Source of the DNA: Candidatus Blautia intestinavium
GTDB taxonomy: Bacteria; Bacillota; Clostridia; Lachnospirales; Lachnospiraceae
Direction: 5' to 3'
Length of the DNA: 64,000 bases
Assembly: GCA_019113745.1 (NCBI GenBank)
Contig: DXGV01000006.1
Coordinates: forward strand, 18,109-82,108
Below, piece after piece: positions 1 to 64,000 of this stretch (position 1 is the stretch's first letter; every line of letters begins with the position of its first letter). Made by a program: the position numbers and the translations under genes. The notes below the pieces were generated by a model. That model saw only the letters and a program-made list of their open reading frames with translations. It ran no database searches and was not told the DNA's origin.

Positions 1-771
1 GTCCCCCACGATGCCGCCCCAGAGCGTGTTGTCCAGATCCAGCACCAGGGACTTTTTGTTTTTCCCATAGATGGACTTGATGATGTTGGACACATTTAGC
101 GCCAGCCAGGGAATGGCCTTCAGGCACAGGGCGTACTTGTACATGTGCCAGTAAAAGGGGTCCGACCAGGCATCCAGCCCATAGGCCGCTGCCTGATAGC
201 TGAGATCATTGATATAAAAATTCTCCGTGTCCGCGGCATATTCCGCAAACCGCCCGTTCAGCCGACGGACAAAGGCGGTCCTGCCGCCCGGATTCACGCC
301 GTCCTGATTGCCGAGCAGACGGTAAAAGGGCTCCTCCATGTTGTTCTGGATGATGGGACAGTGCCATTTTTCCCGAAGCTTCTCCCACATCGCCTGAAAA
401 TGCCCGAACTGCTCCTCCAGCGCCGCATCCGCCGCAGCCCTGTCCCAGCCCGGCGCAGGCCAGTTCGTGATGTTCCGGCTGCTGGTATGGATATAAATGA
501 TGTCCGGATGAAAGGCGTCCAGCTGTTCATTTCCGAACATGGCGTCCTGCCAGTACTGTCCGTATTCCGATTCATAAAAAACAGGCGCGATTCCCTGATT
601 CAAAAGAAACAGCTCCAGGATCCGGATCACATCGTGGGTGGTGCTCCCGCCCAGGACCGCGATCCGCTTCTCCATCCGGGACGTACCGTCCGCCAGAAGC
701 TCCTTTTTGATATGCTTCGATTTTTTCAGAATATATTCCGGGTCAAACGGATATTCCAGATCCTTCCGCAT
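1..771 (-). CDS. FkbH-like HAD-domain protein (3' part off the left edge)
   Basis: The 257 visible residues are the N-terminal part of an FkbH/HAD-IIIC protein. An SGNH-hydrolase-like domain (about residues 30-235, with LGGSTT and HTSSRN segments) is followed by the HAD nucleophile motif, Asp245 and Asp247 in DLDNTLWGG, just before the window ends. FkbH proteins typically load glyceryl or related acyl groups onto carrier proteins or occur in glycan clusters beside acyltransferases; the substrate here is unknown. The ATG at 771 has AAGGAG seven bases upstream and the frame is open to base 1. It lies 253 bp downstream of the DUF6056-like gene on the same strand and is probably the tail of the same operon. 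Domain call firm, role inferred. Confidence 0.85.
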   Translation of the reverse strand, partial: MRKDLEYPFDPEYILKKSKHIKKELLADGTSRMEKRIAVLGGSTTHDVIRILELFLLNQGIAPVFYESEYGQYWQDAMFGNEQLDAFHPDIIYIHTSSRNITNWPAPGWDRAAADAALEEQFGHFQAMWEKLREKWHCPIIQNNMEEPFYRLLGNQDGVNPGGRTAFVRRLNGRFAEYAADTENFYINDLSYQAAAYGLDAWSDPFYWHMYKYALCLKAIPWLALNVSNIIKSIYGKNKKSLVLDLDNTLWGGIVGD

Positions 772-1024
772 GAAAATCTCCTTGTTCCTGCTGTTGGGAA
801 AGCCGTGCTTTTGCTTCGTGCTTTGGCTTCGCCCTTTAGCATACCACATTTCTCCATCCCCCGCAATTTCATATTGCGGATGCTTCCAGACGGTCTGTTT
901 TCGTACGGTCTGCGCAGGGAATGCGCAGACCTGGCTGAGTAGTAACAGGCCGGTGCCCTTCCTGTGTTACTATTCCGGCCGGTGACGGTCAGCAAGTGAC
1001 CGGCATCGGTCCGGCCGGTGACGG
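772..1024. other. Intergenic stretch with a GC-rich hairpin and an 18-bp direct repeat
   Basis: No gene is seen here. A perfect 10-bp inverted repeat (GGTCTGCGCA at 907-916, complement at 922-931, 5-nt loop) could fold on either strand but has no T tract, so it is not a standard intrinsic terminator. An exact 18-bp direct repeat occurs at 975-992 and 1011-1028; the second copy overlaps the stop codon of the upstream gene. Confidence 0.5.
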
Positions 1025-2509
1025 TCAGTACTCCGTCCAGCCCTCTCTGGGCACACCGGACACGCTGTCAAAGCCGTAATAGGATGCATATGCCACATTG
1101 ATCCAGTAGCCCGGATCCTCCCGAATGTCGGAGTTGTAGCCGTCGCTGTATTTGGTCTCAAAATCCGGCCGCAGCATGGGAACGGTCACGTCCGTCACAC
1201 CCGCTTCCGCCTGCTGCGTCAGATAGACGTCTCTTTCCCTGTACTCCCGGAAGATCCGCGCCAGATTTGTCCCGCTGTCCATATAGGTGAAAAACATGAT
1301 CAGCAGCAGGACGGAAACGAGCCCCGTCTTCAGGCTGGAAAAGATCACTTCCTTCTCCGATACGTCCGTAAAAAACTGGACCGCTGCCGTGATGAGAAAA
1401 ACGCTCGCCCCGAAATAGGCCCTGGCCTGCGGCTCCGGCGTCAGCACCAGCGCATAACAGGTGGCCAGGAACACAAAGGTCCACAAAAGTCCTTCCCGCC
1501 AGCTCTCCCACAGCGCCTTCCAGCTCTTTTTCTGATAATAAACGATGATAAAAAGCAAAAGAGCGATGATCAGAAGCAGCAGAAAATTCTCTTCCACCGC
1601 CAGGGTGATCTTCTGAAACCGCGCCATATACCCCAGAAGCCCTGAGTGCTCCTCCTCCGGCTGCGCCTGCGCGCGCACGGCATTTCCGGGAGCCAGCACC
1701 ATGACAGCAAGGCCCAGGATGTTGCCGATCAGTCCGGTGACCATCCACAGCCGCAGGCCCGGCATTTTCCCTCCTGTCCGGCGTTCTCCGCCTCCGCAGC
1801 CCGCAGCAGCGCCTTTTTTCCTTTCGTACAGATAAAGGCCCAGACACAAAAGCACCATGAGAAGCCCGCCGCCGGAGGAATTCTCATTGCACCAGCCCGC
1901 CAGCACGCCGAGGATCGGGAGAAAGACCGCCCACAGCACGGGATGCTTCACACCGCCCTTTCCGCTTTCCAAGGCCCTTTCCTGTGCCGCCTGGCTTTCC
2001 AGACGCAGTCCGTGCCGGTACAGGGTGACAAAGCTCATGATGATGGCCGCTCCCCACAGATAATTGCAGGCTCCGGTCTCCCACAGCACCGTCTGACGGA
2101 ACACCGCGCCGAACATCCACAGGAACAGATTGATCAGCAGATAAACCGGCGTGTCATATTTTTTCCTGCGCTCCACATTCCAGTAGATCAGAAGGGTCAG
2201 CCAGACGAATGCGGCAGAATTGGCCACATTGAACACCATTTTATCCGTCAGCAGAAAGAACCGCAGGATCAGGTGGCACACCGAACGCCCCGTCCAGGTC
2301 ATATACTGGGTATACTCCTGTACGAACAGATCCCCGACGGATGCCGCTTCCGAAACCGTTTTGGCATAGAACAGATCGTCCGTCATCATGGGAGTCAGCA
2401 CATTAAAAAGCAGGATCAGAACAAAGGCCGCAGACACCGACAGACCGAACAGCAGCCTGCCCTTTGCCTCTTTCCCGCCGGTCTTCTTTTTCTTCAAAAA
2501 GCTTTTCAT
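1025..2509 (-). CDS. Polytopic membrane protein, DUF6056-like (GT-C-type glycosyltransferase candidate)
   Basis: About 494 residues with roughly ten hydrophobic segments. After the first membrane segment comes an acidic loop, TPMMTDDLFYA (about residues 38-49), like the DD/DE motif that GT-C transferases place in their first external loop. A conserved-looking WTGR follows at about 70. The same layout is seen in the protein at 4539-6125, so the two are distant paralogues. It may transfer a sugar from a polyprenyl donor on the outer face of the membrane. The start at 2509 has GAGG five to six bases upstream; an alternative ATG at 2521 overlaps the preceding stop as ATGA. Family assignment is from memory of DUF6056-type proteins and the acceptor is unknown. 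Confidence 0.75.
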   Translation of the reverse strand: MKSFLKKKKTGGKEAKGRLLFGLSVSAAFVLILLFNVLTPMMTDDLFYAKTVSEAASVGDLFVQEYTQYMTWTGRSVCHLILRFFLLTDKMVFNVANSAAFVWLTLLIYWNVERRKKYDTPVYLLINLFLWMFGAVFRQTVLWETGACNYLWGAAIIMSFVTLYRHGLRLESQAAQERALESGKGGVKHPVLWAVFLPILGVLAGWCNENSSGGGLLMVLLCLGLYLYERKKGAAAGCGGGERRTGGKMPGLRLWMVTGLIGNILGLAVMVLAPGNAVRAQAQPEEEHSGLLGYMARFQKITLAVEENFLLLLIIALLLFIIVYYQKKSWKALWESWREGLLWTFVFLATCYALVLTPEPQARAYFGASVFLITAAVQFFTDVSEKEVIFSSLKTGLVSVLLLIMFFTYMDSGTNLARIFREYRERDVYLTQQAEAGVTDVTVPMLRPDFETKYSDGYNSDIREDPGYWINVAYASYYGFDSVSGVPREGWTEY

Positions 2510-2517
2510 TCCATTCC

Positions 2518-3471
2518 TCATTTCGTAAGGGACATCACCGCCTCATATTCCACATGCCGTCCCTCTGACACATGAAATCCGTTCGCGCCGCGGTTGCAGA
2601 ATTCTACGCCAAGCTCCTCCGGAAGGACCGTTCCGGGATGAAACAGGATCTCCAGATTCCGTCCCCTGAGCCGTGCCCGCTCCTTCATGGCCGGCAGCAA
2701 TCTCTTCACCCGTTCCCCGTCCATACGCCCGCTCATCACCACGCCCCACAGGAACATGGGCGCGTTTTCCTGCTGCCAGGAAGGGCGATTTCGCACCACC
2801 GTTTTCTCCATGCCGGGCGCCAGAAAATTCAGGATCAGATTCTTGACCCAGTTCACAGGCCGATAGGTCGCCCACAGGCCGGCCTCCTTCAGAAAGGGCA
2901 GCACCGGCTCCTTCGTCACACGAATATACTCCGTTGGATAATGCCGCTCCACGATCACCTCCAGAAGCGCCCAGTAGACCACCGGAATCATCTGCGTATG
3001 CTGATGTCCGTCAAACCGCAGGGGAAGCTTTGTTCCAAAAGCTCTGCAAAACCGCTCTGTCTGTGCGGCGATCTCCGCCTTCAGCTCCTTCTTCAGAGGC
3101 AGGAACAGCTTCGGCGTATAGTTCCACTTAAACAGCGTTCCCCAGCTTATGTTAAAATACCCGTTCTGATCCACCAGATGGGGAACCTCCTGCGGATCCG
3201 CCGCGCAGTGCCCCTCCATGAAATTCAGATGCACCGTCAGACGCGGCTTCTTCGGAAAGCTGTCATATTCCGCCTTCAGCTTCGCCGCATACTCCTCGAA
3301 GCAGGACATGTTGGTCAGCACGCTGATCCCGTCCAGCTTTCCCGCCCGCAGACAGGCTAAAATATCCTCTGAAGAATGGGGCGAGATCGCATAATCATCG
3401 GCATGGATCTCAATATTCACATCATTCTGACTGTTCCGATCTGTTTTCTTCATTGTTCTGACCGTTCCCAT
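2518..3471 (-). CDS. ChbG/YdjC-family carbohydrate deacetylase
   Basis: 317 residues. The N-terminal HADDYAIS motif (residues 23-30) and the later DGHQHTQ segment carry the Asp and His residues that bind the metal in ChbG/HpnK-type deacetylases. These enzymes remove N-acetyl groups from GlcNAc-containing saccharides or lipid-linked sugars. In a glycan operon it probably tailors an amino sugar of the polymer. It overlaps the upstream glycosyltransferase by 50 bp if the ATG at 3471 is used; an ATG at 3453 would give a shorter overlap and neither has a convincing ribosome site. Confidence 0.88.
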   Translation of the reverse strand: MGTVRTMKKTDRNSQNDVNIEIHADDYAISPHSSEDILACLRAGKLDGISVLTNMSCFEEYAAKLKAEYDSFPKKPRLTVHLNFMEGHCAADPQEVPHLVDQNGYFNISWGTLFKWNYTPKLFLPLKKELKAEIAAQTERFCRAFGTKLPLRFDGHQHTQMIPVVYWALLEVIVERHYPTEYIRVTKEPVLPFLKEAGLWATYRPVNWVKNLILNFLAPGMEKTVVRNRPSWQQENAPMFLWGVVMSGRMDGERVKRLLPAMKERARLRGRNLEILFHPGTVLPEELGVEFCNRGANGFHVSEGRHVEYEAVMSLTK

Positions 3472-4426
3472 CCTTCCAGATAAAAGACTCTACAATATAC
3501 CGGGGTCGCGCCTTTGTTTCCAGATAGATCTTTCCCACGTACTCTCCCACAATGCCGAGAGAAAAGATCGTCAGCCCGCCCATGAGAAGGGAGACCACCA
3601 GAGAAGTGGTATAGCCCGGAACGTTCCGCCCCATAAACCAGTCCGCAATACAATAAATGATCATGAGCGCGCTGAATACGCTAACCAGAAAGCCCAGCAC
3701 AGTGATGAGCTGGATCGGCCGGGTGCTCATGGATGTGATCCCGTCCGTCGCCAGAGTCATCATCTTCCTCAGGGTATATTTGGAGGTTCCCGCTTCCCGC
3801 TCCTTCACATCAAAGTAAACAACATCCGAGCGAAAGCCCATGGTGGGGATCAGCCCCCGCAGGAACAGGTTCACTTCCTTATATTCCGCCAGCGCATCCA
3901 GCGCTTTTTTCGACAGAAGGCGGTAATCCGCATGATTGCTCATCACTTTGCATCCCAGCAGATGCATGAGCCCGTAAAAGGCGTTCGCCGTCAGCCTTTT
4001 GAAAAAGCCGTCCGTATTCCGGTCGTTCCGGATGCCGTAAACGATCTCGCAGCCTGCCTGATATTTTTCCAGGAACCGGTCCAGCGCTTCGATGTCCTGC
4101 TGCAGATCCGCATCAATGGTAACCGCGATGTCCGCGTGCTGCCTGGCCGCCATCATGCCCGCCAGAATGGCGCTCTGATGCCCGTAATTGCGGGAAAAGC
4201 CAAGGCCCGCAAACGTCGGATCCGCATCACACAGATCATGGATGATCTGCCAGGTCCTGTCCCTGCTTCCGTCGTTGACGAAAAGGATCTTGCTCTGCGA
4301 AGAAATCTTTCCTTCCTTCATCAGCCGGTTCAGTTTTTCCCGCATCACCTCTGCGCTGTGGGGAAGGGCTTCTTCCTCATTGTAGCAGGGGACGACGAGA
4401 TAGAGGGTATTGGGTCTGTTACTCAT
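3422..4426 (-). CDS. GT2 polyprenyl-phosphate glycosyltransferase (GtrB/DPM1-like)
   Basis: 334 residues from the ATG at 4426 (AAAGGAAG about nine bases upstream); a longer reading frame to 4531 has no family similarity. A GT-A domain (LVVPCYNEEE, FVNDGSRD, the DxD-type TIDADLQQD) fills the first ~220 residues, followed by two membrane segments at about 230-255 and 268-292. This layout is typical of enzymes that move glucose or another sugar from a nucleotide to undecaprenyl phosphate inside the cell. The adjacent polytopic proteins (DUF6056-like, both sides) are natural partners that would use this lipid-linked sugar outside. A second member of the family lies at 27400-28347. Confidence 0.9.
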   Translation of the reverse strand: MSNRPNTLYLVVPCYNEEEALPHSAEVMREKLNRLMKEGKISSQSKILFVNDGSRDRTWQIIHDLCDADPTFAGLGFSRNYGHQSAILAGMMAARQHADIAVTIDADLQQDIEALDRFLEKYQAGCEIVYGIRNDRNTDGFFKRLTANAFYGLMHLLGCKVMSNHADYRLLSKKALDALAEYKEVNLFLRGLIPTMGFRSDVVYFDVKEREAGTSKYTLRKMMTLATDGITSMSTRPIQLITVLGFLVSVFSALMIIYCIADWFMGRNVPGYTTSLVVSLLMGGLTIFSLGIVGEYVGKIYLETKARPRYIVESFIWKDGNGQNNEENRSEQSE

Positions 4427-4538
4427 ATTTGTTTTCTTCCTTTTATTTATGGTCGTCTTATTGATGATCGTCTTCCGGTATGATCTGCTCCGATCACAAT
4501 GGGCTTTCTGCGTTGCCGTATTCTCCGACAATCAGCTT

Positions 4539-6125
4539 CTATGTATCTTCCGGCTCCACCATCACCACTTTGTCCTTCCGGTAAAAATTTTTTACGACCC
4601 AGTTGGTAAACGCATTCTCATCCGTTGTCACCGGCATGTGCATTAACGGCCCCTGCTCCGGATTGATCGGGCACAGATAGGCTTCCTTCACCGAATCATC
4701 CAACAGGATCTCCATCTGAGAGGCGATCTGATCCCGAAAGTCCTCCGCCTGGCCGCTGACCACATATTCGGCAGCCTGCCTGTCCACACAGGTCCGCATC
4801 CACTCCCTGTCAAACAGCAGAAACAGGACTGCGAGCAGAAGCCCGGGAAGAAGAATCCAAAGCCGGTATCCGCTTCCGAGAATACGCCCTCCCTCTTCTG
4901 CCTGCCCCTCTTTTTCCTGCCCCTTCTTCGCCTCCTTTTCGGCCGCAGGGCCTGCCTTTGCCTTTTTTCTTTTCAGCCGGGACAAAACCCACCCTTCGCA
5001 GTAAAGGATCGAAAAAGCGGCAGCGGGCAGAAATACAAACCAGCGTACCGTTGCGGGTCCGAGGGAAATGCCGATGGAATCAAACCGTTCCGAATAAACC
5101 TCCGGCGCAAACATGGCGCTGAAGCAGCCAAACATGACAACAGCAAAAAGAAGGGGGAACGGGAAGGAAAATTTTTGTTTTTCCGTCGCCCTGTCCATGG
5201 ATTCCAGACCGAAAAGAGCGATCACAAACAGCATCACAAAGGAAAAGGTTTTCTCCGAAGCATAGGAACCGATCGTCAGGATTCCCCTGCGCAGGGACTC
5301 CGCCACCGTATATGCCGCCAAAGATGCGCTGAATCCAAAATCTTCGCCGCCGCGCGCCGTATTTCCGGGCGACTTGCACTGAATGACAAAACCGATCAGG
5401 CACACCAGAAAAGGAATGAGAAGGGCCATCACCCTTCCGCGCTTCCTGTTCCATCCCAGCACCAGTACAGCCGCAAAAACCAGAAAAAGAAGGAGACTGG
5501 TAAAATAGCTGCTTCCTCCCACAAAAAAGGCGCAGGCCGTCACCAGGATCAGCCTGCTTCTGCGTCCCGTCCGCAGATAGGCAGACATCCAGGCGATCCC
5601 CAGAAGCCCCGCCGCATGCGGCAGCATATAATGGACCGCCCCCACGTACCAGTACATGCCGATAGCCGTGCTGGGAATGAACTGATAAGCCGTCAGAAGG
5701 AGCAGGGCGGTATAGATGACGCAGTCCTCTCCCGGCAGCTTCATGACCTTCACGCAGATCTCATACAGAAACACCCCTGTCGCCGCGATCACCGCTCCGG
5801 TCATGAGAAAGGGCACGATCCAGAAGGACCAGGGCACGAACACCTCCGGCATCAGAGAAAACAGGAACGTGGTCGCCCAGTCTCCATTCCAGGAATTGTA
5901 GTTATTGACAACCGTCTGCACCGCCGCCCGCAGCACCTCGATCAGGGAATGCGTATCCAGCCAGGCCGCATGCGTCAGGGCACTGTAGCCGTAGTCATCC
6001 CCGCTGGGTCTGGCATAAAACGCCAGATACCAGATCGGGAGCATACTGAAAAAAAAGACCGCTGCCGCTCCCCAGGCAAAGACTTTATTGTTCCAATTTT
6101 CGATCATTTTCTGCAATTGTCTCAT
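4539..6125 (-). CDS. Polytopic membrane protein, DUF6056-like
   Basis: 528 residues with about ten to eleven membrane segments. The first external loop carries RPSGDDYGYS (about residues 38-47), the acidic motif expected for GT-C enzymes, followed by NSWNGDW. A highly charged Lys/Glu-rich cytoplasmic loop lies at about 390-420 (KRKKAKAGPAAEKEAKKGQEK and on). The C-terminal ~100 residues are soluble. Start ATG 6125 has GAGGG six bases upstream. It is paired with the GtrB-like gene immediately downstream, which suggests modification of the polymer with a lipid-linked sugar. Exact reaction unknown. Confidence 0.78.
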   Translation of the reverse strand: MRQLQKMIENWNNKVFAWGAAAVFFFSMLPIWYLAFYARPSGDDYGYSALTHAAWLDTHSLIEVLRAAVQTVVNNYNSWNGDWATTFLFSLMPEVFVPWSFWIVPFLMTGAVIAATGVFLYEICVKVMKLPGEDCVIYTALLLLTAYQFIPSTAIGMYWYVGAVHYMLPHAAGLLGIAWMSAYLRTGRRSRLILVTACAFFVGGSSYFTSLLLFLVFAAVLVLGWNRKRGRVMALLIPFLVCLIGFVIQCKSPGNTARGGEDFGFSASLAAYTVAESLRRGILTIGSYASEKTFSFVMLFVIALFGLESMDRATEKQKFSFPFPLLFAVVMFGCFSAMFAPEVYSERFDSIGISLGPATVRWFVFLPAAAFSILYCEGWVLSRLKRKKAKAGPAAEKEAKKGQEKEGQAEEGGRILGSGYRLWILLPGLLLAVLFLLFDREWMRTCVDRQAAEYVVSGQAEDFRDQIASQMEILLDDSVKEAYLCPINPEQGPLMHMPVTTDENAFTNWVVKNFYRKDKVVMVEPEDT

Positions 6126-6249
6126 AGCAGGCCCTCTCTGATCCCCTTTGGGTGCCTTCCGCTCATCATTTCTCTAAATATCGCGTCAATCATACCATTC
6201 TGAAAAATGGGCGTCAAGTGCCTTACTTTCTACAGCTGCCTGACCCGCA

Positions 6250-7309
6250 CCGCCGGAATGCGGTCCGCTCCTGTCGTTTCTGCCCGCCGAACGGCCGGCG
6301 AACCGGCCCCTCCGCTTTCTCTTCACTGGCTGTTGCAGCGCTTTCCGCCTCCTTCTGGATGCCCATGCTGGAGCAGTTCCTGGCTCAGCCGCTCCGCCTT
6401 TCCGAACCCTGGACCTGGGTAGATGACAATGTGCTTCTTCTTTCCCGCCTGATCCATACAGAGGGCTTTGGCTGGACTCTGACCATTCTGGTCCTTCTGA
6501 CCGGTTTCTTTTTGGTCGGCCCTTCCGTACCTGCCGGTTCTGTTCCATCAAAAGATCTGTATGCGGCATCTCGAAACCAGTTTCGTGTTTTCTACTGTTT
6601 CGGACTCGTACTGTATCTGCTCCCGGTATGCGGTAAATTCTGGCAGATTTTCCGCCCCTTTTTCAAGTTTCTCCAGTTTCCAAACCGCCTGCTGGTACCC
6701 GCTGCTGTCCTGATGGTCTTTTCCGTCGGTTTTCTTTTTTCCTCCGTTATTCCGTCAGAGCAGCGGAAAAGAGCTGTCTGTGCGCTTCTGCTTGCCGCCG
6801 CCTTTTATACCGGCATGAACTATATCGGCAGCAGCTTTGATATGACAGAAGATTTTGGCGGCCGAGTTCTCTATCAGGAAATTGCCGGTCTGGGCGCCGG
6901 GGAAGAATATCTGCCCCTCGAAACCACCCGGGACGACCTGACTACTCCCGATACTGCATTTTCCGAATCAGGAGAAGCAGTTGCCGGCACACGCAGGAAC
7001 GAAGTCTTTTTCTTTTCCGCCTCACCGGGATCCGACTATTACGATGTTCCTTTTGTCTGGTACAAGGGCTATCGGGCATACACGGAAAACGGAGATTCTC
7101 TCAAAGTTTCCAAAAATCCGGGAAACGGGCTGGTACGGGTCATGACGGATTCCCTTGAGCAGACTGCCGTAATCCGTGTTTTTTATGCCGGCACTCCTCT
7201 TATCACCATATCCTGCATCATCAGCGCATGTTCCTTTCTGCTCCTGTTCGGATATGGAATCCGGTATTTCATAAAAGATAACCGGTATCCTCTTCGATGT
7301 ACCAAATAA
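6250..7309 (+). pseudogene. Truncated YfhO/6-pyruvoyl-synthase-related membrane protein, antisense to the operon
   Basis: An open frame on the plus strand encodes only the C-terminal half of the family represented by the complete 766-residue gene at 17132-19432. Shared order: late membrane helices, an LPxxGKxWQxFRPFxKFLQFPNRLL-type segment matching the VRLFQTVQYGDRFL region, a soluble VPFVWYKGYRAY part matching LPMLYYEGYTGR, then a final membrane helix. The N-terminal ~400 residues are missing. The frame extends 5' to 6152 but those residues (Arg/Pro-rich) look like non-coding sequence. It lies head-to-head with the gene at 4539-6125 and inside the minus-strand operon. Probably a decayed remnant; a functional short protein cannot be excluded. 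Confidence 0.65.
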
Positions 7310-7432
7310 ATAGAAACCGGTTCCCATAGCTCATGCGGAAGATATTCTCCAGGATACTCCGGAATTTCTTCCGCATTCAGAGCTGCGTCTATGAAAAATG
7401 ACCAGGCTGCCCCGGCAGCCAATACCGGATCC

Positions 7433-8479
7433 TCAATGAATTTCTTCCTCTGTGCGCCTCTTTCTCCAGTCCTGATACCATTCGGCAAACCGCGCCAGCC
7501 CTTCTTCAATCCCGGTGGACGGTCGGTAGTCAAAATCTGCGGTCAGTTCATCCACGTCCGCGTAGGTCTGATATACATCGCCCGGCTGCATGGGATAATA
7601 TTCCTTCAGCGCCTTTTTCCCCAGCACCTTCTCAAGCGTCTCGATGAAATCCATCAGTTTAACGGGTTTATTGTTTCCAATATTATAAACCTTATACTGA
7701 TCCCCCTCTTCATTTGGAACAGGAGGATTATTCAGCATCCGGACAATGCCTTCCACAATATCGTCTACATAAGTGAAGTCCCGGTACAGGTCACCATGAT
7801 TGAAGATCCTGATCGGTTCTCCCTTCATGATTTTTTCGCTGAAGCCGAAATAGGCCATATCCGGTCTGCCGCAGGGGCCGTATACCGTGAAGAAGCGCAG
7901 ACCGGTAGACGGGATCTGATATAAATGGCAGTACGTATAAGCCATCAGTTCATTGCTCTTTTTGGTAGCCGCATACAGGCTGATCGGTCTGTCTACCGGA
8001 TCCGTGACCGAAAACGGCGTTTTTTTCTGGTTCCCATATACAGAAGAGGAAGAGGCAAACAGCAGATGTTCCACCGGCCTTCTTCCTTCCTGCCGGGAAT
8101 GCCTGCAGGCTTCCAGAATATTATAAAACCCGATAATATTGCTTTCGATATAAGCATCCGGGTTTTCAATAGAATATCTTACCCCTGCCTGAGCCGCAAG
8201 ATTTACCACAATATCCGGCTGATATTCTGAAAAGACTCTTTCTACTTCTTTCTTTTCCGAAATGTCCAGCTTTTCAAATTTAAACTTCTCGAATTTTATC
8301 AATCCTGAAATCCGAAGCTCCTTCAGCCGGACATCATAATAATCATTCAGGTTGTCCACACCCAGGACGGTAAATCCGTCCTTCAGAAGACGTTCCGCCA
8401 GATGACCGCCAATGAAGCCGGCTGCTCCGGTGATCAGAACCTTTTTGGTACAGTCAGGTTTTCTGTAATCTGCTCGCAT
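7433..8479 (-). CDS. UDP-glucuronate 4-epimerase
   Basis: 348-residue extended short-chain dehydrogenase/epimerase. Rossmann glycine motif at residues 18-24 (GAAGFIG), VDNLNDYYDVRLK immediately after (diagnostic of the CapI/LpsL group that converts UDP-glucuronate to UDP-galacturonate), catalytic Ser in FASSSSVYG and the YAATKKS Tyr-Lys pair. The ATG at 8479 has AAGGAG seven bases upstream, so the longer frame to 8581 is rejected. A matching UDP-glucose dehydrogenase, which would supply UDP-glucuronate, lies in a different cassette at 43870-45099. Confidence 0.9.
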   Translation of the reverse strand: MRADYRKPDCTKKVLITGAAGFIGGHLAERLLKDGFTVLGVDNLNDYYDVRLKELRISGLIKFEKFKFEKLDISEKKEVERVFSEYQPDIVVNLAAQAGVRYSIENPDAYIESNIIGFYNILEACRHSRQEGRRPVEHLLFASSSSVYGNQKKTPFSVTDPVDRPISLYAATKKSNELMAYTYCHLYQIPSTGLRFFTVYGPCGRPDMAYFGFSEKIMKGEPIRIFNHGDLYRDFTYVDDIVEGIVRMLNNPPVPNEEGDQYKVYNIGNNKPVKLMDFIETLEKVLGKKALKEYYPMQPGDVYQTYADVDELTADFDYRPSTGIEEGLARFAEWYQDWRKRRTEEEIH

Positions 8480-8510
8480 ATCAATCTCCTTTTCTCTGCT
8501 ATTATCGCTT

Positions 8511-9407
8511 TCATGAACCATCACCGTATTTGTGCTTCCAGATCCGGTATAAAACCATTCCCGGCCCCCATCCGGCGGCATACCACAGCTTTTGCTTCAG
8601 TCCGCCCGCCAGATTCTTCTCCGGCTCATGGGCGAAATGCCCGTAGATCACATACAGCAGGCACATCTTGCATTTCGTCTTCCCGTTTACCGCCTCGTCG
8701 TTCAGATACACCCTGGCACGTTCTGTCATGGCCTTCGGAGAGCGGATCTTCATCCGTTTTCCTGAACGGGTCAGTCCTCCTTCCAGATAATCCGAAATAT
8801 AAATGCACTGATTGATATGGACCATCCTGTAGGGCCCGGACATCTGTACCCAGATCAGGTCCTCCGGCACAAACTTCTCACCCTCGTACACCGGAAAAGG
8901 GTACCGCTTCAGAATATCGGTAAAAAAGACCTCCGCCTTATCTCCGGCAATACCGGCATTGATACGGGCATTCACATAGGTATCGATCTTCTCATCCACC
9001 GGATAAAACGAGTCATTGACCCTTCCATCCGGATAAAAGCGCAGAAAGCTGTAGCCGCAGAGGCCTTCCGTATTCCGGTACTTTTCATGATATTTTAAAA
9101 GAATCTCCATCGCATTTTCCGGCAGCCAGTCGTCGCTGTCCACGATGAATGTCAGCTCCGTTTCAATCAGGCCGATCCCTTCATTCAGAGCCGTATGCTT
9201 TCCGCCGTTTTCCTTATAAAAATAGTGCACAGGAAAATCCGCTTCCTTCTCCCATTTCCTGATCTGTTCTCCGGTTCCGTCAGAGCTTCCGTCGTCCGCC
9301 ACCAGCCAGCGGAAGCATTTCTCTGTCTGCGACAACAGGCTTGCATACAGCTTCTTCAGATTCTCTTTTCGATTATAAGTCGGTGTCAATATGGTGACCA
9401 CGTACAT
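8511..9407 (-). CDS. GT2 glycosyltransferase
   Basis: 298 residues, single GT-A domain. ILTPTYNR at the N-terminus, VADDGSSDGT, ENGGKHTALNEG and the metal-binding VDSDDW at about 95-100. No membrane segment, so a cytoplasmic enzyme adding one sugar to the lipid-linked chain. ATG at 9407 has GGAG seven bases upstream and overlaps the end of the preceding GT4 gene by 35 bp. Sugar specificity cannot be read from the sequence. Confidence 0.9.
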   Translation of the reverse strand: MYVVTILTPTYNRKENLKKLYASLLSQTEKCFRWLVADDGSSDGTGEQIRKWEKEADFPVHYFYKENGGKHTALNEGIGLIETELTFIVDSDDWLPENAMEILLKYHEKYRNTEGLCGYSFLRFYPDGRVNDSFYPVDEKIDTYVNARINAGIAGDKAEVFFTDILKRYPFPVYEGEKFVPEDLIWVQMSGPYRMVHINQCIYISDYLEGGLTRSGKRMKIRSPKAMTERARVYLNDEAVNGKTKCKMCLLYVIYGHFAHEPEKNLAGGLKQKLWYAAGWGPGMVLYRIWKHKYGDGS

Positions 9408-10476
9408 CTTTTTTCTCCTGGTTTTCTATGCCCTTTGCCGCCCGCAGCATCTGATCCGCGATCACCTCTATGGGAAACTGTTCCCGGATCTTACTCCCGT
9501 TTTCCGAAACGGACCGGGCAAATCCGGGATCTTCGGCCAGCCTTTGCATGGCAGCTGTCATCGCTTTCTGATCTCCAACCGGAACCAGAAGCCCGTTTTT
9601 CCCATTCTGGATATACTCCGCACATCCTCCGATGGGGCAATCCGTAGCAATCACGGGAATTCCCATAGCCATCGCTTCCAGCATGGAATTGGAAATGCCT
9701 TCAAAATCAGAGGAAAGCACATACATGCCCGCATCTGCGATCCGTTTCCGGACATCCGGGCAGAAGCCGTGCCACAGCACCTTTTCTTCGATTCCCAGCT
9801 CAGCCGCAGTCCGCTTCAGCGTATCCTCCAGTTCTCCCTTGCCAAACATCTCAAGGACATAATCCGGATATTCCTTCTGAAAATCGGCAAAAGCGCGCAG
9901 CAGAAGTTCGGGATTTTTCTGCCGGTGCAGTCGTCCCACAAAGACGACCGACCTCCTGCGCTTCCCCTGAAATGGTTCCGGCACAGACGGATCCACCGGA
10001 TTCGGGATCACCATCATCTTCTTCCGAAGCTTTTCCGGAAAATATCTCATGCACTCTCCCGTCTGCACAGCGATCGCGGCGGCTCTTCCATAAGCCCAGT
10101 CACGCAGAGGCCCCTGAAGCCCCTGTCTGGGATCATTCCGTTCAGACACAAACATTCGGATCCCCAGCCCCAGCGCAGCCAACGCTCCGAAAACGGTTCC
10201 CATCACACTGAAGGAATAGATCAGACAGTCCCTGTTTTTCTTCAAATACCTCCGCATGCGTGCCAGGCGCCTGATCTGAACCAGCGGTCTGCCATGCGAC
10301 TGTTCAGAAACGCAGAAAAGCTCTGTGCCGTCCGCCAGACGATAAGCGCATTCATCCCCTGCAAACATCATAACGGCAGCTTCCATTCCCCGTTTTCGGT
10401 ATTCATTGACCAGAAGAGAAATCACTCTTTCCGTCCCTCCTCCGGTCATATTTGGTATGATAAATACAATTTTCAC
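9373..10476 (-). CDS. GT4 glycosyltransferase
   Basis: 367 residues with GT-B fold. The N-terminal MTGGGTERV loop, the VVFVGRLHRQKNPELLLRAF segment and the donor-binding EGISNSMLEAMAMG (E-x7-E) are typical of GT4 retaining transferases of the GalNAc/GlcNAc-transferring type. Translation starts at a GTG (10474-10476) overlapping the upstream stop as GTGA, with AAGGA seven bases before, so it is translationally coupled to the neighbouring GT4 gene. Confidence 0.9.
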   Translation of the reverse strand: MKIVFIIPNMTGGGTERVISLLVNEYRKRGMEAAVMMFAGDECAYRLADGTELFCVSEQSHGRPLVQIRRLARMRRYLKKNRDCLIYSFSVMGTVFGALAALGLGIRMFVSERNDPRQGLQGPLRDWAYGRAAAIAVQTGECMRYFPEKLRKKMMVIPNPVDPSVPEPFQGKRRRSVVFVGRLHRQKNPELLLRAFADFQKEYPDYVLEMFGKGELEDTLKRTAAELGIEEKVLWHGFCPDVRKRIADAGMYVLSSDFEGISNSMLEAMAMGIPVIATDCPIGGCAEYIQNGKNGLLVPVGDQKAMTAAMQRLAEDPGFARSVSENGSKIREQFPIEVIADQMLRAAKGIENQEKKDVRGHHIDTDL

Positions 10477-11636
10477 TTTTTTTCCTTTATTTCTGTTTCT
10501 TCTTTCATTTTTCTAAGAATTTCCAGAATCGTTTCCTTATACAAGGAAAACTGATGATTTTTCAACACCAGTTCGTAGCTCTTCGCCCCCATATTCTGAA
10601 CATTTTCAGGTTTTTCGATAATTTTCTCAATTTTCCGGTACAGATCTTCCGCATCCTGATCTCTGAAAATATACCCGTTTCTTCCGTTTTCGATATAATC
10701 TGCCGTCCCATTGTCATCACCGGATATTACGGGCAGAGAAAAGGCCATCGCCTCCAGATGGGATACTGCCGCCGGCTCATCCGAGCTCGGAAGCACAAAG
10801 ACATCTGACCTTCTGTACCGTTCAAAGACCTCTTTCCTGGACAGATTCTTTCTCAGCTCCACCAGGTTCCGGAGTCCTTCCTTTTCCACATACCGGTTCA
10901 GTTCTTCATAATACGCCTCCTGAAAAGAATTGGAAACCTCTCCGGCAATCACCAGATGAACCGGATACTTTTCCGAAAGACGCGCCGCCGTCCGGATCAT
11001 CAGCATATGATTCTTTCTCTTCTGATACTTTCCGATGCAGAACAGATTGATCCGCCCGTCCTGAAACCAGGTCTTCTCCTCCGGGCTCAGCTGCGGTTTC
11101 ATCAGAAACGGGATAAAATATACCTTTTCCGGTTTTTCCTTTTGCAGAAGAAATCTTTTGGACCTGCGTACCGGAGTAATGCTGTATTGCGGAAGCAGCG
11201 CATAAAGGACACGGTAGACAAAAGATTCTTTTCTTTTTTCATAAAGAGGACTCTGATAATACAGAATTACCGGCCAGTTCTTCAGCCTGCACAGGAACGT
11301 TACCACGATCGAATAAACGGAGCGTTCCCTGGTAATCACCACATCCGGCCGAAACTGTTTCATTTTTTTATACAGCTTCCGGACAGGCGGAAAACCGCAT
11401 TTCAGTTTCATATCCGCCGCATATTCGCTCTTTTTCCCGGCCAGGCGCAGATAAACCGCCTGCAGCAAAAGGAAAAGCCGGGAATAGCCGATGATTTCCG
11501 GACGTACCACGGAATAATCCTCCGTTCTTCCCGCATAATGTGCCAGAAAGCAGACCTCATCTCCTGCGCTTTTCCACCCCTCCATCACCGCCGTCTGATT
11601 GGTATGATAACGGGGCGCCACGTACAAAACTCTCAT
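10473..11636 (-). CDS. GT4 glycosyltransferase
   Basis: About 387 residues. The C-terminal GT-B domain is clear: INLFCIGKYQKRKNHMLMIRTA, then EPAAVSHLEAMAFSLPVISGDDNG with the E-x7-E donor-binding pair. The N-terminal acceptor domain is Lys/Arg-rich (ITRERSVYS, LYYQSPLYEKRKE), suggesting membrane association. I use the ATG at 11636 because GGAGGAG lies just upstream; the frame stays open to 11687. Substrate unknown. Confidence 0.88.
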   Translation of the reverse strand: MRVLYVAPRYHTNQTAVMEGWKSAGDEVCFLAHYAGRTEDYSVVRPEIIGYSRLFLLLQAVYLRLAGKKSEYAADMKLKCGFPPVRKLYKKMKQFRPDVVITRERSVYSIVVTFLCRLKNWPVILYYQSPLYEKRKESFVYRVLYALLPQYSITPVRRSKRFLLQKEKPEKVYFIPFLMKPQLSPEEKTWFQDGRINLFCIGKYQKRKNHMLMIRTAARLSEKYPVHLVIAGEVSNSFQEAYYEELNRYVEKEGLRNLVELRKNLSRKEVFERYRRSDVFVLPSSDEPAAVSHLEAMAFSLPVISGDDNGTADYIENGRNGYIFRDQDAEDLYRKIEKIIEKPENVQNMGAKSYELVLKNHQFSLYKETILEILRKMKEETEIKEKK

Positions 11637-11692
11637 GCTCTCCTCCATTCCGAAGCGTTCCTGTTCTGAAAAACGCCTCGGAATCAATCCCC

Positions 11693-13435
11693 TTATTCTC
11701 CCAGAACGTCCTTCTTCTCTCTGCGGACTGCCTTTCCGTCCGCCACCTCATAAATCACGTCCACATTCCGGATCGTCGTGAGACGATGCGCGATGATGAT
11801 CATGGTCTTCAGCCCCTTCAGGCTGTCGATCGCCTCCATGACTGAGGTTTCCGTCTCATTATCCAGCGCGGATGTGGCCTCGTCCAGAATCAGGATCTCC
11901 GGATCATGGTACAGCGCACGCGCGATTCCAATCCGCTGCCGCTGGCCGCCGGAGAGGCGGACGCCGCGGTCTCCCACCACCGTATCCAGTCCGTTCGGAA
12001 GGCTGTCCACAAAATCGAAAAGCTGCGCCTTATGCAGCGCATTCTGAACCGCTTCTTCATCAATCCGGTCCTCCGGAATGCCGAACGCGATATTATTCCG
12101 GATCGTATCGTCAGACAGATAAATCGTCTGTGGAATATAGCCGATCTCCTTCTGCCAGAGACTGATATTTTTTTCTATATCCATGCCGTCCGCCGTGATC
12201 TTTCCCATCTGCGGCACCAGGAGTCCCAGGATAATATCAACCATGGTTGTTTTTCCAGCTCCCGACGCGCCCACAAAGGCGACCGAGCTTCCCTTTTCAA
12301 TCTGAAAGCTGGCCCCTTCAATCACATTTTCTTCCGCATCCGGATAGTGATAGCTTACATTTTTTATCTTAAGCGTACTCTGGAATTTCCAGCTTTCCAG
12401 CTCGTTCTGCCGTCTGGGCGGCAGCTCCTCCACCTCCTTCAGATCATGATAGATCAGATCCAGAGACGGAGCGGAGTAAAGCGTCGCAGACATATGCTCA
12501 TTGATCTTTCCCACAGAAGGCAGCAGCCGAAATGCCGCCACGGCAAAAACAGCCAGCTGAGGAATAAAGGTTTCCATATCGTTCTGTCCCCAGAACAGCT
12601 TGAAGATCACGGCCAGGATCAGTCCTGTCATACAGACCGTTTCGATGACATATTTGGGCAGCACGCCGATCAGGCGGTTGATCCTCAGTCCCCTGACATA
12701 TTTTGCAAAATAGGCATCGTAGCGCTCGATAAAATAATCCTCCCGATTCAGCACCTTGATCTCCTTGATGCCGCCGATCGCCTGATTCATCCATTTATAA
12801 ATATTGCCTTTGTATGCCTGGCTCTGCCGTCCGATGGCGCTGGAATATCTCTTGGAAATATACATGAACACAGCAAGGCAGATGATCAGCAGTCCGATGA
12901 CGATCACCGTGATGGAACGGCTGACCATAAACAGATAGCAGCCGATCGCAATACAGACCACAACCTCTGCCATGGCCTCCATGGCATGAATGATGCCCTT
13001 GGCAAACAGATCCGTATCCTCCTGCATGCTCCGCTGAAGGACCGCCACATTTTTGTTCAGATGAAAGGTATAGGGCTCACTCATATAAGCGGAAAGCAGC
13101 TTCGTGGAGATCCGGCGCTGAATATTATAGGAAAATTTGTAAATGGCATTCTTTTCCAGCGCTATAAAAACATTTTTAAAAATATAAATAAAAATGATGC
13201 AGCCGGCAATCGATGCCAGAAAGGCCTCCCGGGAGCCGAAGCCGCAAAATGCATAAAGAAGGCTCAAAGGCTGACTGTTCTGAATCGCATTTTCATCCAT
13301 GATGATCTCGATAAAGGGCATGAAGATCGTAACCCCCATCAGCTCCAGAAAGCTTCCGATAATAATGATGACAAGAAGAACAGCCAGTCTCCTCTTTTCC
13401 CTGCCGCTAAAAATGAATCCCAATTTATTTATCAT
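11693..13435 (-). CDS. ABC transporter with fused membrane and ATPase domains (PglK/MsbA-like flippase)
   Basis: 580 residues. Six membrane helices fill residues ~15-310, the ATPase domain ~335-580. Walker A GASGAGKTT, Q-loop YIPQTIY, signature LSGGQRQR, Walker B ILILDEATS and the switch His in IIIAHRLTT are all intact. Half-transporters of this type dimerise and flip lipid-linked oligosaccharides (PglK) or lipid A (MsbA). No Wzx flippase is seen in this operon, so this gene is the best candidate for exporting the product of the 1-26 kb cluster, separate from the Wzm/Wzt exporters of region 3. Confidence 0.93.
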   Translation of the reverse strand: MINKLGFIFSGREKRRLAVLLVIIIIGSFLELMGVTIFMPFIEIIMDENAIQNSQPLSLLYAFCGFGSREAFLASIAGCIIFIYIFKNVFIALEKNAIYKFSYNIQRRISTKLLSAYMSEPYTFHLNKNVAVLQRSMQEDTDLFAKGIIHAMEAMAEVVVCIAIGCYLFMVSRSITVIVIGLLIICLAVFMYISKRYSSAIGRQSQAYKGNIYKWMNQAIGGIKEIKVLNREDYFIERYDAYFAKYVRGLRINRLIGVLPKYVIETVCMTGLILAVIFKLFWGQNDMETFIPQLAVFAVAAFRLLPSVGKINEHMSATLYSAPSLDLIYHDLKEVEELPPRRQNELESWKFQSTLKIKNVSYHYPDAEENVIEGASFQIEKGSSVAFVGASGAGKTTMVDIILGLLVPQMGKITADGMDIEKNISLWQKEIGYIPQTIYLSDDTIRNNIAFGIPEDRIDEEAVQNALHKAQLFDFVDSLPNGLDTVVGDRGVRLSGGQRQRIGIARALYHDPEILILDEATSALDNETETSVMEAIDSLKGLKTMIIIAHRLTTIRNVDVIYEVADGKAVRREKKDVLGE

Positions 13436-13466
13436 CCGTTCTGTTTCCTTCCTTGTTTGAAACGTC

Positions 13467-14342
13467 TTATTCTATATAGCAGACGATCTGCGACAGATAC
13501 TCCCCATATCCCGCCTTTTCATTTGCTTCTCTGCCTACAACGCTGTGTTTGGGAATCGGCTCCTTTGTCGTCGCTTTTCGCAAAAACCACTCATACTCCA
13601 TATCCAGATTCCCAATATCAATGACGCGGTAGCCCTTCAGGAACAGTTCTTCCACCAACGCCTTTGCCGTCACTCCCAGAGCGAAAAGAAACAGCCTGTC
13701 CCGGTCAAATTTCAGACATTCTTCCAGAATCCTGTCTCTGACAGCGTATGCATTTCTTGGCGGGCAGACAATCCGCTGCACGCAGGCAGCTTCGGAAAAC
13801 AGGTCATTTCCTACGCCGTTATGCGCGGTGCTCCCCTCCACCAGCACCAGCCTTTTATCCCGAAAGACCTGCCTGAATTTTTCAAACCATTTCCCGCTTT
13901 CCGACTGATCCGCCAACGTCAGATAGCATCTGGATACGGAAGTATTATAATAATATTTTTGTGGATTACAGTATCGATAATATACCCTGCGGAAAAACAG
14001 CAAATGATCCTTCCAGAAGGCTCTTGAGGACGGTATATACATTTCCAGGCTGTCAAAAATATCCGGAAGGGTTACCATCAGTCCCGCATGTTCATACTGT
14101 ATAATCCGCTTCAGCCCTGCTGATATTTCCGGAGATGCCGCCTGAAAATAGATATTTTTCCCGCTCAGGACTACAATTTCCCCATCCCCAAATCTTACCA
14201 TACTCTTATCCGTTGCCAGCAGCTCATCCAATGTTTCATCTACAGAATGCACCCGGATTTTTACGGGCAGGCAGTTATGATATATCTGATAAACGACGGA
14301 TGCAAGCACTTTTTTTACAGACTGTTTGATCTGCACAATCAT
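13467..14342 (-). CDS. GT-D fold glycosyltransferase (DUF1792/SP1767 family)
   Basis: 291 residues. Family landmarks: MVRFGDGEI near the N-terminus (about residues 48-56), the VEGSTAHNGVGNDLF loop, VCPPRNAY, and ALGVTAKALVEELFLKGYRVIDIGNLD towards the C-terminus. GT-D enzymes such as streptococcal DUF1792 glucosyltransferases carry a metal-binding DGE motif, visible here. They often sit in clusters for glycosylated surface molecules. ATG at 14342 overlaps the preceding stop as ATGA, with AGGAA upstream. Confidence 0.88.
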   Translation of the reverse strand: MIVQIKQSVKKVLASVVYQIYHNCLPVKIRVHSVDETLDELLATDKSMVRFGDGEIVVLSGKNIYFQAASPEISAGLKRIIQYEHAGLMVTLPDIFDSLEMYIPSSRAFWKDHLLFFRRVYYRYCNPQKYYYNTSVSRCYLTLADQSESGKWFEKFRQVFRDKRLVLVEGSTAHNGVGNDLFSEAACVQRIVCPPRNAYAVRDRILEECLKFDRDRLFLFALGVTAKALVEELFLKGYRVIDIGNLDMEYEWFLRKATTKEPIPKHSVVGREANEKAGYGEYLSQIVCYIE

Positions 14343-15355
14343 TTTTTCCTCGCTTCCGGAATAAAATCGTTTTCACTCAGACTGTAGCGATTTCCCATAA
14401 ACAGCTTGTGCTTCAGCACCCACCAGGCCGGGACCCAGATATACCTGTGCATGGCAGGAGAGGCGCTTCCGATCATCCAGCAGTTTCTGTCACACTTTCT
14501 GGTACACTCCCGCACCTTCTGCGCCTGTTCAGAATGCCACAGCTCCTCCCAGGACTGCTCCTTCAGATTTCCCATTACCGCCTTCTGCACCATGCCATTG
14601 CAGGGAATAACGTCGCAGAAAGGATCGATGAAAAACGCGTTTCTCGACATATCACAGGGCAGAAGCCTTTTATTTCCGTAAATATAATTGATCAGCCCGT
14701 GATTGAAATAGGCCCGGAACCACTTTTTGGGAGATCTGCTCTTTAACAGCTCATTGATCAGCTTCTCAAAATTCTGAGATACCTTGTATTTATCGTCGAT
14801 TTTGTTGTCCGTCTTGCGGAAATAGAAGGAGTTGTGAAGCGTGGCCGTAGCAAATTCCATGCCCATATCGTTGGCAATGTTATACAGCGGCACCAGATCC
14901 TCACAGTTCATATCCTGCACCGTCATGCCGAAGCCCACATCCGGATGCTTCATCTCTACCAGCGTTTTCAGCGTATTGTAACCCCGGTTAAAGCCATCCG
15001 GAATACCGCGGATCGCATCATTGGTCTGTTGAAGTCCTTCGATACTGATCCTTATGCCAACCTTCGGAAATTCTTTACACAGAGCGATGATCCGGTCTGT
15101 AAAATATCCGTTCGTAGAGATCACGATCCGGTCACTCTTCTTTTCCAGCTCTCTTACGATCTCATGAATATCCCTGCGGATAAAGGGTTCCCCTCCCGTA
15201 ATGTTCGTAAACGCCATCTCCGGAAGCTTCTTTATCACATCCAGCGTGATCTCCTCTTCCGGTCTGGTAGGATCTTTGAAGCAGTCGCACATATTGCAGT
15301 GTGCGTTACAACGATAGGTTATGATTACTGTTCCATATAAGGTTCTTCTTCCCAT
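14339..15355 (-). CDS. Radical SAM/SPASM protein
   Basis: 338 residues. The [4Fe-4S]/SAM motif C-x3-C-x2-C is at Cys16, Cys20, Cys23, followed by the GGEP loop (NITGGEPFIRRD). The C-terminal third has further cysteine clusters (LPCD, VIPCNG, CTRKCDRNCW) that would bind auxiliary clusters in a SPASM domain. SPASM enzymes modify peptides, tRNA or sugars. Embedded among glycosyltransferases, it may modify a sugar or a polyprenyl-linked intermediate, but no precursor peptide is seen nearby. The start overlaps the preceding gene by 31 bp. Confidence 0.9.
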   Translation of the reverse strand: MGRRTLYGTVIITYRCNAHCNMCDCFKDPTRPEEEITLDVIKKLPEMAFTNITGGEPFIRRDIHEIVRELEKKSDRIVISTNGYFTDRIIALCKEFPKVGIRISIEGLQQTNDAIRGIPDGFNRGYNTLKTLVEMKHPDVGFGMTVQDMNCEDLVPLYNIANDMGMEFATATLHNSFYFRKTDNKIDDKYKVSQNFEKLINELLKSRSPKKWFRAYFNHGLINYIYGNKRLLPCDMSRNAFFIDPFCDVIPCNGMVQKAVMGNLKEQSWEELWHSEQAQKVRECTRKCDRNCWMIGSASPAMHRYIWVPAWWVLKHKLFMGNRYSLSENDFIPEARKK

Positions 15356-17115
15356 TCTATATTCCTTTCCTGCTTTTGCATTTCAACAGCCTGAACTTGT
15401 TCTCTTATTGTTTCCTTATAGAGTATACATAACTCCGGCTCATCATGCAAGGCTACTGTATATTGGATCAGCCTGGTCGGATATAGGACTGCCAGCAGAA
15501 GGATTCCGCCGGTCAGAAGGCATGCCGGGACAATGACGCTTCTTCCGAACGGGATCCGCCTTCTCTGAAAGATGGAGCTGACCTTATCCAGAAGCAGGCC
15601 TGTCCCTCTCACGCTGTACGGAAAGAGCATGAGAAAATAGGGAAATACATATTCACTTTTTGCTTCCCAGGCCATATGAAACAAAAAGCCTCCCAAAAAA
15701 GCCACTGCGGGAAGCAGGATTTCCCGCGGCTTCTTTTTATTTTCCAGAACAAAAAAGCACATACATCCGGCCAGAATCACCGTCTGCAGGACATTCATCG
15801 CTTCTGCCATCCGGTAATAAGCTTTCCCGTAGATCAGGCTTTCGGCCGGTTCCGGCATGGGAAACGCTCCGGGACGGTTCCGGAGCACCTGCGCTGCGCC
15901 GAAGGCCGGGTTGTTCCATTGAAATGCCATTTTCTTTCCCAGCCACAGCAGGGCCTCGCTTCTGTCGTCCATAAAGTCCTCCAGGGAGTGCCTGATGCTT
16001 TCCATCGCCAGACGGTTCGTTTCGTCATAATCATATCCTGCTTCCTCAAACATGGAAACGCTTCTCCCATTCCACGTTCCGGGCGCCGGACCGCCATTTC
16101 CCATGGCCATCGCCACCCAGGCCAGCTTCGGCATCCCTTTTGAGATCTCACAGCCTGATTTCATGCTCATGAACCCATGAATGCCCTGTGTGAACAGGAC
16201 CTGGACCAAGAGGATCGCAGCGATTCCTGCCAGGGCATACCGTTTCTTTTTTTCCATGATCCCATCATAGACCAGAAACAGCAGCATAGCCACCATCATA
16301 ACCATACTGTTTGTCTTAAACACCACCGCCACGCCCATGCATACCGCTGCCCCGCACACATACCTCCATTTTCTTCTTTTCAGAAGAAGCAGCTCCATAT
16401 AGAAAGCAAACAGGGAAAAAGCAAAGCCCAGTATCGTTCCGTAAATATACATGGTAAACAGAAGAAACGGCGCAAAGATGTAATACAGAAGCTCCGTCCC
16501 GATACCGGTCCAGCTGCCCTGATACCCCCCGATCATTTCAGCAACTTTTCCGGCAGCCAGTCCGGCAGCCGCCGCTGCAAACAGATTGATAAACTGGAGC
16601 ACAATATAGTTCTTTTCTCCCGCCAGCAGTGTCACAATGTAATAGAGCAGGATGATCCCCAGCTGGTCCGGATACCTCCACAAATATCCTTCATTCCTCC
16701 GGAATTCCTCATAGCTTCCCTCAGCCATCCCTTCGGCAATTCTCAATATTTTGGAAGAATCGCTGATGGGATGCATCTGTGTGGACAGGATCAATACCGT
16801 GCCAGTCAGGATAAAAAGAGCGCAGAGGCCGGCGCTGATCCAATGCCTGCGAATCCGGACCGCTGGCAGGAAATACCGTCGAAGCAGCCAGATCAAACAG
16901 AAAACCGCAGCCAGGATGAGCAGCCTGACCGGCCATACATCCTTCAGGAAATATGCTTTCTCCCCGCCGCTGCCTGTTCCCGCCGTAAGATCTGCCGGTC
17001 CGACGGATGTGGTTCCGAAGATACTCAGCAAAAACAGGTACAGGACTGCCGTCCCGACGACAAGATATAAACAGACCTTTATTCCACCGTCCAGTTTCCT
17101 GAATGTCATTTTCAT
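15325..17115 (-). CDS. Polytopic membrane protein, GT-C/GT39-like
   Basis: About 596 residues with eleven or more membrane helices. The region after the third helix (STQMHPISDSSKILRIAEG, then LWRYPDQLGIILLYY) resembles the luminal loop and Y-P-x-Q/N-x-G helix of bacterial GT39/PMT-like proteins. A second soluble loop around 340-410 precedes the last helices. Start taken at 17115, after a GGGGGG tract and 16 bp past the preceding stop; the frame is open to 17151. It probably transfers a lipid-linked sugar outside the membrane, but the reaction is inference. Confidence 0.75.
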   Translation of the reverse strand: MKMTFRKLDGGIKVCLYLVVGTAVLYLFLLSIFGTTSVGPADLTAGTGSGGEKAYFLKDVWPVRLLILAAVFCLIWLLRRYFLPAVRIRRHWISAGLCALFILTGTVLILSTQMHPISDSSKILRIAEGMAEGSYEEFRRNEGYLWRYPDQLGIILLYYIVTLLAGEKNYIVLQFINLFAAAAAGLAAGKVAEMIGGYQGSWTGIGTELLYYIFAPFLLFTMYIYGTILGFAFSLFAFYMELLLLKRRKWRYVCGAAVCMGVAVVFKTNSMVMMVAMLLFLVYDGIMEKKKRYALAGIAAILLVQVLFTQGIHGFMSMKSGCEISKGMPKLAWVAMAMGNGGPAPGTWNGRSVSMFEEAGYDYDETNRLAMESIRHSLEDFMDDRSEALLWLGKKMAFQWNNPAFGAAQVLRNRPGAFPMPEPAESLIYGKAYYRMAEAMNVLQTVILAGCMCFFVLENKKKPREILLPAVAFLGGFLFHMAWEAKSEYVFPYFLMLFPYSVRGTGLLLDKVSSIFQRRRIPFGRSVIVPACLLTGGILLLAVLYPTRLIQYTVALHDEPELCILYKETIREQVQAVEMQKQERNIEWEEEPYMEQ

Positions 17116-17131
17116 AGTCCCCCCACGTTTT

Positions 17132-19432
17132 TTACAGATCCTGTCCGACAATGAAGCCTTTTCTGCTCACCGGCATTTTTATCACACAAAATATAATTGC
17201 CAGAAGCGTTGCCAGAGAAATCGCTTCCGCCGCTCTCCAATACCAGAATTCCTCAAAACGGACACACAGCGTTCCCTCATATCCCTCCGGCACGGTAACC
17301 GTCACACGGTTATTCGGTCCCGCCTCCGTTTCCAGCTTTTCTCCGGACCGTATGTCCCGCCCCGTATATCCCTCATAATACAGCATCGGAAGCGCGATTT
17401 TCTGTTCCATCCCGCTTTGATTGGCGGCCGCGATCTTATAAGTCAGATACCGGTTCTCAACGTTACCGATCTCCACGGCGGATTCCTCATACCACATGTC
17501 CCTTGACAGCGAAGTCAGGTCTGTTCCCTCAGGCACATATTCCCCATTGCCGATCGTCAGCAGACTGGTCCCGAAATCCACCGGCTCCAAGATCTGCCGA
17601 TCCGCCGTATAGCTTTCAAACATCAGCATTCCCTGAAGCAGCGTCATAGCGCACAGCGCCCCCGCCAGCACATATCGGAGGCGGGCAGAAGCGAACACGG
17701 TCGTCAGGTATCCGCCCACACATGCCAGCAGCAAAACCGCTACGCTCAGAAAACGGTCCCCATATTGAACCGTCTGGAACAGCCTGACAAAAATGTCGCT
17801 CATTTTTGCCAGCAGCACAGCCGGAAATGCCTTTGTACTGATAAAAACAGCGACTGCGGCAAGCAGGAATACGATCCGGATTTCCGCGCTTTTCCCATCT
17901 TTCTTTTGCACTGCCGGCACCTGTTTTTCCCTGATCCATCCGGACCCTGACAGCATGATAACAGGGTATGCCAGAAGGACAAATGCCAGCGCGTATCCGA
18001 GCCCCCTCAGAGAAAATATATCGGAAATGTCCAGGCAGTCTTTCAGGTATCCCGCCAACTTTACATAATAGTTCGGCGCTGTCATCTCATCCGACAGCAG
18101 AGAAGTCACCCTGAAATCCTTTGTCATATACTGGAAAAACGGCACCAGAAACCAGGCGTTCAGAAGAAGCCAGGCAGCGAAGGCTTTTCCCGCTTCTTTC
18201 AGGGCATTTCTGCGCAGCAGACGCCGGAAGCATATCACACACCCCAAAGCTGTAAAAATTCCGATCATAAGACAGCTCAGCAGATGCGTCATCAGGAGTC
18301 CGGAAAAGCCGGTTAACAGCCATATCCACGTCCTGTCCGCCCCCTCTTCCTTTTGGGTAAAAAGCAGGTATAGGCCTGCCAGCACGACCGGATAAAAAAT
18401 CATGGCACTGACGGCCCCGATCTGAGAACCTTCATACATCCGGGCCAGCCTGTCTCCGGCTCCCACGTATAAGACAGCCGCCGTTAACGCGGCAAGCCTT
18501 CCGCCCAGACATTTTTTAAAAGAAAAATACGCCGAAAACACAGTAAGAAAATTTACCAGTATCAGATAGGCCTTCATGGCATCCTGCAAAGCAAATCCTG
18601 CCATTCGCAGGACCGCCGGGAAGTAGAGCAGAATATCTCCATAAAAAACGGAAACCGCATACCCATACCCATTCAGCCACCCCGGCTGAACCCTGACCGG
18701 GAACTGCCCTTCCTTCAGCCCCTCATAGATTCCTTCGATACGGCTCATATGGAACGGGAGATCAATCCCTCCCACATAGCCGTCCTGATAGAAGGGCAGC
18801 CCTGCCAGAAAAGCGGCAGCCGCCAGTATCGGTATCACAGCTGCATTTTCATTTTCCCAATTTTTCCGGAAGATCAACAGCAGAAAATCAAAAATGAGGA
18901 AGAAAAGGATCAGGCATGCGAGCGGGTATACAAGGGATAGCCTTGAGCGGACAACCCTCACATCCAGAAGCTGCACATAATCTCCGTCCACAGCATCCCC
19001 TGTCAGCCTGAGACGCACAGATACGCCCGTTCCGTCTTGGATGCGGATCTTCCAGGAAACCTGTCCGTTATCCGGATTCAGTTCAAACTCATTTCCGTTT
19101 ACCAGCTTTTTGTCCTCCCGCGGGACAGTATATACCAGACCGGCACGAGCCGGGCCGCTGGTCTGATAAGCAAGCTCTATAGCATAGATCCCTTCTTCCA
19201 GATCCATTTCCGGCGTGACGACTGCGCTCATCTCCGTATAAGAATGATCCAGATAGCTGCCGGAACTGTTTCCCGCATCTGAAACGAGCTGCATATCTTC
19301 CTGAGCGAAGTGCAGGGTCTGTTCCTGCCAGGACAGCAGCAGGAAAATGCCGGCAAACAGAAGAGCGGCAGCTTCCAGAAGCAGTATGACAACTGCCTTC
19401 TTCTCTTTTATTATGTGTCTGATTCCATTCAT
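17132..19432 (-). CDS. YfhO-like / 6-pyruvoyl-tetrahydropterin-synthase-related membrane protein
   Basis: 766 residues. One N-terminal helix, an extracytoplasmic beta-rich domain (~35-165), then about twelve helices, a second soluble domain (~600-735) and a last helix near the C-terminus. The ICVGGIDLPFHMSRIEGI-type loop (GGIDLPFH) is characteristic of this family, which resembles GT-C transferases and is often found in surface-polymer clusters. A truncated relative lies antisense at 6250-7309. Start at 19432 has GGAAAG just upstream; ATG 19444 is the alternative. Confidence 0.8.
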   Translation of the reverse strand: MNGIRHIIKEKKAVVILLLEAAALLFAGIFLLLSWQEQTLHFAQEDMQLVSDAGNSSGSYLDHSYTEMSAVVTPEMDLEEGIYAIELAYQTSGPARAGLVYTVPREDKKLVNGNEFELNPDNGQVSWKIRIQDGTGVSVRLRLTGDAVDGDYVQLLDVRVVRSRLSLVYPLACLILFFLIFDFLLLIFRKNWENENAAVIPILAAAAFLAGLPFYQDGYVGGIDLPFHMSRIEGIYEGLKEGQFPVRVQPGWLNGYGYAVSVFYGDILLYFPAVLRMAGFALQDAMKAYLILVNFLTVFSAYFSFKKCLGGRLAALTAAVLYVGAGDRLARMYEGSQIGAVSAMIFYPVVLAGLYLLFTQKEEGADRTWIWLLTGFSGLLMTHLLSCLMIGIFTALGCVICFRRLLRRNALKEAGKAFAAWLLLNAWFLVPFFQYMTKDFRVTSLLSDEMTAPNYYVKLAGYLKDCLDISDIFSLRGLGYALAFVLLAYPVIMLSGSGWIREKQVPAVQKKDGKSAEIRIVFLLAAVAVFISTKAFPAVLLAKMSDIFVRLFQTVQYGDRFLSVAVLLLACVGGYLTTVFASARLRYVLAGALCAMTLLQGMLMFESYTADRQILEPVDFGTSLLTIGNGEYVPEGTDLTSLSRDMWYEESAVEIGNVENRYLTYKIAAANQSGMEQKIALPMLYYEGYTGRDIRSGEKLETEAGPNNRVTVTVPEGYEGTLCVRFEEFWYWRAAEAISLATLLAIIFCVIKMPVSRKGFIVGQDL

Positions 19433-19433
19433 C

Positions 19434-20774
19434 TTACTTTCCAACCGCTTCCTTCAGCGTCTTCGCCATAAAGGCCAGCATCTCCTCCGTCATTCCCGGG
19501 TATACGCCGATCCAGAAGGTATCGTTCATGATCCGGTCCGTGTTTTCCAGACTTCCTGCCACGCGATAGCCTTCCTTTGTCCTTCTCATCTCATCAAAGC
19601 AGGGATGTCTGGTCAGATTTCCGGCAAACAGCATCCGGGTCTGAATATTTTTCTTTTCCAGGAACGATACGATATGGTTGCGGTCCGTTCCTTCCCGGCA
19701 GGTCAGCGGGAACCCGAACCAGCTCGGATCGGAATACCTGGCAGCCTCCGGAAGAAGAAAGCAGTCCTGCAGTCCGCTCAGCTCTTTTTTCAGGAAGGCA
19801 AAGTGCTCCCTCCTGAGCCTGGAAAATTCCGGAAGCTTTTCCAGCTGCGCGCAGCCGATCGCCGCCTGCAGATCCGTCGCTTTCAGATTGTAGCCAAGAT
19901 GGGAATAAACATATTTATGATCGTATCCGAGCGGCAGCTCTCCATACTGCCGGTCAAAGCGATGGCCGCAGCGGTTATCCTGCCCCGACGCGCATATACA
20001 GTCCCTTCCCCAGTCCCGGAAGGAACGGATACATTTGTGCAGCAGAGGATCATTCGTATAAACTGCTCCTCCCTCTCCCATCGTCATGTGATGGGGCGGA
20101 TAAAAGCTGGAGGTCCCAATATCCCCGATCGTTCCGGTAAAATGGCATTTCCCGTCCAGCTCATAGGTGGAGCCCAGCGCGTCACAGTTATCTTCGATCA
20201 GCCAGAGATCATGTCTGTCACAGAATTCGCGGACCGTTTTCAGATCAAACGGATTTCCCAGGGTATGCGCCGCCATGACCGCCTTCGTCCGGGAGGAAAG
20301 CGCTTCTTCCAGAAGCTCCGTGTTCAGATTGTATTCCGGGATCGTCACATCCACGAATACGGGCACCGCTCCGAACTGAACGATGGGCGATACGGTCGTC
20401 GGAAAGCCCGCCGCCACTGTGATCACCTCGTCTCCCCTGCGGATCCGTCTGTCTCCGAGAAGCGGCGAGGTCAGCGCCATAAACGCCAGAAGATTGGCAG
20501 AGGAACCGGAGTTTACCAGCGAGCAGTAGCGAATGCCGAGGTACTCTGCCAGTCCCCGCTCGAACCGTTCGGTATATCTTCCGGAGGTCAGCCAGAATTC
20601 CAGCGCGCTGTCCACCAGAGCAGTCATTTCCCTGCTGTCATACACCCTTCCTGCATAGGGAATCCGCTGTCCTTCCGAAAAAGGCTGTTTCTGCCCGTGA
20701 TATTTTTCACAGTATATTTTTACCAGATCCAGGATCTGTCCTCTGGCCTGTTCTTCATTCATCCCTTCAAACAT
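19434..20774 (-). CDS. rfbH: CDP-4-keto-6-deoxy-D-glucose 3-dehydrase (E1, RfbH/DdhC)
   Basis: 446 residues, DegT/AraC aminotransferase fold. The segment SFYPPHHMTMGEGG (223-236) has His228 where aminotransferases have the PLP-binding Lys. That substitution is the hallmark of E1, which uses PMP to remove the C3 hydroxyl of CDP-4-keto-6-deoxyglucose. E1 needs an electron-donating reductase (RfbI/DdhD, E3), and none is encoded in the window. ATG 20774 has GAGGTG six bases upstream; the extension to 20921 is not protein-like. Together with RfbF and RfbG it makes the CDP-3,6-dideoxyhexose intermediate. Confidence 0.94.
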   Translation of the reverse strand: MFEGMNEEQARGQILDLVKIYCEKYHGQKQPFSEGQRIPYAGRVYDSREMTALVDSALEFWLTSGRYTERFERGLAEYLGIRYCSLVNSGSSANLLAFMALTSPLLGDRRIRRGDEVITVAAGFPTTVSPIVQFGAVPVFVDVTIPEYNLNTELLEEALSSRTKAVMAAHTLGNPFDLKTVREFCDRHDLWLIEDNCDALGSTYELDGKCHFTGTIGDIGTSSFYPPHHMTMGEGGAVYTNDPLLHKCIRSFRDWGRDCICASGQDNRCGHRFDRQYGELPLGYDHKYVYSHLGYNLKATDLQAAIGCAQLEKLPEFSRLRREHFAFLKKELSGLQDCFLLPEAARYSDPSWFGFPLTCREGTDRNHIVSFLEKKNIQTRMLFAGNLTRHPCFDEMRRTKEGYRVAGSLENTDRIMNDTFWIGVYPGMTEEMLAFMAKTLKEAVGK

Positions 20775-20778
20775 CGCT

Positions 20779-21576
20779 TCACCTCTTCCAGGGCGCCTGA
20801 TCCAGCGCCCACAGTCTTTCCAGCTCTTCCTTGTCCCGCAGGGTATCCATGGGAGCCCAGAACCCCTCATGCCGGTACGCATCCATCTGCCCCGCGGCCG
20901 CCAGCCGCTCAAACGGCTCATCCTCCAGCATCTGGCTCCCGTCCCCGAGATACGAAAAAATCCCCGGCTCCATTACCATGAAACCAATATTTACCCAGGA
21001 CTGGTCTCTTCTCGCCTTTTCCCGGAAGCTCATCACCCTTCCGTCCGGCTCCATCTGCATGGAACCGAAGCGTCCTTCCGGCTGGGTTGTCGTGACAGTG
21101 GCCAACCTGCCCCCTTTTCTGTGGCATTCCAGCAGCTCATTCAGATCCACATCCGCCACCCCGTCCCCATAGGTGAGCATGAACGGTTTTTCGTCCAGAT
21201 AGTCTCGAATCCGAAGCAGCCTTCCCGCCGTTTTCGTCAGCCGGCCGGTATTCGCCAGCGTTACCTTCCAGCGTTCCCTGCGGTTTTCCTCCGTTCCGCT
21301 TTCCTCTGCTTTGATCCGGTCCGCTCTGTCTTCCGCTCTTCCCAGTTCATACACTCCGTCTCCCTGGTAAGTATCATAATTCAGGAAATAATCCTTGATC
21401 ATGTGCCCCTTATATCCGCAGCAGATCACAAACTCCTGAAACCCAAAAGAGGCATACCATTTCATGATATGCCACAAGATCGGTCTGTCCCCTATTTCTA
21501 CCATGGGCTTGGGTTTATAGCGCGACTCCTCGCTGATCCTTGTTCCCATGCCGCCCGCCAGAATCACCACTTTCAT
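20779..21576 (-). CDS. rfbF: Glucose-1-phosphate cytidylyltransferase
   Basis: 265 residues. Canonical nucleotidyltransferase start MKVVILAGGMGTRISEE with KPKPMVEIGDRPILWHIMK, YGDGVADVD and the late GFWAPMDTLRDK segment that identifies RfbF. It makes CDP-glucose from CTP and glucose 1-phosphate, the first step of the CDP-sugar route. ATG 21576 overlaps the upstream stop (ATGA). A variable acidic stretch at about 95-115 (ADRIKAEESGTEENRRE) is longer than usual. This is the intact member of a tandem pair. Confidence 0.93.
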   Translation of the reverse strand: MKVVILAGGMGTRISEESRYKPKPMVEIGDRPILWHIMKWYASFGFQEFVICCGYKGHMIKDYFLNYDTYQGDGVYELGRAEDRADRIKAEESGTEENRRERWKVTLANTGRLTKTAGRLLRIRDYLDEKPFMLTYGDGVADVDLNELLECHRKGGRLATVTTTQPEGRFGSMQMEPDGRVMSFREKARRDQSWVNIGFMVMEPGIFSYLGDGSQMLEDEPFERLAAAGQMDAYRHEGFWAPMDTLRDKEELERLWALDQAPWKR

Positions 21577-22349
21577 TCCATCCATACCTTCCACGGAGCG
21601 ATCCCCGCATTCCACCGGTTTTCCAGATCCACCTTATCCCGCAGGGTCTCCACCGGACACCAGAAGCCGTGATGCCGGTACACCGCGATCTGCTTTCTCT
21701 CCGCCAGCTCCGGCAGAAGCTGCTTGTCCAGCTCATAGTTTCCGTTCAGGAAGCGGAAAACCTTTTTCCGGAATACATAGGTACACGCATTGGTCCACGC
21801 ATGAACACTGCCGCCCCGGGAAGGAGTCATGGTTTCCAGCACATCTCCCTCTCCCACACCGACCACGTGATTGCGTCCCGTGGGACAGGCGACCGCCATG
21901 GTGATCAGCCTGTCATTTTTCTCCGCGAACTCGACCATATCGCGTATATTGATGTTTGACAGGCAGTCTCCATAAGTGACGAGGAACATATCCTCATCCA
22001 CATATTTTCTCGCCCGGCTCACCCGCTGTCCCGTTGTCGCGTAAAGCCCCGTATCCATTACGGTTACCTTCCAGTCCTCTGTGACCTTACGGTGAATATC
22101 GATCTGATTGGTCGCCAGATCCACCGTAATATCAGACTGATAAATATAATAATCCCGGAAATAATTCTTTATCGTATTTACCTTATAGCCGCCGCAGACC
22201 ACAAAATCATGAAAGCCAAAATAGCTGTACTGCTTCATGATATGCCACAGCAGAGGCTTCTCCCCGATCTCAACCATCGGTTTCGGGATGCCTTCCCGCT
22301 CATCGCTGATCGTACTCCGGGAGCCTCCGGCAAGAATAACCACTTTCAT
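21573..22349 (-). CDS. RfbF-like sugar nucleotidyltransferase with altered nucleotide loop
   Basis: 258 residues, clearly homologous to the adjacent RfbF over its whole length (KPMVEIGEKPLLWHIMK, VTYGDCLSNI, GFWCPVETLRDK). The signature loop reads LAGGSRSTISDEREG instead of the usual LAGGxGTRxxE, and the catalytic-region YGDG is YGDC. It may make a different activated product (another sugar or polyol phosphate), act as a regulator, or be weakly active. Both paralogues sit inside the CDP-sugar gene run, so a second CDP-linked precursor is the simplest reading. Confidence 0.8.
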   Translation of the reverse strand: MKVVILAGGSRSTISDEREGIPKPMVEIGEKPLLWHIMKQYSYFGFHDFVVCGGYKVNTIKNYFRDYYIYQSDITVDLATNQIDIHRKVTEDWKVTVMDTGLYATTGQRVSRARKYVDEDMFLVTYGDCLSNINIRDMVEFAEKNDRLITMAVACPTGRNHVVGVGEGDVLETMTPSRGGSVHAWTNACTYVFRKKVFRFLNGNYELDKQLLPELAERKQIAVYRHHGFWCPVETLRDKVDLENRWNAGIAPWKVWME

Positions 22350-22477
22350 GCACTTATCGCTCCAGTCATCTGAAATACTGCCGCTTGCCAGCGTTTATAA
22401 AATACAATATATCACAAAAGAGGCGGCCTGACTACCGGAACGCATATTTTTTTCGGATATTAAAACGCTTCCTTATA

Positions 22478-23632
22478 TTAAGCAGAAAGGCTGTCCTTCA
22501 GGAACATCCGGATCTGCCGTTCCATACATGCCTGGATGTCCCCATGGCACTGATACAGCGCATACCACTCCGTGAGCATTTCCATCGTCCGCTCCATGCT
22601 CCAGACGGGTCTCCAGCCCAGTCTTTCCTTGATCCTGGAACAGTCCAGCTTCAGATAACCGGCTTCATGAGGCTCTTTGCTCCCCCTTTCGGCCCGGTTC
22701 TTTCTTCCGTCATTTCTCTCCCTGTCGTCCTTCTCCCCTTCCGCCTGCAGCCCTTCCTGTCTTCCTTCCGTCCAGGCCGGCCGGCATCCGGTCCTTTCCT
22801 CCCATTTTCTGCAGAAAAGCTCCACCAGTCCGCCCGTCGTCAGGCAGTCCGCCTCCTCCGGCCCCACGTTATAGCTTCCCGCAAAATCCATATTTTCATA
22901 CTGCGCCGCCGCCAGACGAAGATAGGCGGCAACCGGCTCCAGCACGTGCTGATAGGGCCGGACAGAACGGGGATTCCTGACCAGGATCTCCCTCTTTGCC
23001 TCCACTGCGCGCACGCAATCCGGTATGATCCTGTCTGCGGCGAAATCCCCTCCGCCGATCACATTTCCCGCCCTGGCCGTGGACACCGCCACACCGGCCT
23101 CCTTCAGGAAAGAATCCCGGTAGCAGGAGGTCACCAGCTCAGAGCAGGATTTGGAGTTGGAATAGGGATCAAAACCATTCAATTCTTCATTTTCCCGGTA
23201 GCCCCAGCACCATTCTCTGTTCTTATACACCTTGTCCGTCGTCACATTGACGACAGACCGCACCGAATCGCACAGTCTGACACACTCCATGACATTTACT
23301 GTTCCCATCACATTTACGTCATACGTGTAAACAGGGGAACGATAAGATTCCCGGACAATAGGCTGAGCCGCCATATGAATGACAATTTCCGGCCTGGTTT
23401 TCCGAAAAATGTCCTTCATTTTTTCCAGATCTCTGATCTCTCCAATCACACTGTTTAAATTTCCAGAAAATTCGCACAAGTCAAACAGAGCCGGCCTTGT
23501 ATTCGGCTCCAGCGCATATCCTGTCACCTCTGCCCCGGCCTCCAGAAGCATGGATGTCATCCAGGCCCCCTTAAACCCCGTATGCCCTGTGACAAGTACC
23601 TTTTTTCCTTTATAAAAATCAAACCAGCTCAT
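22478..23632 (-). CDS. rfbG: CDP-glucose 4,6-dehydratase
   Basis: 384 residues, SDR fold. NAD-binding TGHTGFKG (15-22), TTDKVYKN, YSNSKSCSE (Tyr-x3-Lys) and the C-terminal PHEAGYLKLD are RfbG landmarks. It converts CDP-glucose to CDP-4-keto-6-deoxyglucose, feeding RfbH. Residues ~288-320 are an unusual low-complexity, charged insert (Glu/Arg/Lys/Asp-rich) just before PHEAGY, where relatives have a short loop. Start at 23632 chosen because homology begins there; the frame is open to 23704. Confidence 0.93.
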   Translation of the reverse strand: MSWFDFYKGKKVLVTGHTGFKGAWMTSMLLEAGAEVTGYALEPNTRPALFDLCEFSGNLNSVIGEIRDLEKMKDIFRKTRPEIVIHMAAQPIVRESYRSPVYTYDVNVMGTVNVMECVRLCDSVRSVVNVTTDKVYKNREWCWGYRENEELNGFDPYSNSKSCSELVTSCYRDSFLKEAGVAVSTARAGNVIGGGDFAADRIIPDCVRAVEAKREILVRNPRSVRPYQHVLEPVAAYLRLAAAQYENMDFAGSYNVGPEEADCLTTGGLVELFCRKWEERTGCRPAWTEGRQEGLQAEGEKDDRERNDGRKNRAERGSKEPHEAGYLKLDCSRIKERLGWRPVWSMERTMEMLTEWYALYQCHGDIQACMERQIRMFLKDSLSA

Positions 23633-23639
23633 CTTCCGT

Positions 23640-25529
23640 TCATTCCTCCACCGGCGTAATATACAGATTTTCCAGAAGCTCCTGTCTGTCCAAAAACGGC
23701 GCAAGGTCCTCCAGAGGCGGACTGACCAGCCTTCCGTCCGGCAGCCTCTTCGTCGCGCTCTTCGGCTCCCAGACCTGCTTCGTGTCCGTAAAGATCTCGC
23801 AGAATACGGGGCCCGGCTGCGCCAGTGTTCTGCGGACCGCCTCCATCATCTGCTTATTGCTGTGCGCACAGTAATACGGAAATCCGAACGCTTCGGCAAT
23901 TTTGAAAAATTCCGGGAAAGAAAGGTCTCCGCTTTCCGGCCCGATCCCCACCTTCGTATGCTCCCCGAACAGATTGTTCTGCGTCTGCCGGATGCTGTGA
24001 TACCCCTGGTTGTTGATCAAAAACAGCTTGACAGGAAGCCGATTGGTGATGATCGTCTGCAGCTCCTGCAGGTTCATCATGATACTGCCGTCTCCCTCCA
24101 GGCATACCGTATCCCGCCTGCCCCCCGCAATGCACAGGCCAATCGCAGCAGGGAGACCGTACCCCATGCTTGCGATCGCATTATTGATAATAAAACGGGT
24201 TCCTTTTTTGATACACCAGTCCTGATGCCCTACCACACAACAGGCTCCGTTGCTCACGGCAGTCAGGCTTCCCTCCGGAAGCGACTCACTCAGATAGCGG
24301 ATAAAAGCGAATACATTTGCAGTTTCTCCGTTTTCCTCCCAGTGTCTGGAAAGCGTGACCGGGTATTTTCTCTTCCAGTCACGGCACTGCTGCCTCCACC
24401 ACTCTTCTGAAGAAAGCGGCTGCGTCCTTCCCTCCAGCTTCCGGTTTACCTTTTCCAGGAATTCCTTTACATCCGCCCAGACCGGCAGATCCACATGCAG
24501 CGTCGGCTTCTTCATCTCCGCCCGGTCGATGTCCACCATGATCACCTCAGCCTCCCGCGCCCAGGTGGTCCAGTTATAGCCCACCTGCCGGATGCTGAGC
24601 CGGGTCCCCAGGGCGAGCACCAGATCCGCATTCTGTACCGCAAAGTTGCCTGCCCGGTCTCCCATACTGCCTCCCCGTCCGCAGTAAAGAGGATGGTCAT
24701 CCTCCATCAGATCCACGCTGTTCCAGTAGGTCACCACCGGAACACCAAGACGCTCCGCCGCGGTCCGGAAGGCCGAAAAGCCGCCGGACAGGCGGATCCC
24801 TCCGCCCGCATAAATGACAGGCCGCTTTGCTGTCTCTATTTTCCGCAAGATCTCATCCACCGTCTTCTCATCCACTTCCGGCGGAAGCTGTGCATCGTCC
24901 TCCGCCGGATCATATCCGCGGAGCTGTTCCGTCTCAATATAGCTTCCCTGAAAGTTGACCGGAATGTCCACCCAGACCGGTCCCTTTCTTCCCGTCGTTG
25001 CAAGATGCCAGGCCTTTTCCAGCATATAACGGATGTCGGCAGGATCCTCCAGCATGGCCGCATATTTGCACATACAGCCTATGGCCTTTGTGATGTCAAA
25101 TTCCTGATCTCCGACCGCGCGCAGAGGCAGCCCGTCCGTAAACCGCTGTGCATACCGCGCCGTCGTGTCATAACGCACCTGACCGCTTATCACAAACATG
25201 GGAATGGAATCCAGCCAGGCACCCACCACTCCGGTGATGGCATTCGTTCCGCCCGGTCCGGTGGTCACACAAACGGCTGCCATCCTGTTTTCCAGCCGCG
25301 CGTACGCTTCTGCCGCGATGGCGCAGGCCTGTTCATGATGCTGATAGGTACAGTGAATCTGAGGATGATGGCCGAATGCGTCATTTAAGTGCATCGCGCC
25401 TCCGCCGACTACCGTGAAGCAGTCTGTGACGTTGTGGGAGGCGAGGAAATCGGCGACGTAGTCGGCGAGGCGGGTTTTCTTACCTTCATTACTTCTCACT
25501 TTCGTGCCTTCTTTCTTATCCTTATCCAT
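23640..25529 (-). CDS. ThDP-dependent enzyme, acetolactate-synthase fold (YerE-like candidate)
   Basis: 629 residues with all three ThDP-enzyme domains. The cofactor-activating Glu is in YQHHEQACAIAAEAYAR, FAD/core domain in the middle, and the ThDP/Mg motif GDGSIMMN...NN in the C-terminal domain. Metabolic acetolactate synthase is unlikely in this setting. In Yersinia, YerE (same fold) transfers a two-carbon unit from pyruvate to C4 of CDP-3,6-dideoxy-4-keto-glucose to build yersiniose. The neighbours RfbF, RfbG and RfbH make exactly that acceptor. ATG 25529 has AAGGAC upstream and overlaps the previous stop by 8 bp. Function inferred from family and context. Confidence 0.85.
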   Translation of the reverse strand: MDKDKKEGTKVRSNEGKKTRLADYVADFLASHNVTDCFTVVGGGAMHLNDAFGHHPQIHCTYQHHEQACAIAAEAYARLENRMAAVCVTTGPGGTNAITGVVGAWLDSIPMFVISGQVRYDTTARYAQRFTDGLPLRAVGDQEFDITKAIGCMCKYAAMLEDPADIRYMLEKAWHLATTGRKGPVWVDIPVNFQGSYIETEQLRGYDPAEDDAQLPPEVDEKTVDEILRKIETAKRPVIYAGGGIRLSGGFSAFRTAAERLGVPVVTYWNSVDLMEDDHPLYCGRGGSMGDRAGNFAVQNADLVLALGTRLSIRQVGYNWTTWAREAEVIMVDIDRAEMKKPTLHVDLPVWADVKEFLEKVNRKLEGRTQPLSSEEWWRQQCRDWKRKYPVTLSRHWEENGETANVFAFIRYLSESLPEGSLTAVSNGACCVVGHQDWCIKKGTRFIINNAIASMGYGLPAAIGLCIAGGRRDTVCLEGDGSIMMNLQELQTIITNRLPVKLFLINNQGYHSIRQTQNNLFGEHTKVGIGPESGDLSFPEFFKIAEAFGFPYYCAHSNKQMMEAVRRTLAQPGPVFCEIFTDTKQVWEPKSATKRLPDGRLVSPPLEDLAPFLDRQELLENLYITPVEE

Positions 25530-26181
25530 TATTGTCCTTTTTCCTGAGATTTCCGCGCCAAAACTTTTCTTTTTCATCCCATATTATTACATAGGTTACC
25601 GGGAACTGGAAGTTCCTTTTCTTTAACTCACTGACGATCCTTTTATTTCTTATAATGCCACCATTCGTACATTTATAAACTCCATCTCCCGAAAGCATTT
25701 CCCTTAATAAGATAACTTTATAGTTGTTACTGAATCGGATCGCAACCGTTTTTGTCTCGATTTTTCTCAAAAACGCTTTATTCAGCCGTATCTCGCCTTT
25801 GTCATTAATGCTGATTCTCAATTCTCCATCATTTTTTTCATCCGGCCACAGAATATCTGCCTGATCCCATTCGGATACCTTTTCCGTACTTTCCTTCGAT
25901 ACCTTTTCCTGTCCATCTTTTTCTGTACTGCTGTCTTCATTCACACGTTCCGTCTCTGCTGCAAGAATATAAGTACCCTTTTGACCCGTACTTTGTATTT
26001 TCCCACTTTGCTTCAGACGATGTACCAACGTATACAAAGTTCCATCCTTTCCATTCACATCGACTCCCGCATCCTTACACCTTTCTCTAACTTCCTTTAA
26101 GGTATGCGGAAGTCTATCTTTCATAATCTCATATATTATCTGCTGTACCTGATTACTGAAACTTCTGTTTACATTCATCAT
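25522..26181 (-). CDS. Winged-helix-like protein of unknown function at the head of the operon
   Basis: 219 residues, not recognised as a named family. The first ~75 residues (QIIYEIMKDRLPHTLKEVRERC, then TLYTLVHRLKQSGKIQ and a GTYIL hairpin) have the pattern of a winged helix. A Ser/Glu/Lys-rich linker (~80-120) leads to a basic C-terminal domain with predicted beta strands (VAIRFSNNYKVILLREM, TYVIIWDEKEKFWRGNL). First gene after a ~200-bp AT-rich intergenic region, so it may regulate the CDP-sugar operon. Codon and base use are more AT-rich than the genes that follow. Confidence 0.7.
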   Translation of the reverse strand: MMNVNRSFSNQVQQIIYEIMKDRLPHTLKEVRERCKDAGVDVNGKDGTLYTLVHRLKQSGKIQSTGQKGTYILAAETERVNEDSSTEKDGQEKVSKESTEKVSEWDQADILWPDEKNDGELRISINDKGEIRLNKAFLRKIETKTVAIRFSNNYKVILLREMLSGDGVYKCTNGGIIRNKRIVSELKKRNFQFPVTYVIIWDEKEKFWRGNLRKKDNNG

Positions 26182-26394
26182 CTTATCCCGCAGTCTGACA
26201 TACTGCTCTTCCCATCCTTTCTGATTATAAACACCTGTCTTTCGTCAGAATCTTTGAAGCATCTACATACTTTTAAATTCCTCTGTTAATATGTAAGGTT
26301 CGAATTCCTTTCATTCAGATATCTGTGTGTATGTTTTCAGCATATCATGACAGGTTTCTATTTGCAAGCGTTATTTCTCTTTTCCTTACACAAA
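26182..26394 (-). promoter_or_regulatory. Probable promoter region of the 26-to-1 kb operon
   Basis: AT-rich and without a gene. Reading the minus strand, a perfect TATAAT lies at 26229-26224, 43 bases before the start codon at 26181; no good -35 box precedes it. It is the only clear upstream region for the long operon. Confidence 0.35.
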
Positions 26395-27092
26395 AGCAAG
26401 CATTGGGAATGCATTTATCCTGGTCGTTGGATAAAACCTTGACAGATGCAGCGTTTGAGACGCTGATATTTCCCAGGGATCAAAGGTATCCAAACAAAAG
26501 CGGATGCCGGTGGGACCATCCCCACATTTCTCTTTGTGGGTGTCATGACATACAGCCAGTATCCTTACGTTGAGGCTTTTATTAATGAAAAGCAGCGCTC
26601 ATGGATTACTGCGCGCATTCACATGTATGAGTATTTCGGTGGTATAACCCGTATTTTGGTACCTGATAATACCACAACTGCAGTGATCCGCAACAACGAC
26701 TGGTACAATCAGGAGCTCAACACCATTTACCATGAGACGGCGGAGCACTATAGCACGGTCATCATCCTTGACCGTATCCGGGCACCGAAGGACAAGCCAA
26801 ACGCCGAGGGCTCTGTAGGTGTCATCTCTACCCGGATCACCGCGACACTCCGTAATGAACAGTTCTTTTCGCTGGCCGGGCTGAACAAGACTATCTGCAG
26901 GAAGCTGAAGGAATTAGTAAACCGTCCTTTCCAAAAGAAAGAGGGTACCCGATACGAAATCTTCCGTGACGAAGAACTGCCATTACTGGCCAAGTTACCG
27001 ACTACCCCTTATGAACTGGCGGAATGGAAAAAGCCATCGTTCCGTTCAATTATCACATATCCGTCGGCAGAATGCTACACTCTGTTCCTTGC
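26395..27092 (+). pseudogene. IS21-family IstA transposase remnant
   Basis: Fragments of one transposase in changing frames. LSWSLDKTLTDAAFETLIFPRDQ (about 26410-26480) comes first. It jumps, with internal sequence deleted, to FVGVMTYSQYPYVEAFINEKQRSWI. A long open stretch follows (26536-27050: GGITRILVPDNTT, RAPKDKPNAEGSVG, EIFRDEELPLLAKLP), typical of the IstA catalytic core. At about 27050 the frame shifts again (FNYHISVGRMLYSVP). No IstB is present. Inactive. Confidence 0.85.
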
Positions 27093-27325
27093 AAAATTAA
27101 CGATTTGACGTTTACTCTGCACAGGCTTGATCTAAAAAAATTTACGTCTCCACCGGTTCCGCATGTGATTCTGTAAATACACAGATTTCGCATGCGATCA
27201 AAGCAATAGGAATTCCCAGCGAGTATGCCGTTACACAATTCGTATCACGTTTGGGAAAAATAATGATTTTGAGAATGCTCCGGCAGTTGCAGATGCTATC
27301 TGGATCTGTGAATCAGCTCCGGATC
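27093..27325 (+). pseudogene. Cysteine desulfurase (NifS/IscS-like) C-terminal remnant
   Basis: Three short frames join into one protein tail. LTFTLHRLDLKK is followed, after a lost base in the A7 run at 27134-27140, by IYVSTGSACDSVNTQISHA and AIKAIGIPSEYA. A second shift near 27230 leads to TIRITFGKNNDFENAPAVADA. The STGSAC loop holds the catalytic Cys (codon 27164-27166) of class V aminotransferase-type desulfurases. No start or upstream part survives; the IS21 remnant abuts it, consistent with insertion followed by deletion. Confidence 0.7.
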
Positions 27326-27338
27326 GGACACATATGCA

Positions 27339-27388
27339 GGGATACCGCTTTGGGGGATGGAATAGCACATCCTTCAAAGCGGTATCCC
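27339..27388. terminator. Strong hairpin beyond the 3' end of the GtrB-like gene
   Basis: Perfect 14-bp inverted repeat (GGGATACCGCTTTG at 27339-27352 and its complement at 27375-27388) with an inner GGATG/CATCC pair. It begins 12 bp past the stop codon of the minus-strand gene at 27400, so it may end or protect cassette M transcripts. There is no T tract on the minus-strand side. Confidence 0.5.
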
Positions 27389-27399
27389 CTTAAAAAGTA

Positions 27400-28347
27400 T
27401 TATTTGACTTTAACTATTGTATCGCTGTTAGATTCACAAACAATGAAATGTGGTCTATGTTTGGTTTCCAAATATATTTTAGCCAGGTATTGTCCCATGA
27501 TACCGATACAAAAAAGCTGCAATCCGCTGATAAAAATAATGATGCAGATGGTAGAGGCCCATCCTGCTACAGGATCACCAAAAATCAATTTTCGTATTAT
27601 GATTATTGCCATGAACAAAAACGAGCATAAGGTCATAACAATACCAAACCAGGAAGAAATATTTAAAGGAATTTGAGAAAAGTTTATGATTCCATCAATG
27701 GCATATTTGGTCAATTTCCAAAAGCTCCATTTTGTTTCCCCGGCAACTCGCTCTATGTTTTCATATGGCAGCCAATATGTTCGGAATCCGACCCAGGCAA
27801 AAATACCTTTAGAAAACCGATTGTATTCATTCATGGCAACAATTGCTTCCACCATGCTTTTTTTCATTAAGCGGAAATCTCTGGCTCCATCAACAATATC
27901 CACATCAGAGATCCTGTTTATAAGCTGATAAAATTTTCTGGCAAACCAACTGCGTACAGGCGGTTCCCCTTTTCGGGAAACCCGTCTGGTTGCTACACTG
28001 TCATAATCTTCCGATTCCAATATTTTAAGCATTTCAGGAAGCAGAGCCGGAGGATCCTGCAGATCCGCATCCATAATAGCAATGTAATCCCCTGAAGCGT
28101 TGCAGAATCCGGCAAACATGGCAGCCTCTTTCCCAAAATTTCTGGAGAATGACAGATAGACTACACGACTGTCTTTTTCAGACAGTGCCCGTAATTCAGG
28201 CAATGTATTGTCTGATGAACCATCATCAACAAAAATCAACTCATAGGTTATTTCACATCTTGAAAGAACTTGGGTGATTTCATTGTAGAATATTGGTAAT
28301 GCTTCCTGTTCATTATAGCAAGGCACAATCACTGAGATAGTTTTCAT
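27400..28347 (-). CDS. GT2 polyprenyl-phosphate glycosyltransferase (GtrB-like)
   Basis: 315 residues. GT-A domain with ISVIVPCYNEQEALP, FVDDGSSDNT and the MDADLQDPP metal site, an RxxSRKGEPPVRSW segment, and two C-terminal membrane helices (about 232-258, 266-292). This is the classic GtrB/DPM1 architecture that charges undecaprenyl phosphate with a sugar. The neighbouring GtrC-like membrane protein (28504-29979) would be the matching transferase. ATG 28347 has AAGGAAA upstream. It is separated from that gene by a 157-bp gap with its own TATAAT. Confidence 0.92.
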   Translation of the reverse strand: MKTISVIVPCYNEQEALPIFYNEITQVLSRCEITYELIFVDDGSSDNTLPELRALSEKDSRVVYLSFSRNFGKEAAMFAGFCNASGDYIAIMDADLQDPPALLPEMLKILESEDYDSVATRRVSRKGEPPVRSWFARKFYQLINRISDVDIVDGARDFRLMKKSMVEAIVAMNEYNRFSKGIFAWVGFRTYWLPYENIERVAGETKWSFWKLTKYAIDGIINFSQIPLNISSWFGIVMTLCSFLFMAIIIIRKLIFGDPVAGWASTICIIIFISGLQLFCIGIMGQYLAKIYLETKHRPHFIVCESNSDTIVKVK

Positions 28348-28389
28348 AATATTTCCTTTTTCAATTCAGACTTCGCACAAAAATTTTGC

Positions 28390-28477
28390 CTATGTACCTT
28401 GAAAATTCAATTATACTAAGTCAGATGCTTGCATGCTATTTTATGGCCAAAACTTGTTGAATTTTCAAGGCGCATAG
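28390..28477. repeat. 21-bp inverted repeat flanking a TATAAT box
   Basis: Arms at 28390-28410 and 28457-28477 match at 19 of 21 positions (shared core CCTTGAAAATTCAA and its complement) around 46 bp. On the minus strand a TATAAT lies just inside the promoter-proximal arm (about 28416-28411), upstream of the GtrB-like gene at 28347. It could be an operator pair, a small mobile-element remnant or an invertible segment; too little is visible to decide. Confidence 0.55.
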
Positions 28478-28503
28478 ACATTTATTCATATACAAAGTTT
28501 GAA

Positions 28504-29979
28504 TTAATATATGCAAATATGTAAAGTATCTTTTTCAAATAATAGTTGATTCGACGATAGTCTGTCCCAATTTCTTTCGGCAAAATATGTCACATATTCA
28601 TCTAATGGATCTATCTTCTCATAATTACCTCCAAGGTAATAATTTAAAGCCTTTATATCGCTCCAATCTGTATAAAAGGCACTTACAACTAAATCACCTT
28701 GGCAGTATAAGTTGGGATATGGTGGATATATCTTTTCTGCATCGCTATAAAATGCAATTTTCTTTATTTCTATTCCTGTATTTTCTTGATAATCGTCTAT
28801 TGCCTGACCAATATAATTATATCTATACTCATCCAGAGCATTTAGTTTATACTTATCTATATAAATCCTGTTAAAAGAAAAGTATTGTATTGTGAGCAAA
28901 AATCCTATTGCAAAAGTAACCATACGCTTTGCTAGACTTCTAGCTTTACTAGATTCTGCCATTCGATAATTCATATACAAATTGATAGCCAATGCCCCGA
29001 CAACACTTGCCATAGGATATACCACACGCATTGCCCACCAGCCTGATCCTTGAAAAATGCTAGCAGCCGAAAGGATGAACGCTGCTGACACAATAACTAA
29101 GAGATTGATAATTCCAAATAGAATATTTGCTCTATTAATTATGATAAGTATAATCGTAGCAAGTAAAACCACAAGTATAATAATCTGAAAAAAATATTTT
29201 GGCAAAACATCAAATGTCATTGTACTATTATATGCTAATCCCGATAATAAATTTTTGGCATTAGAAATATAATCCACTTTCTCTGCAATTCTAGCACTTT
29301 TAAAGACCATTTTAAGTGTAACTATATCTATAACAATAGGAATTCCATATGCAACTCCTATAGCCAAAATTTTAAGAAAATAATCCCCAAAATCCTTTGC
29401 ACGTTTAAAGGCAAAGGGCACGCTCAAAATTGCAAATAATGCAATCGTTCCTTGATATGTGAATATTGCAAATATAATCGCAATTATTGAAAATATATAG
29501 TACTTTTTTACTCCTTGCTCAAAAAATAGATTAATCAGATATATCCCAACAATATTAAGAAGAATCGCCAACATAAAACCGCTCTTCTCTATAAACATAA
29601 AGTATTCTATGATAAAAATATTAGCTATTGAAATAAATGATAATACAATTCTTATATTTTCTTTAATTCCATACTTCTCTAATATCTTTTGGAACATCCA
29701 AATTGATACACCTAAAAAAAGCAATGCCAGAATAGTTGAAATATAATAAAAATAAAGATTTGGCAGGCCACTTATATAATATAGTGCATATAAGAGCGCA
29801 ACTACTGGTCTACCATTTCTTATAAACATATCCCAAGCCGCGGCACGAAATCCCATTGAAAATGTCGAATATGTATCAGTAGCGAAACTCATATATATAT
29901 TAATTCCAAAGAACAGGATTACTAATATAAATATTTTTAATATACAAGTCTTTTCTTTTTGGATTATAAAAGAAACCAT
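28504..29979 (-). CDS. GtrII/GtrC-like membrane glucosyltransferase
   Basis: 491 residues, very AT-rich. About ten to twelve membrane helices, an acidic first external loop (FATDTYSTFSMGFRAAAWDMF, NGRPVV) and a C-terminal soluble tail of about 120 residues, as in Glucos_trans_II proteins. These take a sugar from polyprenyl phosphate and add it to the exported polymer. Partner of the GtrB-like gene downstream. ATG 29979 has GGAGG five bases upstream. A truncated relative is at 62659-63909. Confidence 0.8.
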   Translation of the reverse strand: MVSFIIQKEKTCILKIFILVILFFGINIYMSFATDTYSTFSMGFRAAAWDMFIRNGRPVVALLYALYYISGLPNLYFYYISTILALLFLGVSIWMFQKILEKYGIKENIRIVLSFISIANIFIIEYFMFIEKSGFMLAILLNIVGIYLINLFFEQGVKKYYIFSIIAIIFAIFTYQGTIALFAILSVPFAFKRAKDFGDYFLKILAIGVAYGIPIVIDIVTLKMVFKSARIAEKVDYISNAKNLLSGLAYNSTMTFDVLPKYFFQIIILVVLLATIILIIINRANILFGIINLLVIVSAAFILSAASIFQGSGWWAMRVVYPMASVVGALAINLYMNYRMAESSKARSLAKRMVTFAIGFLLTIQYFSFNRIYIDKYKLNALDEYRYNYIGQAIDDYQENTGIEIKKIAFYSDAEKIYPPYPNLYCQGDLVVSAFYTDWSDIKALNYYLGGNYEKIDPLDEYVTYFAERNWDRLSSNQLLFEKDTLHICIY

Positions 29980-30010
29980 TTTTCCTCCATTCAACATCAA
30001 TCTAATATAC

Positions 30011-30038
30011 ATTATAACTTACAATAACCAATACTCAA
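30011..30038 (-). promoter_or_regulatory. Candidate sigma-A promoter for the GtrC-like gene
   Basis: On the minus strand TTGAGT (30038-30033) and TATAAT (30016-30011) are separated by 16 bp, 32 bases upstream of the start codon at 29979. It lies in the 136-bp gap after the gene at 30116, so the gtrB/gtrC pair could be transcribed independently of the rest of cassette M. Confidence 0.5.
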
Positions 30039-30115
30039 AGGCTACACATCTTTACATTACAAACTCCATTGGCAACATGAACGATTGTACTATAAAAATA
30101 ATATTGTACATTGAG

Positions 30116-32041
30116 TCAATCATATTCAAATTCACTCAAAATAGATTTCCATCCCTCTAGATCTCCTCCGTTTTCTGTTTCACCATCTGCCGCATAATAA
30201 TCAACAAAACGAATATACAGTTTTTGATTTTCCAATGCAAGCAATGGGAGATTTTGTATTTTTTTTTCAAGGACAACAAGGATCCTGAAGCAATCAGATG
30301 AAGTAAAATCTGTAAATTTCTTTTGCAGTTCTCTAAGGAATTGCATATTTTTTTCCACATCATTTTCCCATGGCTGCATTTTTATAATATATAAAGTATC
30401 CTCTTTGCTTCTAACAATAGATTGAAATTTTTGAGAAAGATACGTATAGCGTTCTTTCATTTCAATCTGTGCTTTTTTTTCTGCTGCCGATCGGATCTCT
30501 TCGTTTTCACTAAAAAGCTCTTCTTTTGAAACTTTCGTATGAAATAGAATATCATAATTTTTACATTGATACATTCCATTTGAATTTAAATACTTTTCAT
30601 CATCAACTAAACAATTTGGATCATCAAGACTTTTCAGGAAGTCTTTGCGGTTTTTAATATAACACCAACTATATATTGTAGAGTCCAGCTTTCCATAATA
30701 ATCCCTGATTCTAAATGAAATCTCACAATTATATCCCAGACTAATAATATGATAAAATCTGGTTTTATCAGGATGCGTCCTCTTTAATAAAGCCCCCCAT
30801 AAAATATCTCTTTCCTTTTCTAAATTATCATTTTTCTCCAATAACCAGTTTTTTGCTTTATCCTGCTCCTGAGTCCACTCATGCAACATACTATTTTCAT
30901 TTACTAATTGATTATTTTGACTGCTTAACCATTTTTTGCCTTCTTCCAGCTCTTCACTCCATTTCTTTAATCTATACAGCTCATGCCGCATAGATTTCAT
31001 CTCTTTCCCCATTTCCTCTGTAGTTTGATGGTATAAATTCCACTTTTCTGTATGCCTTTTTTCAAGTTTTAAAAAAATCTCTTCTTTCCATAAAGCTCTT
31101 TTTTCCCATAAAGCATCATATTGTTTAAAACGATTTTGTAATTCTATAGTACATATTTTATTACTATTCAGGAATCTGTTTACTTCACATAAAATGCCGT
31201 CTCTTATTTTTTTGTACTCTTCTTTATTTTTAGGAGGATGATTCAGATCATAGTCAAATCTTCCCGCCAAAAAGTCCTTCGAACTTCCAGAATGAACCAG
31301 TTCCTCTAAGCCGCTAAAGCGTCCTGAATCAAAAGAGTTCTCTTCTTTAAGGAGCAATACAGGCGTCTGCATTGCCAGACACGGAAGAGCACAGTGTACT
31401 CTTGTTGTAATTACAGCCTTAGCGTTCTGATAAAGTTTGAGTAATTCTTTTACTTCAGAAAAACGTCTTTCCCACCCGGCATCTCTATTCACAAGTGGTG
31501 GCTTCTTCAACGGAACATGCTCTATTTCCCTTATTTCTAGTTCCGGATATTTCCTTTTCACGTATTCCACTACATCATCTGAAACATCTGTCAAGCACAC
31601 ATAATCCTTTTCTGAATGTTTTTCCGGCATATAGGGCAGCGTTAGTGTTAAGCAACCGCTAAACCATGTCTTAATCCCTTTGCTCTCAAGGATCTTCTGT
31701 GTCTCTGTGTCACGGCATCCTATCGGCTCGTGTGCCTTCAAATCTTCCCCGCCTACTCCATCCAGAAAATCTGTCCCTACCAGAAGATTATCATTTTCTA
31801 CAAAGTGTATGGAAATATATAGCGGATTGATACAGGAGGAAACAGGCCATCCTAACTTATTATTCATCAGCCATCCATTTATAATAGCATTTACAGGTTC
31901 TTCTTCCTCCGGACGAAACACATCCAAATGTTCCCGCTCAATATAATAGTCAACTTGGGGAAGCAGCAATGAAGCCGCATAGCTTTGTATATCATCTCCT
32001 ATATTTAATGTTTCTTTACACACAACGACTCCATACTTCAT
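30116..32041 (-). CDS. Polysaccharide pyruvyl transferase-like / coiled coil / DUF1796 fusion
   Basis: 641 residues in three parts. Residues 1-~290 resemble the polysaccharide pyruvyl transferase family (TLNIGDDIQSYAASLLLP at the start, later ITTRVHCALPCLAMQTPVLLL with the family's R-x-H). Residues ~300-425 are strongly charged and heptad-like (ELEEGKKWLSSQNNQLVNEN), probably a coiled coil. From ~430 the sequence matches DUF1796, a putative papain-like peptidase family (ISLGYNCEISFRIRDYYG, a TIYSWCYI stretch, then a Cys/His-containing core). A bifunctional enzyme adding pyruvate ketals is possible; DUF1796 function is not established. Confidence 0.75.
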   Translation of the reverse strand: MKYGVVVCKETLNIGDDIQSYAASLLLPQVDYYIEREHLDVFRPEEEEPVNAIINGWLMNNKLGWPVSSCINPLYISIHFVENDNLLVGTDFLDGVGGEDLKAHEPIGCRDTETQKILESKGIKTWFSGCLTLTLPYMPEKHSEKDYVCLTDVSDDVVEYVKRKYPELEIREIEHVPLKKPPLVNRDAGWERRFSEVKELLKLYQNAKAVITTRVHCALPCLAMQTPVLLLKEENSFDSGRFSGLEELVHSGSSKDFLAGRFDYDLNHPPKNKEEYKKIRDGILCEVNRFLNSNKICTIELQNRFKQYDALWEKRALWKEEIFLKLEKRHTEKWNLYHQTTEEMGKEMKSMRHELYRLKKWSEELEEGKKWLSSQNNQLVNENSMLHEWTQEQDKAKNWLLEKNDNLEKERDILWGALLKRTHPDKTRFYHIISLGYNCEISFRIRDYYGKLDSTIYSWCYIKNRKDFLKSLDDPNCLVDDEKYLNSNGMYQCKNYDILFHTKVSKEELFSENEEIRSAAEKKAQIEMKERYTYLSQKFQSIVRSKEDTLYIIKMQPWENDVEKNMQFLRELQKKFTDFTSSDCFRILVVLEKKIQNLPLLALENQKLYIRFVDYYAADGETENGGDLEGWKSILSEFEYD

Positions 32042-32079
32042 TTTGTCTTGTTTCCTCCTGTTTCCAGCCGCCCTATTAT

Positions 32080-34344
32080 TTAGGAAAAAATCTTTTTGAT
32101 CTTATCAATACACCCAGCCAAATGGATTCCCATTCTTTCTTTTGCTATATAAATAAGCCGTTTAACTTTTCCTTCTTTCCATAACGCTTCAAACCAGCAT
32201 CGTTCCCTCCAGACTTCCTCACATTCCTCATCCTTTCTTCTCCACATATGATACATAGTATAATAATCATCTGGAAAAGAACAAAACTGCTGCATTTTTT
32301 CAGATAATTCTTTTCGCTTTATTTCGGATTCTCCGTCATTTCTCAGGAAATATATTTCTTCTGATAATTTCTGCACCATCTTATCAATTGAAAACATTTT
32401 TTCAATCTTATCCCTACAATTATCAGAAAGTTTTTGATAGAGAATCGGATCTTTCAGGATTCGAACTATCTGTTCCACATATTCATCCCTTTCTTCCTGA
32501 TCAAATTCTCTCTTGTCAAAGTCTTCCCATTCTTTCTGGCGAAGAGGTATCAGCGCTCCTACATCTTTTCCAATCAGATCTTTCTGCCCGCCTACATCAC
32601 TGCTTACAACCGGAACTCCCATGGAAAGCGATTCATATGCAGTAAGCGAGAGCCCTTCTTTCAAAGAGCAGATCAGCGTTAAAACGCTGTCCTTGTAGCA
32701 CGCCCTCATATCGTCAATCTGGCCGATACAGAAAACAAAGGCGTCCATTTTGCGCACGGAAACTTCCTGTTTGAGTTCCTGAAGCTGTCCTCCATCTCCC
32801 GCCACAACAAAAACAATTTCCGGAATCTGTTGATGAACCCTCCATGCGATATCCAGCATGAAAAAAGGTCTTTTTTGCGGGTGAATCCTGCATGGGAATA
32901 AAATGATCTTTTGTTTTGCCTCCAGCTTTAATTTCTGATGCAGAAACCCTTCTTTCACTAAATTCCTGTTAAAGTAGTGCTGATCCACTCCTATATAAAG
33001 AACATCAACCGTCTCTTCCTTCCGGCCAAATTGTTCTACCAATACATTCCGAGTCGAACTATTGCACACAAATGTTTTTTCCAAAACCCATCCCAGGGCT
33101 GCCGAAGTCCTCGCATATCCGCCTTTTCTCCAATACCATTCCTCCATATGAACATAATCCATTATCACCAGATCCGGGAAATGCTTTCTCAGCCACGGCA
33201 GCATATAATATCCGTCATATGAATCCGTGACCATCAAAACATCGATTTCCCTTGTCTGGATAAAATAGCTCACAAATTCTATATAATGAACCGGGTCGAG
33301 GAAATCCGGCATACAGAAAATTTCATCTGTATAGTCTTCAAATTTTTGACGCCATTCATTAGTACCCGATTGAGTGGTAAGAATAAAGCTGTCAATGTTA
33401 TTTTCTTTTAAACCGGAAATCGCATCCAAATTGAATTTATCAGCGCCGCCCATCATCATCCACGGAATCAGCCACAGGACCCGGATCCTTTCATGCTCCC
33501 TGTATGCGCGCATCGTCCATTCTTTGTACTCCGGTATGTAAAAGGACTCTTGGGACATTTTGAATGGATACTCCACGGCCTCTACCTGTCCATCTGCGTT
33601 TTGGGCTGCATTCTCAATAATATTCTGGCAGAATTTTACTCTTTCCGGGTCTTTATTTATCGTAGATAACATACCGCTTTCCAGTCTGCGGTACCAAAAC
33701 AGGCAGCTTGCGATATGAACTGGATACTTGCTTTTTCCAAGCATTTCCAGCCAAAAACGCCAATCCTCATAATAGGACCATTTCTCAACCTTATACCCGC
33801 CAATTTCCAACGCATCCTTTTTCCGGATCATTGCAGCATAGTTAAGGAAATTATATGTTTTAAGACGTTCTGCGTTAAAGGGGTATTGCCAGACATATTC
33901 CTGGTCGTGAAAGCCATAGCTGCTTGTATAGGCCCATGCCGCATCCGCATTATAGTAAAGTCCCCAATATAAGCATTCCAGATAGGTTGGCGCGATAAGA
34001 TCATCCGCATCAAGAGGGGCGATCAATTCTGTATTACTGTTTGCAATTCCTGTATTTCTGGCACACGATAAGCCGCCATTTTCCTGCGTGATTACGGTAA
34101 TTCTTCTATCTGTTTCAGCCAGTCGGTGAAGAAGTTCGATATCTTCCTTTTGTGTACTCCCATCATTTACAATGATCCATTCAAACCAGGGGAAGGTCTG
34201 ATTAACAACAGAATTAAACGTCTCTGCAAAATATTTTCCGGCATTGTAGAAAGGTGTAATAACAGATACCAACGGCTTATCAAAATCCGGATAAAGTTCT
34301 CTTTCTGCAGTTTTGCCAGGCTTTTTTGTGAAATCAACGTTCAT
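32080..34344 (-). CDS. Bifunctional GT2-GT4 glycosyltransferase
   Basis: 754 residues. An N-terminal GT2 domain (~24-250: VSVITPFYNAGKYF, IVNDGST, PLDADDLIAP as metal site, WSYYEDWRFWLEM) is joined to a C-terminal GT4 domain (~297-650: PWMMMGGADKFN, ILFPCRIHPQKRPFFML, EGLSLTAYESLSMGVPVV with the E-x7-E pair). A charged tail of ~90 residues rich in Trp/Glu/Arg follows. Two consecutive sugar additions by one polypeptide are likely. Located in cassette M, 33 bp from the DUF4422-GT8 gene upstream. Confidence 0.9.
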   Translation of the reverse strand: MNVDFTKKPGKTAERELYPDFDKPLVSVITPFYNAGKYFAETFNSVVNQTFPWFEWIIVNDGSTQKEDIELLHRLAETDRRITVITQENGGLSCARNTGIANSNTELIAPLDADDLIAPTYLECLYWGLYYNADAAWAYTSSYGFHDQEYVWQYPFNAERLKTYNFLNYAAMIRKKDALEIGGYKVEKWSYYEDWRFWLEMLGKSKYPVHIASCLFWYRRLESGMLSTINKDPERVKFCQNIIENAAQNADGQVEAVEYPFKMSQESFYIPEYKEWTMRAYREHERIRVLWLIPWMMMGGADKFNLDAISGLKENNIDSFILTTQSGTNEWRQKFEDYTDEIFCMPDFLDPVHYIEFVSYFIQTREIDVLMVTDSYDGYYMLPWLRKHFPDLVIMDYVHMEEWYWRKGGYARTSAALGWVLEKTFVCNSSTRNVLVEQFGRKEETVDVLYIGVDQHYFNRNLVKEGFLHQKLKLEAKQKIILFPCRIHPQKRPFFMLDIAWRVHQQIPEIVFVVAGDGGQLQELKQEVSVRKMDAFVFCIGQIDDMRACYKDSVLTLICSLKEGLSLTAYESLSMGVPVVSSDVGGQKDLIGKDVGALIPLRQKEWEDFDKREFDQEERDEYVEQIVRILKDPILYQKLSDNCRDKIEKMFSIDKMVQKLSEEIYFLRNDGESEIKRKELSEKMQQFCSFPDDYYTMYHMWRRKDEECEEVWRERCWFEALWKEGKVKRLIYIAKERMGIHLAGCIDKIKKIFS

Positions 34345-34377
34345 TAATCATTTCCCCCTTAGTTTTTATAGTTCATT

Positions 34378-36249
34378 TCAGCTCATATATTTAATGATCT
34401 TCATTCCAATTTTACTTTTGTAGAACAATGGCTTAATATATACTCTGATGCTTTTCCTTATCATTCCGGTTTCCGGAAATATACGATTATAAAGGGAAAC
34501 TACTCCATTTACTTCTTCTGCAGCTGTGGGCGGCCCTATTTTCAAAATATCTAAAAGCTCCTCATAACAACCGCTTCTTCTTGCAACCTTCCAGAATACA
34601 TCTCCAAAATCTTCTCCCAGACGGTTCCATGGTTTCATGAACCCGGCATAATGAATAATAAACGGATCGATCCTGGCTTCTTCATATTCTTCTAGAATAG
34701 ACCTGGGAGCACAACGGATCACGTTTGATATCCTCGTATGATCGCAATCCGTAAGCATATTCCATCCCATACCGATGTTAAACCAATTCCCATTGCAAAC
34801 AATATTAAGTACGTCCTGATCAGAATAGCGATAGCGTGTCTCCTCCGACATAGCAAGCAGATCGTCCATCGAATATCTCTCCCGGAAAGCCGTAATATTG
34901 ATGATCAGTACACCTGCCTGAAAATAACTCATAGGATCTACTTTTAAAAATTCTTTCGCATATTTTCCGGTATCCGTATTTTTTTTAAAGCATTGCCCGA
35001 TAAAGTCGGGATCTGATGCTGCTCCTGCCATACATTTTCCAATATTTATGTGATATAGTTCCGCTATATCCCTTTGAACAATCGTATCGCAGTCCAGATA
35101 AATAATCTTTTCATAATTTTTCATCAGCTCAAGAGCAATGAATCTGAAAAAAGTTTCTGTCGATATATGCGCCTTGGCCCTTAGCTGATACCCTGATACT
35201 ACAGCACTTACATTTATAAATAATATTTTGGTATTCTCATAGTGAATTATCTGCCGTTTTATAATATCCTGTTTTTCTTTTGGAATATCTGTATGCAGGA
35301 TATATAATCCATAAAAATACTGCGGATTAGCCTTTTCTATGATAGACTGAATACAGGTGCTCAGGATGGGAACGAAAGAGTTGTTAGCGGCAAGCACTAT
35401 CGGAATTTCATTCTTTACAGGCAGTGGTACTGTAATTTCCTCTACATTTTGAAAAAACACCTGCTGCATCTCTTTCAATCGATATTGATTTTTTTCTTTC
35501 AGATAAGTATAATAAATTCCTAAAATTCTTTCTCCCAAATGCCCTGGCGTTCTGTAAGCTTCTCTGGAATAATCGCTGAGATCACACCTGTTTTCAAATT
35601 CTTCCAAAACTCCAAAAACGAATTCAGAATATTCTTCGAACAAATCCTTCCTCGCTATAAACATATTACAAGGGTAAAAAATATGGCCGAAGAGATATTT
35701 GTTAGCTGCAGATTGATATTCCGGATACTTTTCTTCAATTATCTGCAATACAGTTTTCAGATCTTTTACCTTTAATGCCGGCGCTTCCGCATAATGATCA
35801 AATACGTTGTTGCTTCCATTCAGCAACCTGGTATCGATTCCTTTTGCCACAATAAAATCATATTGCGGAACAATACTGCTTACAGTATTATCATCTACAC
35901 ATATTTTCTGTAAAGCACGAGGTTCAAAAAATGGATACTCCACCCGATACCATCTGCTTTCCTTTAAATTTTCTGGGCTAAAAGAAAAATATCTGCGATA
36001 ATGGCAAAATCCATAATAATCGGCATCTATATTTTTCCATGCCCAATATTGTGTAGTCAATTCACAGTAGGACGCATTTTTGTAAGAGATATTATCTCCG
36101 GTATCGTCTCCGCAGTCAGTTTTCTGCCCGCTCAGAGCAGCACCAGCCTCTATATTGACGTAGATACGACTGTCCTTTATTTCCTTATCATGATGATCAG
36201 GAGAATGAGACACAAAAATTTTTATATTCATATCCCTGCCGCTATTCAT
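34378..36249 (-). CDS. DUF4422-GT8 bifunctional glycosyltransferase
   Basis: 623 residues. The first ~275 are a DUF4422 domain (IKIFVSHSPDH, GDNISYKN, CELTTQYWAWKN, YYGFCHYRRYF), a family of presumed glycosyltransferases. Residues ~280-560 form a GT8 domain (IPIVLAANNSFVPILSTCIQSI, metal site YLDCDT, FQAGVLIINI, SDQDVLN, HYAGFMKPW). The ATG at 36249 overlaps the stop of the ATPase gene as ATGA. A stand-alone DUF4422 protein occurs at 52293-53024. Confidence 0.88.
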   Translation of the reverse strand: MNSGRDMNIKIFVSHSPDHHDKEIKDSRIYVNIEAGAALSGQKTDCGDDTGDNISYKNASYCELTTQYWAWKNIDADYYGFCHYRRYFSFSPENLKESRWYRVEYPFFEPRALQKICVDDNTVSSIVPQYDFIVAKGIDTRLLNGSNNVFDHYAEAPALKVKDLKTVLQIIEEKYPEYQSAANKYLFGHIFYPCNMFIARKDLFEEYSEFVFGVLEEFENRCDLSDYSREAYRTPGHLGERILGIYYTYLKEKNQYRLKEMQQVFFQNVEEITVPLPVKNEIPIVLAANNSFVPILSTCIQSIIEKANPQYFYGLYILHTDIPKEKQDIIKRQIIHYENTKILFINVSAVVSGYQLRAKAHISTETFFRFIALELMKNYEKIIYLDCDTIVQRDIAELYHINIGKCMAGAASDPDFIGQCFKKNTDTGKYAKEFLKVDPMSYFQAGVLIINITAFRERYSMDDLLAMSEETRYRYSDQDVLNIVCNGNWFNIGMGWNMLTDCDHTRISNVIRCAPRSILEEYEEARIDPFIIHYAGFMKPWNRLGEDFGDVFWKVARRSGCYEELLDILKIGPPTAAEEVNGVVSLYNRIFPETGMIRKSIRVYIKPLFYKSKIGMKIIKYMS

Positions 36250-37532
36250 CCTCGAGAAAATGTAGTTTTCTTTATTTGTTCACCATCTACCATCCATTGA
36301 TGCTTCATATGAACAACACCATTTTCATGGTCACAATCATTTGTGATCCTAAATTCAATCAGACGCAGCGCCCTGTCGAGATAATCTCCGCTGTCATCCG
36401 TAATTTCAAAATCAACAATATACTTACATGTAAGCAATGCATTTTCAATGAAACACCTGACTTCACCAGTTGATCTGGTCACTATGGTTTTATTGTTTTC
36501 GAGTGTTAAGGAAGTTTCATAGCACATGATCCAGTCTTCGCGAAAGATACGCAGTCTAAAATTAACCTTTCGTCCGGGTTTTTCATCCTTGTAATCCATT
36601 ACAAAAGAGAAATTTTCATTTACGCCTACTTCGCAGCATTCCTCGCCATTTTCATTTTCCAATCTAATGCCAGTAAAATAAATGTTGCTCGTCCGTTCCC
36701 GTTGCGCATCCGGTCCGCAAAATTCCGTCAGTTCATAACAGCTGGTATCTGCTTTGCTGTTCCCGCCTGTTATTTCCTGCTTCATTCTTTTTCGTCTTTG
36801 CTGATCCATCTCATTCAGATATTCATTGCAGACCTTTCGGGGACTTCCCTCCATACGGATCAGCCCCTTATCGATCCAAAGAGCCCGATTACATATTTGT
36901 TCCACCTGCTGCAGAGAATGAGAAACCAATACGATGGTAACCCCTTCTTCCTTCATCTCTCTTAATTTATTAAAACATTTCGCCTGGAAGCTCGCATCAC
37001 CAACAGCAAGGATTTCATCGATCAAAAGAATATCGGCATCCACATTGATGGCTACAGAAAAAGCAAGTCTGGTATACATTCCGGAAGAATAAGTTCTAAC
37101 CGGATTGTCAATATATTCCTCTAATTCCGAAAATTGGATAATGGAATCCATCCTTCTGGTGATTTCCTTTTCTTTAATTCCGAAAATCGAAGCGTTAATA
37201 TAAATATTTTCGCGCCCGCTCATATCAGGATGAAAGCCCGCTCCAAGTTCTATCAGACTGGAAACCCTTCCTTTGATAGATATATTTCCACTATCCGGCT
37301 TTAAAATTTTAGTCAGCATTTTTAAAGTCGTACTTTTTCCACATCCATTTTTCCCTATAAGCCCAACAGCTTCTCCTTTTTTTACTGAAAAACTTATGTC
37401 TTTAATTACATTTCTGATTTCATATTTACTGTTCCTAAAAATAACTGCATCTTTCAATTGATGTGATTTATCCTGATAAACACGAAAAGATTTATTGATA
37501 TGATTTACTTCTATTACATTATTGCCATTCAT
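36246..37532 (-). CDS. wzt: Polysaccharide ABC exporter ATPase with C-terminal carbohydrate-binding domain (Wzt)
   Basis: 428 residues. ATPase domain (1-~235): Walker A IGKNGCGKST, polysaccharide-type signature TYSSGMYTRLAFS, Walker B ILLIDEILAVGD, switch LVSHSLQQ. A beta-rich C-terminal domain (~280-420) matches the Wzt C-terminal fold that reads the chain end before export. ATG 37532 shares one base with the Wzm stop and has GGAGG eight bases upstream. ATPase of cassette M; closely related to the ATPase half of the fusion at 57550. Confidence 0.94.
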   Translation of the reverse strand: MNGNNVIEVNHINKSFRVYQDKSHQLKDAVIFRNSKYEIRNVIKDISFSVKKGEAVGLIGKNGCGKSTTLKMLTKILKPDSGNISIKGRVSSLIELGAGFHPDMSGRENIYINASIFGIKEKEITRRMDSIIQFSELEEYIDNPVRTYSSGMYTRLAFSVAINVDADILLIDEILAVGDASFQAKCFNKLREMKEEGVTIVLVSHSLQQVEQICNRALWIDKGLIRMEGSPRKVCNEYLNEMDQQRRKRMKQEITGGNSKADTSCYELTEFCGPDAQRERTSNIYFTGIRLENENGEECCEVGVNENFSFVMDYKDEKPGRKVNFRLRIFREDWIMCYETSLTLENNKTIVTRSTGEVRCFIENALLTCKYIVDFEITDDSGDYLDRALRLIEFRITNDCDHENGVVHMKHQWMVDGEQIKKTTFSRG

Positions 37533-38320
37533 TATAATTCCTCCGCAAATCTTCTCTCCAGGCGTATAAATACAAGCATCCCTACTATTAATAAACAAAC
37601 AGCTATTCCACCAGATAAAAGAAGATCATTCAAAACAGGCGCCGTTTTATAATACAAAATAGCGTGATAGGCTTCAATAATCGAAGTCATTGGATTCAAA
37701 TAAAGAACTCCGCGGAACTGTTCTGGAACCGTATCGGCTGAATACATAATAGGAGTGATCCATATCCATGCCATCAAAATCACACCAATGATATGTTCAA
37801 TATCCCTAAAATAAACCGTTACTGCAGAAGCCATCAAAGTCAGCCCTAACGTCATGATATATTCTACAATCATCACCAGGGGTAACCATATTACAGAAGC
37901 TCCAATTCCAACGCCTGATAGCAAAACAACAAGAAATACTACAATGAAGGAAAGGAGCATATTGATAAATCGGCTGGAAACTGTGGTAATTGGAAGAACT
38001 TCCCTTGGAAAATATATCTTCTTTGTCATATCTGCCTGATATACAATACAACCAGCTCCTTGCGCTAAAGATTCTGAAAAGAAAAACCAGGGTATCATTC
38101 CAGAAACCAGATAGACATAATAATTTTCGAGGTTACTGGGAAAAATCACCGAAAAGACCATGATATATACAAGAATCTGGCAAAGCGGATTAACAAAATT
38201 CCATAATACTCCCAAGAGAGAACCTTTATATCTACCGCGCAAATCCCGTTTTACCAGATTTCTGATCATATCCATGTATTGAAAAATTTCTTTGATCTCA
38301 TTTATCAGTTTCACTGTCAT
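37532..38320 (-). CDS. wzm: Polysaccharide ABC exporter permease (Wzm)
   Basis: 262 residues, six membrane helices of the ABC-2 type. The amphipathic N-terminal segment VKRDLRGRYKGSLLGVLWNFVNPLCQ is diagnostic of the Wzm/TagG group. Very similar to the P2 permease at 56768 (shared LVKRDLRGRYKGS, QGAGC, KKIYFPREVL) and much less to the P1 permease at 42327, so M and P2 are sister cassettes. Start overlaps the GT2 gene by 23 bp. Confidence 0.94.
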   Translation of the reverse strand: MTVKLINEIKEIFQYMDMIRNLVKRDLRGRYKGSLLGVLWNFVNPLCQILVYIMVFSVIFPSNLENYYVYLVSGMIPWFFFSESLAQGAGCIVYQADMTKKIYFPREVLPITTVSSRFINMLLSFIVVFLVVLLSGVGIGASVIWLPLVMIVEYIMTLGLTLMASAVTVYFRDIEHIIGVILMAWIWITPIMYSADTVPEQFRGVLYLNPMTSIIEAYHAILYYKTAPVLNDLLLSGGIAVCLLIVGMLVFIRLERRFAEEL

Positions 38321-39284
38321 TTCCTCGCTTTTTTATCGGATATTCAATCGTTGGATGAAAAAAGAATCCGCTTCCCATCCCTTTTATAACAACAATTATT
38401 CTTTTTCCTTTTTTTTCAGAGTTACTTCTCAATATTGCCTTAATTGTCCCAATAACTCTGTATAAATAATACATTACCGCCAAAGTTCCATTTCTTCTTG
38501 CAAGATAAAACTCATTGCGAAAAGAATAATAGTAACGGTCTATTCTGTATGTGGAATCATTACTGATATCTGAGCCAACGTTATTTTCGGTTTTATGCAG
38601 TACTTTACTCCGTATCACCAAAAAATTATTCATTTCAGCACTGATCCGATCTGTATACTCCCAGTCATCCCCCCAAATAAAGAATTCTCTGATGGGAAGT
38701 CCAAGCTGCTTTACTGCTTCGGCATTCAGAAACATAGAAACAAAAGTAGCCCTCCTGACAGGTAATAAACCATATTTTATATTTTGCAGTTGGGTTATCC
38801 AGTCCTCTTGCAACTGTGGTCTGTTCATTACACAAGGCATGTCATCTATCCATGCAACGTAGCTGGACAGGAATCCATAATTTCCCTTCAAAAATGAATC
38901 GGCAAACAGCAACTCTTCCAAGGCGTTTTCTTCTGGAATCGTATCGTCATCCATAATCCACAAACGTTCATAGCCCTTCTGCAGCATTTCTTTTATCCCA
39001 AAGGAAAATCCACCGGCTCCTCCCAAATTTTTTCCTGTATTCAGATAATGAATACGGTCATCCGATCGTTTCTCATTCTCTACTGCACCTTTGGTTCCAT
39101 CTGTGCTTGCATTATCAACTATATATATATCAAATTTTGTAAAATTTTGCCTTTGTATCGCAGAAATACATTGTGTCAAAAGTTTTTTACGGTTATAGGT
39201 TACAATCAAGACTCCAATTTTCAGTTTTCTGTTTATACTCTTTTGATGCTCAATTATCTCTTCCATACTCTTGCCATACCCCAA
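38298..39284 (-). CDS. GT2 glycosyltransferase, GlfT2/rhamnosyltransferase-like
   Basis: 328 residues. GVLIVTYNRKKLLTQCI, VDNASTDGT, NLGGAGGFSFGIKEML, metal site IMDDDTIPE and the EFFIWGDDWEYTDRI segment are typical of the galactofuranosyl-transferring branch of GT2. Homologues lie in P1 (47460-48341) and P2 (55876-56784), the latter beside a UDP-galactopyranose mutase domain. It sits between the GT8 and wzm genes of cassette M. ATG 39284 directly follows the GT8 stop; ATG 39266 is the alternative. Confidence 0.88.
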   Translation of the reverse strand: MGYGKSMEEIIEHQKSINRKLKIGVLIVTYNRKKLLTQCISAIQRQNFTKFDIYIVDNASTDGTKGAVENEKRSDDRIHYLNTGKNLGGAGGFSFGIKEMLQKGYERLWIMDDDTIPEENALEELLFADSFLKGNYGFLSSYVAWIDDMPCVMNRPQLQEDWITQLQNIKYGLLPVRRATFVSMFLNAEAVKQLGLPIREFFIWGDDWEYTDRISAEMNNFLVIRSKVLHKTENNVGSDISNDSTYRIDRYYYSFRNEFYLARRNGTLAVMYYLYRVIGTIKAILRSNSEKKGKRIIVVIKGMGSGFFFHPTIEYPIKKRGNDSETDK

Positions 39285-40310
39285 CTACATCAGTCGGCAG
39301 TTTTCTCCTTCACGAGAATCTTTTGCACATCTTGAAATAAAAAGCTGATAGGCAAATTGATAGATCACCAAAAAGCAAAAATCCGGCAGCACTTTATACA
39401 GGAATTTTTCAAAACTGAAAATAACATTCTTATTTTTTAAATCAATTTTCTGAAATTTTTTCCACCTGGATTTTCTCAAATAATAGTCGAACTCAGGCCG
39501 ATATGGATGAAGGCTTTTTTTGTTCCAGGGAAATTCCCCTAAAAATCTAAAAAAATGCAAAATAGCGGGAGCTTGTGCTGCAGATTCAATTTCAGCATCC
39601 GCATAATACACAGATGGACGGAATGTATAGTTATACAGTTTGACTGTATAACGTCTATGAATAGGCTGCAAATTATATTGTGGCGGAAGAGTTCTAATTT
39701 CTCCCTTGAGCACAACATTCAGTAAATCCTGATCAGGGGACATGAAATGGGCTCTGACTGATTGGGCGTACCGGACAATCCTTTCTGTACATTGCCGTTT
39801 CCTCCACTCGTTCAAATCAATCAAAATAACTCCCGCATTAAAATATGCATCACCAATAGTAAGACCTATCTGTAAAGCATGTCTTTTCCCCAAAGAGTCA
39901 TATACCATCGCAAGAGGATAACCTTTCAGATCCCAATCTAAAAGAGGTTTTAAAGATGCTGTCACTACAGTATCCGAATCAATATAAAGAATACGCCCAG
40001 ATTCTTCAGGAAGTAACTCAGGGAGCAAGAGCTTAAAGTTTGTCGTATATGAGCCCCTATACTGTGGAATTCCTAAAGATTGCAATCGAATAATCGCCTT
40101 TTTTGTATCTAAAAAAGTAACTTGACGTTTAAAATCATGTACGGTCTGCCGAATGGTACCAATGGTTTCATCAGTCAAGTTTTCTCCTAAAATATATACA
40201 TGTATATACTTAATATCTTCATTATTCTTCAACAACGAGAAAATTGATGTTCCGGCAAAAGGCGCATATAATTCATTAAATTGATATAAAACCTGCAATA
40301 CTTCTGTCAT
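39285..40310 (-). CDS. GT8 glycosyltransferase heading cassette M
   Basis: 341 residues. VLYQFNELYAPFAGTSIFSLL at the start, GIPQYRGSYTTNFKLLLPELL, metal site YIDSDTVV, YFNAGVILIDL, SPDQDLLNVVL and HFFRFLGEFPW mark a GT8 transferase. Two close paralogues (41295 and 54793) head the other cassettes. The start codon has no good ribosome site and lies 29 bp from recombination site A. In the orientation seen here no good promoter points at it, so the cassette appears OFF. Confidence 0.92.
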   Translation of the reverse strand: MTEVLQVLYQFNELYAPFAGTSIFSLLKNNEDIKYIHVYILGENLTDETIGTIRQTVHDFKRQVTFLDTKKAIIRLQSLGIPQYRGSYTTNFKLLLPELLPEESGRILYIDSDTVVTASLKPLLDWDLKGYPLAMVYDSLGKRHALQIGLTIGDAYFNAGVILIDLNEWRKRQCTERIVRYAQSVRAHFMSPDQDLLNVVLKGEIRTLPPQYNLQPIHRRYTVKLYNYTFRPSVYYADAEIESAAQAPAILHFFRFLGEFPWNKKSLHPYRPEFDYYLRKSRWKKFQKIDLKNKNVIFSFEKFLYKVLPDFCFLVIYQFAYQLFISRCAKDSREGENCRLM

Positions 40311-40338
40311 CTTACAAATATACTATATTTCTGAAGGA

Positions 40339-40359
40339 AACATTTTGGGATAAAATGTT
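40339..40359. repeat. Recombination site A (upstream of cassette M)
   Basis: 21-bp dyad: arms AACATTTT and AAAATGTT around spacer GGGAT. Site B (41228-41248) in reverse complement matches at 20 of 21 positions. Site C, extended to 54724-54748, is an exact 25-bp inverted copy of 40334-40358. It lies between the GT8 start codon of cassette M and the recombinase promoter. The site role is inferred from structure, copy number and position beside a tyrosine recombinase. Confidence 0.8.
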
Positions 40360-40400
40360 GTCTTCATCCCTTTCCCAGCAATCGTTCAACAACCAACTTG

Positions 40401-40430
40401 TTGTAAGAATGCCTTCTGCCGTGCTATACT
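40401..40430 (+). promoter_or_regulatory. Recombinase promoter
   Basis: TTGTAA (40401-40406) and TATACT (40425-40430) with 18-bp spacing and a TG extended -10 (40422-40423). A short ACAAC/GTTGT dyad overlaps the -35 region. It is followed by GGGAGGG ahead of the recombinase ATG at 40456. Confidence 0.6.
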
Positions 40431-40455
40431 CTGGAAAAAACGGGAGGGTTAACCA

Positions 40456-41034
40456 ATGTGCAAGACAGATCCAATTAAAAACACGGAAGACATCAAGCGG
40501 CTGAAAAACTATTTTCTGCTCAGAAACCAATACAGGAATTACGCCATGGTTACGGTAGCGCTGAATACATCGCTTCGCATTGGCGATCTGCTGGGGCTGA
40601 CATGGGGAGATGTATATAATGCAAAGACAGGAAAATACCGGGAACACATTGTTTTGATCGAACAGAAAACCGGAAAAAGAAATATCATTGCATTAAATAA
40701 GGAAGCAATTCAAGCATTGAAGATACTTCAGAACACATTGGATGCTGTGACCCCTTCCGAATACATTTTTAAAAGCCGGGTCGGCATCAACCAGCCAATC
40801 GTCAGGTCCTATGCCTTTCGGATCATCAAACAGGCGGTGCTTGATCTGAACCTGGAGGGAACGATCAGCTGTCATTCTCTGCGCAAGACATTCGGGTATC
40901 ACGCATGGAAAAAGGGAGTTCCGCCAGCATTGATCATGTCGATATATAATCATTCCTCGATCGAGATTACAAAAAGGTACCTTTCCATAGATCAGGATGA
41001 CAAAGATGAGGTCTTTCTCGAGATGAACCTGTAA
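40456..41034 (+). CDS. Small tyrosine recombinase (FimB/XerC-type DNA invertase)
   Basis: 192 residues, catalytic domain only, without the N-terminal core-binding domain, as in FimB/FimE. Catalytic residues visible: Arg41 (SLRIGDLLGL), Lys71 or Lys74, His140-x-x-Arg143 (CHSLRKTF), His166 (YNHSS) and nucleophile Tyr175 (TKRYLS). GGGAGGG lies eight bases before the ATG. It lies between two divergent glycan cassettes and between matching inverted sites A and B, so its likely job is to invert the promoter segment it is encoded on. No phage or transposon genes accompany it, which argues against a role in element mobility. Confidence 0.93.
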   Translation: MCKTDPIKNTEDIKRLKNYFLLRNQYRNYAMVTVALNTSLRIGDLLGLTWGDVYNAKTGKYREHIVLIEQKTGKRNIIALNKEAIQALKILQNTLDAVTPSEYIFKSRVGINQPIVRSYAFRIIKQAVLDLNLEGTISCHSLRKTFGYHAWKKGVPPALIMSIYNHSSIEITKRYLSIDQDDKDEVFLEMNL

Positions 41035-41087
41035 TGACGCATAATTGCCCGGTTATTCCGGATATACTAACTCAGACATCAAAAATT

Positions 41088-41134
41088 CCGGGAACAGCTC
41101 ATTCCAATTTCAGGAACTGTCCCCGGTCTTCTTT
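41088..41134 (+). terminator. Intrinsic terminator after the recombinase
   Basis: A 10-bp stem, CCGGGAACAG (41088-41097) with CTGTCCCCGG (41117-41126, one G-U pair), is followed by TCTTCTTT. It begins 54 bp past the recombinase stop and ends before the outward promoter, so it separates recombinase transcription from the cassette. Confidence 0.7.
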
Positions 41135-41153
41135 GGCAATTTGCTCTTACCTA

Positions 41154-41182
41154 TTGAAAAATGTGTCAGAATGTGCTATTCT
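41154..41182 (+). promoter_or_regulatory. Outward-facing promoter inside the invertible segment
   Basis: TTGAAA (41154-41159), exactly 17 bp, then TATTCT (41177-41182) with extended -10 TGC (41174-41176): a near-consensus sigma-A promoter. Predicted start about 41189, 40 bp before site B, so the transcript crosses B into the P1 GT8 gene. No comparably good promoter was found at sites A or C reading into their cassettes. Confidence 0.78.
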
Positions 41183-41227
41183 GCGATACAGGGATATGGA
41201 AATGAAGTTGAACAGAAGGCTGAAGGA

Positions 41228-41248
41228 AACATTTTATCCCAAACTGTT
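41228..41248. repeat. Recombination site B (upstream of cassette P1)
   Basis: Dyad with arms AACATTTT and AAACTGTT around spacer ATCCC, the reverse of site A's spacer, so A and B are inverted relative to each other. B is in the same direction as site C (19 of 21 identical). It lies 47 bp before the GT8 start codon at 41295. Confidence 0.8.
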
Positions 41249-41294
41249 AGTCTCCGCCCAAATGCGGCGAAGGCTGTAAAGGAGCCGATAACAG

Positions 41295-42314
41295 ATGAAA
41301 TTGAATATATTATATCAATTTAACGATGCATATGCCCCCTATGCAGGCGTTTCCATCTGTTCCCTTCTGAAAAATAATCAGAAAGCCGAAGCGATTGAGA
41401 TCTATGTTCTGGGAGAGAAGCTTTCCTCCGGCAGTATCAGCCGCTTGCGGTCTCTGGTCAAACAGTATGGGAGAAGGATAACATTTTTAAACAGCGACAG
41501 GATTCTGAAAAAGATCAAGGAACTGGGTATTCCAAAATATCGCGGTTCCTTTGCCGCAAATATGAAGCTTTTTTTCTCCTCTGAAATAAGCGAAGAGGCG
41601 GAAAGGCTTCTGTATATAGACAGTGATACCCTGGTTGTGGATTCGCTGGAGGCACTGTTTTGTTTTCCCATGAAAGAATATCCCCTGGCAATGGCCCTCG
41701 ATTCCCTGGGGAAAAAGCATAAAACATATATAGGGCTCCGGAAGGGGGATCCCTATTTTAATTCCGGAGTGATTTTGTTTGATCTGAAAAAATGGAAGGA
41801 ACTAAACTGCGAAAAGCAGTTGGCCGAGCATGCGCTTTATTCCCGTGCACATTACATGTCTCCTGATCAGGATCTGATCAATGCAGCTCTGAAGGGGCAG
41901 ATCGGGCGGCTCGACGCACGGTTTAATTTTCAGCCGATTCATTTTCGATATTCTGCCGGCCTTTATCGATGCTATTGGAAACAGAACGGGTATTATTCCG
42001 CAAAAGAGCTTCTGGATGCGAAAACGCAGCCGGTGATTCTGCACTTCTTCCGTTTCCTCGGAGAATTTCCCTGGGATACGGATTCCCTGCATCCGTATGC
42101 GGAAGCATTTGCGGATTATTTAAAGCAGTCTCCCTGGCAGGATTTGCCGGAGAAAGCTTCTGTTCAGCAGGGAGCTGTTTTTCAGATCGAACGTTTTCTG
42201 TACCGCTTACTTCCTGACATCCTTTTCATGCCGGTTTTCCGTGCCTGTTACGGGATTTTTTTATGGAAAGCGGAGCGGGCTTCCCGAAGGGGGAAAAATG
42301 ACAGAAAAATGTAG
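41295..42314 (+). CDS. GT8 glycosyltransferase heading cassette P1
   Basis: 339 residues, paralogous to the GT8 proteins at 39285 and 54793 along the whole length (ILYQFNDAYAPYAGVSI, GIPKYRGSFAANMK, YIDSDTLV, YFNSGVILFDL, SPDQDLINAAL, HFFRFLGEFPW). AAAGGAG precedes the ATG by ten bases, a better ribosome site than its two paralogues have. First gene transcribed from the outward promoter in the orientation seen here. It may add the first variable sugar of the chain, since a homologue opens every cassette. Confidence 0.93.
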   Translation: MKLNILYQFNDAYAPYAGVSICSLLKNNQKAEAIEIYVLGEKLSSGSISRLRSLVKQYGRRITFLNSDRILKKIKELGIPKYRGSFAANMKLFFSSEISEEAERLLYIDSDTLVVDSLEALFCFPMKEYPLAMALDSLGKKHKTYIGLRKGDPYFNSGVILFDLKKWKELNCEKQLAEHALYSRAHYMSPDQDLINAALKGQIGRLDARFNFQPIHFRYSAGLYRCYWKQNGYYSAKELLDAKTQPVILHFFRFLGEFPWDTDSLHPYAEAFADYLKQSPWQDLPEKASVQQGAVFQIERFLYRLLPDILFMPVFRACYGIFLWKAERASRRGKNDRKM

Positions 42315-42326
42315 GAAAGGTATATT

Positions 42327-43106
42327 ATGCGTTTTATTACAGATGTCCGAAAATATTTTCATTATATTATATTCTCTGCCCGGTCGCAGCTGCGTTCAGA
42401 GGTAGTCAATTCCTACCTGGACTGGGTCTGGTGGATCCTGGAGCCGTTCTGCAATATGATCGTATATACGATCATATTCGGCTATGTATTTCAGGCGGCG
42501 GAGCCTTATTTCCCCATCTTCCTGTTTATCGGGATCAGCATGTGGGGGTTTTTCAGCAAAACGCTTACGGCCAGCGTTAAACTGATCAAGTCGAATAAGG
42601 CTATTGTTACAAAGGTATATATTCCCAAGCAGATGCTTCTTCTTAAGCTGATGGCTGTCAATGCTTTCAAAATGCTGCTGTCATTTATCATCATTTTCCT
42701 TATGATGCTTTTCTATCGGGTGCAGGTCAATGCTTCTTTGCTGTATGCGCTGCCGGCGCTTTTGATCCTGTTTATTTTTACTTATGGGATTTCCTGCTTC
42801 CTGATGCACTATGGCGTGTATGTGGAGGATCTGGCTTATATCGTCACGATCCTGATGAGTATGCTCATGTATTTTACCGGTATTTTTTATTCCATAGAAA
42901 AACGGATGCCGGAACCCTTTGGTCATCTCCTGAGCTTATACAATCCGATTGCCTGCCTGATCACCGTGATGCGAAATTCTCTGTTATATATGCAGAACTC
43001 ATCTTTGACCGTGCTGGGGATCTGGTTTTTGGTCTCCGTGCTGATCGCGGCCTGTGGAACGAAGCTTATTTATAAGAATGAAAACAGCTATGTGAAGGTA
43101 ATATGA
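42327..43106 (+). CDS. wzm: Polysaccharide ABC exporter permease (Wzm-type, divergent)
   Basis: 259 residues, six helices, ABC-2 type (QLRSEVVNSYLDWVWWILEPFCNMIVYTIIFGYVF at the N-terminus; PIACLITVMRNSLLY late). It aligns only loosely with the M and P2 permeases, so P1 has a different exporter lineage. Its stop overlaps the start of the ATPase gene, indicating a co-translated pair. Confidence 0.92.
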   Translation: MRFITDVRKYFHYIIFSARSQLRSEVVNSYLDWVWWILEPFCNMIVYTIIFGYVFQAAEPYFPIFLFIGISMWGFFSKTLTASVKLIKSNKAIVTKVYIPKQMLLLKLMAVNAFKMLLSFIIIFLMMLFYRVQVNASLLYALPALLILFIFTYGISCFLMHYGVYVEDLAYIVTILMSMLMYFTGIFYSIEKRMPEPFGHLLSLYNPIACLITVMRNSLLYMQNSSLTVLGIWFLVSVLIAACGTKLIYKNENSYVKVI

Positions 43107-43837
43107 TGGAAAACTGTGCAATTAAAGTCGATCATCTCTGTATCGACTATAAACCATATAAAAAAACGTCCATTCAGAAAAGCCTGTTTAAAAAGAAACA
43201 GGAAAAAATGGAGATGATCCATGCGGTAAGAGATGTTTCCTTTTCTCTGGAAGAAGGAGAGATTCTTGGAATCGTCGGAAAAAACGGCAGCGGAAAATCC
43301 ACTATGCTGCGCGCGATTGCAGGGATCTTCATTCCGGATCAGGGAACGATAGATCTGCATGGCAACTCAGTCTCCCTCCTGTCGATAGGCGTTGGATTTA
43401 CACCAGAAATATCCGGCCGGGAAAATATCCTTCTTTCCGGAATGCTGCTCGGTTTCAGCGAAGAACAGATCCGCGAAAAAATGGATTCCATTATTGAATT
43501 TTCAGAGCTGGGGCAGTTTATAGATTATCCGGTCCGCACCTACTCCAGCGGTATGTATTCCAAGCTGGCCTTTTCCATCACGGCATCTCTGGAAACGGAT
43601 ATTATCCTGATCGATGAAGTGCTCAGCGTGGGAGATGAACGCTTTCAGAAGAAAAGCTATAACAAGATGAAAGAACTGATCTCCAACAAAACCCGCACGG
43701 TGATGATCGTTTCCCATAATACGGAAACACTCAGGCAGCTGTGCACGAAAGCCATGTGGATCAACGACGGAATGATGATGTCAATCGGCGAGACCCAGGA
43801 GGTGCTCAGCCAGTATCAGCACTATATGAATAAGTAG
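43103..43837 (+). CDS. wzt: Polysaccharide ABC exporter ATPase without C-terminal binding domain
   Basis: 244 residues, ATPase domain only: Walker [11 protein letters not shown], signature [13 protein letters not shown], Walker [14 protein letters not shown], switch IVSHNTET. Unlike the other two ATPases it lacks the carbohydrate-binding C-terminal domain, as in KpsT or TagH-core type exporters. Chain length in P1 would then be controlled differently. Starts ATGATG overlapping the permease stop, with AAGG upstream. Confidence 0.93.
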
Positions 43838-43869
43838 AAATATTTATCACACAGAGGGGAGAAATACGA

Positions 43870-45099
43870 ATGAAAATTGCAGTTGCCGGCACCGGCTATG
43901 TTGGATTATCGAACGCGGTTATCCTGGCTCAGAAAAATGAGGTATACGCTCTGGATCTGATCCCGGAGAAGGTAGAGCTGATCAATGCCGGAAAATCACC
44001 CATTGTAGATGCAGAAATCTCACTTTATCTGAAAAGCGGGAATCTGAACTTGAAAGCTACCTTAAATGATGTGGAAGCATATACGGATGCAGATTTTATC
44101 ATCGTTGCAACGCCGACAGATTATGATGCAGAAAAAAATCACTTTAATACTTCTTCTGTTGAGCAGGTTGTGGAACGGATCACACAGATCGATCCGAAGG
44201 CGGTCATCGTGATCAAATCCACCGTACCGGTGGGATATACGGAGACGCTTTGTCGACAGTATCCGCAGGCTTCTTTTTTGTTCTCGCCGGAATTCCTGAG
44301 AGAAGGAAAGGCGCTGTACGATAACCTCTATCCTTCCAGGATCGTGGTCGGCATCCCCTCCCAAAGAGAAGATCTGACTCAAAAAGCGCATGTTTTTGCC
44401 AGGCTGCTTCAGGAAGGCGCCATTAAAGAAGAAATTCCCACCCTATTTCTGCATTCTACGGAGGCCGAAGCGATCAAACTATTTGCCAACACTTATCTGG
44501 CCATGCGGGTCGCTTTTTTCAATGAGCTGGATACCTATGCGGAGATTCGGGGACTGGACACCCGCTCCATCATAGAGGGCGTATGCCTGGATCCCAGGAT
44601 CGGAAACCATTACAACAATCCTTCCTTTGGCTACGGAGGATATTGTCTTCCCAAAGATACCAAACAGCTTCTCGCGAATTATCATGATGTGCCCAACAAT
44701 ATCATGGGGGCGATCGTAGAAGCCAATCGGACGCGCAAGGAATTCATAACGGAGCGGATCCTGGAACGCGTTTCCGCCTCCGCGCAACAGAAAGCAGAAG
44801 ATTCCGCCAGGACTGCCGCAGGTACCGTCGGGATTTACCGTCTTACCATGAAGACCAATTCCGATAATTTCCGGCAGAGCTCCATCCAGGGTGTGATCCG
44901 TCGTCTGAACGAAAAGGGCGCAAAGGTCCTGATCTATGAACCGGCCGCCAGGGAAGTTTCTTTTTTCGGAAATCCGGTCACCAAGGATCTGGAATCGTTC
45001 AAGAAACTTTCGGATATTGTGGTAGCCAACAGAATGTCTCCGGAGCTGGAGGATATTTCTGAAAAGGTTTATACCAGGGATCTGTACGCTCGCGACTGA
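43870..45099 (+). CDS. ugd: UDP-glucose 6-dehydrogenase
   Basis: 409 residues. [14 protein letters not shown] at the N-terminus (NAD site), [18 protein letters not shown], and [12 protein letters not shown] with catalytic Cys259, then the C-terminal UDP-binding domain. It oxidises UDP-glucose to UDP-glucuronate. A 4-epimerase for that product lies at 7433-8479 in the other operon, and glucuronate may also be used directly in P1. GAGGGGAG precedes the ATG. Confidence 0.93.
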
Positions 45100-45118
45100 G
45101 GAAGGGGAAGGGACTGTG

Positions 45119-46090
45119 ATGGTTAAGGTATCGGTTATCCTACCGGTCTACAATGTGGAGCAATATCTGGAGCAATGCCTGGACAGTATTGTTGGACAGA
45201 CGCTAAAAGATATTGAAATTATCTGTGTAGACGATGGCTCTACAGATAATTCTCTGAATATTTTGAAAAATTATCAGAAAAAAGATCCCAGAATCCGGCT
45301 GATCGAACAGAAAAATGCCGGAGCCGGAGCGGCGCGCAACGCGGGAATGCGTGCGGCGTGCGGACAGTGCCTGTCTTTCCTCGATTCCGATGATTTTTTT
45401 GAGCCGGATATGCTGGAAAAGGCTTACGAATGCCTGGAGCAGTATCAGGCGGATTTTGTGGTATTCGATTCCGATCAGTTCCATATGGATAAGCAGGAAT
45501 TCGTGGATGTGCCATGGGTGTTTCGCAAGCAGGAAATCCCTCCCTATATGCCCTTTTCTCACAGGGAGTTGACGGACAATGTGTTCAAGGTCTTCGTCGG
45601 CTGGGCCTGGGACAAGCTCTACAGACGCAGTTTCGTGGAAGCCCATGCGCTGCAGTTTCAGGAGCAGCGGACCTCCAACGACCTGCTGTTCGTTTTCAGC
45701 GCTCTCGTTCTGGCAAAAAGGATCGCCGTCGTCGGTCAGGTTCTGGCACATCAGAGGCGGGGAAGCTCCACCTCCCTCTCTGTCACCCGGGAAAAATCCT
45801 GGCACTGCTTCTACGACGCTCTGACCGCGCTGCGCCGCAGGCTCGTGGAAGAACATATCTACTGGGAACTGGAGCAGGATTTCATCAATTATGCGCTTCA
45901 TTTCTGTCTCTGGAACCTGAATTCCCTGGCCGAACCCACCCATCGCCTGCTGCAGGAAAAGCTCTGTTTCGAGTGGTTTTCCGAGCTGGGGATCGTGGAG
46001 AAACCGGAAAGCTATTTTTACAGTCTCAGTGAATATGAACAGTACAAAATGCTGATGCGTTCCGGAAGATCGGGGGGAAATCATGGATAA
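45119..46090 (+). CDS. GT2 glycosyltransferase
   Basis: 323 residues. VSVILPVYNVEQYLEQCLDSI, VDDGSTDNS, AGAGAARNAGMRAA and the metal site FLDSDDFFEP define a GT-A transferase of the EpsJ/WcaA kind. The C-terminal half (VGWAWDKLYRRSFV, HQRRGSSTSLS) is shared with many clostridial capsule transferases. GTG at 45116 and ATG at 45119 are both possible starts after GGAAGGG. The last 8 bp overlap the next gene. Confidence 0.92.
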   Translation: MVKVSVILPVYNVEQYLEQCLDSIVGQTLKDIEIICVDDGSTDNSLNILKNYQKKDPRIRLIEQKNAGAGAARNAGMRAACGQCLSFLDSDDFFEPDMLEKAYECLEQYQADFVVFDSDQFHMDKQEFVDVPWVFRKQEIPPYMPFSHRELTDNVFKVFVGWAWDKLYRRSFVEAHALQFQEQRTSNDLLFVFSALVLAKRIAVVGQVLAHQRRGSSTSLSVTREKSWHCFYDALTALRRRLVEEHIYWELEQDFINYALHFCLWNLNSLAEPTHRLLQEKLCFEWFSELGIVEKPESYFYSLSEYEQYKMLMRSGRSGGNHG

Positions 46091-47447
46091 GGTATCTGTT
46101 ATTCTGCCAATTTATAATGTCTCTGCTTACCTTCGGGAATGTCTGGACAGCGTCATCGCCCAGACGCTCAAAGAGCTGGAGATCATCTGTGTCAACGACG
46201 GTTCCACGGATGATTCTCTGGATATCATCCGGGAATATGCGGCGAAGGATCCCAGGATCGTTGTGATCACAGGCCCCAACGGCGGCTATGGCAAGGCAAT
46301 GAACAAAGGCCTTGACCGTGCTACGGGCGAATATGTGGGGATCGTGGAGCCGGATGATTATATCGCGCCGGATATGTATGAAAGCCTGTACCGGGTCGCG
46401 TCCGAAAATGATCTGGACTTTGTGAAATCCGACTTCTACCGGTTTTCCAAAGACGAACAGGGCCAGGAGCATCAGGAATATGTCACCATTGACCGGGCGG
46501 CAAAAAGGCGTTACGGACGGCTCCTAAATCCCAGCGAGGAGCCGGACTGCATCCGTTTTACCATGAATACCTGGACCGGCATTTACCGAAGAGATTTTCT
46601 GGAAGCTTTCCATATCAGACATCACGAGACGCCCGGAGCATCCTTTCAGGACAACGGCTTCTTTTTCCAGACCTTTATCTACGCGAAGCGGGCTATGATC
46701 GTCAACCAGGCATACTACCGAAACCGTCGCGACAATCCGAATTCTTCCGTAAAAAGCAAAGAAAAGGTCTACTGCATGAATATCGAGTATGACTTTATCC
46801 GCGATATCCTGATGCGGGATCAGGCCTTATGGGAACGCTTCAAGTACATGTACTGGTGGAAGAAATATTTCTGCTATATGTTCACACTTGACCGGATCGG
46901 GGATTCCTTTCATGAGGAATATCGGAAACGGATGAGCCGGGAGTTCCACAGAGCCATGCAGAAGGGAGAACTGTCGCGGGATACCTTTACGGAGCTGGAG
47001 TGGCAGAAGATCCGGGTTCTGACCAACAATGCCAACGATGAAGCGCTTCTTCCGGTTCCTGATTCCATGGTACGGGTTTTCGCTCCCTTCATTCCCCGTT
47101 TCATAAAACGGAGGATCTTGGAAGCCCTGTCTGAGAATGAAGCCTTTTTCAGCCGGAGCCGTGTGGTCACCAGGAAAAAAGCGGAAGCGAAAATTCAGGT
47201 GATCCGTTCCTCTGCCCCTTTTCGGCTGGGTTTCTGCCTGACCTTCCCGTTCCGTTGCTGCGTTCATCTTTTTGCGCAGATCCGGCATTTCGGCCTTCTT
47301 AAGGGGATCCAGAGAACACGCGGAGCCAAAATCCTGTTTTACCGGGACAACAATCCGGTGACTGAGCTGGCGCTTCTGCAGGATTCAGCCGCGCTGAAGC
47401 TGGGAGTTTTACTGCTGCTTCCCTTCGGCCATTCTTCCAGGAAATGA
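46083..47447 (+). CDS. GT2 glycosyltransferase with long C-terminal region
   Basis: 454 residues. The first ~110 carry the GT-A motifs (VSVILPIYNVSAYLRECLDS, VNDGSTDDS, GPNGGYGKAMNKG, VEPDDYIAPDMY). The middle (SFQDNGFFFQTFIYAKRA, YYRNRRDNPNSSVKS) is the usual acceptor part, followed by ~130 basic residues with a hydrophobic stretch near 385-400 that may touch the membrane. GGGGGG precedes the ATG. Sugar unknown. Confidence 0.9.
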   Translation: MDKVSVILPIYNVSAYLRECLDSVIAQTLKELEIICVNDGSTDDSLDIIREYAAKDPRIVVITGPNGGYGKAMNKGLDRATGEYVGIVEPDDYIAPDMYESLYRVASENDLDFVKSDFYRFSKDEQGQEHQEYVTIDRAAKRRYGRLLNPSEEPDCIRFTMNTWTGIYRRDFLEAFHIRHHETPGASFQDNGFFFQTFIYAKRAMIVNQAYYRNRRDNPNSSVKSKEKVYCMNIEYDFIRDILMRDQALWERFKYMYWWKKYFCYMFTLDRIGDSFHEEYRKRMSREFHRAMQKGELSRDTFTELEWQKIRVLTNNANDEALLPVPDSMVRVFAPFIPRFIKRRILEALSENEAFFSRSRVVTRKKAEAKIQVIRSSAPFRLGFCLTFPFRCCVHLFAQIRHFGLLKGIQRTRGAKILFYRDNNPVTELALLQDSAALKLGVLLLLPFGHSSRK

Positions 47448-47459
47448 CAGGGGGCGTGA

Positions 47460-48341
47460 ATGTCTGAGATAAAGCTTTTGACATTGATCATAACCTATAA
47501 CCGTTTGCCGCTTCTGAAGGAGTGCATCCAGGCTGTGCTCGGCCAGTCCTGGAATTCCTTCGACATTCTGGTGATCGATAATCACAGTACGGACGGAACC
47601 TGGAAGTACCTGCAGACGCTGGAAGGAAAAGGTGATATATCCTTCCTCCGTCTGGAACAGAACACCGGCGGTTCCGGCGGATTCCATATCGGGATCAGGG
47701 AAGCGCTCCGCCGGGGATACAGTCATATCTGGCTCATGGATGATGATACGGTTCCGGACATCCATGCCGCCGAAAGGCTGCTTTCCGCCGAAAGGCTGCT
47801 GGGGGAATACGGCTTTCTCGTCAGCCTCCCCGTATGGAAGGATGGTTCTCTGTGCAAAATGAACCTTCCGTTGCCCGGACAGTTCCGCAGGGAAAAGGGA
47901 CGGATCCTGCAGGAGGGACTTCTTCCGGTAAGGAAGGCTACCTTCGTTTCCATGCTTCTTAAAGCAGATATCGTCCGGGAGGTCGGCCTGCCGATCAGGG
48001 AATTCTTTATCTGGGGGGACGATCAGGAATATACGGAGAGAATATCCAAAAAGTATAAATGTTATCTCGTCCTTTCCAGTGTGGTGCAGCACAAGACCAA
48101 AAACAATCTGGGTTCGGATATCAGCACCGACAGCCCGGAGCGGATAGAGCGGTATTATTACGCTTACAGGAATGAGCTGTATATTGCAAAGAGGAATGGG
48201 ATTCTTTCTTTGGGGTTTTATTTTGTGAGAGCTTTTTATTCTCTGATTAAAATCCTTTTATTCTCCAAAGAGAAGAAATGGACGAGAGTGTTGTGGTTGT
48301 TTAGAGGGATGATTGCAGGATTCTTTTTTGTCCCTCAATAA
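47460..48341 (+). CDS. GT2 glycosyltransferase, GlfT2/rhamnosyltransferase-like
   Basis: 293 residues. LLTLIITYNRLPLLKECI, IDNHSTDGT, NTGGSGGFHIGIREAL, LMDDDTVPD and EFFIWGDDQEYTERI match the homologues at 38298 and 55876. The three cassettes thus each own one, but in P1 it lies seven genes in rather than next to the GT8 gene. The 3' end is more AT-rich than the start, and a promoter-like sequence overlaps the stop codon. Confidence 0.9.
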   Translation: MSEIKLLTLIITYNRLPLLKECIQAVLGQSWNSFDILVIDNHSTDGTWKYLQTLEGKGDISFLRLEQNTGGSGGFHIGIREALRRGYSHIWLMDDDTVPDIHAAERLLSAERLLGEYGFLVSLPVWKDGSLCKMNLPLPGQFRREKGRILQEGLLPVRKATFVSMLLKADIVREVGLPIREFFIWGDDQEYTERISKKYKCYLVLSSVVQHKTKNNLGSDISTDSPERIERYYYAYRNELYIAKRNGILSLGFYFVRAFYSLIKILLFSKEKKWTRVLWLFRGMIAGFFFVPQ

Positions 48342-48356
48342 ATATTGGTATACAAT
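48328..48356 (+). promoter_or_regulatory. Candidate promoter before the tandem GT2 gene
   Basis: TTGTCC (48328-48333), 17 bp, TACAAT (48351-48356). It overlaps the end of the preceding gene and precedes the AT-rich gene at 48380, which may therefore be expressed apart from cassette P1. Confidence 0.4.
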
Positions 48357-48379
48357 ATAAGAGAAAGGATTCGCTTGAA

Positions 48380-50587
48380 ATGGAACAAAAAGCAAAGATA
48401 AAGATTTCCATAATAATCCCGATTTATAATATGGAGAAATATTTGAAACAATGTCTGGATTCTGTTATATCTCAGAACTTAAAAGAAATAGAAATTCTCT
48501 GTGTAAATGATGGTTCCACTGATGATTCAGAAAAAATTATTTTGGATTATAAAGAGAAGGATAATAGAATTGTACTGATATCACAGTCTAATAAAGGGGT
48601 TGCTGCAGCCAGAAATATTGCATTAAAGAATGCACGTGGAGAATATGTCGCCTTTATGGATCCTGATGATTGGTATCCAGATGCAGATGTTCTGCGAATT
48701 TTATATGATAAAGCATTAGAGTCTGGTTTAATGATTATTGGCGGCTCATTTGGCGAATGGACAGAAGGCCGGCTCGTAACATCTTTTAAGGGATTAAAGA
48801 AAAAATATGCTTTTGAGAAAGATGAAATAGTCAGCTACAGAAATTATCAATTTGATTACGGATATCATCGTTTTATATACCATTTACAGTTTCTTAAAGA
48901 CAATGATATTTTTTTCCCACCTTATATACGCTTCCAAGACCCTCCGTTTTTTGTAAAAGCCATGGCGATTGCAGGTACTTTTTATGCAGTAAGAAAAGTA
49001 ACATATTGTTATCGTGTGGGTACACAGAAGATTGTTTGGACAGAACAAAAGCTGATCGATTTATTAAGAGGATTACGAGATATATTGGTAATCACATCAC
49101 AATATCATTTGAAGGAACTCCACTGTATTACACTACAGAGACTGGGAGAAAATTATGCCGATATGTGTGCTAAGGCATTGCCAACGGCTTCTCCGGAAAT
49201 GATAAGTGCACTTATTGATATTGAAAAATCAATAGACTTATCCTTAGTTAAAGATGAAAAGTTAAAAGAATACAGGGAGTTCTTTTACTATATCTTACAT
49301 AAAGAATTTGACAACTTAACAAAAACTGTGGGGACATCTATCTGCAAAAGAATCTCTTACACTAATGAAGAAAGCCAGCAAAATAAAAAGAGTTCTGCTC
49401 CATACAACCAGATAGTTACTATAACAAAGAGAAATAAACCTCTCGTTTCAGTTATAATTCCGGTATATAATGTTGAAAATTATATTGTGGATTGTATACA
49501 GTCTGTTTGCCAACAAAGCTTAAAAGATATAGAAATAATAATTGTCAACGATGGAACACCAGATAATTCTATGGAGAAAATAGCAAATATTATTTCTTCC
49601 GACCAAAGAATTCGGGTTATTGAAAAAGAAAATGGTGGATTGTCATCTGCCAGAAATGCTGGTTTAAAGATTGCAACAGGAGAATATATTTTATTCTTAG
49701 ACAGTGATGATACTCTTTTTGAAGATGCTTTGCATTTGCTATACTCTTTAGCAAAAGAGATGGATTTAGATGATTTGTTTTATAACGCAGAAGTATTCTA
49801 TGATAGTGAAAAAGTGCAGGAAGAACAGAAAAACTTCGCTTCATATTATAAACGTAATGGAGTTTACTTTGGAACAATGTCGGGGCCGGATCTCTTTTCC
49901 CGATTTATTAAGTATAATGACTTTAAACCCTCGGCATGCCTGCAGTTTTTAAAACATTCTTTTTTGAGCAATAATAATATAAGCTTTTATGAAGGTATTT
50001 TGCATGAAGATAACTTATTTACAATGTACTGTTTACTTAAAGCAAAAAGAGTCAGCTTTTTTGATGAAGAACTATATCGTAGAAGAGTACATAACGATTC
50101 TATAATGACAGTTCCTAAAAGTATCAAGAATACATATGGTTACTATATCAGCATCATCTATATGATTAAAGCTATTGAGGAAGAAACAGATATTCTTAGT
50201 AAGCGTTATATAGAAGCACTAAAAGAATATCTTTCTGCAATGACCGATACTGCTGCTAATTTTATCAAAGGTACATCAAGCATAGAAATTTCAGAATTCC
50301 TGATGTCTTTACCTTTTCAGGATCAAATTGCTTTTGAAATATTTATACGAAAGATAGCTTCTTTAAAATATGAGATTTCTGACTTAAAAGTAATAGAAAG
50401 AAAGAAGGATAAGGTTTCTGCCAATCTGTTAAATACGATTAATGCAAAAAAGAAGGATATTCTTACTTCCGAAAAGAAGTACAAAGAACTAGAAGAACAA
50501 TATAATCAGATCGCGAATTCCTTTTCCTATAAAATCGGTCAATTAATTACTTATATTCCGCGTATGATATTCAATAGATTAAAATAG
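48380..50587 (+). CDS. Tandem GT2-GT2 glycosyltransferase
   Basis: 735 residues with two complete GT2 modules. The first (~8-250) has ISIIIPIYNMEKYLKQCLDS, VNDGSTDDS and MDPDDWYPD; the second (~353-600) has VSVIIPVYNVENYIVDCIQS, VNDGTPDNS and LDSDDTLFE. A Lys-rich helical tail of ~70 residues follows (KKKDILTSEKKYKELEEQY), possibly a coiled coil. Two sugars could be added in series or alternately. Markedly AT-rich against its upstream neighbours, which suggests separate acquisition. Confidence 0.9.
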   Translation: MEQKAKIKISIIIPIYNMEKYLKQCLDSVISQNLKEIEILCVNDGSTDDSEKIILDYKEKDNRIVLISQSNKGVAAARNIALKNARGEYVAFMDPDDWYPDADVLRILYDKALESGLMIIGGSFGEWTEGRLVTSFKGLKKKYAFEKDEIVSYRNYQFDYGYHRFIYHLQFLKDNDIFFPPYIRFQDPPFFVKAMAIAGTFYAVRKVTYCYRVGTQKIVWTEQKLIDLLRGLRDILVITSQYHLKELHCITLQRLGENYADMCAKALPTASPEMISALIDIEKSIDLSLVKDEKLKEYREFFYYILHKEFDNLTKTVGTSICKRISYTNEESQQNKKSSAPYNQIVTITKRNKPLVSVIIPVYNVENYIVDCIQSVCQQSLKDIEIIIVNDGTPDNSMEKIANIISSDQRIRVIEKENGGLSSARNAGLKIATGEYILFLDSDDTLFEDALHLLYSLAKEMDLDDLFYNAEVFYDSEKVQEEQKNFASYYKRNGVYFGTMSGPDLFSRFIKYNDFKPSACLQFLKHSFLSNNNISFYEGILHEDNLFTMYCLLKAKRVSFFDEELYRRRVHNDSIMTVPKSIKNTYGYYISIIYMIKAIEEETDILSKRYIEALKEYLSAMTDTAANFIKGTSSIEISEFLMSLPFQDQIAFEIFIRKIASLKYEISDLKVIERKKDKVSANLLNTINAKKKDILTSEKKYKELEEQYNQIANSFSYKIGQLITYIPRMIFNRLK

Positions 50588-50639
50588 GCCGATATTCATA
50601 GCATTATCTATCAATGAGCAAATTTGAGTTTTTATCAAT

Positions 50640-51129
50640 GTTGCCTTAATAGTATAAAAGTAAAGATATTACGCCTTTTCGGTTGTACCAGGCAGAAGAT
50701 CAGTGAGTTTGCCATTCATTTATGGGAAACGGATCCGGCTGTCAGCTTTATGATAGCTGGTAGCCGGAGTTATTATGTTTCCCGGTATGAAGGGAATCTA
50801 AACGGGGGTAAAAACGCCGTTGTACTGCTCGGTTTCCGAAGGATGCGCTCCACGTGCTCAAAGCCCTGCAGGTATTCATCTGTACGGATGTTTTCCTGAG
50901 CGCTCAGGAGATCCTGGACAGGTATACAGAACGCTGTCCGATGGAACTGTTTTCCGGCAGCCTAATCCGGGGGGATTGGCTGCTGATGTCACTGGCGCAT
51001 CTTATTGCGTGTACCGGATGGGGAAGCTCCATGCCCTTTGAGGATGGATATGCGTTTATCCATGACTGTTTACAAGATGATCTATTCCATAAAGCTGAAC
51101 TGTCAGCCCAGATGTCACATTTAACCTGA
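50640..51129 (+). pseudogene. DDE transposase remnant
   Basis: Two frames carry parts of one transposase. YYVSRYEGNLNGGKNAVVLL leads, after a frameshift near 50830, to FPKDALHVLKALQVFICTDVF and LSAQEILDRYTERCPMELF. An internal deletion follows and the frame continues as DWLLMSLAHLIACTGWG. The ICTD, YTERxPxE and WLLMSLAHL blocks are usual in IS4/IS701-type DDE transposases; the exact family is uncertain. Inactive. It separates the tandem GT2 gene from the acyltransferase. Confidence 0.6.
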
Positions 51130-51151
51130 ATTATTCACAGGAGAGCTTTTT

Positions 51152-52222
51152 ATGAATCAATCAGATTGCAAAAGAGTTCTATATTTTGATGCGTTGGAAA
51201 CGCTTTCTATTTTTCTTGTCGTTTCTGTTCATAGTGTATGGCTAAACGGGAGTGTGCCTGCGAGCATATCCATGTCCCTGTCGCCTGCCGCAGTCCCGGT
51301 ATTCTTTATGGTACATGGAGCGCTGCTGCTCAGGAAAGATTTTTCATGGAAAAAACATTGTGCCAGGATGGTTAAAACAATCTTTCAGCTATTGGCGTGG
51401 AGTACGATTTATCTTCTGATATGCCTTTGGGAAGGACTGACAGACAGTCCCGTGTCGATAGGATACTTATATGAATACTATGTTGAAGGAGCGGTTTTAC
51501 GTGCGCCAATGGGCGGAGTCCTTTGGTTTATTTTCGCGCTCCTTTCGGTATATCTGTTATTCCCGGTCTTAGCGGCGATAAAGCCATCCCGTAAAGTTTT
51601 GATTTATGTTGCAGGTATTTCATTCCTCTTTGGGTTTTGTGTTAAAGAACTGGAAGCCTGGGGACAGGCGTTTGGAAGCATTTTTACGGACAGGGAATTT
51701 ACGCTCTCAAGCCTAAATAATTATCTTTCACCATTTGGAACATACGTAAATTGCATTTTCTTTTTCGTATATGGTTTTCTTCTTGCGGAAAAATTGCGTG
51801 AGTGGAACGGCAGCCCGCTAAGAAAACAGGTGCGCATATCCTGTTGTCTTATTTTGTTCGGAATAGCTTTGATGATGCTCGAACGCAGAGTTGAGTTCGG
51901 TACTTTTAATTATAATTGGCGGCCGCTTTCCGAACAATATATGCGAGTGGGAACGGTTCTCATGGCAACAGGATTGTTTTCATTATTTTCCCGGATTCCA
52001 TTCCGTGAAGAAAAATGTGGTATTTTAGTCAAAATATCCACTCACACAATCGACATCTATTATATCCATGCCATTATCGTAAGGCTTGTGTATGATCACC
52101 TGTTTGAGCAGCGGTATGCCGGTGTCCTTCCCAATTATCTCCGTGCGCTGGCAGTCCTGGTGTTGTCCTATTGGATTGGGAAGATAATCAGGAGAATTCC
52201 ATTGATAAGAAAATTGCTTTAA
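51152..52222 (+). CDS. Membrane acyltransferase (acyltransferase-3 family)
   Basis: 356 residues, about ten membrane helices. YFDALETLSIFLVVSVHSVW carries the family's catalytic-type His, followed by VPVFFMVHGALLL, LWFIFALLSVYL and a late TIDIYYIHAIIV. Such proteins O-acetylate or succinylate exported glycans at the membrane. AGGAGAG lies eight bases before the ATG. Last plus-strand gene of P1, facing the minus-strand DUF4422 gene with 70 bp between them and no clear terminator hairpin. Confidence 0.9.
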   Translation: MNQSDCKRVLYFDALETLSIFLVVSVHSVWLNGSVPASISMSLSPAAVPVFFMVHGALLLRKDFSWKKHCARMVKTIFQLLAWSTIYLLICLWEGLTDSPVSIGYLYEYYVEGAVLRAPMGGVLWFIFALLSVYLLFPVLAAIKPSRKVLIYVAGISFLFGFCVKELEAWGQAFGSIFTDREFTLSSLNNYLSPFGTYVNCIFFFVYGFLLAEKLREWNGSPLRKQVRISCCLILFGIALMMLERRVEFGTFNYNWRPLSEQYMRVGTVLMATGLFSLFSRIPFREEKCGILVKISTHTIDIYYIHAIIVRLVYDHLFEQRYAGVLPNYLRALAVLVLSYWIGKIIRRIPLIRKLL

Positions 52223-52292
52223 TGCGTTCCACGATTAGAGCGACTGAATCCTGCCACCAAAGGGCATGATTTTTGCTGGAAAAAAATATCTT

Positions 52293-53024
52293 CTACCACG
52301 CCTTCCAGTCCTTCCTTTCCGTATTGATGGAAAAGCATTCCTTCAGCTTCAGTCTGTTCTGCAGCAGCCACACATCCAGCAGCCGTTCTCCGATCATACC
52401 TACGCTTCTGTCCATATTTTTGATCTTGTCTGAAGCGTCCAATCTTTTTTCCACCTGAAACAGAAGCGGGAACAGCCACTCACAGTATCGATCATAGATC
52501 CTCTTCTCTGTGATCAGCACGTTCAGCAAGTGCGCGTATTTCCGGTTCGCCACAGTCTGAAGCGCAGAGAGATAGTCCGGATACATGGAGCGCATTTCCT
52601 GCTCCAGGATATCCCAGGAAAAAGGATTTACGCCTTTCTCAAACTGCGCACGGTTGTTTTCCCTGAAAAAGGTTTTGTTGTGAACAACCACATCGGCATG
52701 CCGCAGCAGCTTCCGGACATCCTTTTCTTCCAAAAAGCAGGTTTGCTTTTCCGCCAGCAGATTTGCAAGCTTTCCCGCGGGAGTAACAAAATACCTTCTG
52801 TAGTGGCAGATTCCAACCACATCTTCCTGTACATTTTTCCAGACCCAGTACATCCCGGTCAGCTCGTTGTACCTTCTGTTTTTCTCTGAAATATGATCCC
52901 CCGTATGATCAAAGAGACATCCGGCGCTGTTCTCTACCTTGTTCTGCCCTACGATCAACGGCTGATAGAGGGGATTTTCCATCGGAATTTGAAAAGTTTT
53001 GTGCGAAATTACATATATTTTCAA
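52293..53024 (-). CDS. DUF4422 protein (putative glycosyltransferase)
   Basis: About 243 residues. KIYVISHKTFQIP, GDHISEKNRRYNELTGMYWVWKN, GICHYRRYF, and the late GMIGERLLDVWLL match DUF4422 across its length, as in the N-terminal half of the protein at 34378. No ATG is available: TTG at 53024 puts homology at residue 1 and follows GGAAAGG, while TTG at 53048 is an alternative overlapping the upstream gene. It lies on the minus strand between P1 and P2, inside the DNA that an A x C inversion would flip. Confidence 0.85.
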   Translation of the reverse strand: MKIYVISHKTFQIPMENPLYQPLIVGQNKVENSAGCLFDHTGDHISEKNRRYNELTGMYWVWKNVQEDVVGICHYRRYFVTPAGKLANLLAEKQTCFLEEKDVRKLLRHADVVVHNKTFFRENNRAQFEKGVNPFSWDILEQEMRSMYPDYLSALQTVANRKYAHLLNVLITEKRIYDRYCEWLFPLLFQVEKRLDASDKIKNMDRSVGMIGERLLDVWLLQNRLKLKECFSINTERKDWKAW

Positions 53025-53032
53025 TGCTGTAT

Positions 53033-54553
53033 TTATCCTTTCCTGCAATTTTCCTCATCTGAAGTGCATAGCCTGTATCTGCGGTTTCTGTTGTTACCTT
53101 CTGAGGAGATTTTTCCCATCCCGGCCAGATCTCTGAGAAGCTTCTTTGTCCGGCTGTCCTTCAACTGCAGCAGCTCCGCAATATCCGCAGCCTTATATTC
53201 ATTGCCCGGCTGCATATAGTCCAGAATTTCCTGATATTGAATCAGAGTCTTTTTTATCGGCGCTTTTTTATCGGCGCTTTTTATCGGCGTTTTTTTATCG
53301 GCGCTTTTTATCGGCGCTTTTGGGGTCAGCGGCAAAATCAATATGGTTCGGTCCGGGTTATATTGTTCTTCGACTGTCGGTTCCTCCCAGCCGACTTCTT
53401 TCCATACAGAAAAAATATCCGGAACACCGCTTCCGGCTCGTTCGCCAATATTGATCAGATTAAAAAGTTTCATAAGAGTTTTGTTTCTGGGATCAGAAAT
53501 TCCGCCTTTCAACATCTGGATTTTTCCGGTTCGGATAGAGCCTGGATTTTCCATTACAATCTTATCCCTCTCCAACCGGATCACCACAGAACGGGGCAGA
53601 TAAAAATCTGTATTTACCAGGCAGTTTGCAAGCGCTTCTCTCAGAGCCTTGTGGACCGGCGTATCATCGATCCGGTTTCCGCCTTCTATTCGAAAAGGTA
53701 CTTTAAGTTCTTTGGTCAGTTTATTGTATACACGAAAATAAAAGTCAAAAAGGTTTCCGGTCCATTCGCCGGAACTTGATTGTACCCGGTCAGTCCATCG
53801 GATCGTTGGATCCAGCATTTCTCTGTAATCAAGAAAATATTCCGGAAATTCTCTGACAATTTGATGCTCTTCACCAAACATTAGCAGACCTGCGGCTGTA
53901 GGATGCAGTTTTTTATCCGTATAAGAAACTGCCGCCGCGCCTAACTGCTCCAGGTATTTTTCAGTTGGAAGCTTGATCCAAGGGTGACCCGGTTTATAGG
54001 CCATATGGCGGATACGATATCCTTCTACACTTTCACTATTTAAAGCATCTATCGGTACCTCGTCCAGAACCTTCATGTCAGAGGTCGTTTCCGGCTGATC
54101 CCGGAGCATTGCCAAAATCTCGCTATGGGAACAGTGGTAATCCCCTTCCCAATTACGGCGAAAGGTTCCATTCCAGATATCGTTATTGATATACACAGGT
54201 CTTTGCTGGCGGGACGCTGCGGGGACGTGGATAACCAGAATGATATTGCCATGCTCATTATAAGCAGAAACATCCTTATCTGTTAAAAGGTTGCAGCTTA
54301 CTTTGTTCCGATTATTAATGGTATCCCAAAATTCTTTTCTGAGTCGATATTCGTCTTCCAGTCCTGTAGTTCTCCAGGTTCCATCCTTTTGCTCTGTTAT
54401 CCCAAGGATGATGACGCCACCGTAACAATTCGCAAAGGCAGAATAGGTGTCCCAAAGAGAAGCCGGAAGCCCTCCCCTTGCCTTTTTGACCTCCATCCGA
54501 TTGTTTTCACGATATTCCTGCAGATTGGAAATATCAAATGTATCGTTCCTCAT
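53033..54553 (-). CDS. AlbA_2/Schlafen-like ATP-binding transcriptional regulator
   Basis: 506 residues. AlbA_2 DNA-binding domain at ~10-130 (LQEYRENNRMEVKKARGGLP, YGGVIILGI), HATPase-like domain ~300-410 (HKALREALANCLVNTDF, IGERAGSGVPDIF), a Pro/Ile/Lys repeat linker (~411-437), then a C-terminal winged helix (~440-490: YKAADIAELLQLKDSRTKKLL). The family includes putative transcription regulators. It is transcribed away from site C and its start is 170 bp from it. It may sense or regulate cassette choice; that is conjecture. Confidence 0.88.
   Translation of the reverse strand: MRNDTFDISNLQEYRENNRMEVKKARGGLPASLWDTYSAFANCYGGVIILGITEQKDGTWRTTGLEDEYRLRKEFWDTINNRNKVSCNLLTDKDVSAYNEHGNIILVIHVPAASRQQRPVYINNDIWNGTFRRNWEGDYHCSHSEILAMLRDQPETTSDMKVLDEVPIDALNSESVEGYRIRHMAYKPGHPWIKLPTEKYLEQLGAAAVSYTDKKLHPTAAGLLMFGEEHQIVREFPEYFLDYREMLDPTIRWTDRVQSSSGEWTGNLFDFYFRVYNKLTKELKVPFRIEGGNRIDDTPVHKALREALANCLVNTDFYLPRSVVIRLERDKIVMENPGSIRTGKIQMLKGGISDPRNKTLMKLFNLINIGERAGSGVPDIFSVWKEVGWEEPTVEEQYNPDRTILILPLTPKAPIKSADKKTPIKSADKKAPIKKTLIQYQEILDYMQPGNEYKAADIAELLQLKDSRTKKLLRDLAGMGKISSEGNNRNRRYRLCTSDEENCRKG
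53244..53322 (-). repeat. Short tandem repeat inside the AlbA_2 regulator gene
   Basis: Five near-identical units built on CGCCGATAAAAA (minus strand), alternating 13 and 14 nt, so pairs make a 27-nt period encoding APIKSADKK/TPIKSADKK. Loss or gain of a pair keeps the frame. Change by a single unit, or slippage in the A runs, would shift it and remove the winged helix. Confidence 0.75.
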
Positions 54554-54792
54554 TCCCGGATATCACCAGCCTTTCCAACGGAGTAGATTATCTAATCTGA
54601 TTGTACATCATTCCCCATTAAAAGAGAACAGGGAGAATTTTTATTTCTGAAAAAATACGGATTTTTGAGTTGTTTTTCATTATATCTTCCATGGAGATTC
54701 GGTTTTGTAAACTGGCGGGGGATACATTTTATCCCAAAATGTTTCCTTTAATAAATATATAGAAAACAGAAATTTATCTAAATTTGATTAAT
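54554..54792. promoter_or_regulatory. Divergent control region holding site C
   Basis: 239 bp between the regulator gene (minus) and the P2 GT8 gene (plus). For the minus gene, TTCTCT-N17-TACAAT is a weak promoter candidate. Reading into P2 I see no good -35/-10 pair; what lies upstream of C does not resemble the promoter found before site B. P2 therefore looks silent in this arrangement. Confidence 0.45.
54723..54743. repeat. Recombination site C (upstream of cassette P2)
   Basis: Arms TACATTTT and AAAATGTT around spacer ATCCC. The 25 bases at 54724-54748 are the exact reverse complement of 40334-40358 at site A. The downstream AT-rich flank also resembles the matching flank of A. It lies 49 bp before the P2 GT8 start. 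Inverted relative to A, direct relative to B. Confidence 0.78.
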
Positions 54793-55833
54793 ATGACAGT
54801 AAGTGAAAATACCTCTGTAGCAAATATACTTTATCAGTTTAATGAAAAATATGTACCTTTTGCCGGTACTTCCATCCTGTCTCTTCTGATACATAATCGA
54901 GATATAGACTATCTTCATTTTTACGTCATGGACGAGGATATATCAGATGACAGCAAAAAACGTATAGAATGCCTTATTTTACAATATGGAAGAAAAGTCA
55001 CTTTTTTAAATTCAGAAAAAATAATCGAGCAGCTGAAAGCACTCGGAATTCCCAGTTACAGAGGTTCCTATTCCACTAACCTGAAAATGTTTTTCCCGAC
55101 TGTCCTGGCCGAGCATATCGATCGCCTGATCTATATCGATTCAGATACGATCATAAACGGTTCGCTCAGACCGTTGCTTACGTATGATATGGCCGGGAAA
55201 CCGATAGCTATGGCTTATGATTCTCTTGGGCTGCGCCATGCAAAATTAATTGGCAACAGAAAAACGGATGGATATTTCAATGCCGGAGTTATTTTGTTTG
55301 ATGTTTCCCAGTGGAAAAAACTAAGCTGTACAGAACAGATTGTCCGGTATGCTAAGGATATGCGATCTCATTATATTTCACCGGATCAGGATCTTCTGAA
55401 CATTGTGTTACGAGGAAAGATTGCCTTGCTGCCTCTCGCATATAACTTACAGCCGATTCATTTAATATGCTCTCCTTCGGAATACCGTTTTTTGTTCCGG
55501 CCTAAAACCTATTATGCAGAACAAGAAATTGAAATAGCGGTAAATAGCCCTGTCATTTATCATTTTTTTAGATTTTTAGGCGAATTTCCCTGGCACAGGG
55601 ACTCCATGCATCCCGGGAAAGCTGTCTTTGAATTTTACCTGAAGCAGTCTCCCTGGGCCGATTTTCACAGCAGCTATACGGAACAGAACAGTAAAGTGTT
55701 CCGTATAGAAAGGTGGATGTATCAGCATATGCCTTCTTCTCTTTTTTTTGTATGCTTCAGGCTGTGTTATGATCTGTTTATTTATAAGTGCCAGCTTGAT
55801 TCCAATAAAGGGAAGAATAATCCGTCCATGTGA
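54793..55833 (+). CDS. GT8 glycosyltransferase heading cassette P2
   Basis: 346 residues. ILYQFNEKYVPFAGTSILSLL, GIPSYRGSYSTNLKMFFP, YIDSDTII, YFNAGVILFDV, SPDQDLLNIVL and HFFRFLGEFPW align with the GT8 heads of M and P1. ATG 54793 is preferred over an in-frame TTG at 54784; neither has a ribosome site, as for the M copy. Site C lies just upstream. Confidence 0.91.
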   Translation: MTVSENTSVANILYQFNEKYVPFAGTSILSLLIHNRDIDYLHFYVMDEDISDDSKKRIECLILQYGRKVTFLNSEKIIEQLKALGIPSYRGSYSTNLKMFFPTVLAEHIDRLIYIDSDTIINGSLRPLLTYDMAGKPIAMAYDSLGLRHAKLIGNRKTDGYFNAGVILFDVSQWKKLSCTEQIVRYAKDMRSHYISPDQDLLNIVLRGKIALLPLAYNLQPIHLICSPSEYRFLFRPKTYYAEQEIEIAVNSPVIYHFFRFLGEFPWHRDSMHPGKAVFEFYLKQSPWADFHSSYTEQNSKVFRIERWMYQHMPSSLFFVCFRLCYDLFIYKCQLDSNKGKNNPSM

Positions 55834-55875
55834 TGAATGACAAAAAGGTGCTTATCAGATAAAGGGAGTGGCTTT

Positions 55876-56784
55876 GTGAATAAAAAAGTCGCAATCATAA
55901 TTGTAACCTATAATCGCTGTATCATGCTGCAGGAATGCTTGGAAGCTCTGTTTAAACAGACTTATTCCTCCTTTGAGATCATTCTGGTCGATAATCACAG
56001 CAGTGATGGGACCTCTGAACTGGCCTCCGGGATAGCACGATCTGATTCCCGTCTGCACTATTTTCGCCAGGACACTAATTTGGGAGGAGCCGGGGGATAT
56101 TGTTATGGAATATGTCAGGCAGAAAAGTTGCGCTGTGATTATGTATGGCTGATGGATGATGATGCTGTCTGCGAGGCACGGGCTCTGGAATATCTGATGA
56201 CAGCTGGAAGTCAGCTAAAAAACTGGGGTTTTCTCTCCGGAAAGGTTCTGTGGACGGATTGGTCTTTATGCAAAATGAACATCCCTCTTTTTATAAAAGG
56301 GACCTCCGGCCAGCTCTATTCTCAGGTCAGGAAAGCAACTTTTGTTTCTCTCCTGATTCCCTGGAAGGTTATACAGCATGTCGGGCTGCCAATAAAAGAG
56401 TTCTTTATCTGGGGAGACGATCAGGAATATACGGAAAGAATCAGCAGGCTGTTTCCCTGCTTTTATATTGCACAGAGCGTGGTCGTGCATCATACGGCAC
56501 AGAACACAGGATCCGACATTGTATATGACAGTTTGGATCGGCTTGACAGATATTACTATAAATATCGAAACGAATGGTATATCTCAAGGCGGAACGGGTT
56601 GATTTCCTGTCTTTATTATCTGTTTCGCCTGTTAAGAGATACCTGTCATATCGTTTTGACGGCCAGAAACAAACTGCAGCGGCTGCGGATCATGTATCAG
56701 GGATTTCGGCAGGGCCTCGTTTTCCGTCCTGCAATTCACTATTTATCAGAAAAGGAAACCGAATCATATGTGGAACAGACTTAA
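55876..56784 (+). CDS. GT2 glycosyltransferase, probable galactofuranosyltransferase
   Basis: 302 residues from the GTG at 55876 (GGGAG eight bases upstream); an ATG at 55837 is less likely. VAIIIVTYNRCIMLQECL, VDNHSSDGT, NLGGAGGYCYGI, LMDDDAVCE and EFFIWGDDQEYTERI belong to the GlfT2-like group. The UDP-galactopyranose mutase domain encoded two genes downstream would supply UDP-galactofuranose, which makes this the natural user. It overlaps the permease start by 17 bp. Confidence 0.88.
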   Translation: MNKKVAIIIVTYNRCIMLQECLEALFKQTYSSFEIILVDNHSSDGTSELASGIARSDSRLHYFRQDTNLGGAGGYCYGICQAEKLRCDYVWLMDDDAVCEARALEYLMTAGSQLKNWGFLSGKVLWTDWSLCKMNIPLFIKGTSGQLYSQVRKATFVSLLIPWKVIQHVGLPIKEFFIWGDDQEYTERISRLFPCFYIAQSVVVHHTAQNTGSDIVYDSLDRLDRYYYKYRNEWYISRRNGLISCLYYLFRLLRDTCHIVLTARNKLQRLRIMYQGFRQGLVFRPAIHYLSEKETESYVEQT

Positions 56785-57550
56785 AGAAATTTATGAATAC
56801 CGGGATATGATAGCCGGACTTGTGCACCGCGATCTGCGTGGACGTTATAAGGGATCCTTTATGGGATTTCTGTGGAATTTTATTAATCCACTGTGTCAGA
56901 TTCTTGTATATATTCTTGTTTTTTCGATGATATATCGTTCCAATCTGGACAAATATTATGTCTTCCTCATCGTGGGCATGATGCCCTGGAATTTTTTCAG
57001 TGAATCAATAGGTCAGGGTGCTGGATGTGTATTTGCTCAGGGGGATATGGTAAAAAAAATCTATTTTCCTCGTGAGGTTCTTGTTATTTCAACGGTAACC
57101 AGCCGATTTGTCAACTTCCTGATCAATTATCTGGTTGCTTTTGCCATTATCCTGTTTTCCGGTCTGGGATTCCAGTTCCGTATCATACTCATGTATCTTC
57201 CGGCCATCATGATACTGGAATATATCTTTACGTTGGGACTTGCCCTGATCCTAGCTTCGACAGACGTATATTTCAGGGACATTGAGTATATGACTGGTGT
57301 GGTTACAATGGCCTGGATCTGGCTTACTCCTATCATGTATCCGATGGATCTGGTGCCGCCGGAACTGTCATGGATCATCAATCTGAATCCTATGACCCCT
57401 ATAGTCCGTTCCTACCAAAATATTCTTTACTATAAGACAGCACCGGATGTTGCGTCACTGGCCCATGTCGCTGTGATTGCCGTTCTGTTTCTGATTGCCG
57501 GAGAGCTTATATTTATAAAACTGGAAAAACGGTTTGCGGAGGAAATGTAA
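56768..57550 (+). CDS. wzm: Polysaccharide ABC exporter permease (Wzm)
   Basis: 260 residues, six helices. LVHRDLRGRYKGSFMGFLWNFINPLCQ and QGAGC...KKIYFPREVL are nearly the same as in the cassette M permease, so the two share a recent origin. Its stop shares one base with the start of the fused ATPase gene. It would form the membrane channel for the P2 polymer. Confidence 0.94.
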   Translation: MWNRLKEIYEYRDMIAGLVHRDLRGRYKGSFMGFLWNFINPLCQILVYILVFSMIYRSNLDKYYVFLIVGMMPWNFFSESIGQGAGCVFAQGDMVKKIYFPREVLVISTVTSRFVNFLINYLVAFAIILFSGLGFQFRIILMYLPAIMILEYIFTLGLALILASTDVYFRDIEYMTGVVTMAWIWLTPIMYPMDLVPPELSWIINLNPMTPIVRSYQNILYYKTAPDVASLAHVAVIAVLFLIAGELIFIKLEKRFAEEM

Positions 57551-60018
57551 TGAACCCGGAGAACTCAATCGAAGTATATAATGTGGAAAAAACCTTTAAG
57601 GTTCATCTGGAAGCATCCCATCAATTGAAGGATGCCGTAATTTTCCGAAATCGAAATAAAATACAGGAACGTCATGTATTGAAAAGCATCAGCTTTTTTG
57701 TGAAAAAAGGAGAAGCTGTTGCACTGATAGGGAAAAACGGCTGCGGAAAGAGCACAATGCTGAAGCTTCTGACCAGGATTCTGCGTCCGGACAAAGGTAC
57801 GATAAATACACAGGGACGTATTTCCAGTCTGATTGAATTGGGAGCAGGCTTCCATCCGGATATGACCGGCCGGGAAAATGTATATATCAATGCATCCATT
57901 TTTGGTATTAAAAGACGAGAAGTTGACAGGAGGATGGAAGACATCATCCGTTTCTCTGAATTGGAGGAATATATTGACAATCCGGTAAGGACATATTCTT
58001 CCGGAATGTATATGCGGCTTGCCTTTGCCGTCGCCATCAATGTGGATGCGGATATTCTTCTGATCGACGAGATACTCGCCGTAGGAGATGCGGCCTTTCA
58101 GGAAAAATGCTTTGAAAAGCTGCGTTCTTTGAAAAGAAAAGGAGTAACCATCGTCATTGTTTCCCATGCCATGGGGCAGATAAGGGAAATCTGTGACAGA
58201 GCCATCTGGATGGCCGACGGACTGGTCTGTGAAGACGGGCCGGCTGACAGTGTATGCGCGCACTACCTGGAGGATATGGATGAACACAGAGTGGCGCGGC
58301 AAAATTATGAAAAAGCCCAGCTGGAACAGAGAACCGAAAAAACAGCTCTCGAAAAATATCAGGAAAGCTGGACCTCTCCGGAAAAGTGCCGCATGATCCA
58401 TGAAAGCTGTGAATGGGATACCAGGCGGAGCGGCAGTATGCAGGTCCGGTTTACGGGAATCCGGTTGCGGAATCAGGAAAACATCAATACTTTGAAATTT
58501 TCCACCGGCGACAGTATGTACCTGTCACTTACCTACCGGACGGATTCTGTTGTTTTAAAGGGGAATCAACAGTCTGAGAATAACGACAGTCAGGAATACG
58601 ATCCGCTATTGCAGGTTGAATTTTCAATCTCTGATGATACCGGCCTGATTTATTTTTCTAATACGAAACAGATAGAAAATCCAGGTTCTTCCGAGCAGGA
58701 ATATGAAATAGGATGTCAGATCGATTCCCTGCCGCTACTTTCCGGAACGTATTATCTGAGTTTTCGTATCAGCAATGCTGCAGGCGAAATATTTGACTCT
58801 ATAAAAAAATTTCTGAAGATAGAGGTTGCATCCGCCTGGCATCCGGAGTTCGGACTGATCACAATTCCCCATCGCTGGGGTAATTCTGTTCCTGCACTTC
58901 ATACTTCTTTCTCAAAAAAGCAGTATGATTTTTTAATCGTAGGCGCAGGTCTTTATGGTGCAGTCTTTGCCCGTCAGGCAATGGATGCGGGAAAGAAATG
59001 CCTGGTCATAGAAAAACGGGACCACATCGCAGGAAATATTTTTACAGAAAAAATAGAAGGGATTGACGTCCATCGCTACGGTGCACACATATTTCATACA
59101 AATAATAAAGAGATATGGAAATATGTCTGCCGCTTTGGAGAATTTAATCGTTTTACCAACAGCCCTTTAGCCAATTACAAAGGAGAATATTATAATCTTC
59201 CCTTTAACATGAATACCTTCCAGAAAATGTGGGGGATAAGCAAACCGGAGGAAGCAAGAAAGATCATTGAACAGCAGCGTCTGGACGCGCATATTTCAGA
59301 GCCGAAGAATCTGGAAGAACAGGCGATCAGTCTTGTCGGAACTGACATTTATGAAAAGCTGGTAAAGGGTTATACGGAAAAACAATGGGGCCGTTCCTGC
59401 AGGGAGCTTCCGCCGTTCATTATCCGCCGTCTTCCAGTAAGATTTACGTATGACAATAATTATTTTAATGCGTGTTACCAGGGAATTCCTGTGGAGGGCT
59501 ATACCAAACTGGTATCTTCACTGCTTGGGAATACGGAGGTACGACTAGGCACAGATTATTTGTCTGATAAGGAAGCGTTTAATGCACTTGCGGATACGGT
59601 GATCTATACGGGACCGATCGACGCATATTTTTCCTACAGTCTGGGTGAACTGCAGTATCGAAGCGTCAGGTTTGAAAATGAAATCCTCGATATGGAGAAT
59701 TATCAGGGGAATGCCGTAGTGAATTATACCGATGCTCAGACACCGTATACCCGTATCATAGAGCATAAACATTTTGCCTTTGGACAGCAGCCCAAAACAG
59801 TGATCAGCAGAGAGTACAGCAGCGAATGGAATCGGAATCAGGAGCCGTATTACCCGGTCAATGATGAAAAAAATAATCAGTTATATCAGAAATATCGGGC
59901 ACTTGCCGCTTCTGAAAATCATGTTGTTTTCGGAGGCAGGCTGGGAGAATACAGGTATTATGATATGGATCAGGTGATAGAGGCTGCTCTTTATAAAGCC
60001 TCTGTAATAATAGGATAA
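57550..60018 (+). CDS. Wzt ATPase fused to UDP-galactopyranose mutase
   Basis: 822 residues. Residues 1-~445 are a Wzt: Walker A IGKNGCGKST (~58-67), signature TYSSGMYMRLAF (~146), Walker B ILLIDEILAVGD (~167) and a C-terminal carbohydrate-binding region (~300-445). After a short linker, residues ~457-822 are a full-length UDP-galactopyranose mutase: FAD site FLIVGAGLYGAVFARQ, EKRDHIAGNIFTE, HRYGAHIFHTNN, then WGRSC, RFTYDNNYF and the late GGRLGEYRYYDMDQVI. The mutase interconverts UDP-galactopyranose and UDP-galactofuranose. The frame runs through without a stop; GGAGG precedes the ATG. The fusion places precursor supply on the exporter. Confidence 0.92.
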   Translation: MNPENSIEVYNVEKTFKVHLEASHQLKDAVIFRNRNKIQERHVLKSISFFVKKGEAVALIGKNGCGKSTMLKLLTRILRPDKGTINTQGRISSLIELGAGFHPDMTGRENVYINASIFGIKRREVDRRMEDIIRFSELEEYIDNPVRTYSSGMYMRLAFAVAINVDADILLIDEILAVGDAAFQEKCFEKLRSLKRKGVTIVIVSHAMGQIREICDRAIWMADGLVCEDGPADSVCAHYLEDMDEHRVARQNYEKAQLEQRTEKTALEKYQESWTSPEKCRMIHESCEWDTRRSGSMQVRFTGIRLRNQENINTLKFSTGDSMYLSLTYRTDSVVLKGNQQSENNDSQEYDPLLQVEFSISDDTGLIYFSNTKQIENPGSSEQEYEIGCQIDSLPLLSGTYYLSFRISNAAGEIFDSIKKFLKIEVASAWHPEFGLITIPHRWGNSVPALHTSFSKKQYDFLIVGAGLYGAVFARQAMDAGKKCLVIEKRDHIAGNIFTEKIEGIDVHRYGAHIFHTNNKEIWKYVCRFGEFNRFTNSPLANYKGEYYNLPFNMNTFQKMWGISKPEEARKIIEQQRLDAHISEPKNLEEQAISLVGTDIYEKLVKGYTEKQWGRSCRELPPFIIRRLPVRFTYDNNYFNACYQGIPVEGYTKLVSSLLGNTEVRLGTDYLSDKEAFNALADTVIYTGPIDAYFSYSLGELQYRSVRFENEILDMENYQGNAVVNYTDAQTPYTRIIEHKHFAFGQQPKTVISREYSSEWNRNQEPYYPVNDEKNNQLYQKYRALAASENHVVFGGRLGEYRYYDMDQVIEAALYKASVIIG

Positions 60019-60050
60019 ATCAATTTAGCTTTATTGGAAATAGAGGGGAA

Positions 60051-61112
60051 ATGAAGATGTCCGAAAAAATACTGATAACGGTAGTCGTTCCAATTTATAA
60101 CGTCGAAAAATATTTGATCCAGTGTCTTGACAGTCTTTTGTATCAGTCTGTAAAAAATTTTAAGGTAATTCTGGTAAATGATGGCTCTACAGATTCCAGC
60201 GGCCCGATCGCAGAAAATTATGCGAAAAAATATCCTGAAATTTTTCGCTATATTTATCAGGAAAATGCCGGACTGGGAGCCGCGCGAAACAAAGGAATGC
60301 AGTATGTGGAAACTCCATATATTGAATTCCTTGACAGCGATGATTGGCTGATGCCAAGAACCATAGAGCATGTTACAAAAGCCATCCTGGAAGAGTCGGA
60401 AGATATTGATATTATTTTCATGAAACCCAAAGTTTACAATATGGCTACTTGTAAATATGAAGAATGGAAAGACAATGAATTGCTCTCAAATATTTTTTCG
60501 AGACAACATGTTACAAGCCCGGCCGAAATACCTGAGATGTATGCTTTGGAAGCCAATATCAATCGTTCCGTCTGGAATACATCTTTTCTCAAAAAGTATA
60601 ATTTTTCCTTTCCGGAAGGTGTAAAATGGGAAGACGTTTTTCCACATTTCTATTTATTTTACTGGGCACGGCGCTGTATTATGGTCAACGAAGCTGGATT
60701 TTTTTATCGTATTAATTCTGGTAATCAGATTACTTCTATGGCTGGTGCGGCAAGGCTTGACATTATACCTGTTTTCTCAAAAACCTTACTGTATGCTTTT
60801 GAAAACAATTGGGGAGAGACGGAAGTTGCTTATATCATCCATATGATGGTACTGTTTATTCGGTGGTCAATGTTTGTTGCAAAGCCTTTGGTTAGAAAAG
60901 AGCTGACACAGAAGCTTCATCTTTTGTGTAGCTCAATTCCATCACACTATGTAAAATATTATCGTCATATATTACATCCAAGCCGGGATACTATGATATA
61001 TCTGCAACTATTAAGGCATCCCATCTTCTACAGGATGCTCTCTAATTGTCATGTAGTTGAAGCAGGAGAAAACATGTATCATCGCATTGAAAAGATAAGG
61101 AGGCATAGATAA
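60051..61112 (+). CDS. GT2 glycosyltransferase
   Basis: 353 residues. VVVPIYNVEKYLIQCLDS, VNDGSTDSS, NAGLGAARNKGM and FLDSDDWLMP give a standard GT-A core; the remainder (WEDVFPHFYLFYWA) is acceptor-side. ATG 60051 follows GAGGGG closely and ATG 60057 is the alternative. The final base of its stop is the first base of the next start (TAATG), so the two are co-translated. Cassette P2. Confidence 0.9.
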   Translation: MKMSEKILITVVVPIYNVEKYLIQCLDSLLYQSVKNFKVILVNDGSTDSSGPIAENYAKKYPEIFRYIYQENAGLGAARNKGMQYVETPYIEFLDSDDWLMPRTIEHVTKAILEESEDIDIIFMKPKVYNMATCKYEEWKDNELLSNIFSRQHVTSPAEIPEMYALEANINRSVWNTSFLKKYNFSFPEGVKWEDVFPHFYLFYWARRCIMVNEAGFFYRINSGNQITSMAGAARLDIIPVFSKTLLYAFENNWGETEVAYIIHMMVLFIRWSMFVAKPLVRKELTQKLHLLCSSIPSHYVKYYRHILHPSRDTMIYLQLLRHPIFYRMLSNCHVVEAGENMYHRIEKIRRHR

Positions 61113-62632
61113 TGAATAATCTGGTTTTATATTTATCCTCTCAGCCTCAAATCAAAGAAGCAATTCTGGTTATGGGAGCAAATACCAGCGAATGGCTTGC
61201 CTGTGAAATATGCCGCAACATACAGTTAGAACATTTTTCTATCTATGTACCAACAAAAGAGCTCTTTCATAAAATATTGCATGTTCTGGAACGTTTCCGG
61301 ATCGAGGAAACAACTCATGTTCCTAAAAACATGAAATTATTAACGAGACAAGATCTGCTCTCTTATCAGCCGGTTACAGATCAACCAGCACTCATCTTCG
61401 ATTCTCCCTCCGACGAGAACGAAATTATGGAGCTTTGTTTTTTGCGGCCTTATTTTCTGATCGGAGCACTCAATAAAGATAAAATAAATGCTTTCCATGT
61501 CTGGGAAACCTACCGGAAAATTTCCCGGCATATTTATATTGTTTCCTGGAAACAGGATGAGGAAGTAATGAATTGGTCCCGTAACGATAAAAGTAATATA
61601 GAATTGAGCATTATCTTTCCGGTATACAAAGTTGCTTCCTATCTTTCCAAGTGTATTGAAACCGTTACAGAATGGAAAGCGGATTATGTGGAATATCTGT
61701 TTGTTGATGATGGTTCCCCGGATAATTCTGCAGATCTTATTACAGAATACGCAGAAAAAGACTCCCGTATTCGATTATTAAGGAAAGAAAATGGAGGGTG
61801 TGCATCTGCCCGACAGTTTGGGCTGGAACATGCACGCGGACGTTATATAGGATTTATTGATCCGGATGATTATGTTGACCCTTCCATGTTTCGTAAGCTG
61901 TTAAGCAGAGCTTTGTCAGGAAGCTATGAGATTAGTTACTGCGGATATAATGAATTATATGAAAATACAGGAAAAACGAGGGAAATATCTGACTCTTTAA
62001 AATGGCCGTATAACGAAGGGACCTCCGATCCGATTCGGATGAATGAGCTGTTAGCTTTCCTGCGTGTCGCGATCTGGAGGGGGATATATCTGCGTGATAT
62101 GATTGACCGCAACAAGATTCATTTCTACACAGACTTGAAAAGATTTGATGACCTCCCCTTTAAGATAGAGGCATTTTCCAAAGCCAGATCGATCGTAGCC
62201 GTACCTGAATATTTATATTACTATCGTTTGGCACGTCCGGGTCAGGATATTTCCGCAGATGATGAAAGGTTATATGTTCACTTCCCGATTTTTCAATATC
62301 TGGACGAATTCCTCAGGAAATCTTCTGACAGAAGACAGTTGGATTATCTTCAGCTTGTAAAGGTACATACACATCGTTACGCGTTGGAAAAAATTCGACC
62401 GGAATTTGTGAAAGAATACTGTAAAAGAGCGAAAAAGGATATTCATTCTAATTATAAATTTCTGGAAGGCGGATATATCATCCGACGGCTCGGAACAAAA
62501 GAAGATATGCACTATTATATTTCACTTTACTGGGGATTTAATTGGGCAATCCGTTTTATGCTGCGTCCTAGGAAGGAAAAGAAATCAAAAAATAAAGAAG
62601 CTATTTCTAAGTTGAGAAAATTGATGAATTAA
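61112..62632 (+). CDS. GT2 glycosyltransferase with unknown N-terminal domain
   Basis: 506 residues. The N-terminal ~165 are not recognised; alternating strands and helices (EAILVMGANTSEWLACEICRN in pieces, ALIFDSPSDENEI) suggest a Rossmann-like fold. From ~170 a GT2 core begins (LSIIFPVYKVASYLSKCIET, VDDGSPDNS, NGGCASARQFGLEHARG, IDPDDYVDP). A basic tail ends the protein. The N-terminal part could bind a nucleotide or a partner. AAGGAGG precedes the ATG. Confidence 0.88.
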   Translation: MNNLVLYLSSQPQIKEAILVMGANTSEWLACEICRNIQLEHFSIYVPTKELFHKILHVLERFRIEETTHVPKNMKLLTRQDLLSYQPVTDQPALIFDSPSDENEIMELCFLRPYFLIGALNKDKINAFHVWETYRKISRHIYIVSWKQDEEVMNWSRNDKSNIELSIIFPVYKVASYLSKCIETVTEWKADYVEYLFVDDGSPDNSADLITEYAEKDSRIRLLRKENGGCASARQFGLEHARGRYIGFIDPDDYVDPSMFRKLLSRALSGSYEISYCGYNELYENTGKTREISDSLKWPYNEGTSDPIRMNELLAFLRVAIWRGIYLRDMIDRNKIHFYTDLKRFDDLPFKIEAFSKARSIVAVPEYLYYYRLARPGQDISADDERLYVHFPIFQYLDEFLRKSSDRRQLDYLQLVKVHTHRYALEKIRPEFVKEYCKRAKKDIHSNYKFLEGGYIIRRLGTKEDMHYYISLYWGFNWAIRFMLRPRKEKKSKNKEAISKLRKLMN

Positions 62633-62658
62633 TTGTTTAGAAAGTTGAGATTTGGTAT

Positions 62659-63909
62659 ATGAAAACTATTCTTTATGATCCAGAAATAGTATTCCAAAAA
62701 TTTCTTGAACATTTCAAAAGAGATAGATTAATTGCATTTAAATCTGCTATAATTGCTGGTTTATTGACGCATTTAGTATTAATGATCTTGCAGCCAGTAG
62801 TTGCAGATCCTGTTATATATATGAACTGGGTTAAAGCAGGAGAATACGAATTATATTCTCAGGGACATTGGTCATGGAATCTGTTAATGATGCTTCGCGG
62901 ATATATCGTACAGCCCATATTAAGTACCATAATTACAATATTTTCTACAGCCCTTATGGCTGTTATAATTATTGAGTTATTTGACATTAAAGGAAAGCTT
63001 GCTATAATTATTGCAGCTTCTTCGATTGCTGTACATCCACATATCGCAAACACACTTATGTACTACTATTCAGCTGGGACAATAGGCAATTTTTTAGTTG
63101 TTTTATCAATATGGATTATATACAAATTTCAAAGCAGCGCTTTTACAAAAATATTACTATCTACTTTCTTTCTAACAATAATGCTGGCTTTTTATCAGCC
63201 ATATATTAGTACCGCAACTTTACTAAGTCTTTTGCTTTTGATTTTGGACTTACTACATTGTAAAAAGAAAAAGTCAACATGGAGTCATTTTTTTCAATGT
63301 ATATGTGTGTGCGGAATCTCAAGCGTGCTATATCTTATTATATGGAAAATATTATGCCATTTTAATAACATCTATTCCTTTTATGGTGGCGCTAGTTCCT
63401 ATGGATTAGGTAACACTTTAAAACGGCTTCCTTCAATCATATTTCATATTTATTCAAATTTTTTTGATTACTTTTTTACTGATTCCATTTTGCATAACTC
63501 ATATTGGTACCGTGATGTATGCAATTTGATTCTTTTTATTGGATTAATAAGTATATTTATCATTCTCATAAAAAATAATGTGCAGGAAGGAAAATATAAT
63601 AAATTTGATATTATAACGCTCATTTTTTGTGTATTATTAATTCCAATAGCAGCATTATCAATTTGTTTGATTGTAACAGATTATAACTACTATCTTATGA
63701 TGGCTCAATCATTTTTACTGTTTGTGCCGTTGTTTTGTAAATTGTCCGAAATGGGTTCAGCTTGCACAAAACATTTTTCTCAAAACATGCTTTTGAAATG
63801 GGGGATAATCTTATGTTGTATCTATACTACATGGACTTTTGCCTTATCTGATATTGCAGGATATATGTTATTGCTAAATTCGCTTCAACGGAACGCCCGG
63901 TTCGGATGA
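62659..63909 (+). CDS. GtrII-like membrane glucosyltransferase, 3' end apparently disrupted
   Basis: 416 residues with about ten membrane helices and the acidic first loop typical of Glucos_trans_II proteins (VVADPVIYMNWVKAGEYELYSQGHW). The relative at 28504 has a further ~110-residue soluble tail that is absent here. The last six residues (RNARFG) come from GC-rich sequence unlike the AT-rich gene. The gene seems cut near 63880 by foreign DNA, so it may be non-functional. Upstream, no clear ribosome site is visible. Confidence 0.75.
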   Translation: MKTILYDPEIVFQKFLEHFKRDRLIAFKSAIIAGLLTHLVLMILQPVVADPVIYMNWVKAGEYELYSQGHWSWNLLMMLRGYIVQPILSTIITIFSTALMAVIIIELFDIKGKLAIIIAASSIAVHPHIANTLMYYYSAGTIGNFLVVLSIWIIYKFQSSAFTKILLSTFFLTIMLAFYQPYISTATLLSLLLLILDLLHCKKKKSTWSHFFQCICVCGISSVLYLIIWKILCHFNNIYSFYGGASSYGLGNTLKRLPSIIFHIYSNFFDYFFTDSILHNSYWYRDVCNLILFIGLISIFIILIKNNVQEGKYNKFDIITLIFCVLLIPIAALSICLIVTDYNYYLMMAQSFLLFVPLFCKLSEMGSACTKHFSQNMLLKWGIILCCIYTTWTFALSDIAGYMLLLNSLQRNARFG

Positions 63910-64000
63910 ACGGTGTGGGCAGTTCGGTTGAAGCGGTGTGAAATTTAGGTACTTTTTCAGCGGGCCCGTCAGGGGGTGACCGGGTTCAGATTTCTCATGT
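63881..64000. other. GC-rich foreign-looking end, possible mobile-element terminus
   Basis: Composition changes sharply. A 9-bp inverted repeat (CGCTTCAAC 63881-63889, complement 63927-63935) overlaps two imperfect ~17-bp direct repeats (63901-63917, 63923-63940). TGTGAAATTTAGGTAC from 63937 looks like an insertion-sequence end, perhaps IS21-type; this rests on general resemblance only, and the rest of the element is outside the window. Confidence 0.35.

Follow-up and report, generated by a model that had tools for sequence, protein, structure and literature searches.

Small tyrosine recombinases of the FimB/FimE and RecV types act on short inverted repeats and invert the promoters of surface genes. 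In the portions of the published accounts considered here, several other inversion systems bear on surface variation: in the vpma locus of Mycoplasma agalactiae (recombinase Xer1), the vsp locus of M. bovis and the vsa locus of M. pulmonis, one unique promoter is shared by several silent units, a recombination site precedes each unit, inversion brings one unit behind the promoter and the recombinase is encoded in the locus (PMC2268961); in Eggerthella lenta, site-specific inversions with a 16-bp inverted repeat accompany altered expression of three capsule gene clusters (PMC13174815, preprint); in Bacteroides fragilis, the serine recombinase Mpi alone inverts at least 13 separate regions, including seven polysaccharide loci (PMC5903667); and in Clostridia, the invertons of group 139 with invertase group 35 lie beside tyrosine-type recombinases (PMC11892184).

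The locus described here lies within a window of 64,000 nucleotides, the whole stretch of Candidatus Blautia intestinavium DNA that was analysed. With a probability of roughly 0.7, we read it as an invertible element that encodes its tyrosine recombinase and has a predicted promoter pointing outward, and that likely serves as a one-promoter selector among three glycan-export operons, the cassettes M, P1 and P2 (Table 1). With the FimB/FimE and RecV systems it shares a small tyrosine recombinase and short inverted repeats, and it differs from them in having the recombinase within the inverting segment and three sites. Like vpma, it combines a single promoter, several site-preceded units and a recombinase in the locus; the vpma units, however, are single lipoprotein genes, whereas here each unit is a whole glycan-export operon of 9-13 kb; a single 0.9-kb segment carries both recombinase and promoter here, while the vpma account, as far as considered, does not describe xer1 as lying on the promoter segment (PMC2268961). 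By analogy, the logic resembles mycoplasma Vpma switching, scaled up to whole glycan-export operons. With E. lenta the locus has in common a gut bacterium, site-specific inversion and surface glycan clusters, but the E. lenta inversions measure 2.06 Mb and 32.5 kb, involve a different inverted repeat and reposition the clusters relative to LuxR-like and/or loaP genes, and a self-carried recombinase-promoter element of the present kind is not described in the sections of the preprint at hand (PMC13174815). As with Mpi, surface polysaccharide loci come under DNA inversion; unlike in the Mpi system, one promoter would here serve several operons. The family of recombinases considered below may overlap with inverton group 139 and invertase group 35; the consulted part of that study describes inverton-invertase pairs, and multi-cassette selection as proposed here was not found in it (PMC11892184). 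A literature search, which extended to few subscription journals and not to bioRxiv and in part reached excerpts only, found no account of a promoter-plus-recombinase element selecting whole glycan-export operons in Lachnospiraceae.

Components of the invertible segment

Table 1. Coordinates of the switch, its cassettes and the intervening genes in the window
Feature	Position	Strand	Content or basis
Cassette M, predicted OFF in the window state	27400..40310	-	GT8, GT2, Wzm, Wzt, DUF4422-GT8; further genes in the text
Recombination site A	40339..40359	-	AACATTTTGGGATAAAATGTT; ATCCC read on the minus strand, facing cassette M
Crossover zone	40344..40359 in A, paired with 41228-41243 of B	.	From the flipped assembly G064
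Predicted recombinase promoter	40401..40430	+	TTGTAA-N18-TATACT with TG; promoter scan
Tyrosine recombinase, 192 aa, catalytic domain only (PF00589)	40456..41034	+	Pfam, alignment, AlphaFold2, Foldseek
Hairpin between recombinase and outward promoter	41088..41126	+	Fold z -2.88 for 41035-41160
Predicted outward promoter	41154..41182	+	TTGAAA-N17-TATTCT, extended -10 (TG); ~45 bp before site B
Recombination site B	41228..41248	+	AACATTTTATCCCAAACTGTT; precedes cassette P1; cassette-side arm with 1 mismatch
Cassette P1, predicted ON in the window state	41295..52222	+	GT8, Wzm, Wzt, UDP-sugar dehydrogenase, four GT2-like, acyltransferase
Genes for DUF4422 and Schlafen/AlbA_2-HATPase proteins, separating P1 from site C	52293..54553	-	Domain searches
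Recombination site C	54723..54743	+	TACATTTTATCCCAAAATGTT; core and orientation of B; 40 bp before the listed P2 start
Cassette P2, running toward the contig end	54784..63909	+	GT8, GT2-like, Wzm, Wzt-UDP-galactopyranose-mutase fusion, GT2-like genes, membrane protein

Sites A and B are built from arms AACATTTT/AAAATGTT flanking the asymmetric 5-bp core ATCCC, and in A both arms match AACATTTT. The two are inverted copies identical at 20 of 21 bases, and a search with the core-specific 21-mer, allowing up to 3 mismatches, gave 3 matches in the window against 0 in 100 dinucleotide shuffles; the initial annotation, which had proposed two inverted 21-bp dyad sites, is borne out on this point. Site C, absent from that annotation, was found by the same search of the window. 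At the same threshold the whole source assembly (2.73 Mb, 82.7% complete) has 3 matches. Rfam models gave 0 matches in the window at the gathering threshold.

The recombinase matches the Phage_integrase family with E=2.2e-27 and 96.4 bits (cut-off 27.1). Seven of its residues—R41, K71, K74, H140, R143, H166 and Y175—are invariant in an alignment of 30 sequences, comprising the window and 29 of 53 relative loci, and we take R41, K74, H140, R143, H166 and Y175 to be the Arg-Lys-His-Arg-His-Tyr catalytic set of tyrosine recombinases; the intact set earlier ascribed to this 192-residue protein thus agrees with both the domain match and the alignment. The AlphaFold2 model has a mean pLDDT of 93.8, and its Foldseek matches include Tn1549 Int, XerA, lambda Int and Cre. 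Unlike the FimB/FimE type, the protein misses the cut-offs of both NCBIfam tyrosine-type DNA invertase models, presumably those for FimE and FimB (35.6 vs 222 and 26 vs 221 bits), and its best NCBIfam match, XerA_Arch, is also below cut-off (70.3 vs 220). A search of 63 other genomes of the genus recovered no close relative (best 37% identity in long matches); 61 of the 64 genomes, source included, have some match, which apart from the source reaches at most 42% identity, or at most 37% in long matches, and these outside matches are generic tyrosine recombinases.

The predicted recombinase promoter is located inside the segment and would therefore travel along with it; its TGCTATACT is present in the related loci L008 and L009 too. 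The near-consensus outward promoter through site B that had been annotated was recovered as a motif, and it is retained in L008 and L009 at the same distance of ~45 bp from the site, whereas in L014 it has one change in the -35 element and stands closer to the site. The absence of a visible promoter for cassette M likewise held up, the scan of 40250-41320 having yielded no promoter-like site on the minus strand. Promoter-like consensus matches in the element number 4 observed vs 2.4 expected. Across 30 elements including the window (a set that leaves out L007, which equals the window, L011, L015, L022 and 20 loci without a clear repeat), outward promoter scores were not above those of shuffles (8.42 vs 8.13), and compared with inward scores they were better in 13 elements, worse in 11 and tied in 6. 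The segment had also been said to carry an insulating terminator behind the recombinase; this item was rejected, as the scan returned 0 terminator-like sites and the hairpin found there has no T run, so that of the three components recombinase and promoter stand in the positions given and the terminator falls away. Also discarded was a leader peptide that in the window reads across site B; by eye, it is absent from L008 and L009.

Inversion between sites A and B

The assembly of Candidatus Eisenbergiella intestinipullorum (G064; locus L007), which represents one strain with the window, carries the window's flanks with the A-B segment reversed. When 40339-41248 is inverted in silico, L007 and the window show 2 differences in 20,576 bases, as against 630 without the inversion, and the same 2 differences are found over 40,000 positions of G064. 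Both are accounted for by the single base separating the cassette-side arm of B from that of A. As this base stayed with P1, the exchange must have occurred inside 40344-40359 / 41228-41243, a stretch of 16 bp with the differing outer-arm base as one limit and the inner flanks as the other. Thus, within one strain the segment exists in both orientations between inverted repeats, and at the level of assembled sequence the comparison shows an A x B inversion with its crossover inside the 16 bp.

The orientation opposite to the window recurs in L008 of E. stercorigallinarum, whose P1 stretch is 90% identical and whose contig ends 6 bp past a site, and in G066, where it was judged against a syntenic flank. 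Going by the orientation of the recombinase, the promoter is on the M-type side in G064, L008, G066 and the genome G071, and on the P1 side in the window. Two further loci look from their sequences like assemblies merging both orientations: L011 has a 417-bp flank and a 384-bp promoter end each repeated in exact inverted form, the copies meeting at a scaffold gap, and L015 has a 137-bp exact inverted flank copy at the contig start; in both loci the copies of one flank stand on either side of the element. The reversed segment that the initial annotation proposed to look for in relatives is therefore present in the same strain (G064) and in another species (L008). Its scheme of a segment flipping the promoter between P1 and M stands as regards the invertible element and is incomplete as regards the two cassettes, since there is a site C with a third cassette. 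As a separate observation, L008:7600-8986 holds an insertion of ~1.4 kb between the recombinase and the outward promoter, with broken ORFs that in our estimation resemble a nuclease/transposase family.

Three sites, three cassettes and the readings they allow

All three cassettes begin with a GT8-family gene, have their own Wzm/Wzt exporter and are preceded by a site 28-46 bp upstream, the distance from the end of site A to the listed start of M being 28 bp. Identities among them amount to 46-50% for GT8, 24-60% for Wzm and 40-46% for Wzt, a divergence by which M, P1 and P2 look like alternatives rather than copies. M further includes a GT2 plus group-1 glycosyltransferase, a pyruvyltransferase-like gene, a membrane protein and a GT2-like gene, the last two without a Pfam assignment here; two of the four GT2-like genes of P1 were scanned, and those of P2 were assigned by eye. 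From the window's orientation we predict M to be OFF and P1 to be ON. A scan of 54450-54802, upstream of P2, gave no plus-strand promoter-like site. The 822-aa protein at 57550-60018 of the window unites a Wzt ATPase with a UDP-galactopyranose mutase domain, and an ORF at 26536-27108, at the far end of M, resembles, by eye, a transposase remnant. The DUF4422 and Schlafen/AlbA_2-HATPase genes are not known to be parts of the switch; the latter stands directly ahead of site C both in the window (53033-54553) and in G071 (L123:14020-15243), and in G066 its place is occupied by an AAA_14-DUF4143 gene.

The full arrangement A(-) B(+) C(+), each site followed by a Wzm/Wzt cassette, occurs in three of the eight species examined genome-wide with their sites listed, namely the source, G066 and G071. 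In G066 (E. merdavium; recombinase 85% identical) the sites lie at 24634 (-), 25481 (+, 3 mismatches) and 37367 (+), with a Wzm/Wzt-bearing cassette past each. Its left flank is syntenic with 19467-25469 of the window at 74-77% identity and its cassettes match in short stretches only, which suggests that the switch stayed while the cassettes were replaced. In G071 (Clostridia bacterium UC5.1-2E3; recombinase 69% identical; core TCCCC) they lie at 88231 (-), 89103 (+, 5 mismatches) and 105419 (+), and Wzm/Wzt genes follow each, several exporter ORFs being split; site C is overlapped by an unassigned ORF, and the first recognised cassette gene begins 1.2 kb further on. Shuffle controls, 50 each, gave 0 sites at up to 1 mismatch for the window, 3 for G066 and 2 for G071; the B site of G071, which needs 5 mismatches, is not beyond chance (0.44 shuffle matches on average). 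The cassette-side arm of B has 1 mismatch each in the window, G064 and L008 (the first two being one strain), 3 in G066 and 5 in G071, and that of the other sites is perfect wherever compared (A 5/5, C 4/4), site C being perfect in the window, G066 and G071 despite their differing cassettes.

Other, more distant relatives have the pair only: G078 and G074, G065 on a 9-kb contig and, among the matches listed in the generic-pattern search described below, G075, G091, G092 and G106 at 1 mismatch, a setting that misses weak sites. G068 has a pair plus an extra copy within the L011 collage, and from its sequence this copy looks like a product of the collage. The search for extra sites in fetched flanks extended to 10 kb per side at most, so that a site 12-16 kb away would escape it. 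Among 397 genomes of the family, searched at up to 2 mismatches, the source and 10 others match, of which eight have single sites, G225 an inverted pair and G489 four sites, each having a different core. G067, the genome of L010, was rejected as a three-site case: a local pair lies at C104, and C14 and C134 have sites with the same core, but the recombinase is outside the pair and, by eye, the site at C134 has its own promoter-like sequence upstream. Its same-core sites on separate contigs nevertheless suggest, as sequence arrangements, a selector. They are found on three contigs (L125:3393-3656, L126:11024-11044 and L127:5038-5058); those of L126 and L127 precede NusG-domain genes heading glycan genes, and the leaders after the site in L125 and L126 are, by eye, nearly identical.

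A same-core site thus stands before each of the window's three units in orientations that permit inversion, and the state graph shows that inversions alone give four arrangements: P1 (window), M (G064), P1 with the middle block reversed, and P2. In the proposed mechanism, the recombinase within the segment would perform the crossing on all three sites and the promoter would fire outward. The A x B inversion, observed between assemblies, would turn the promoter from P1 to M or back; once it faces M, a 14.4-kb inversion between A and C would place the element before P2. A cassette without the promoter would be silent, and any of the three could be the transcribed one. B and C are direct repeats, and hence B x C recombination would delete the 13.5-kb middle (P1) block—speculatively, the imperfect cassette-side arm of B might lower the risk of such a deletion.

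A plainer arrangement would be a two-way switch using A and B alone to alternate P1 and M, with site C a relic or rarely used and P2 expressed independently. A x B is indeed the sole inversion seen: the assemblies examined show no product of A x C or of B x C recombination, the promoter-to-unit junctions in them represent the P1 and M states and not that of P2, the three-site genomes all keep the order A-B-C, and several relatives have the pair only. Against this, the core and perfect cassette-side arm of site C have been kept in the window, G066 and G071 though the cassettes differ, and the scan gave no plus-strand promoter-like site in the window from 54553, the near edge of the minus-strand gene, up to site C; we regard a switch confined to A and B as unlikely. 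Far less probable is a small mobile element that its recombinase inserted beside the cassettes, inversion being a by-product. That none of 63 further genomes searched in the genus has a close relative, while many named species have relatives, and that the Tn1549 integrase is the top Foldseek PDB match would fit such an origin, but the ends are inverted and not direct repeats, and G066 has the element at a syntenic locus. With tyrosine recombinases, inverted repeats lead to inversion, not excision.

Scarcely credible, finally, is the notion that misassembly at short inverted repeats produced the opposite orientation: the evidence on orientation does come entirely from assemblies, mostly metagenome-derived, but G064 and the window span both junctions with >16 kb of compared flank per side and no other difference in 40 kb, and L008 shows the same alternative orientation. 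Within the favoured selection of one among three operons by a single promoter, a bolder and tentative extension, against which we see the odds as somewhat tilted, pictures a read head with interchangeable glycan cartridges. The 5-bp core would be an address, and any glycan-export operon gaining a 21-bp site would join the mutually exclusive set; Lachnospiraceae would inherit the site plan and swap cassettes wholesale, with same-core sites even on separate contigs in G067, and the weak B arm would have been selected against loss of the middle cassette.

The wider recombinase family and the meaning of the switch

A scan of genome contigs found 53 relatives of the recombinase, and 3787 of 4276 candidate proteins of a protein collection match. 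The recombinase is enclosed by an inverted repeat in 33 of the 53 relatives (score at least 18; L011 and L015 by their duplicated flanks), and many of these repeats have the form (TGC)AACAYTYT-N5-ARARTGTT(GCA). A search with the generic site pattern covered 49 of the 53 loci (48 genomes; L042, L055, L057 and L059 left out) and gave matches in 42 of the 48 genomes, the reversed-pattern control matching in most as well. Its use in G079 (Eubacterium plexicaudatum ASF492, L022) gave 23 generic sites genome-wide, and the ten places listed include three pairs of inverted sites with matching cores, spaced 280-286 bp; judged by sequence, the arrangement suggests a single recombinase that serves many small promoter invertons.

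A TAAAGTATTT...CCGATAT-like motif, which we assume to be sigma-28-like, was recognised loosely, by eye, in 19 of 29 elements viewed (the 30 scored for promoters less L024). It stands before the site in sister elements such as L026:8922-10136, L028, L034, L041 and L043. In L026, two recombinase genes enclose a flagellin gene, which adjoins a motif-bearing element, and the contig has a third site pair with a different core. With motif-bearing elements of this kind, one of them beside a flagellin gene, different surface structures seem to share one family of recombinases.

If the selection of M, P1 and P2 by one promoter is true, this group of gut Firmicutes would switch whole cell-surface polymers, exporter included, via a promoter moved among operons, in contrast to systems with a separate invertible promoter per operon. 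The design would itself make expression mutually exclusive and would let very different glycan operons replace one another under constant control. Such loci would lend themselves to concrete tests of phage escape and of immune variation, and the site core would provide an address code for finding further silent cassettes in genomes.
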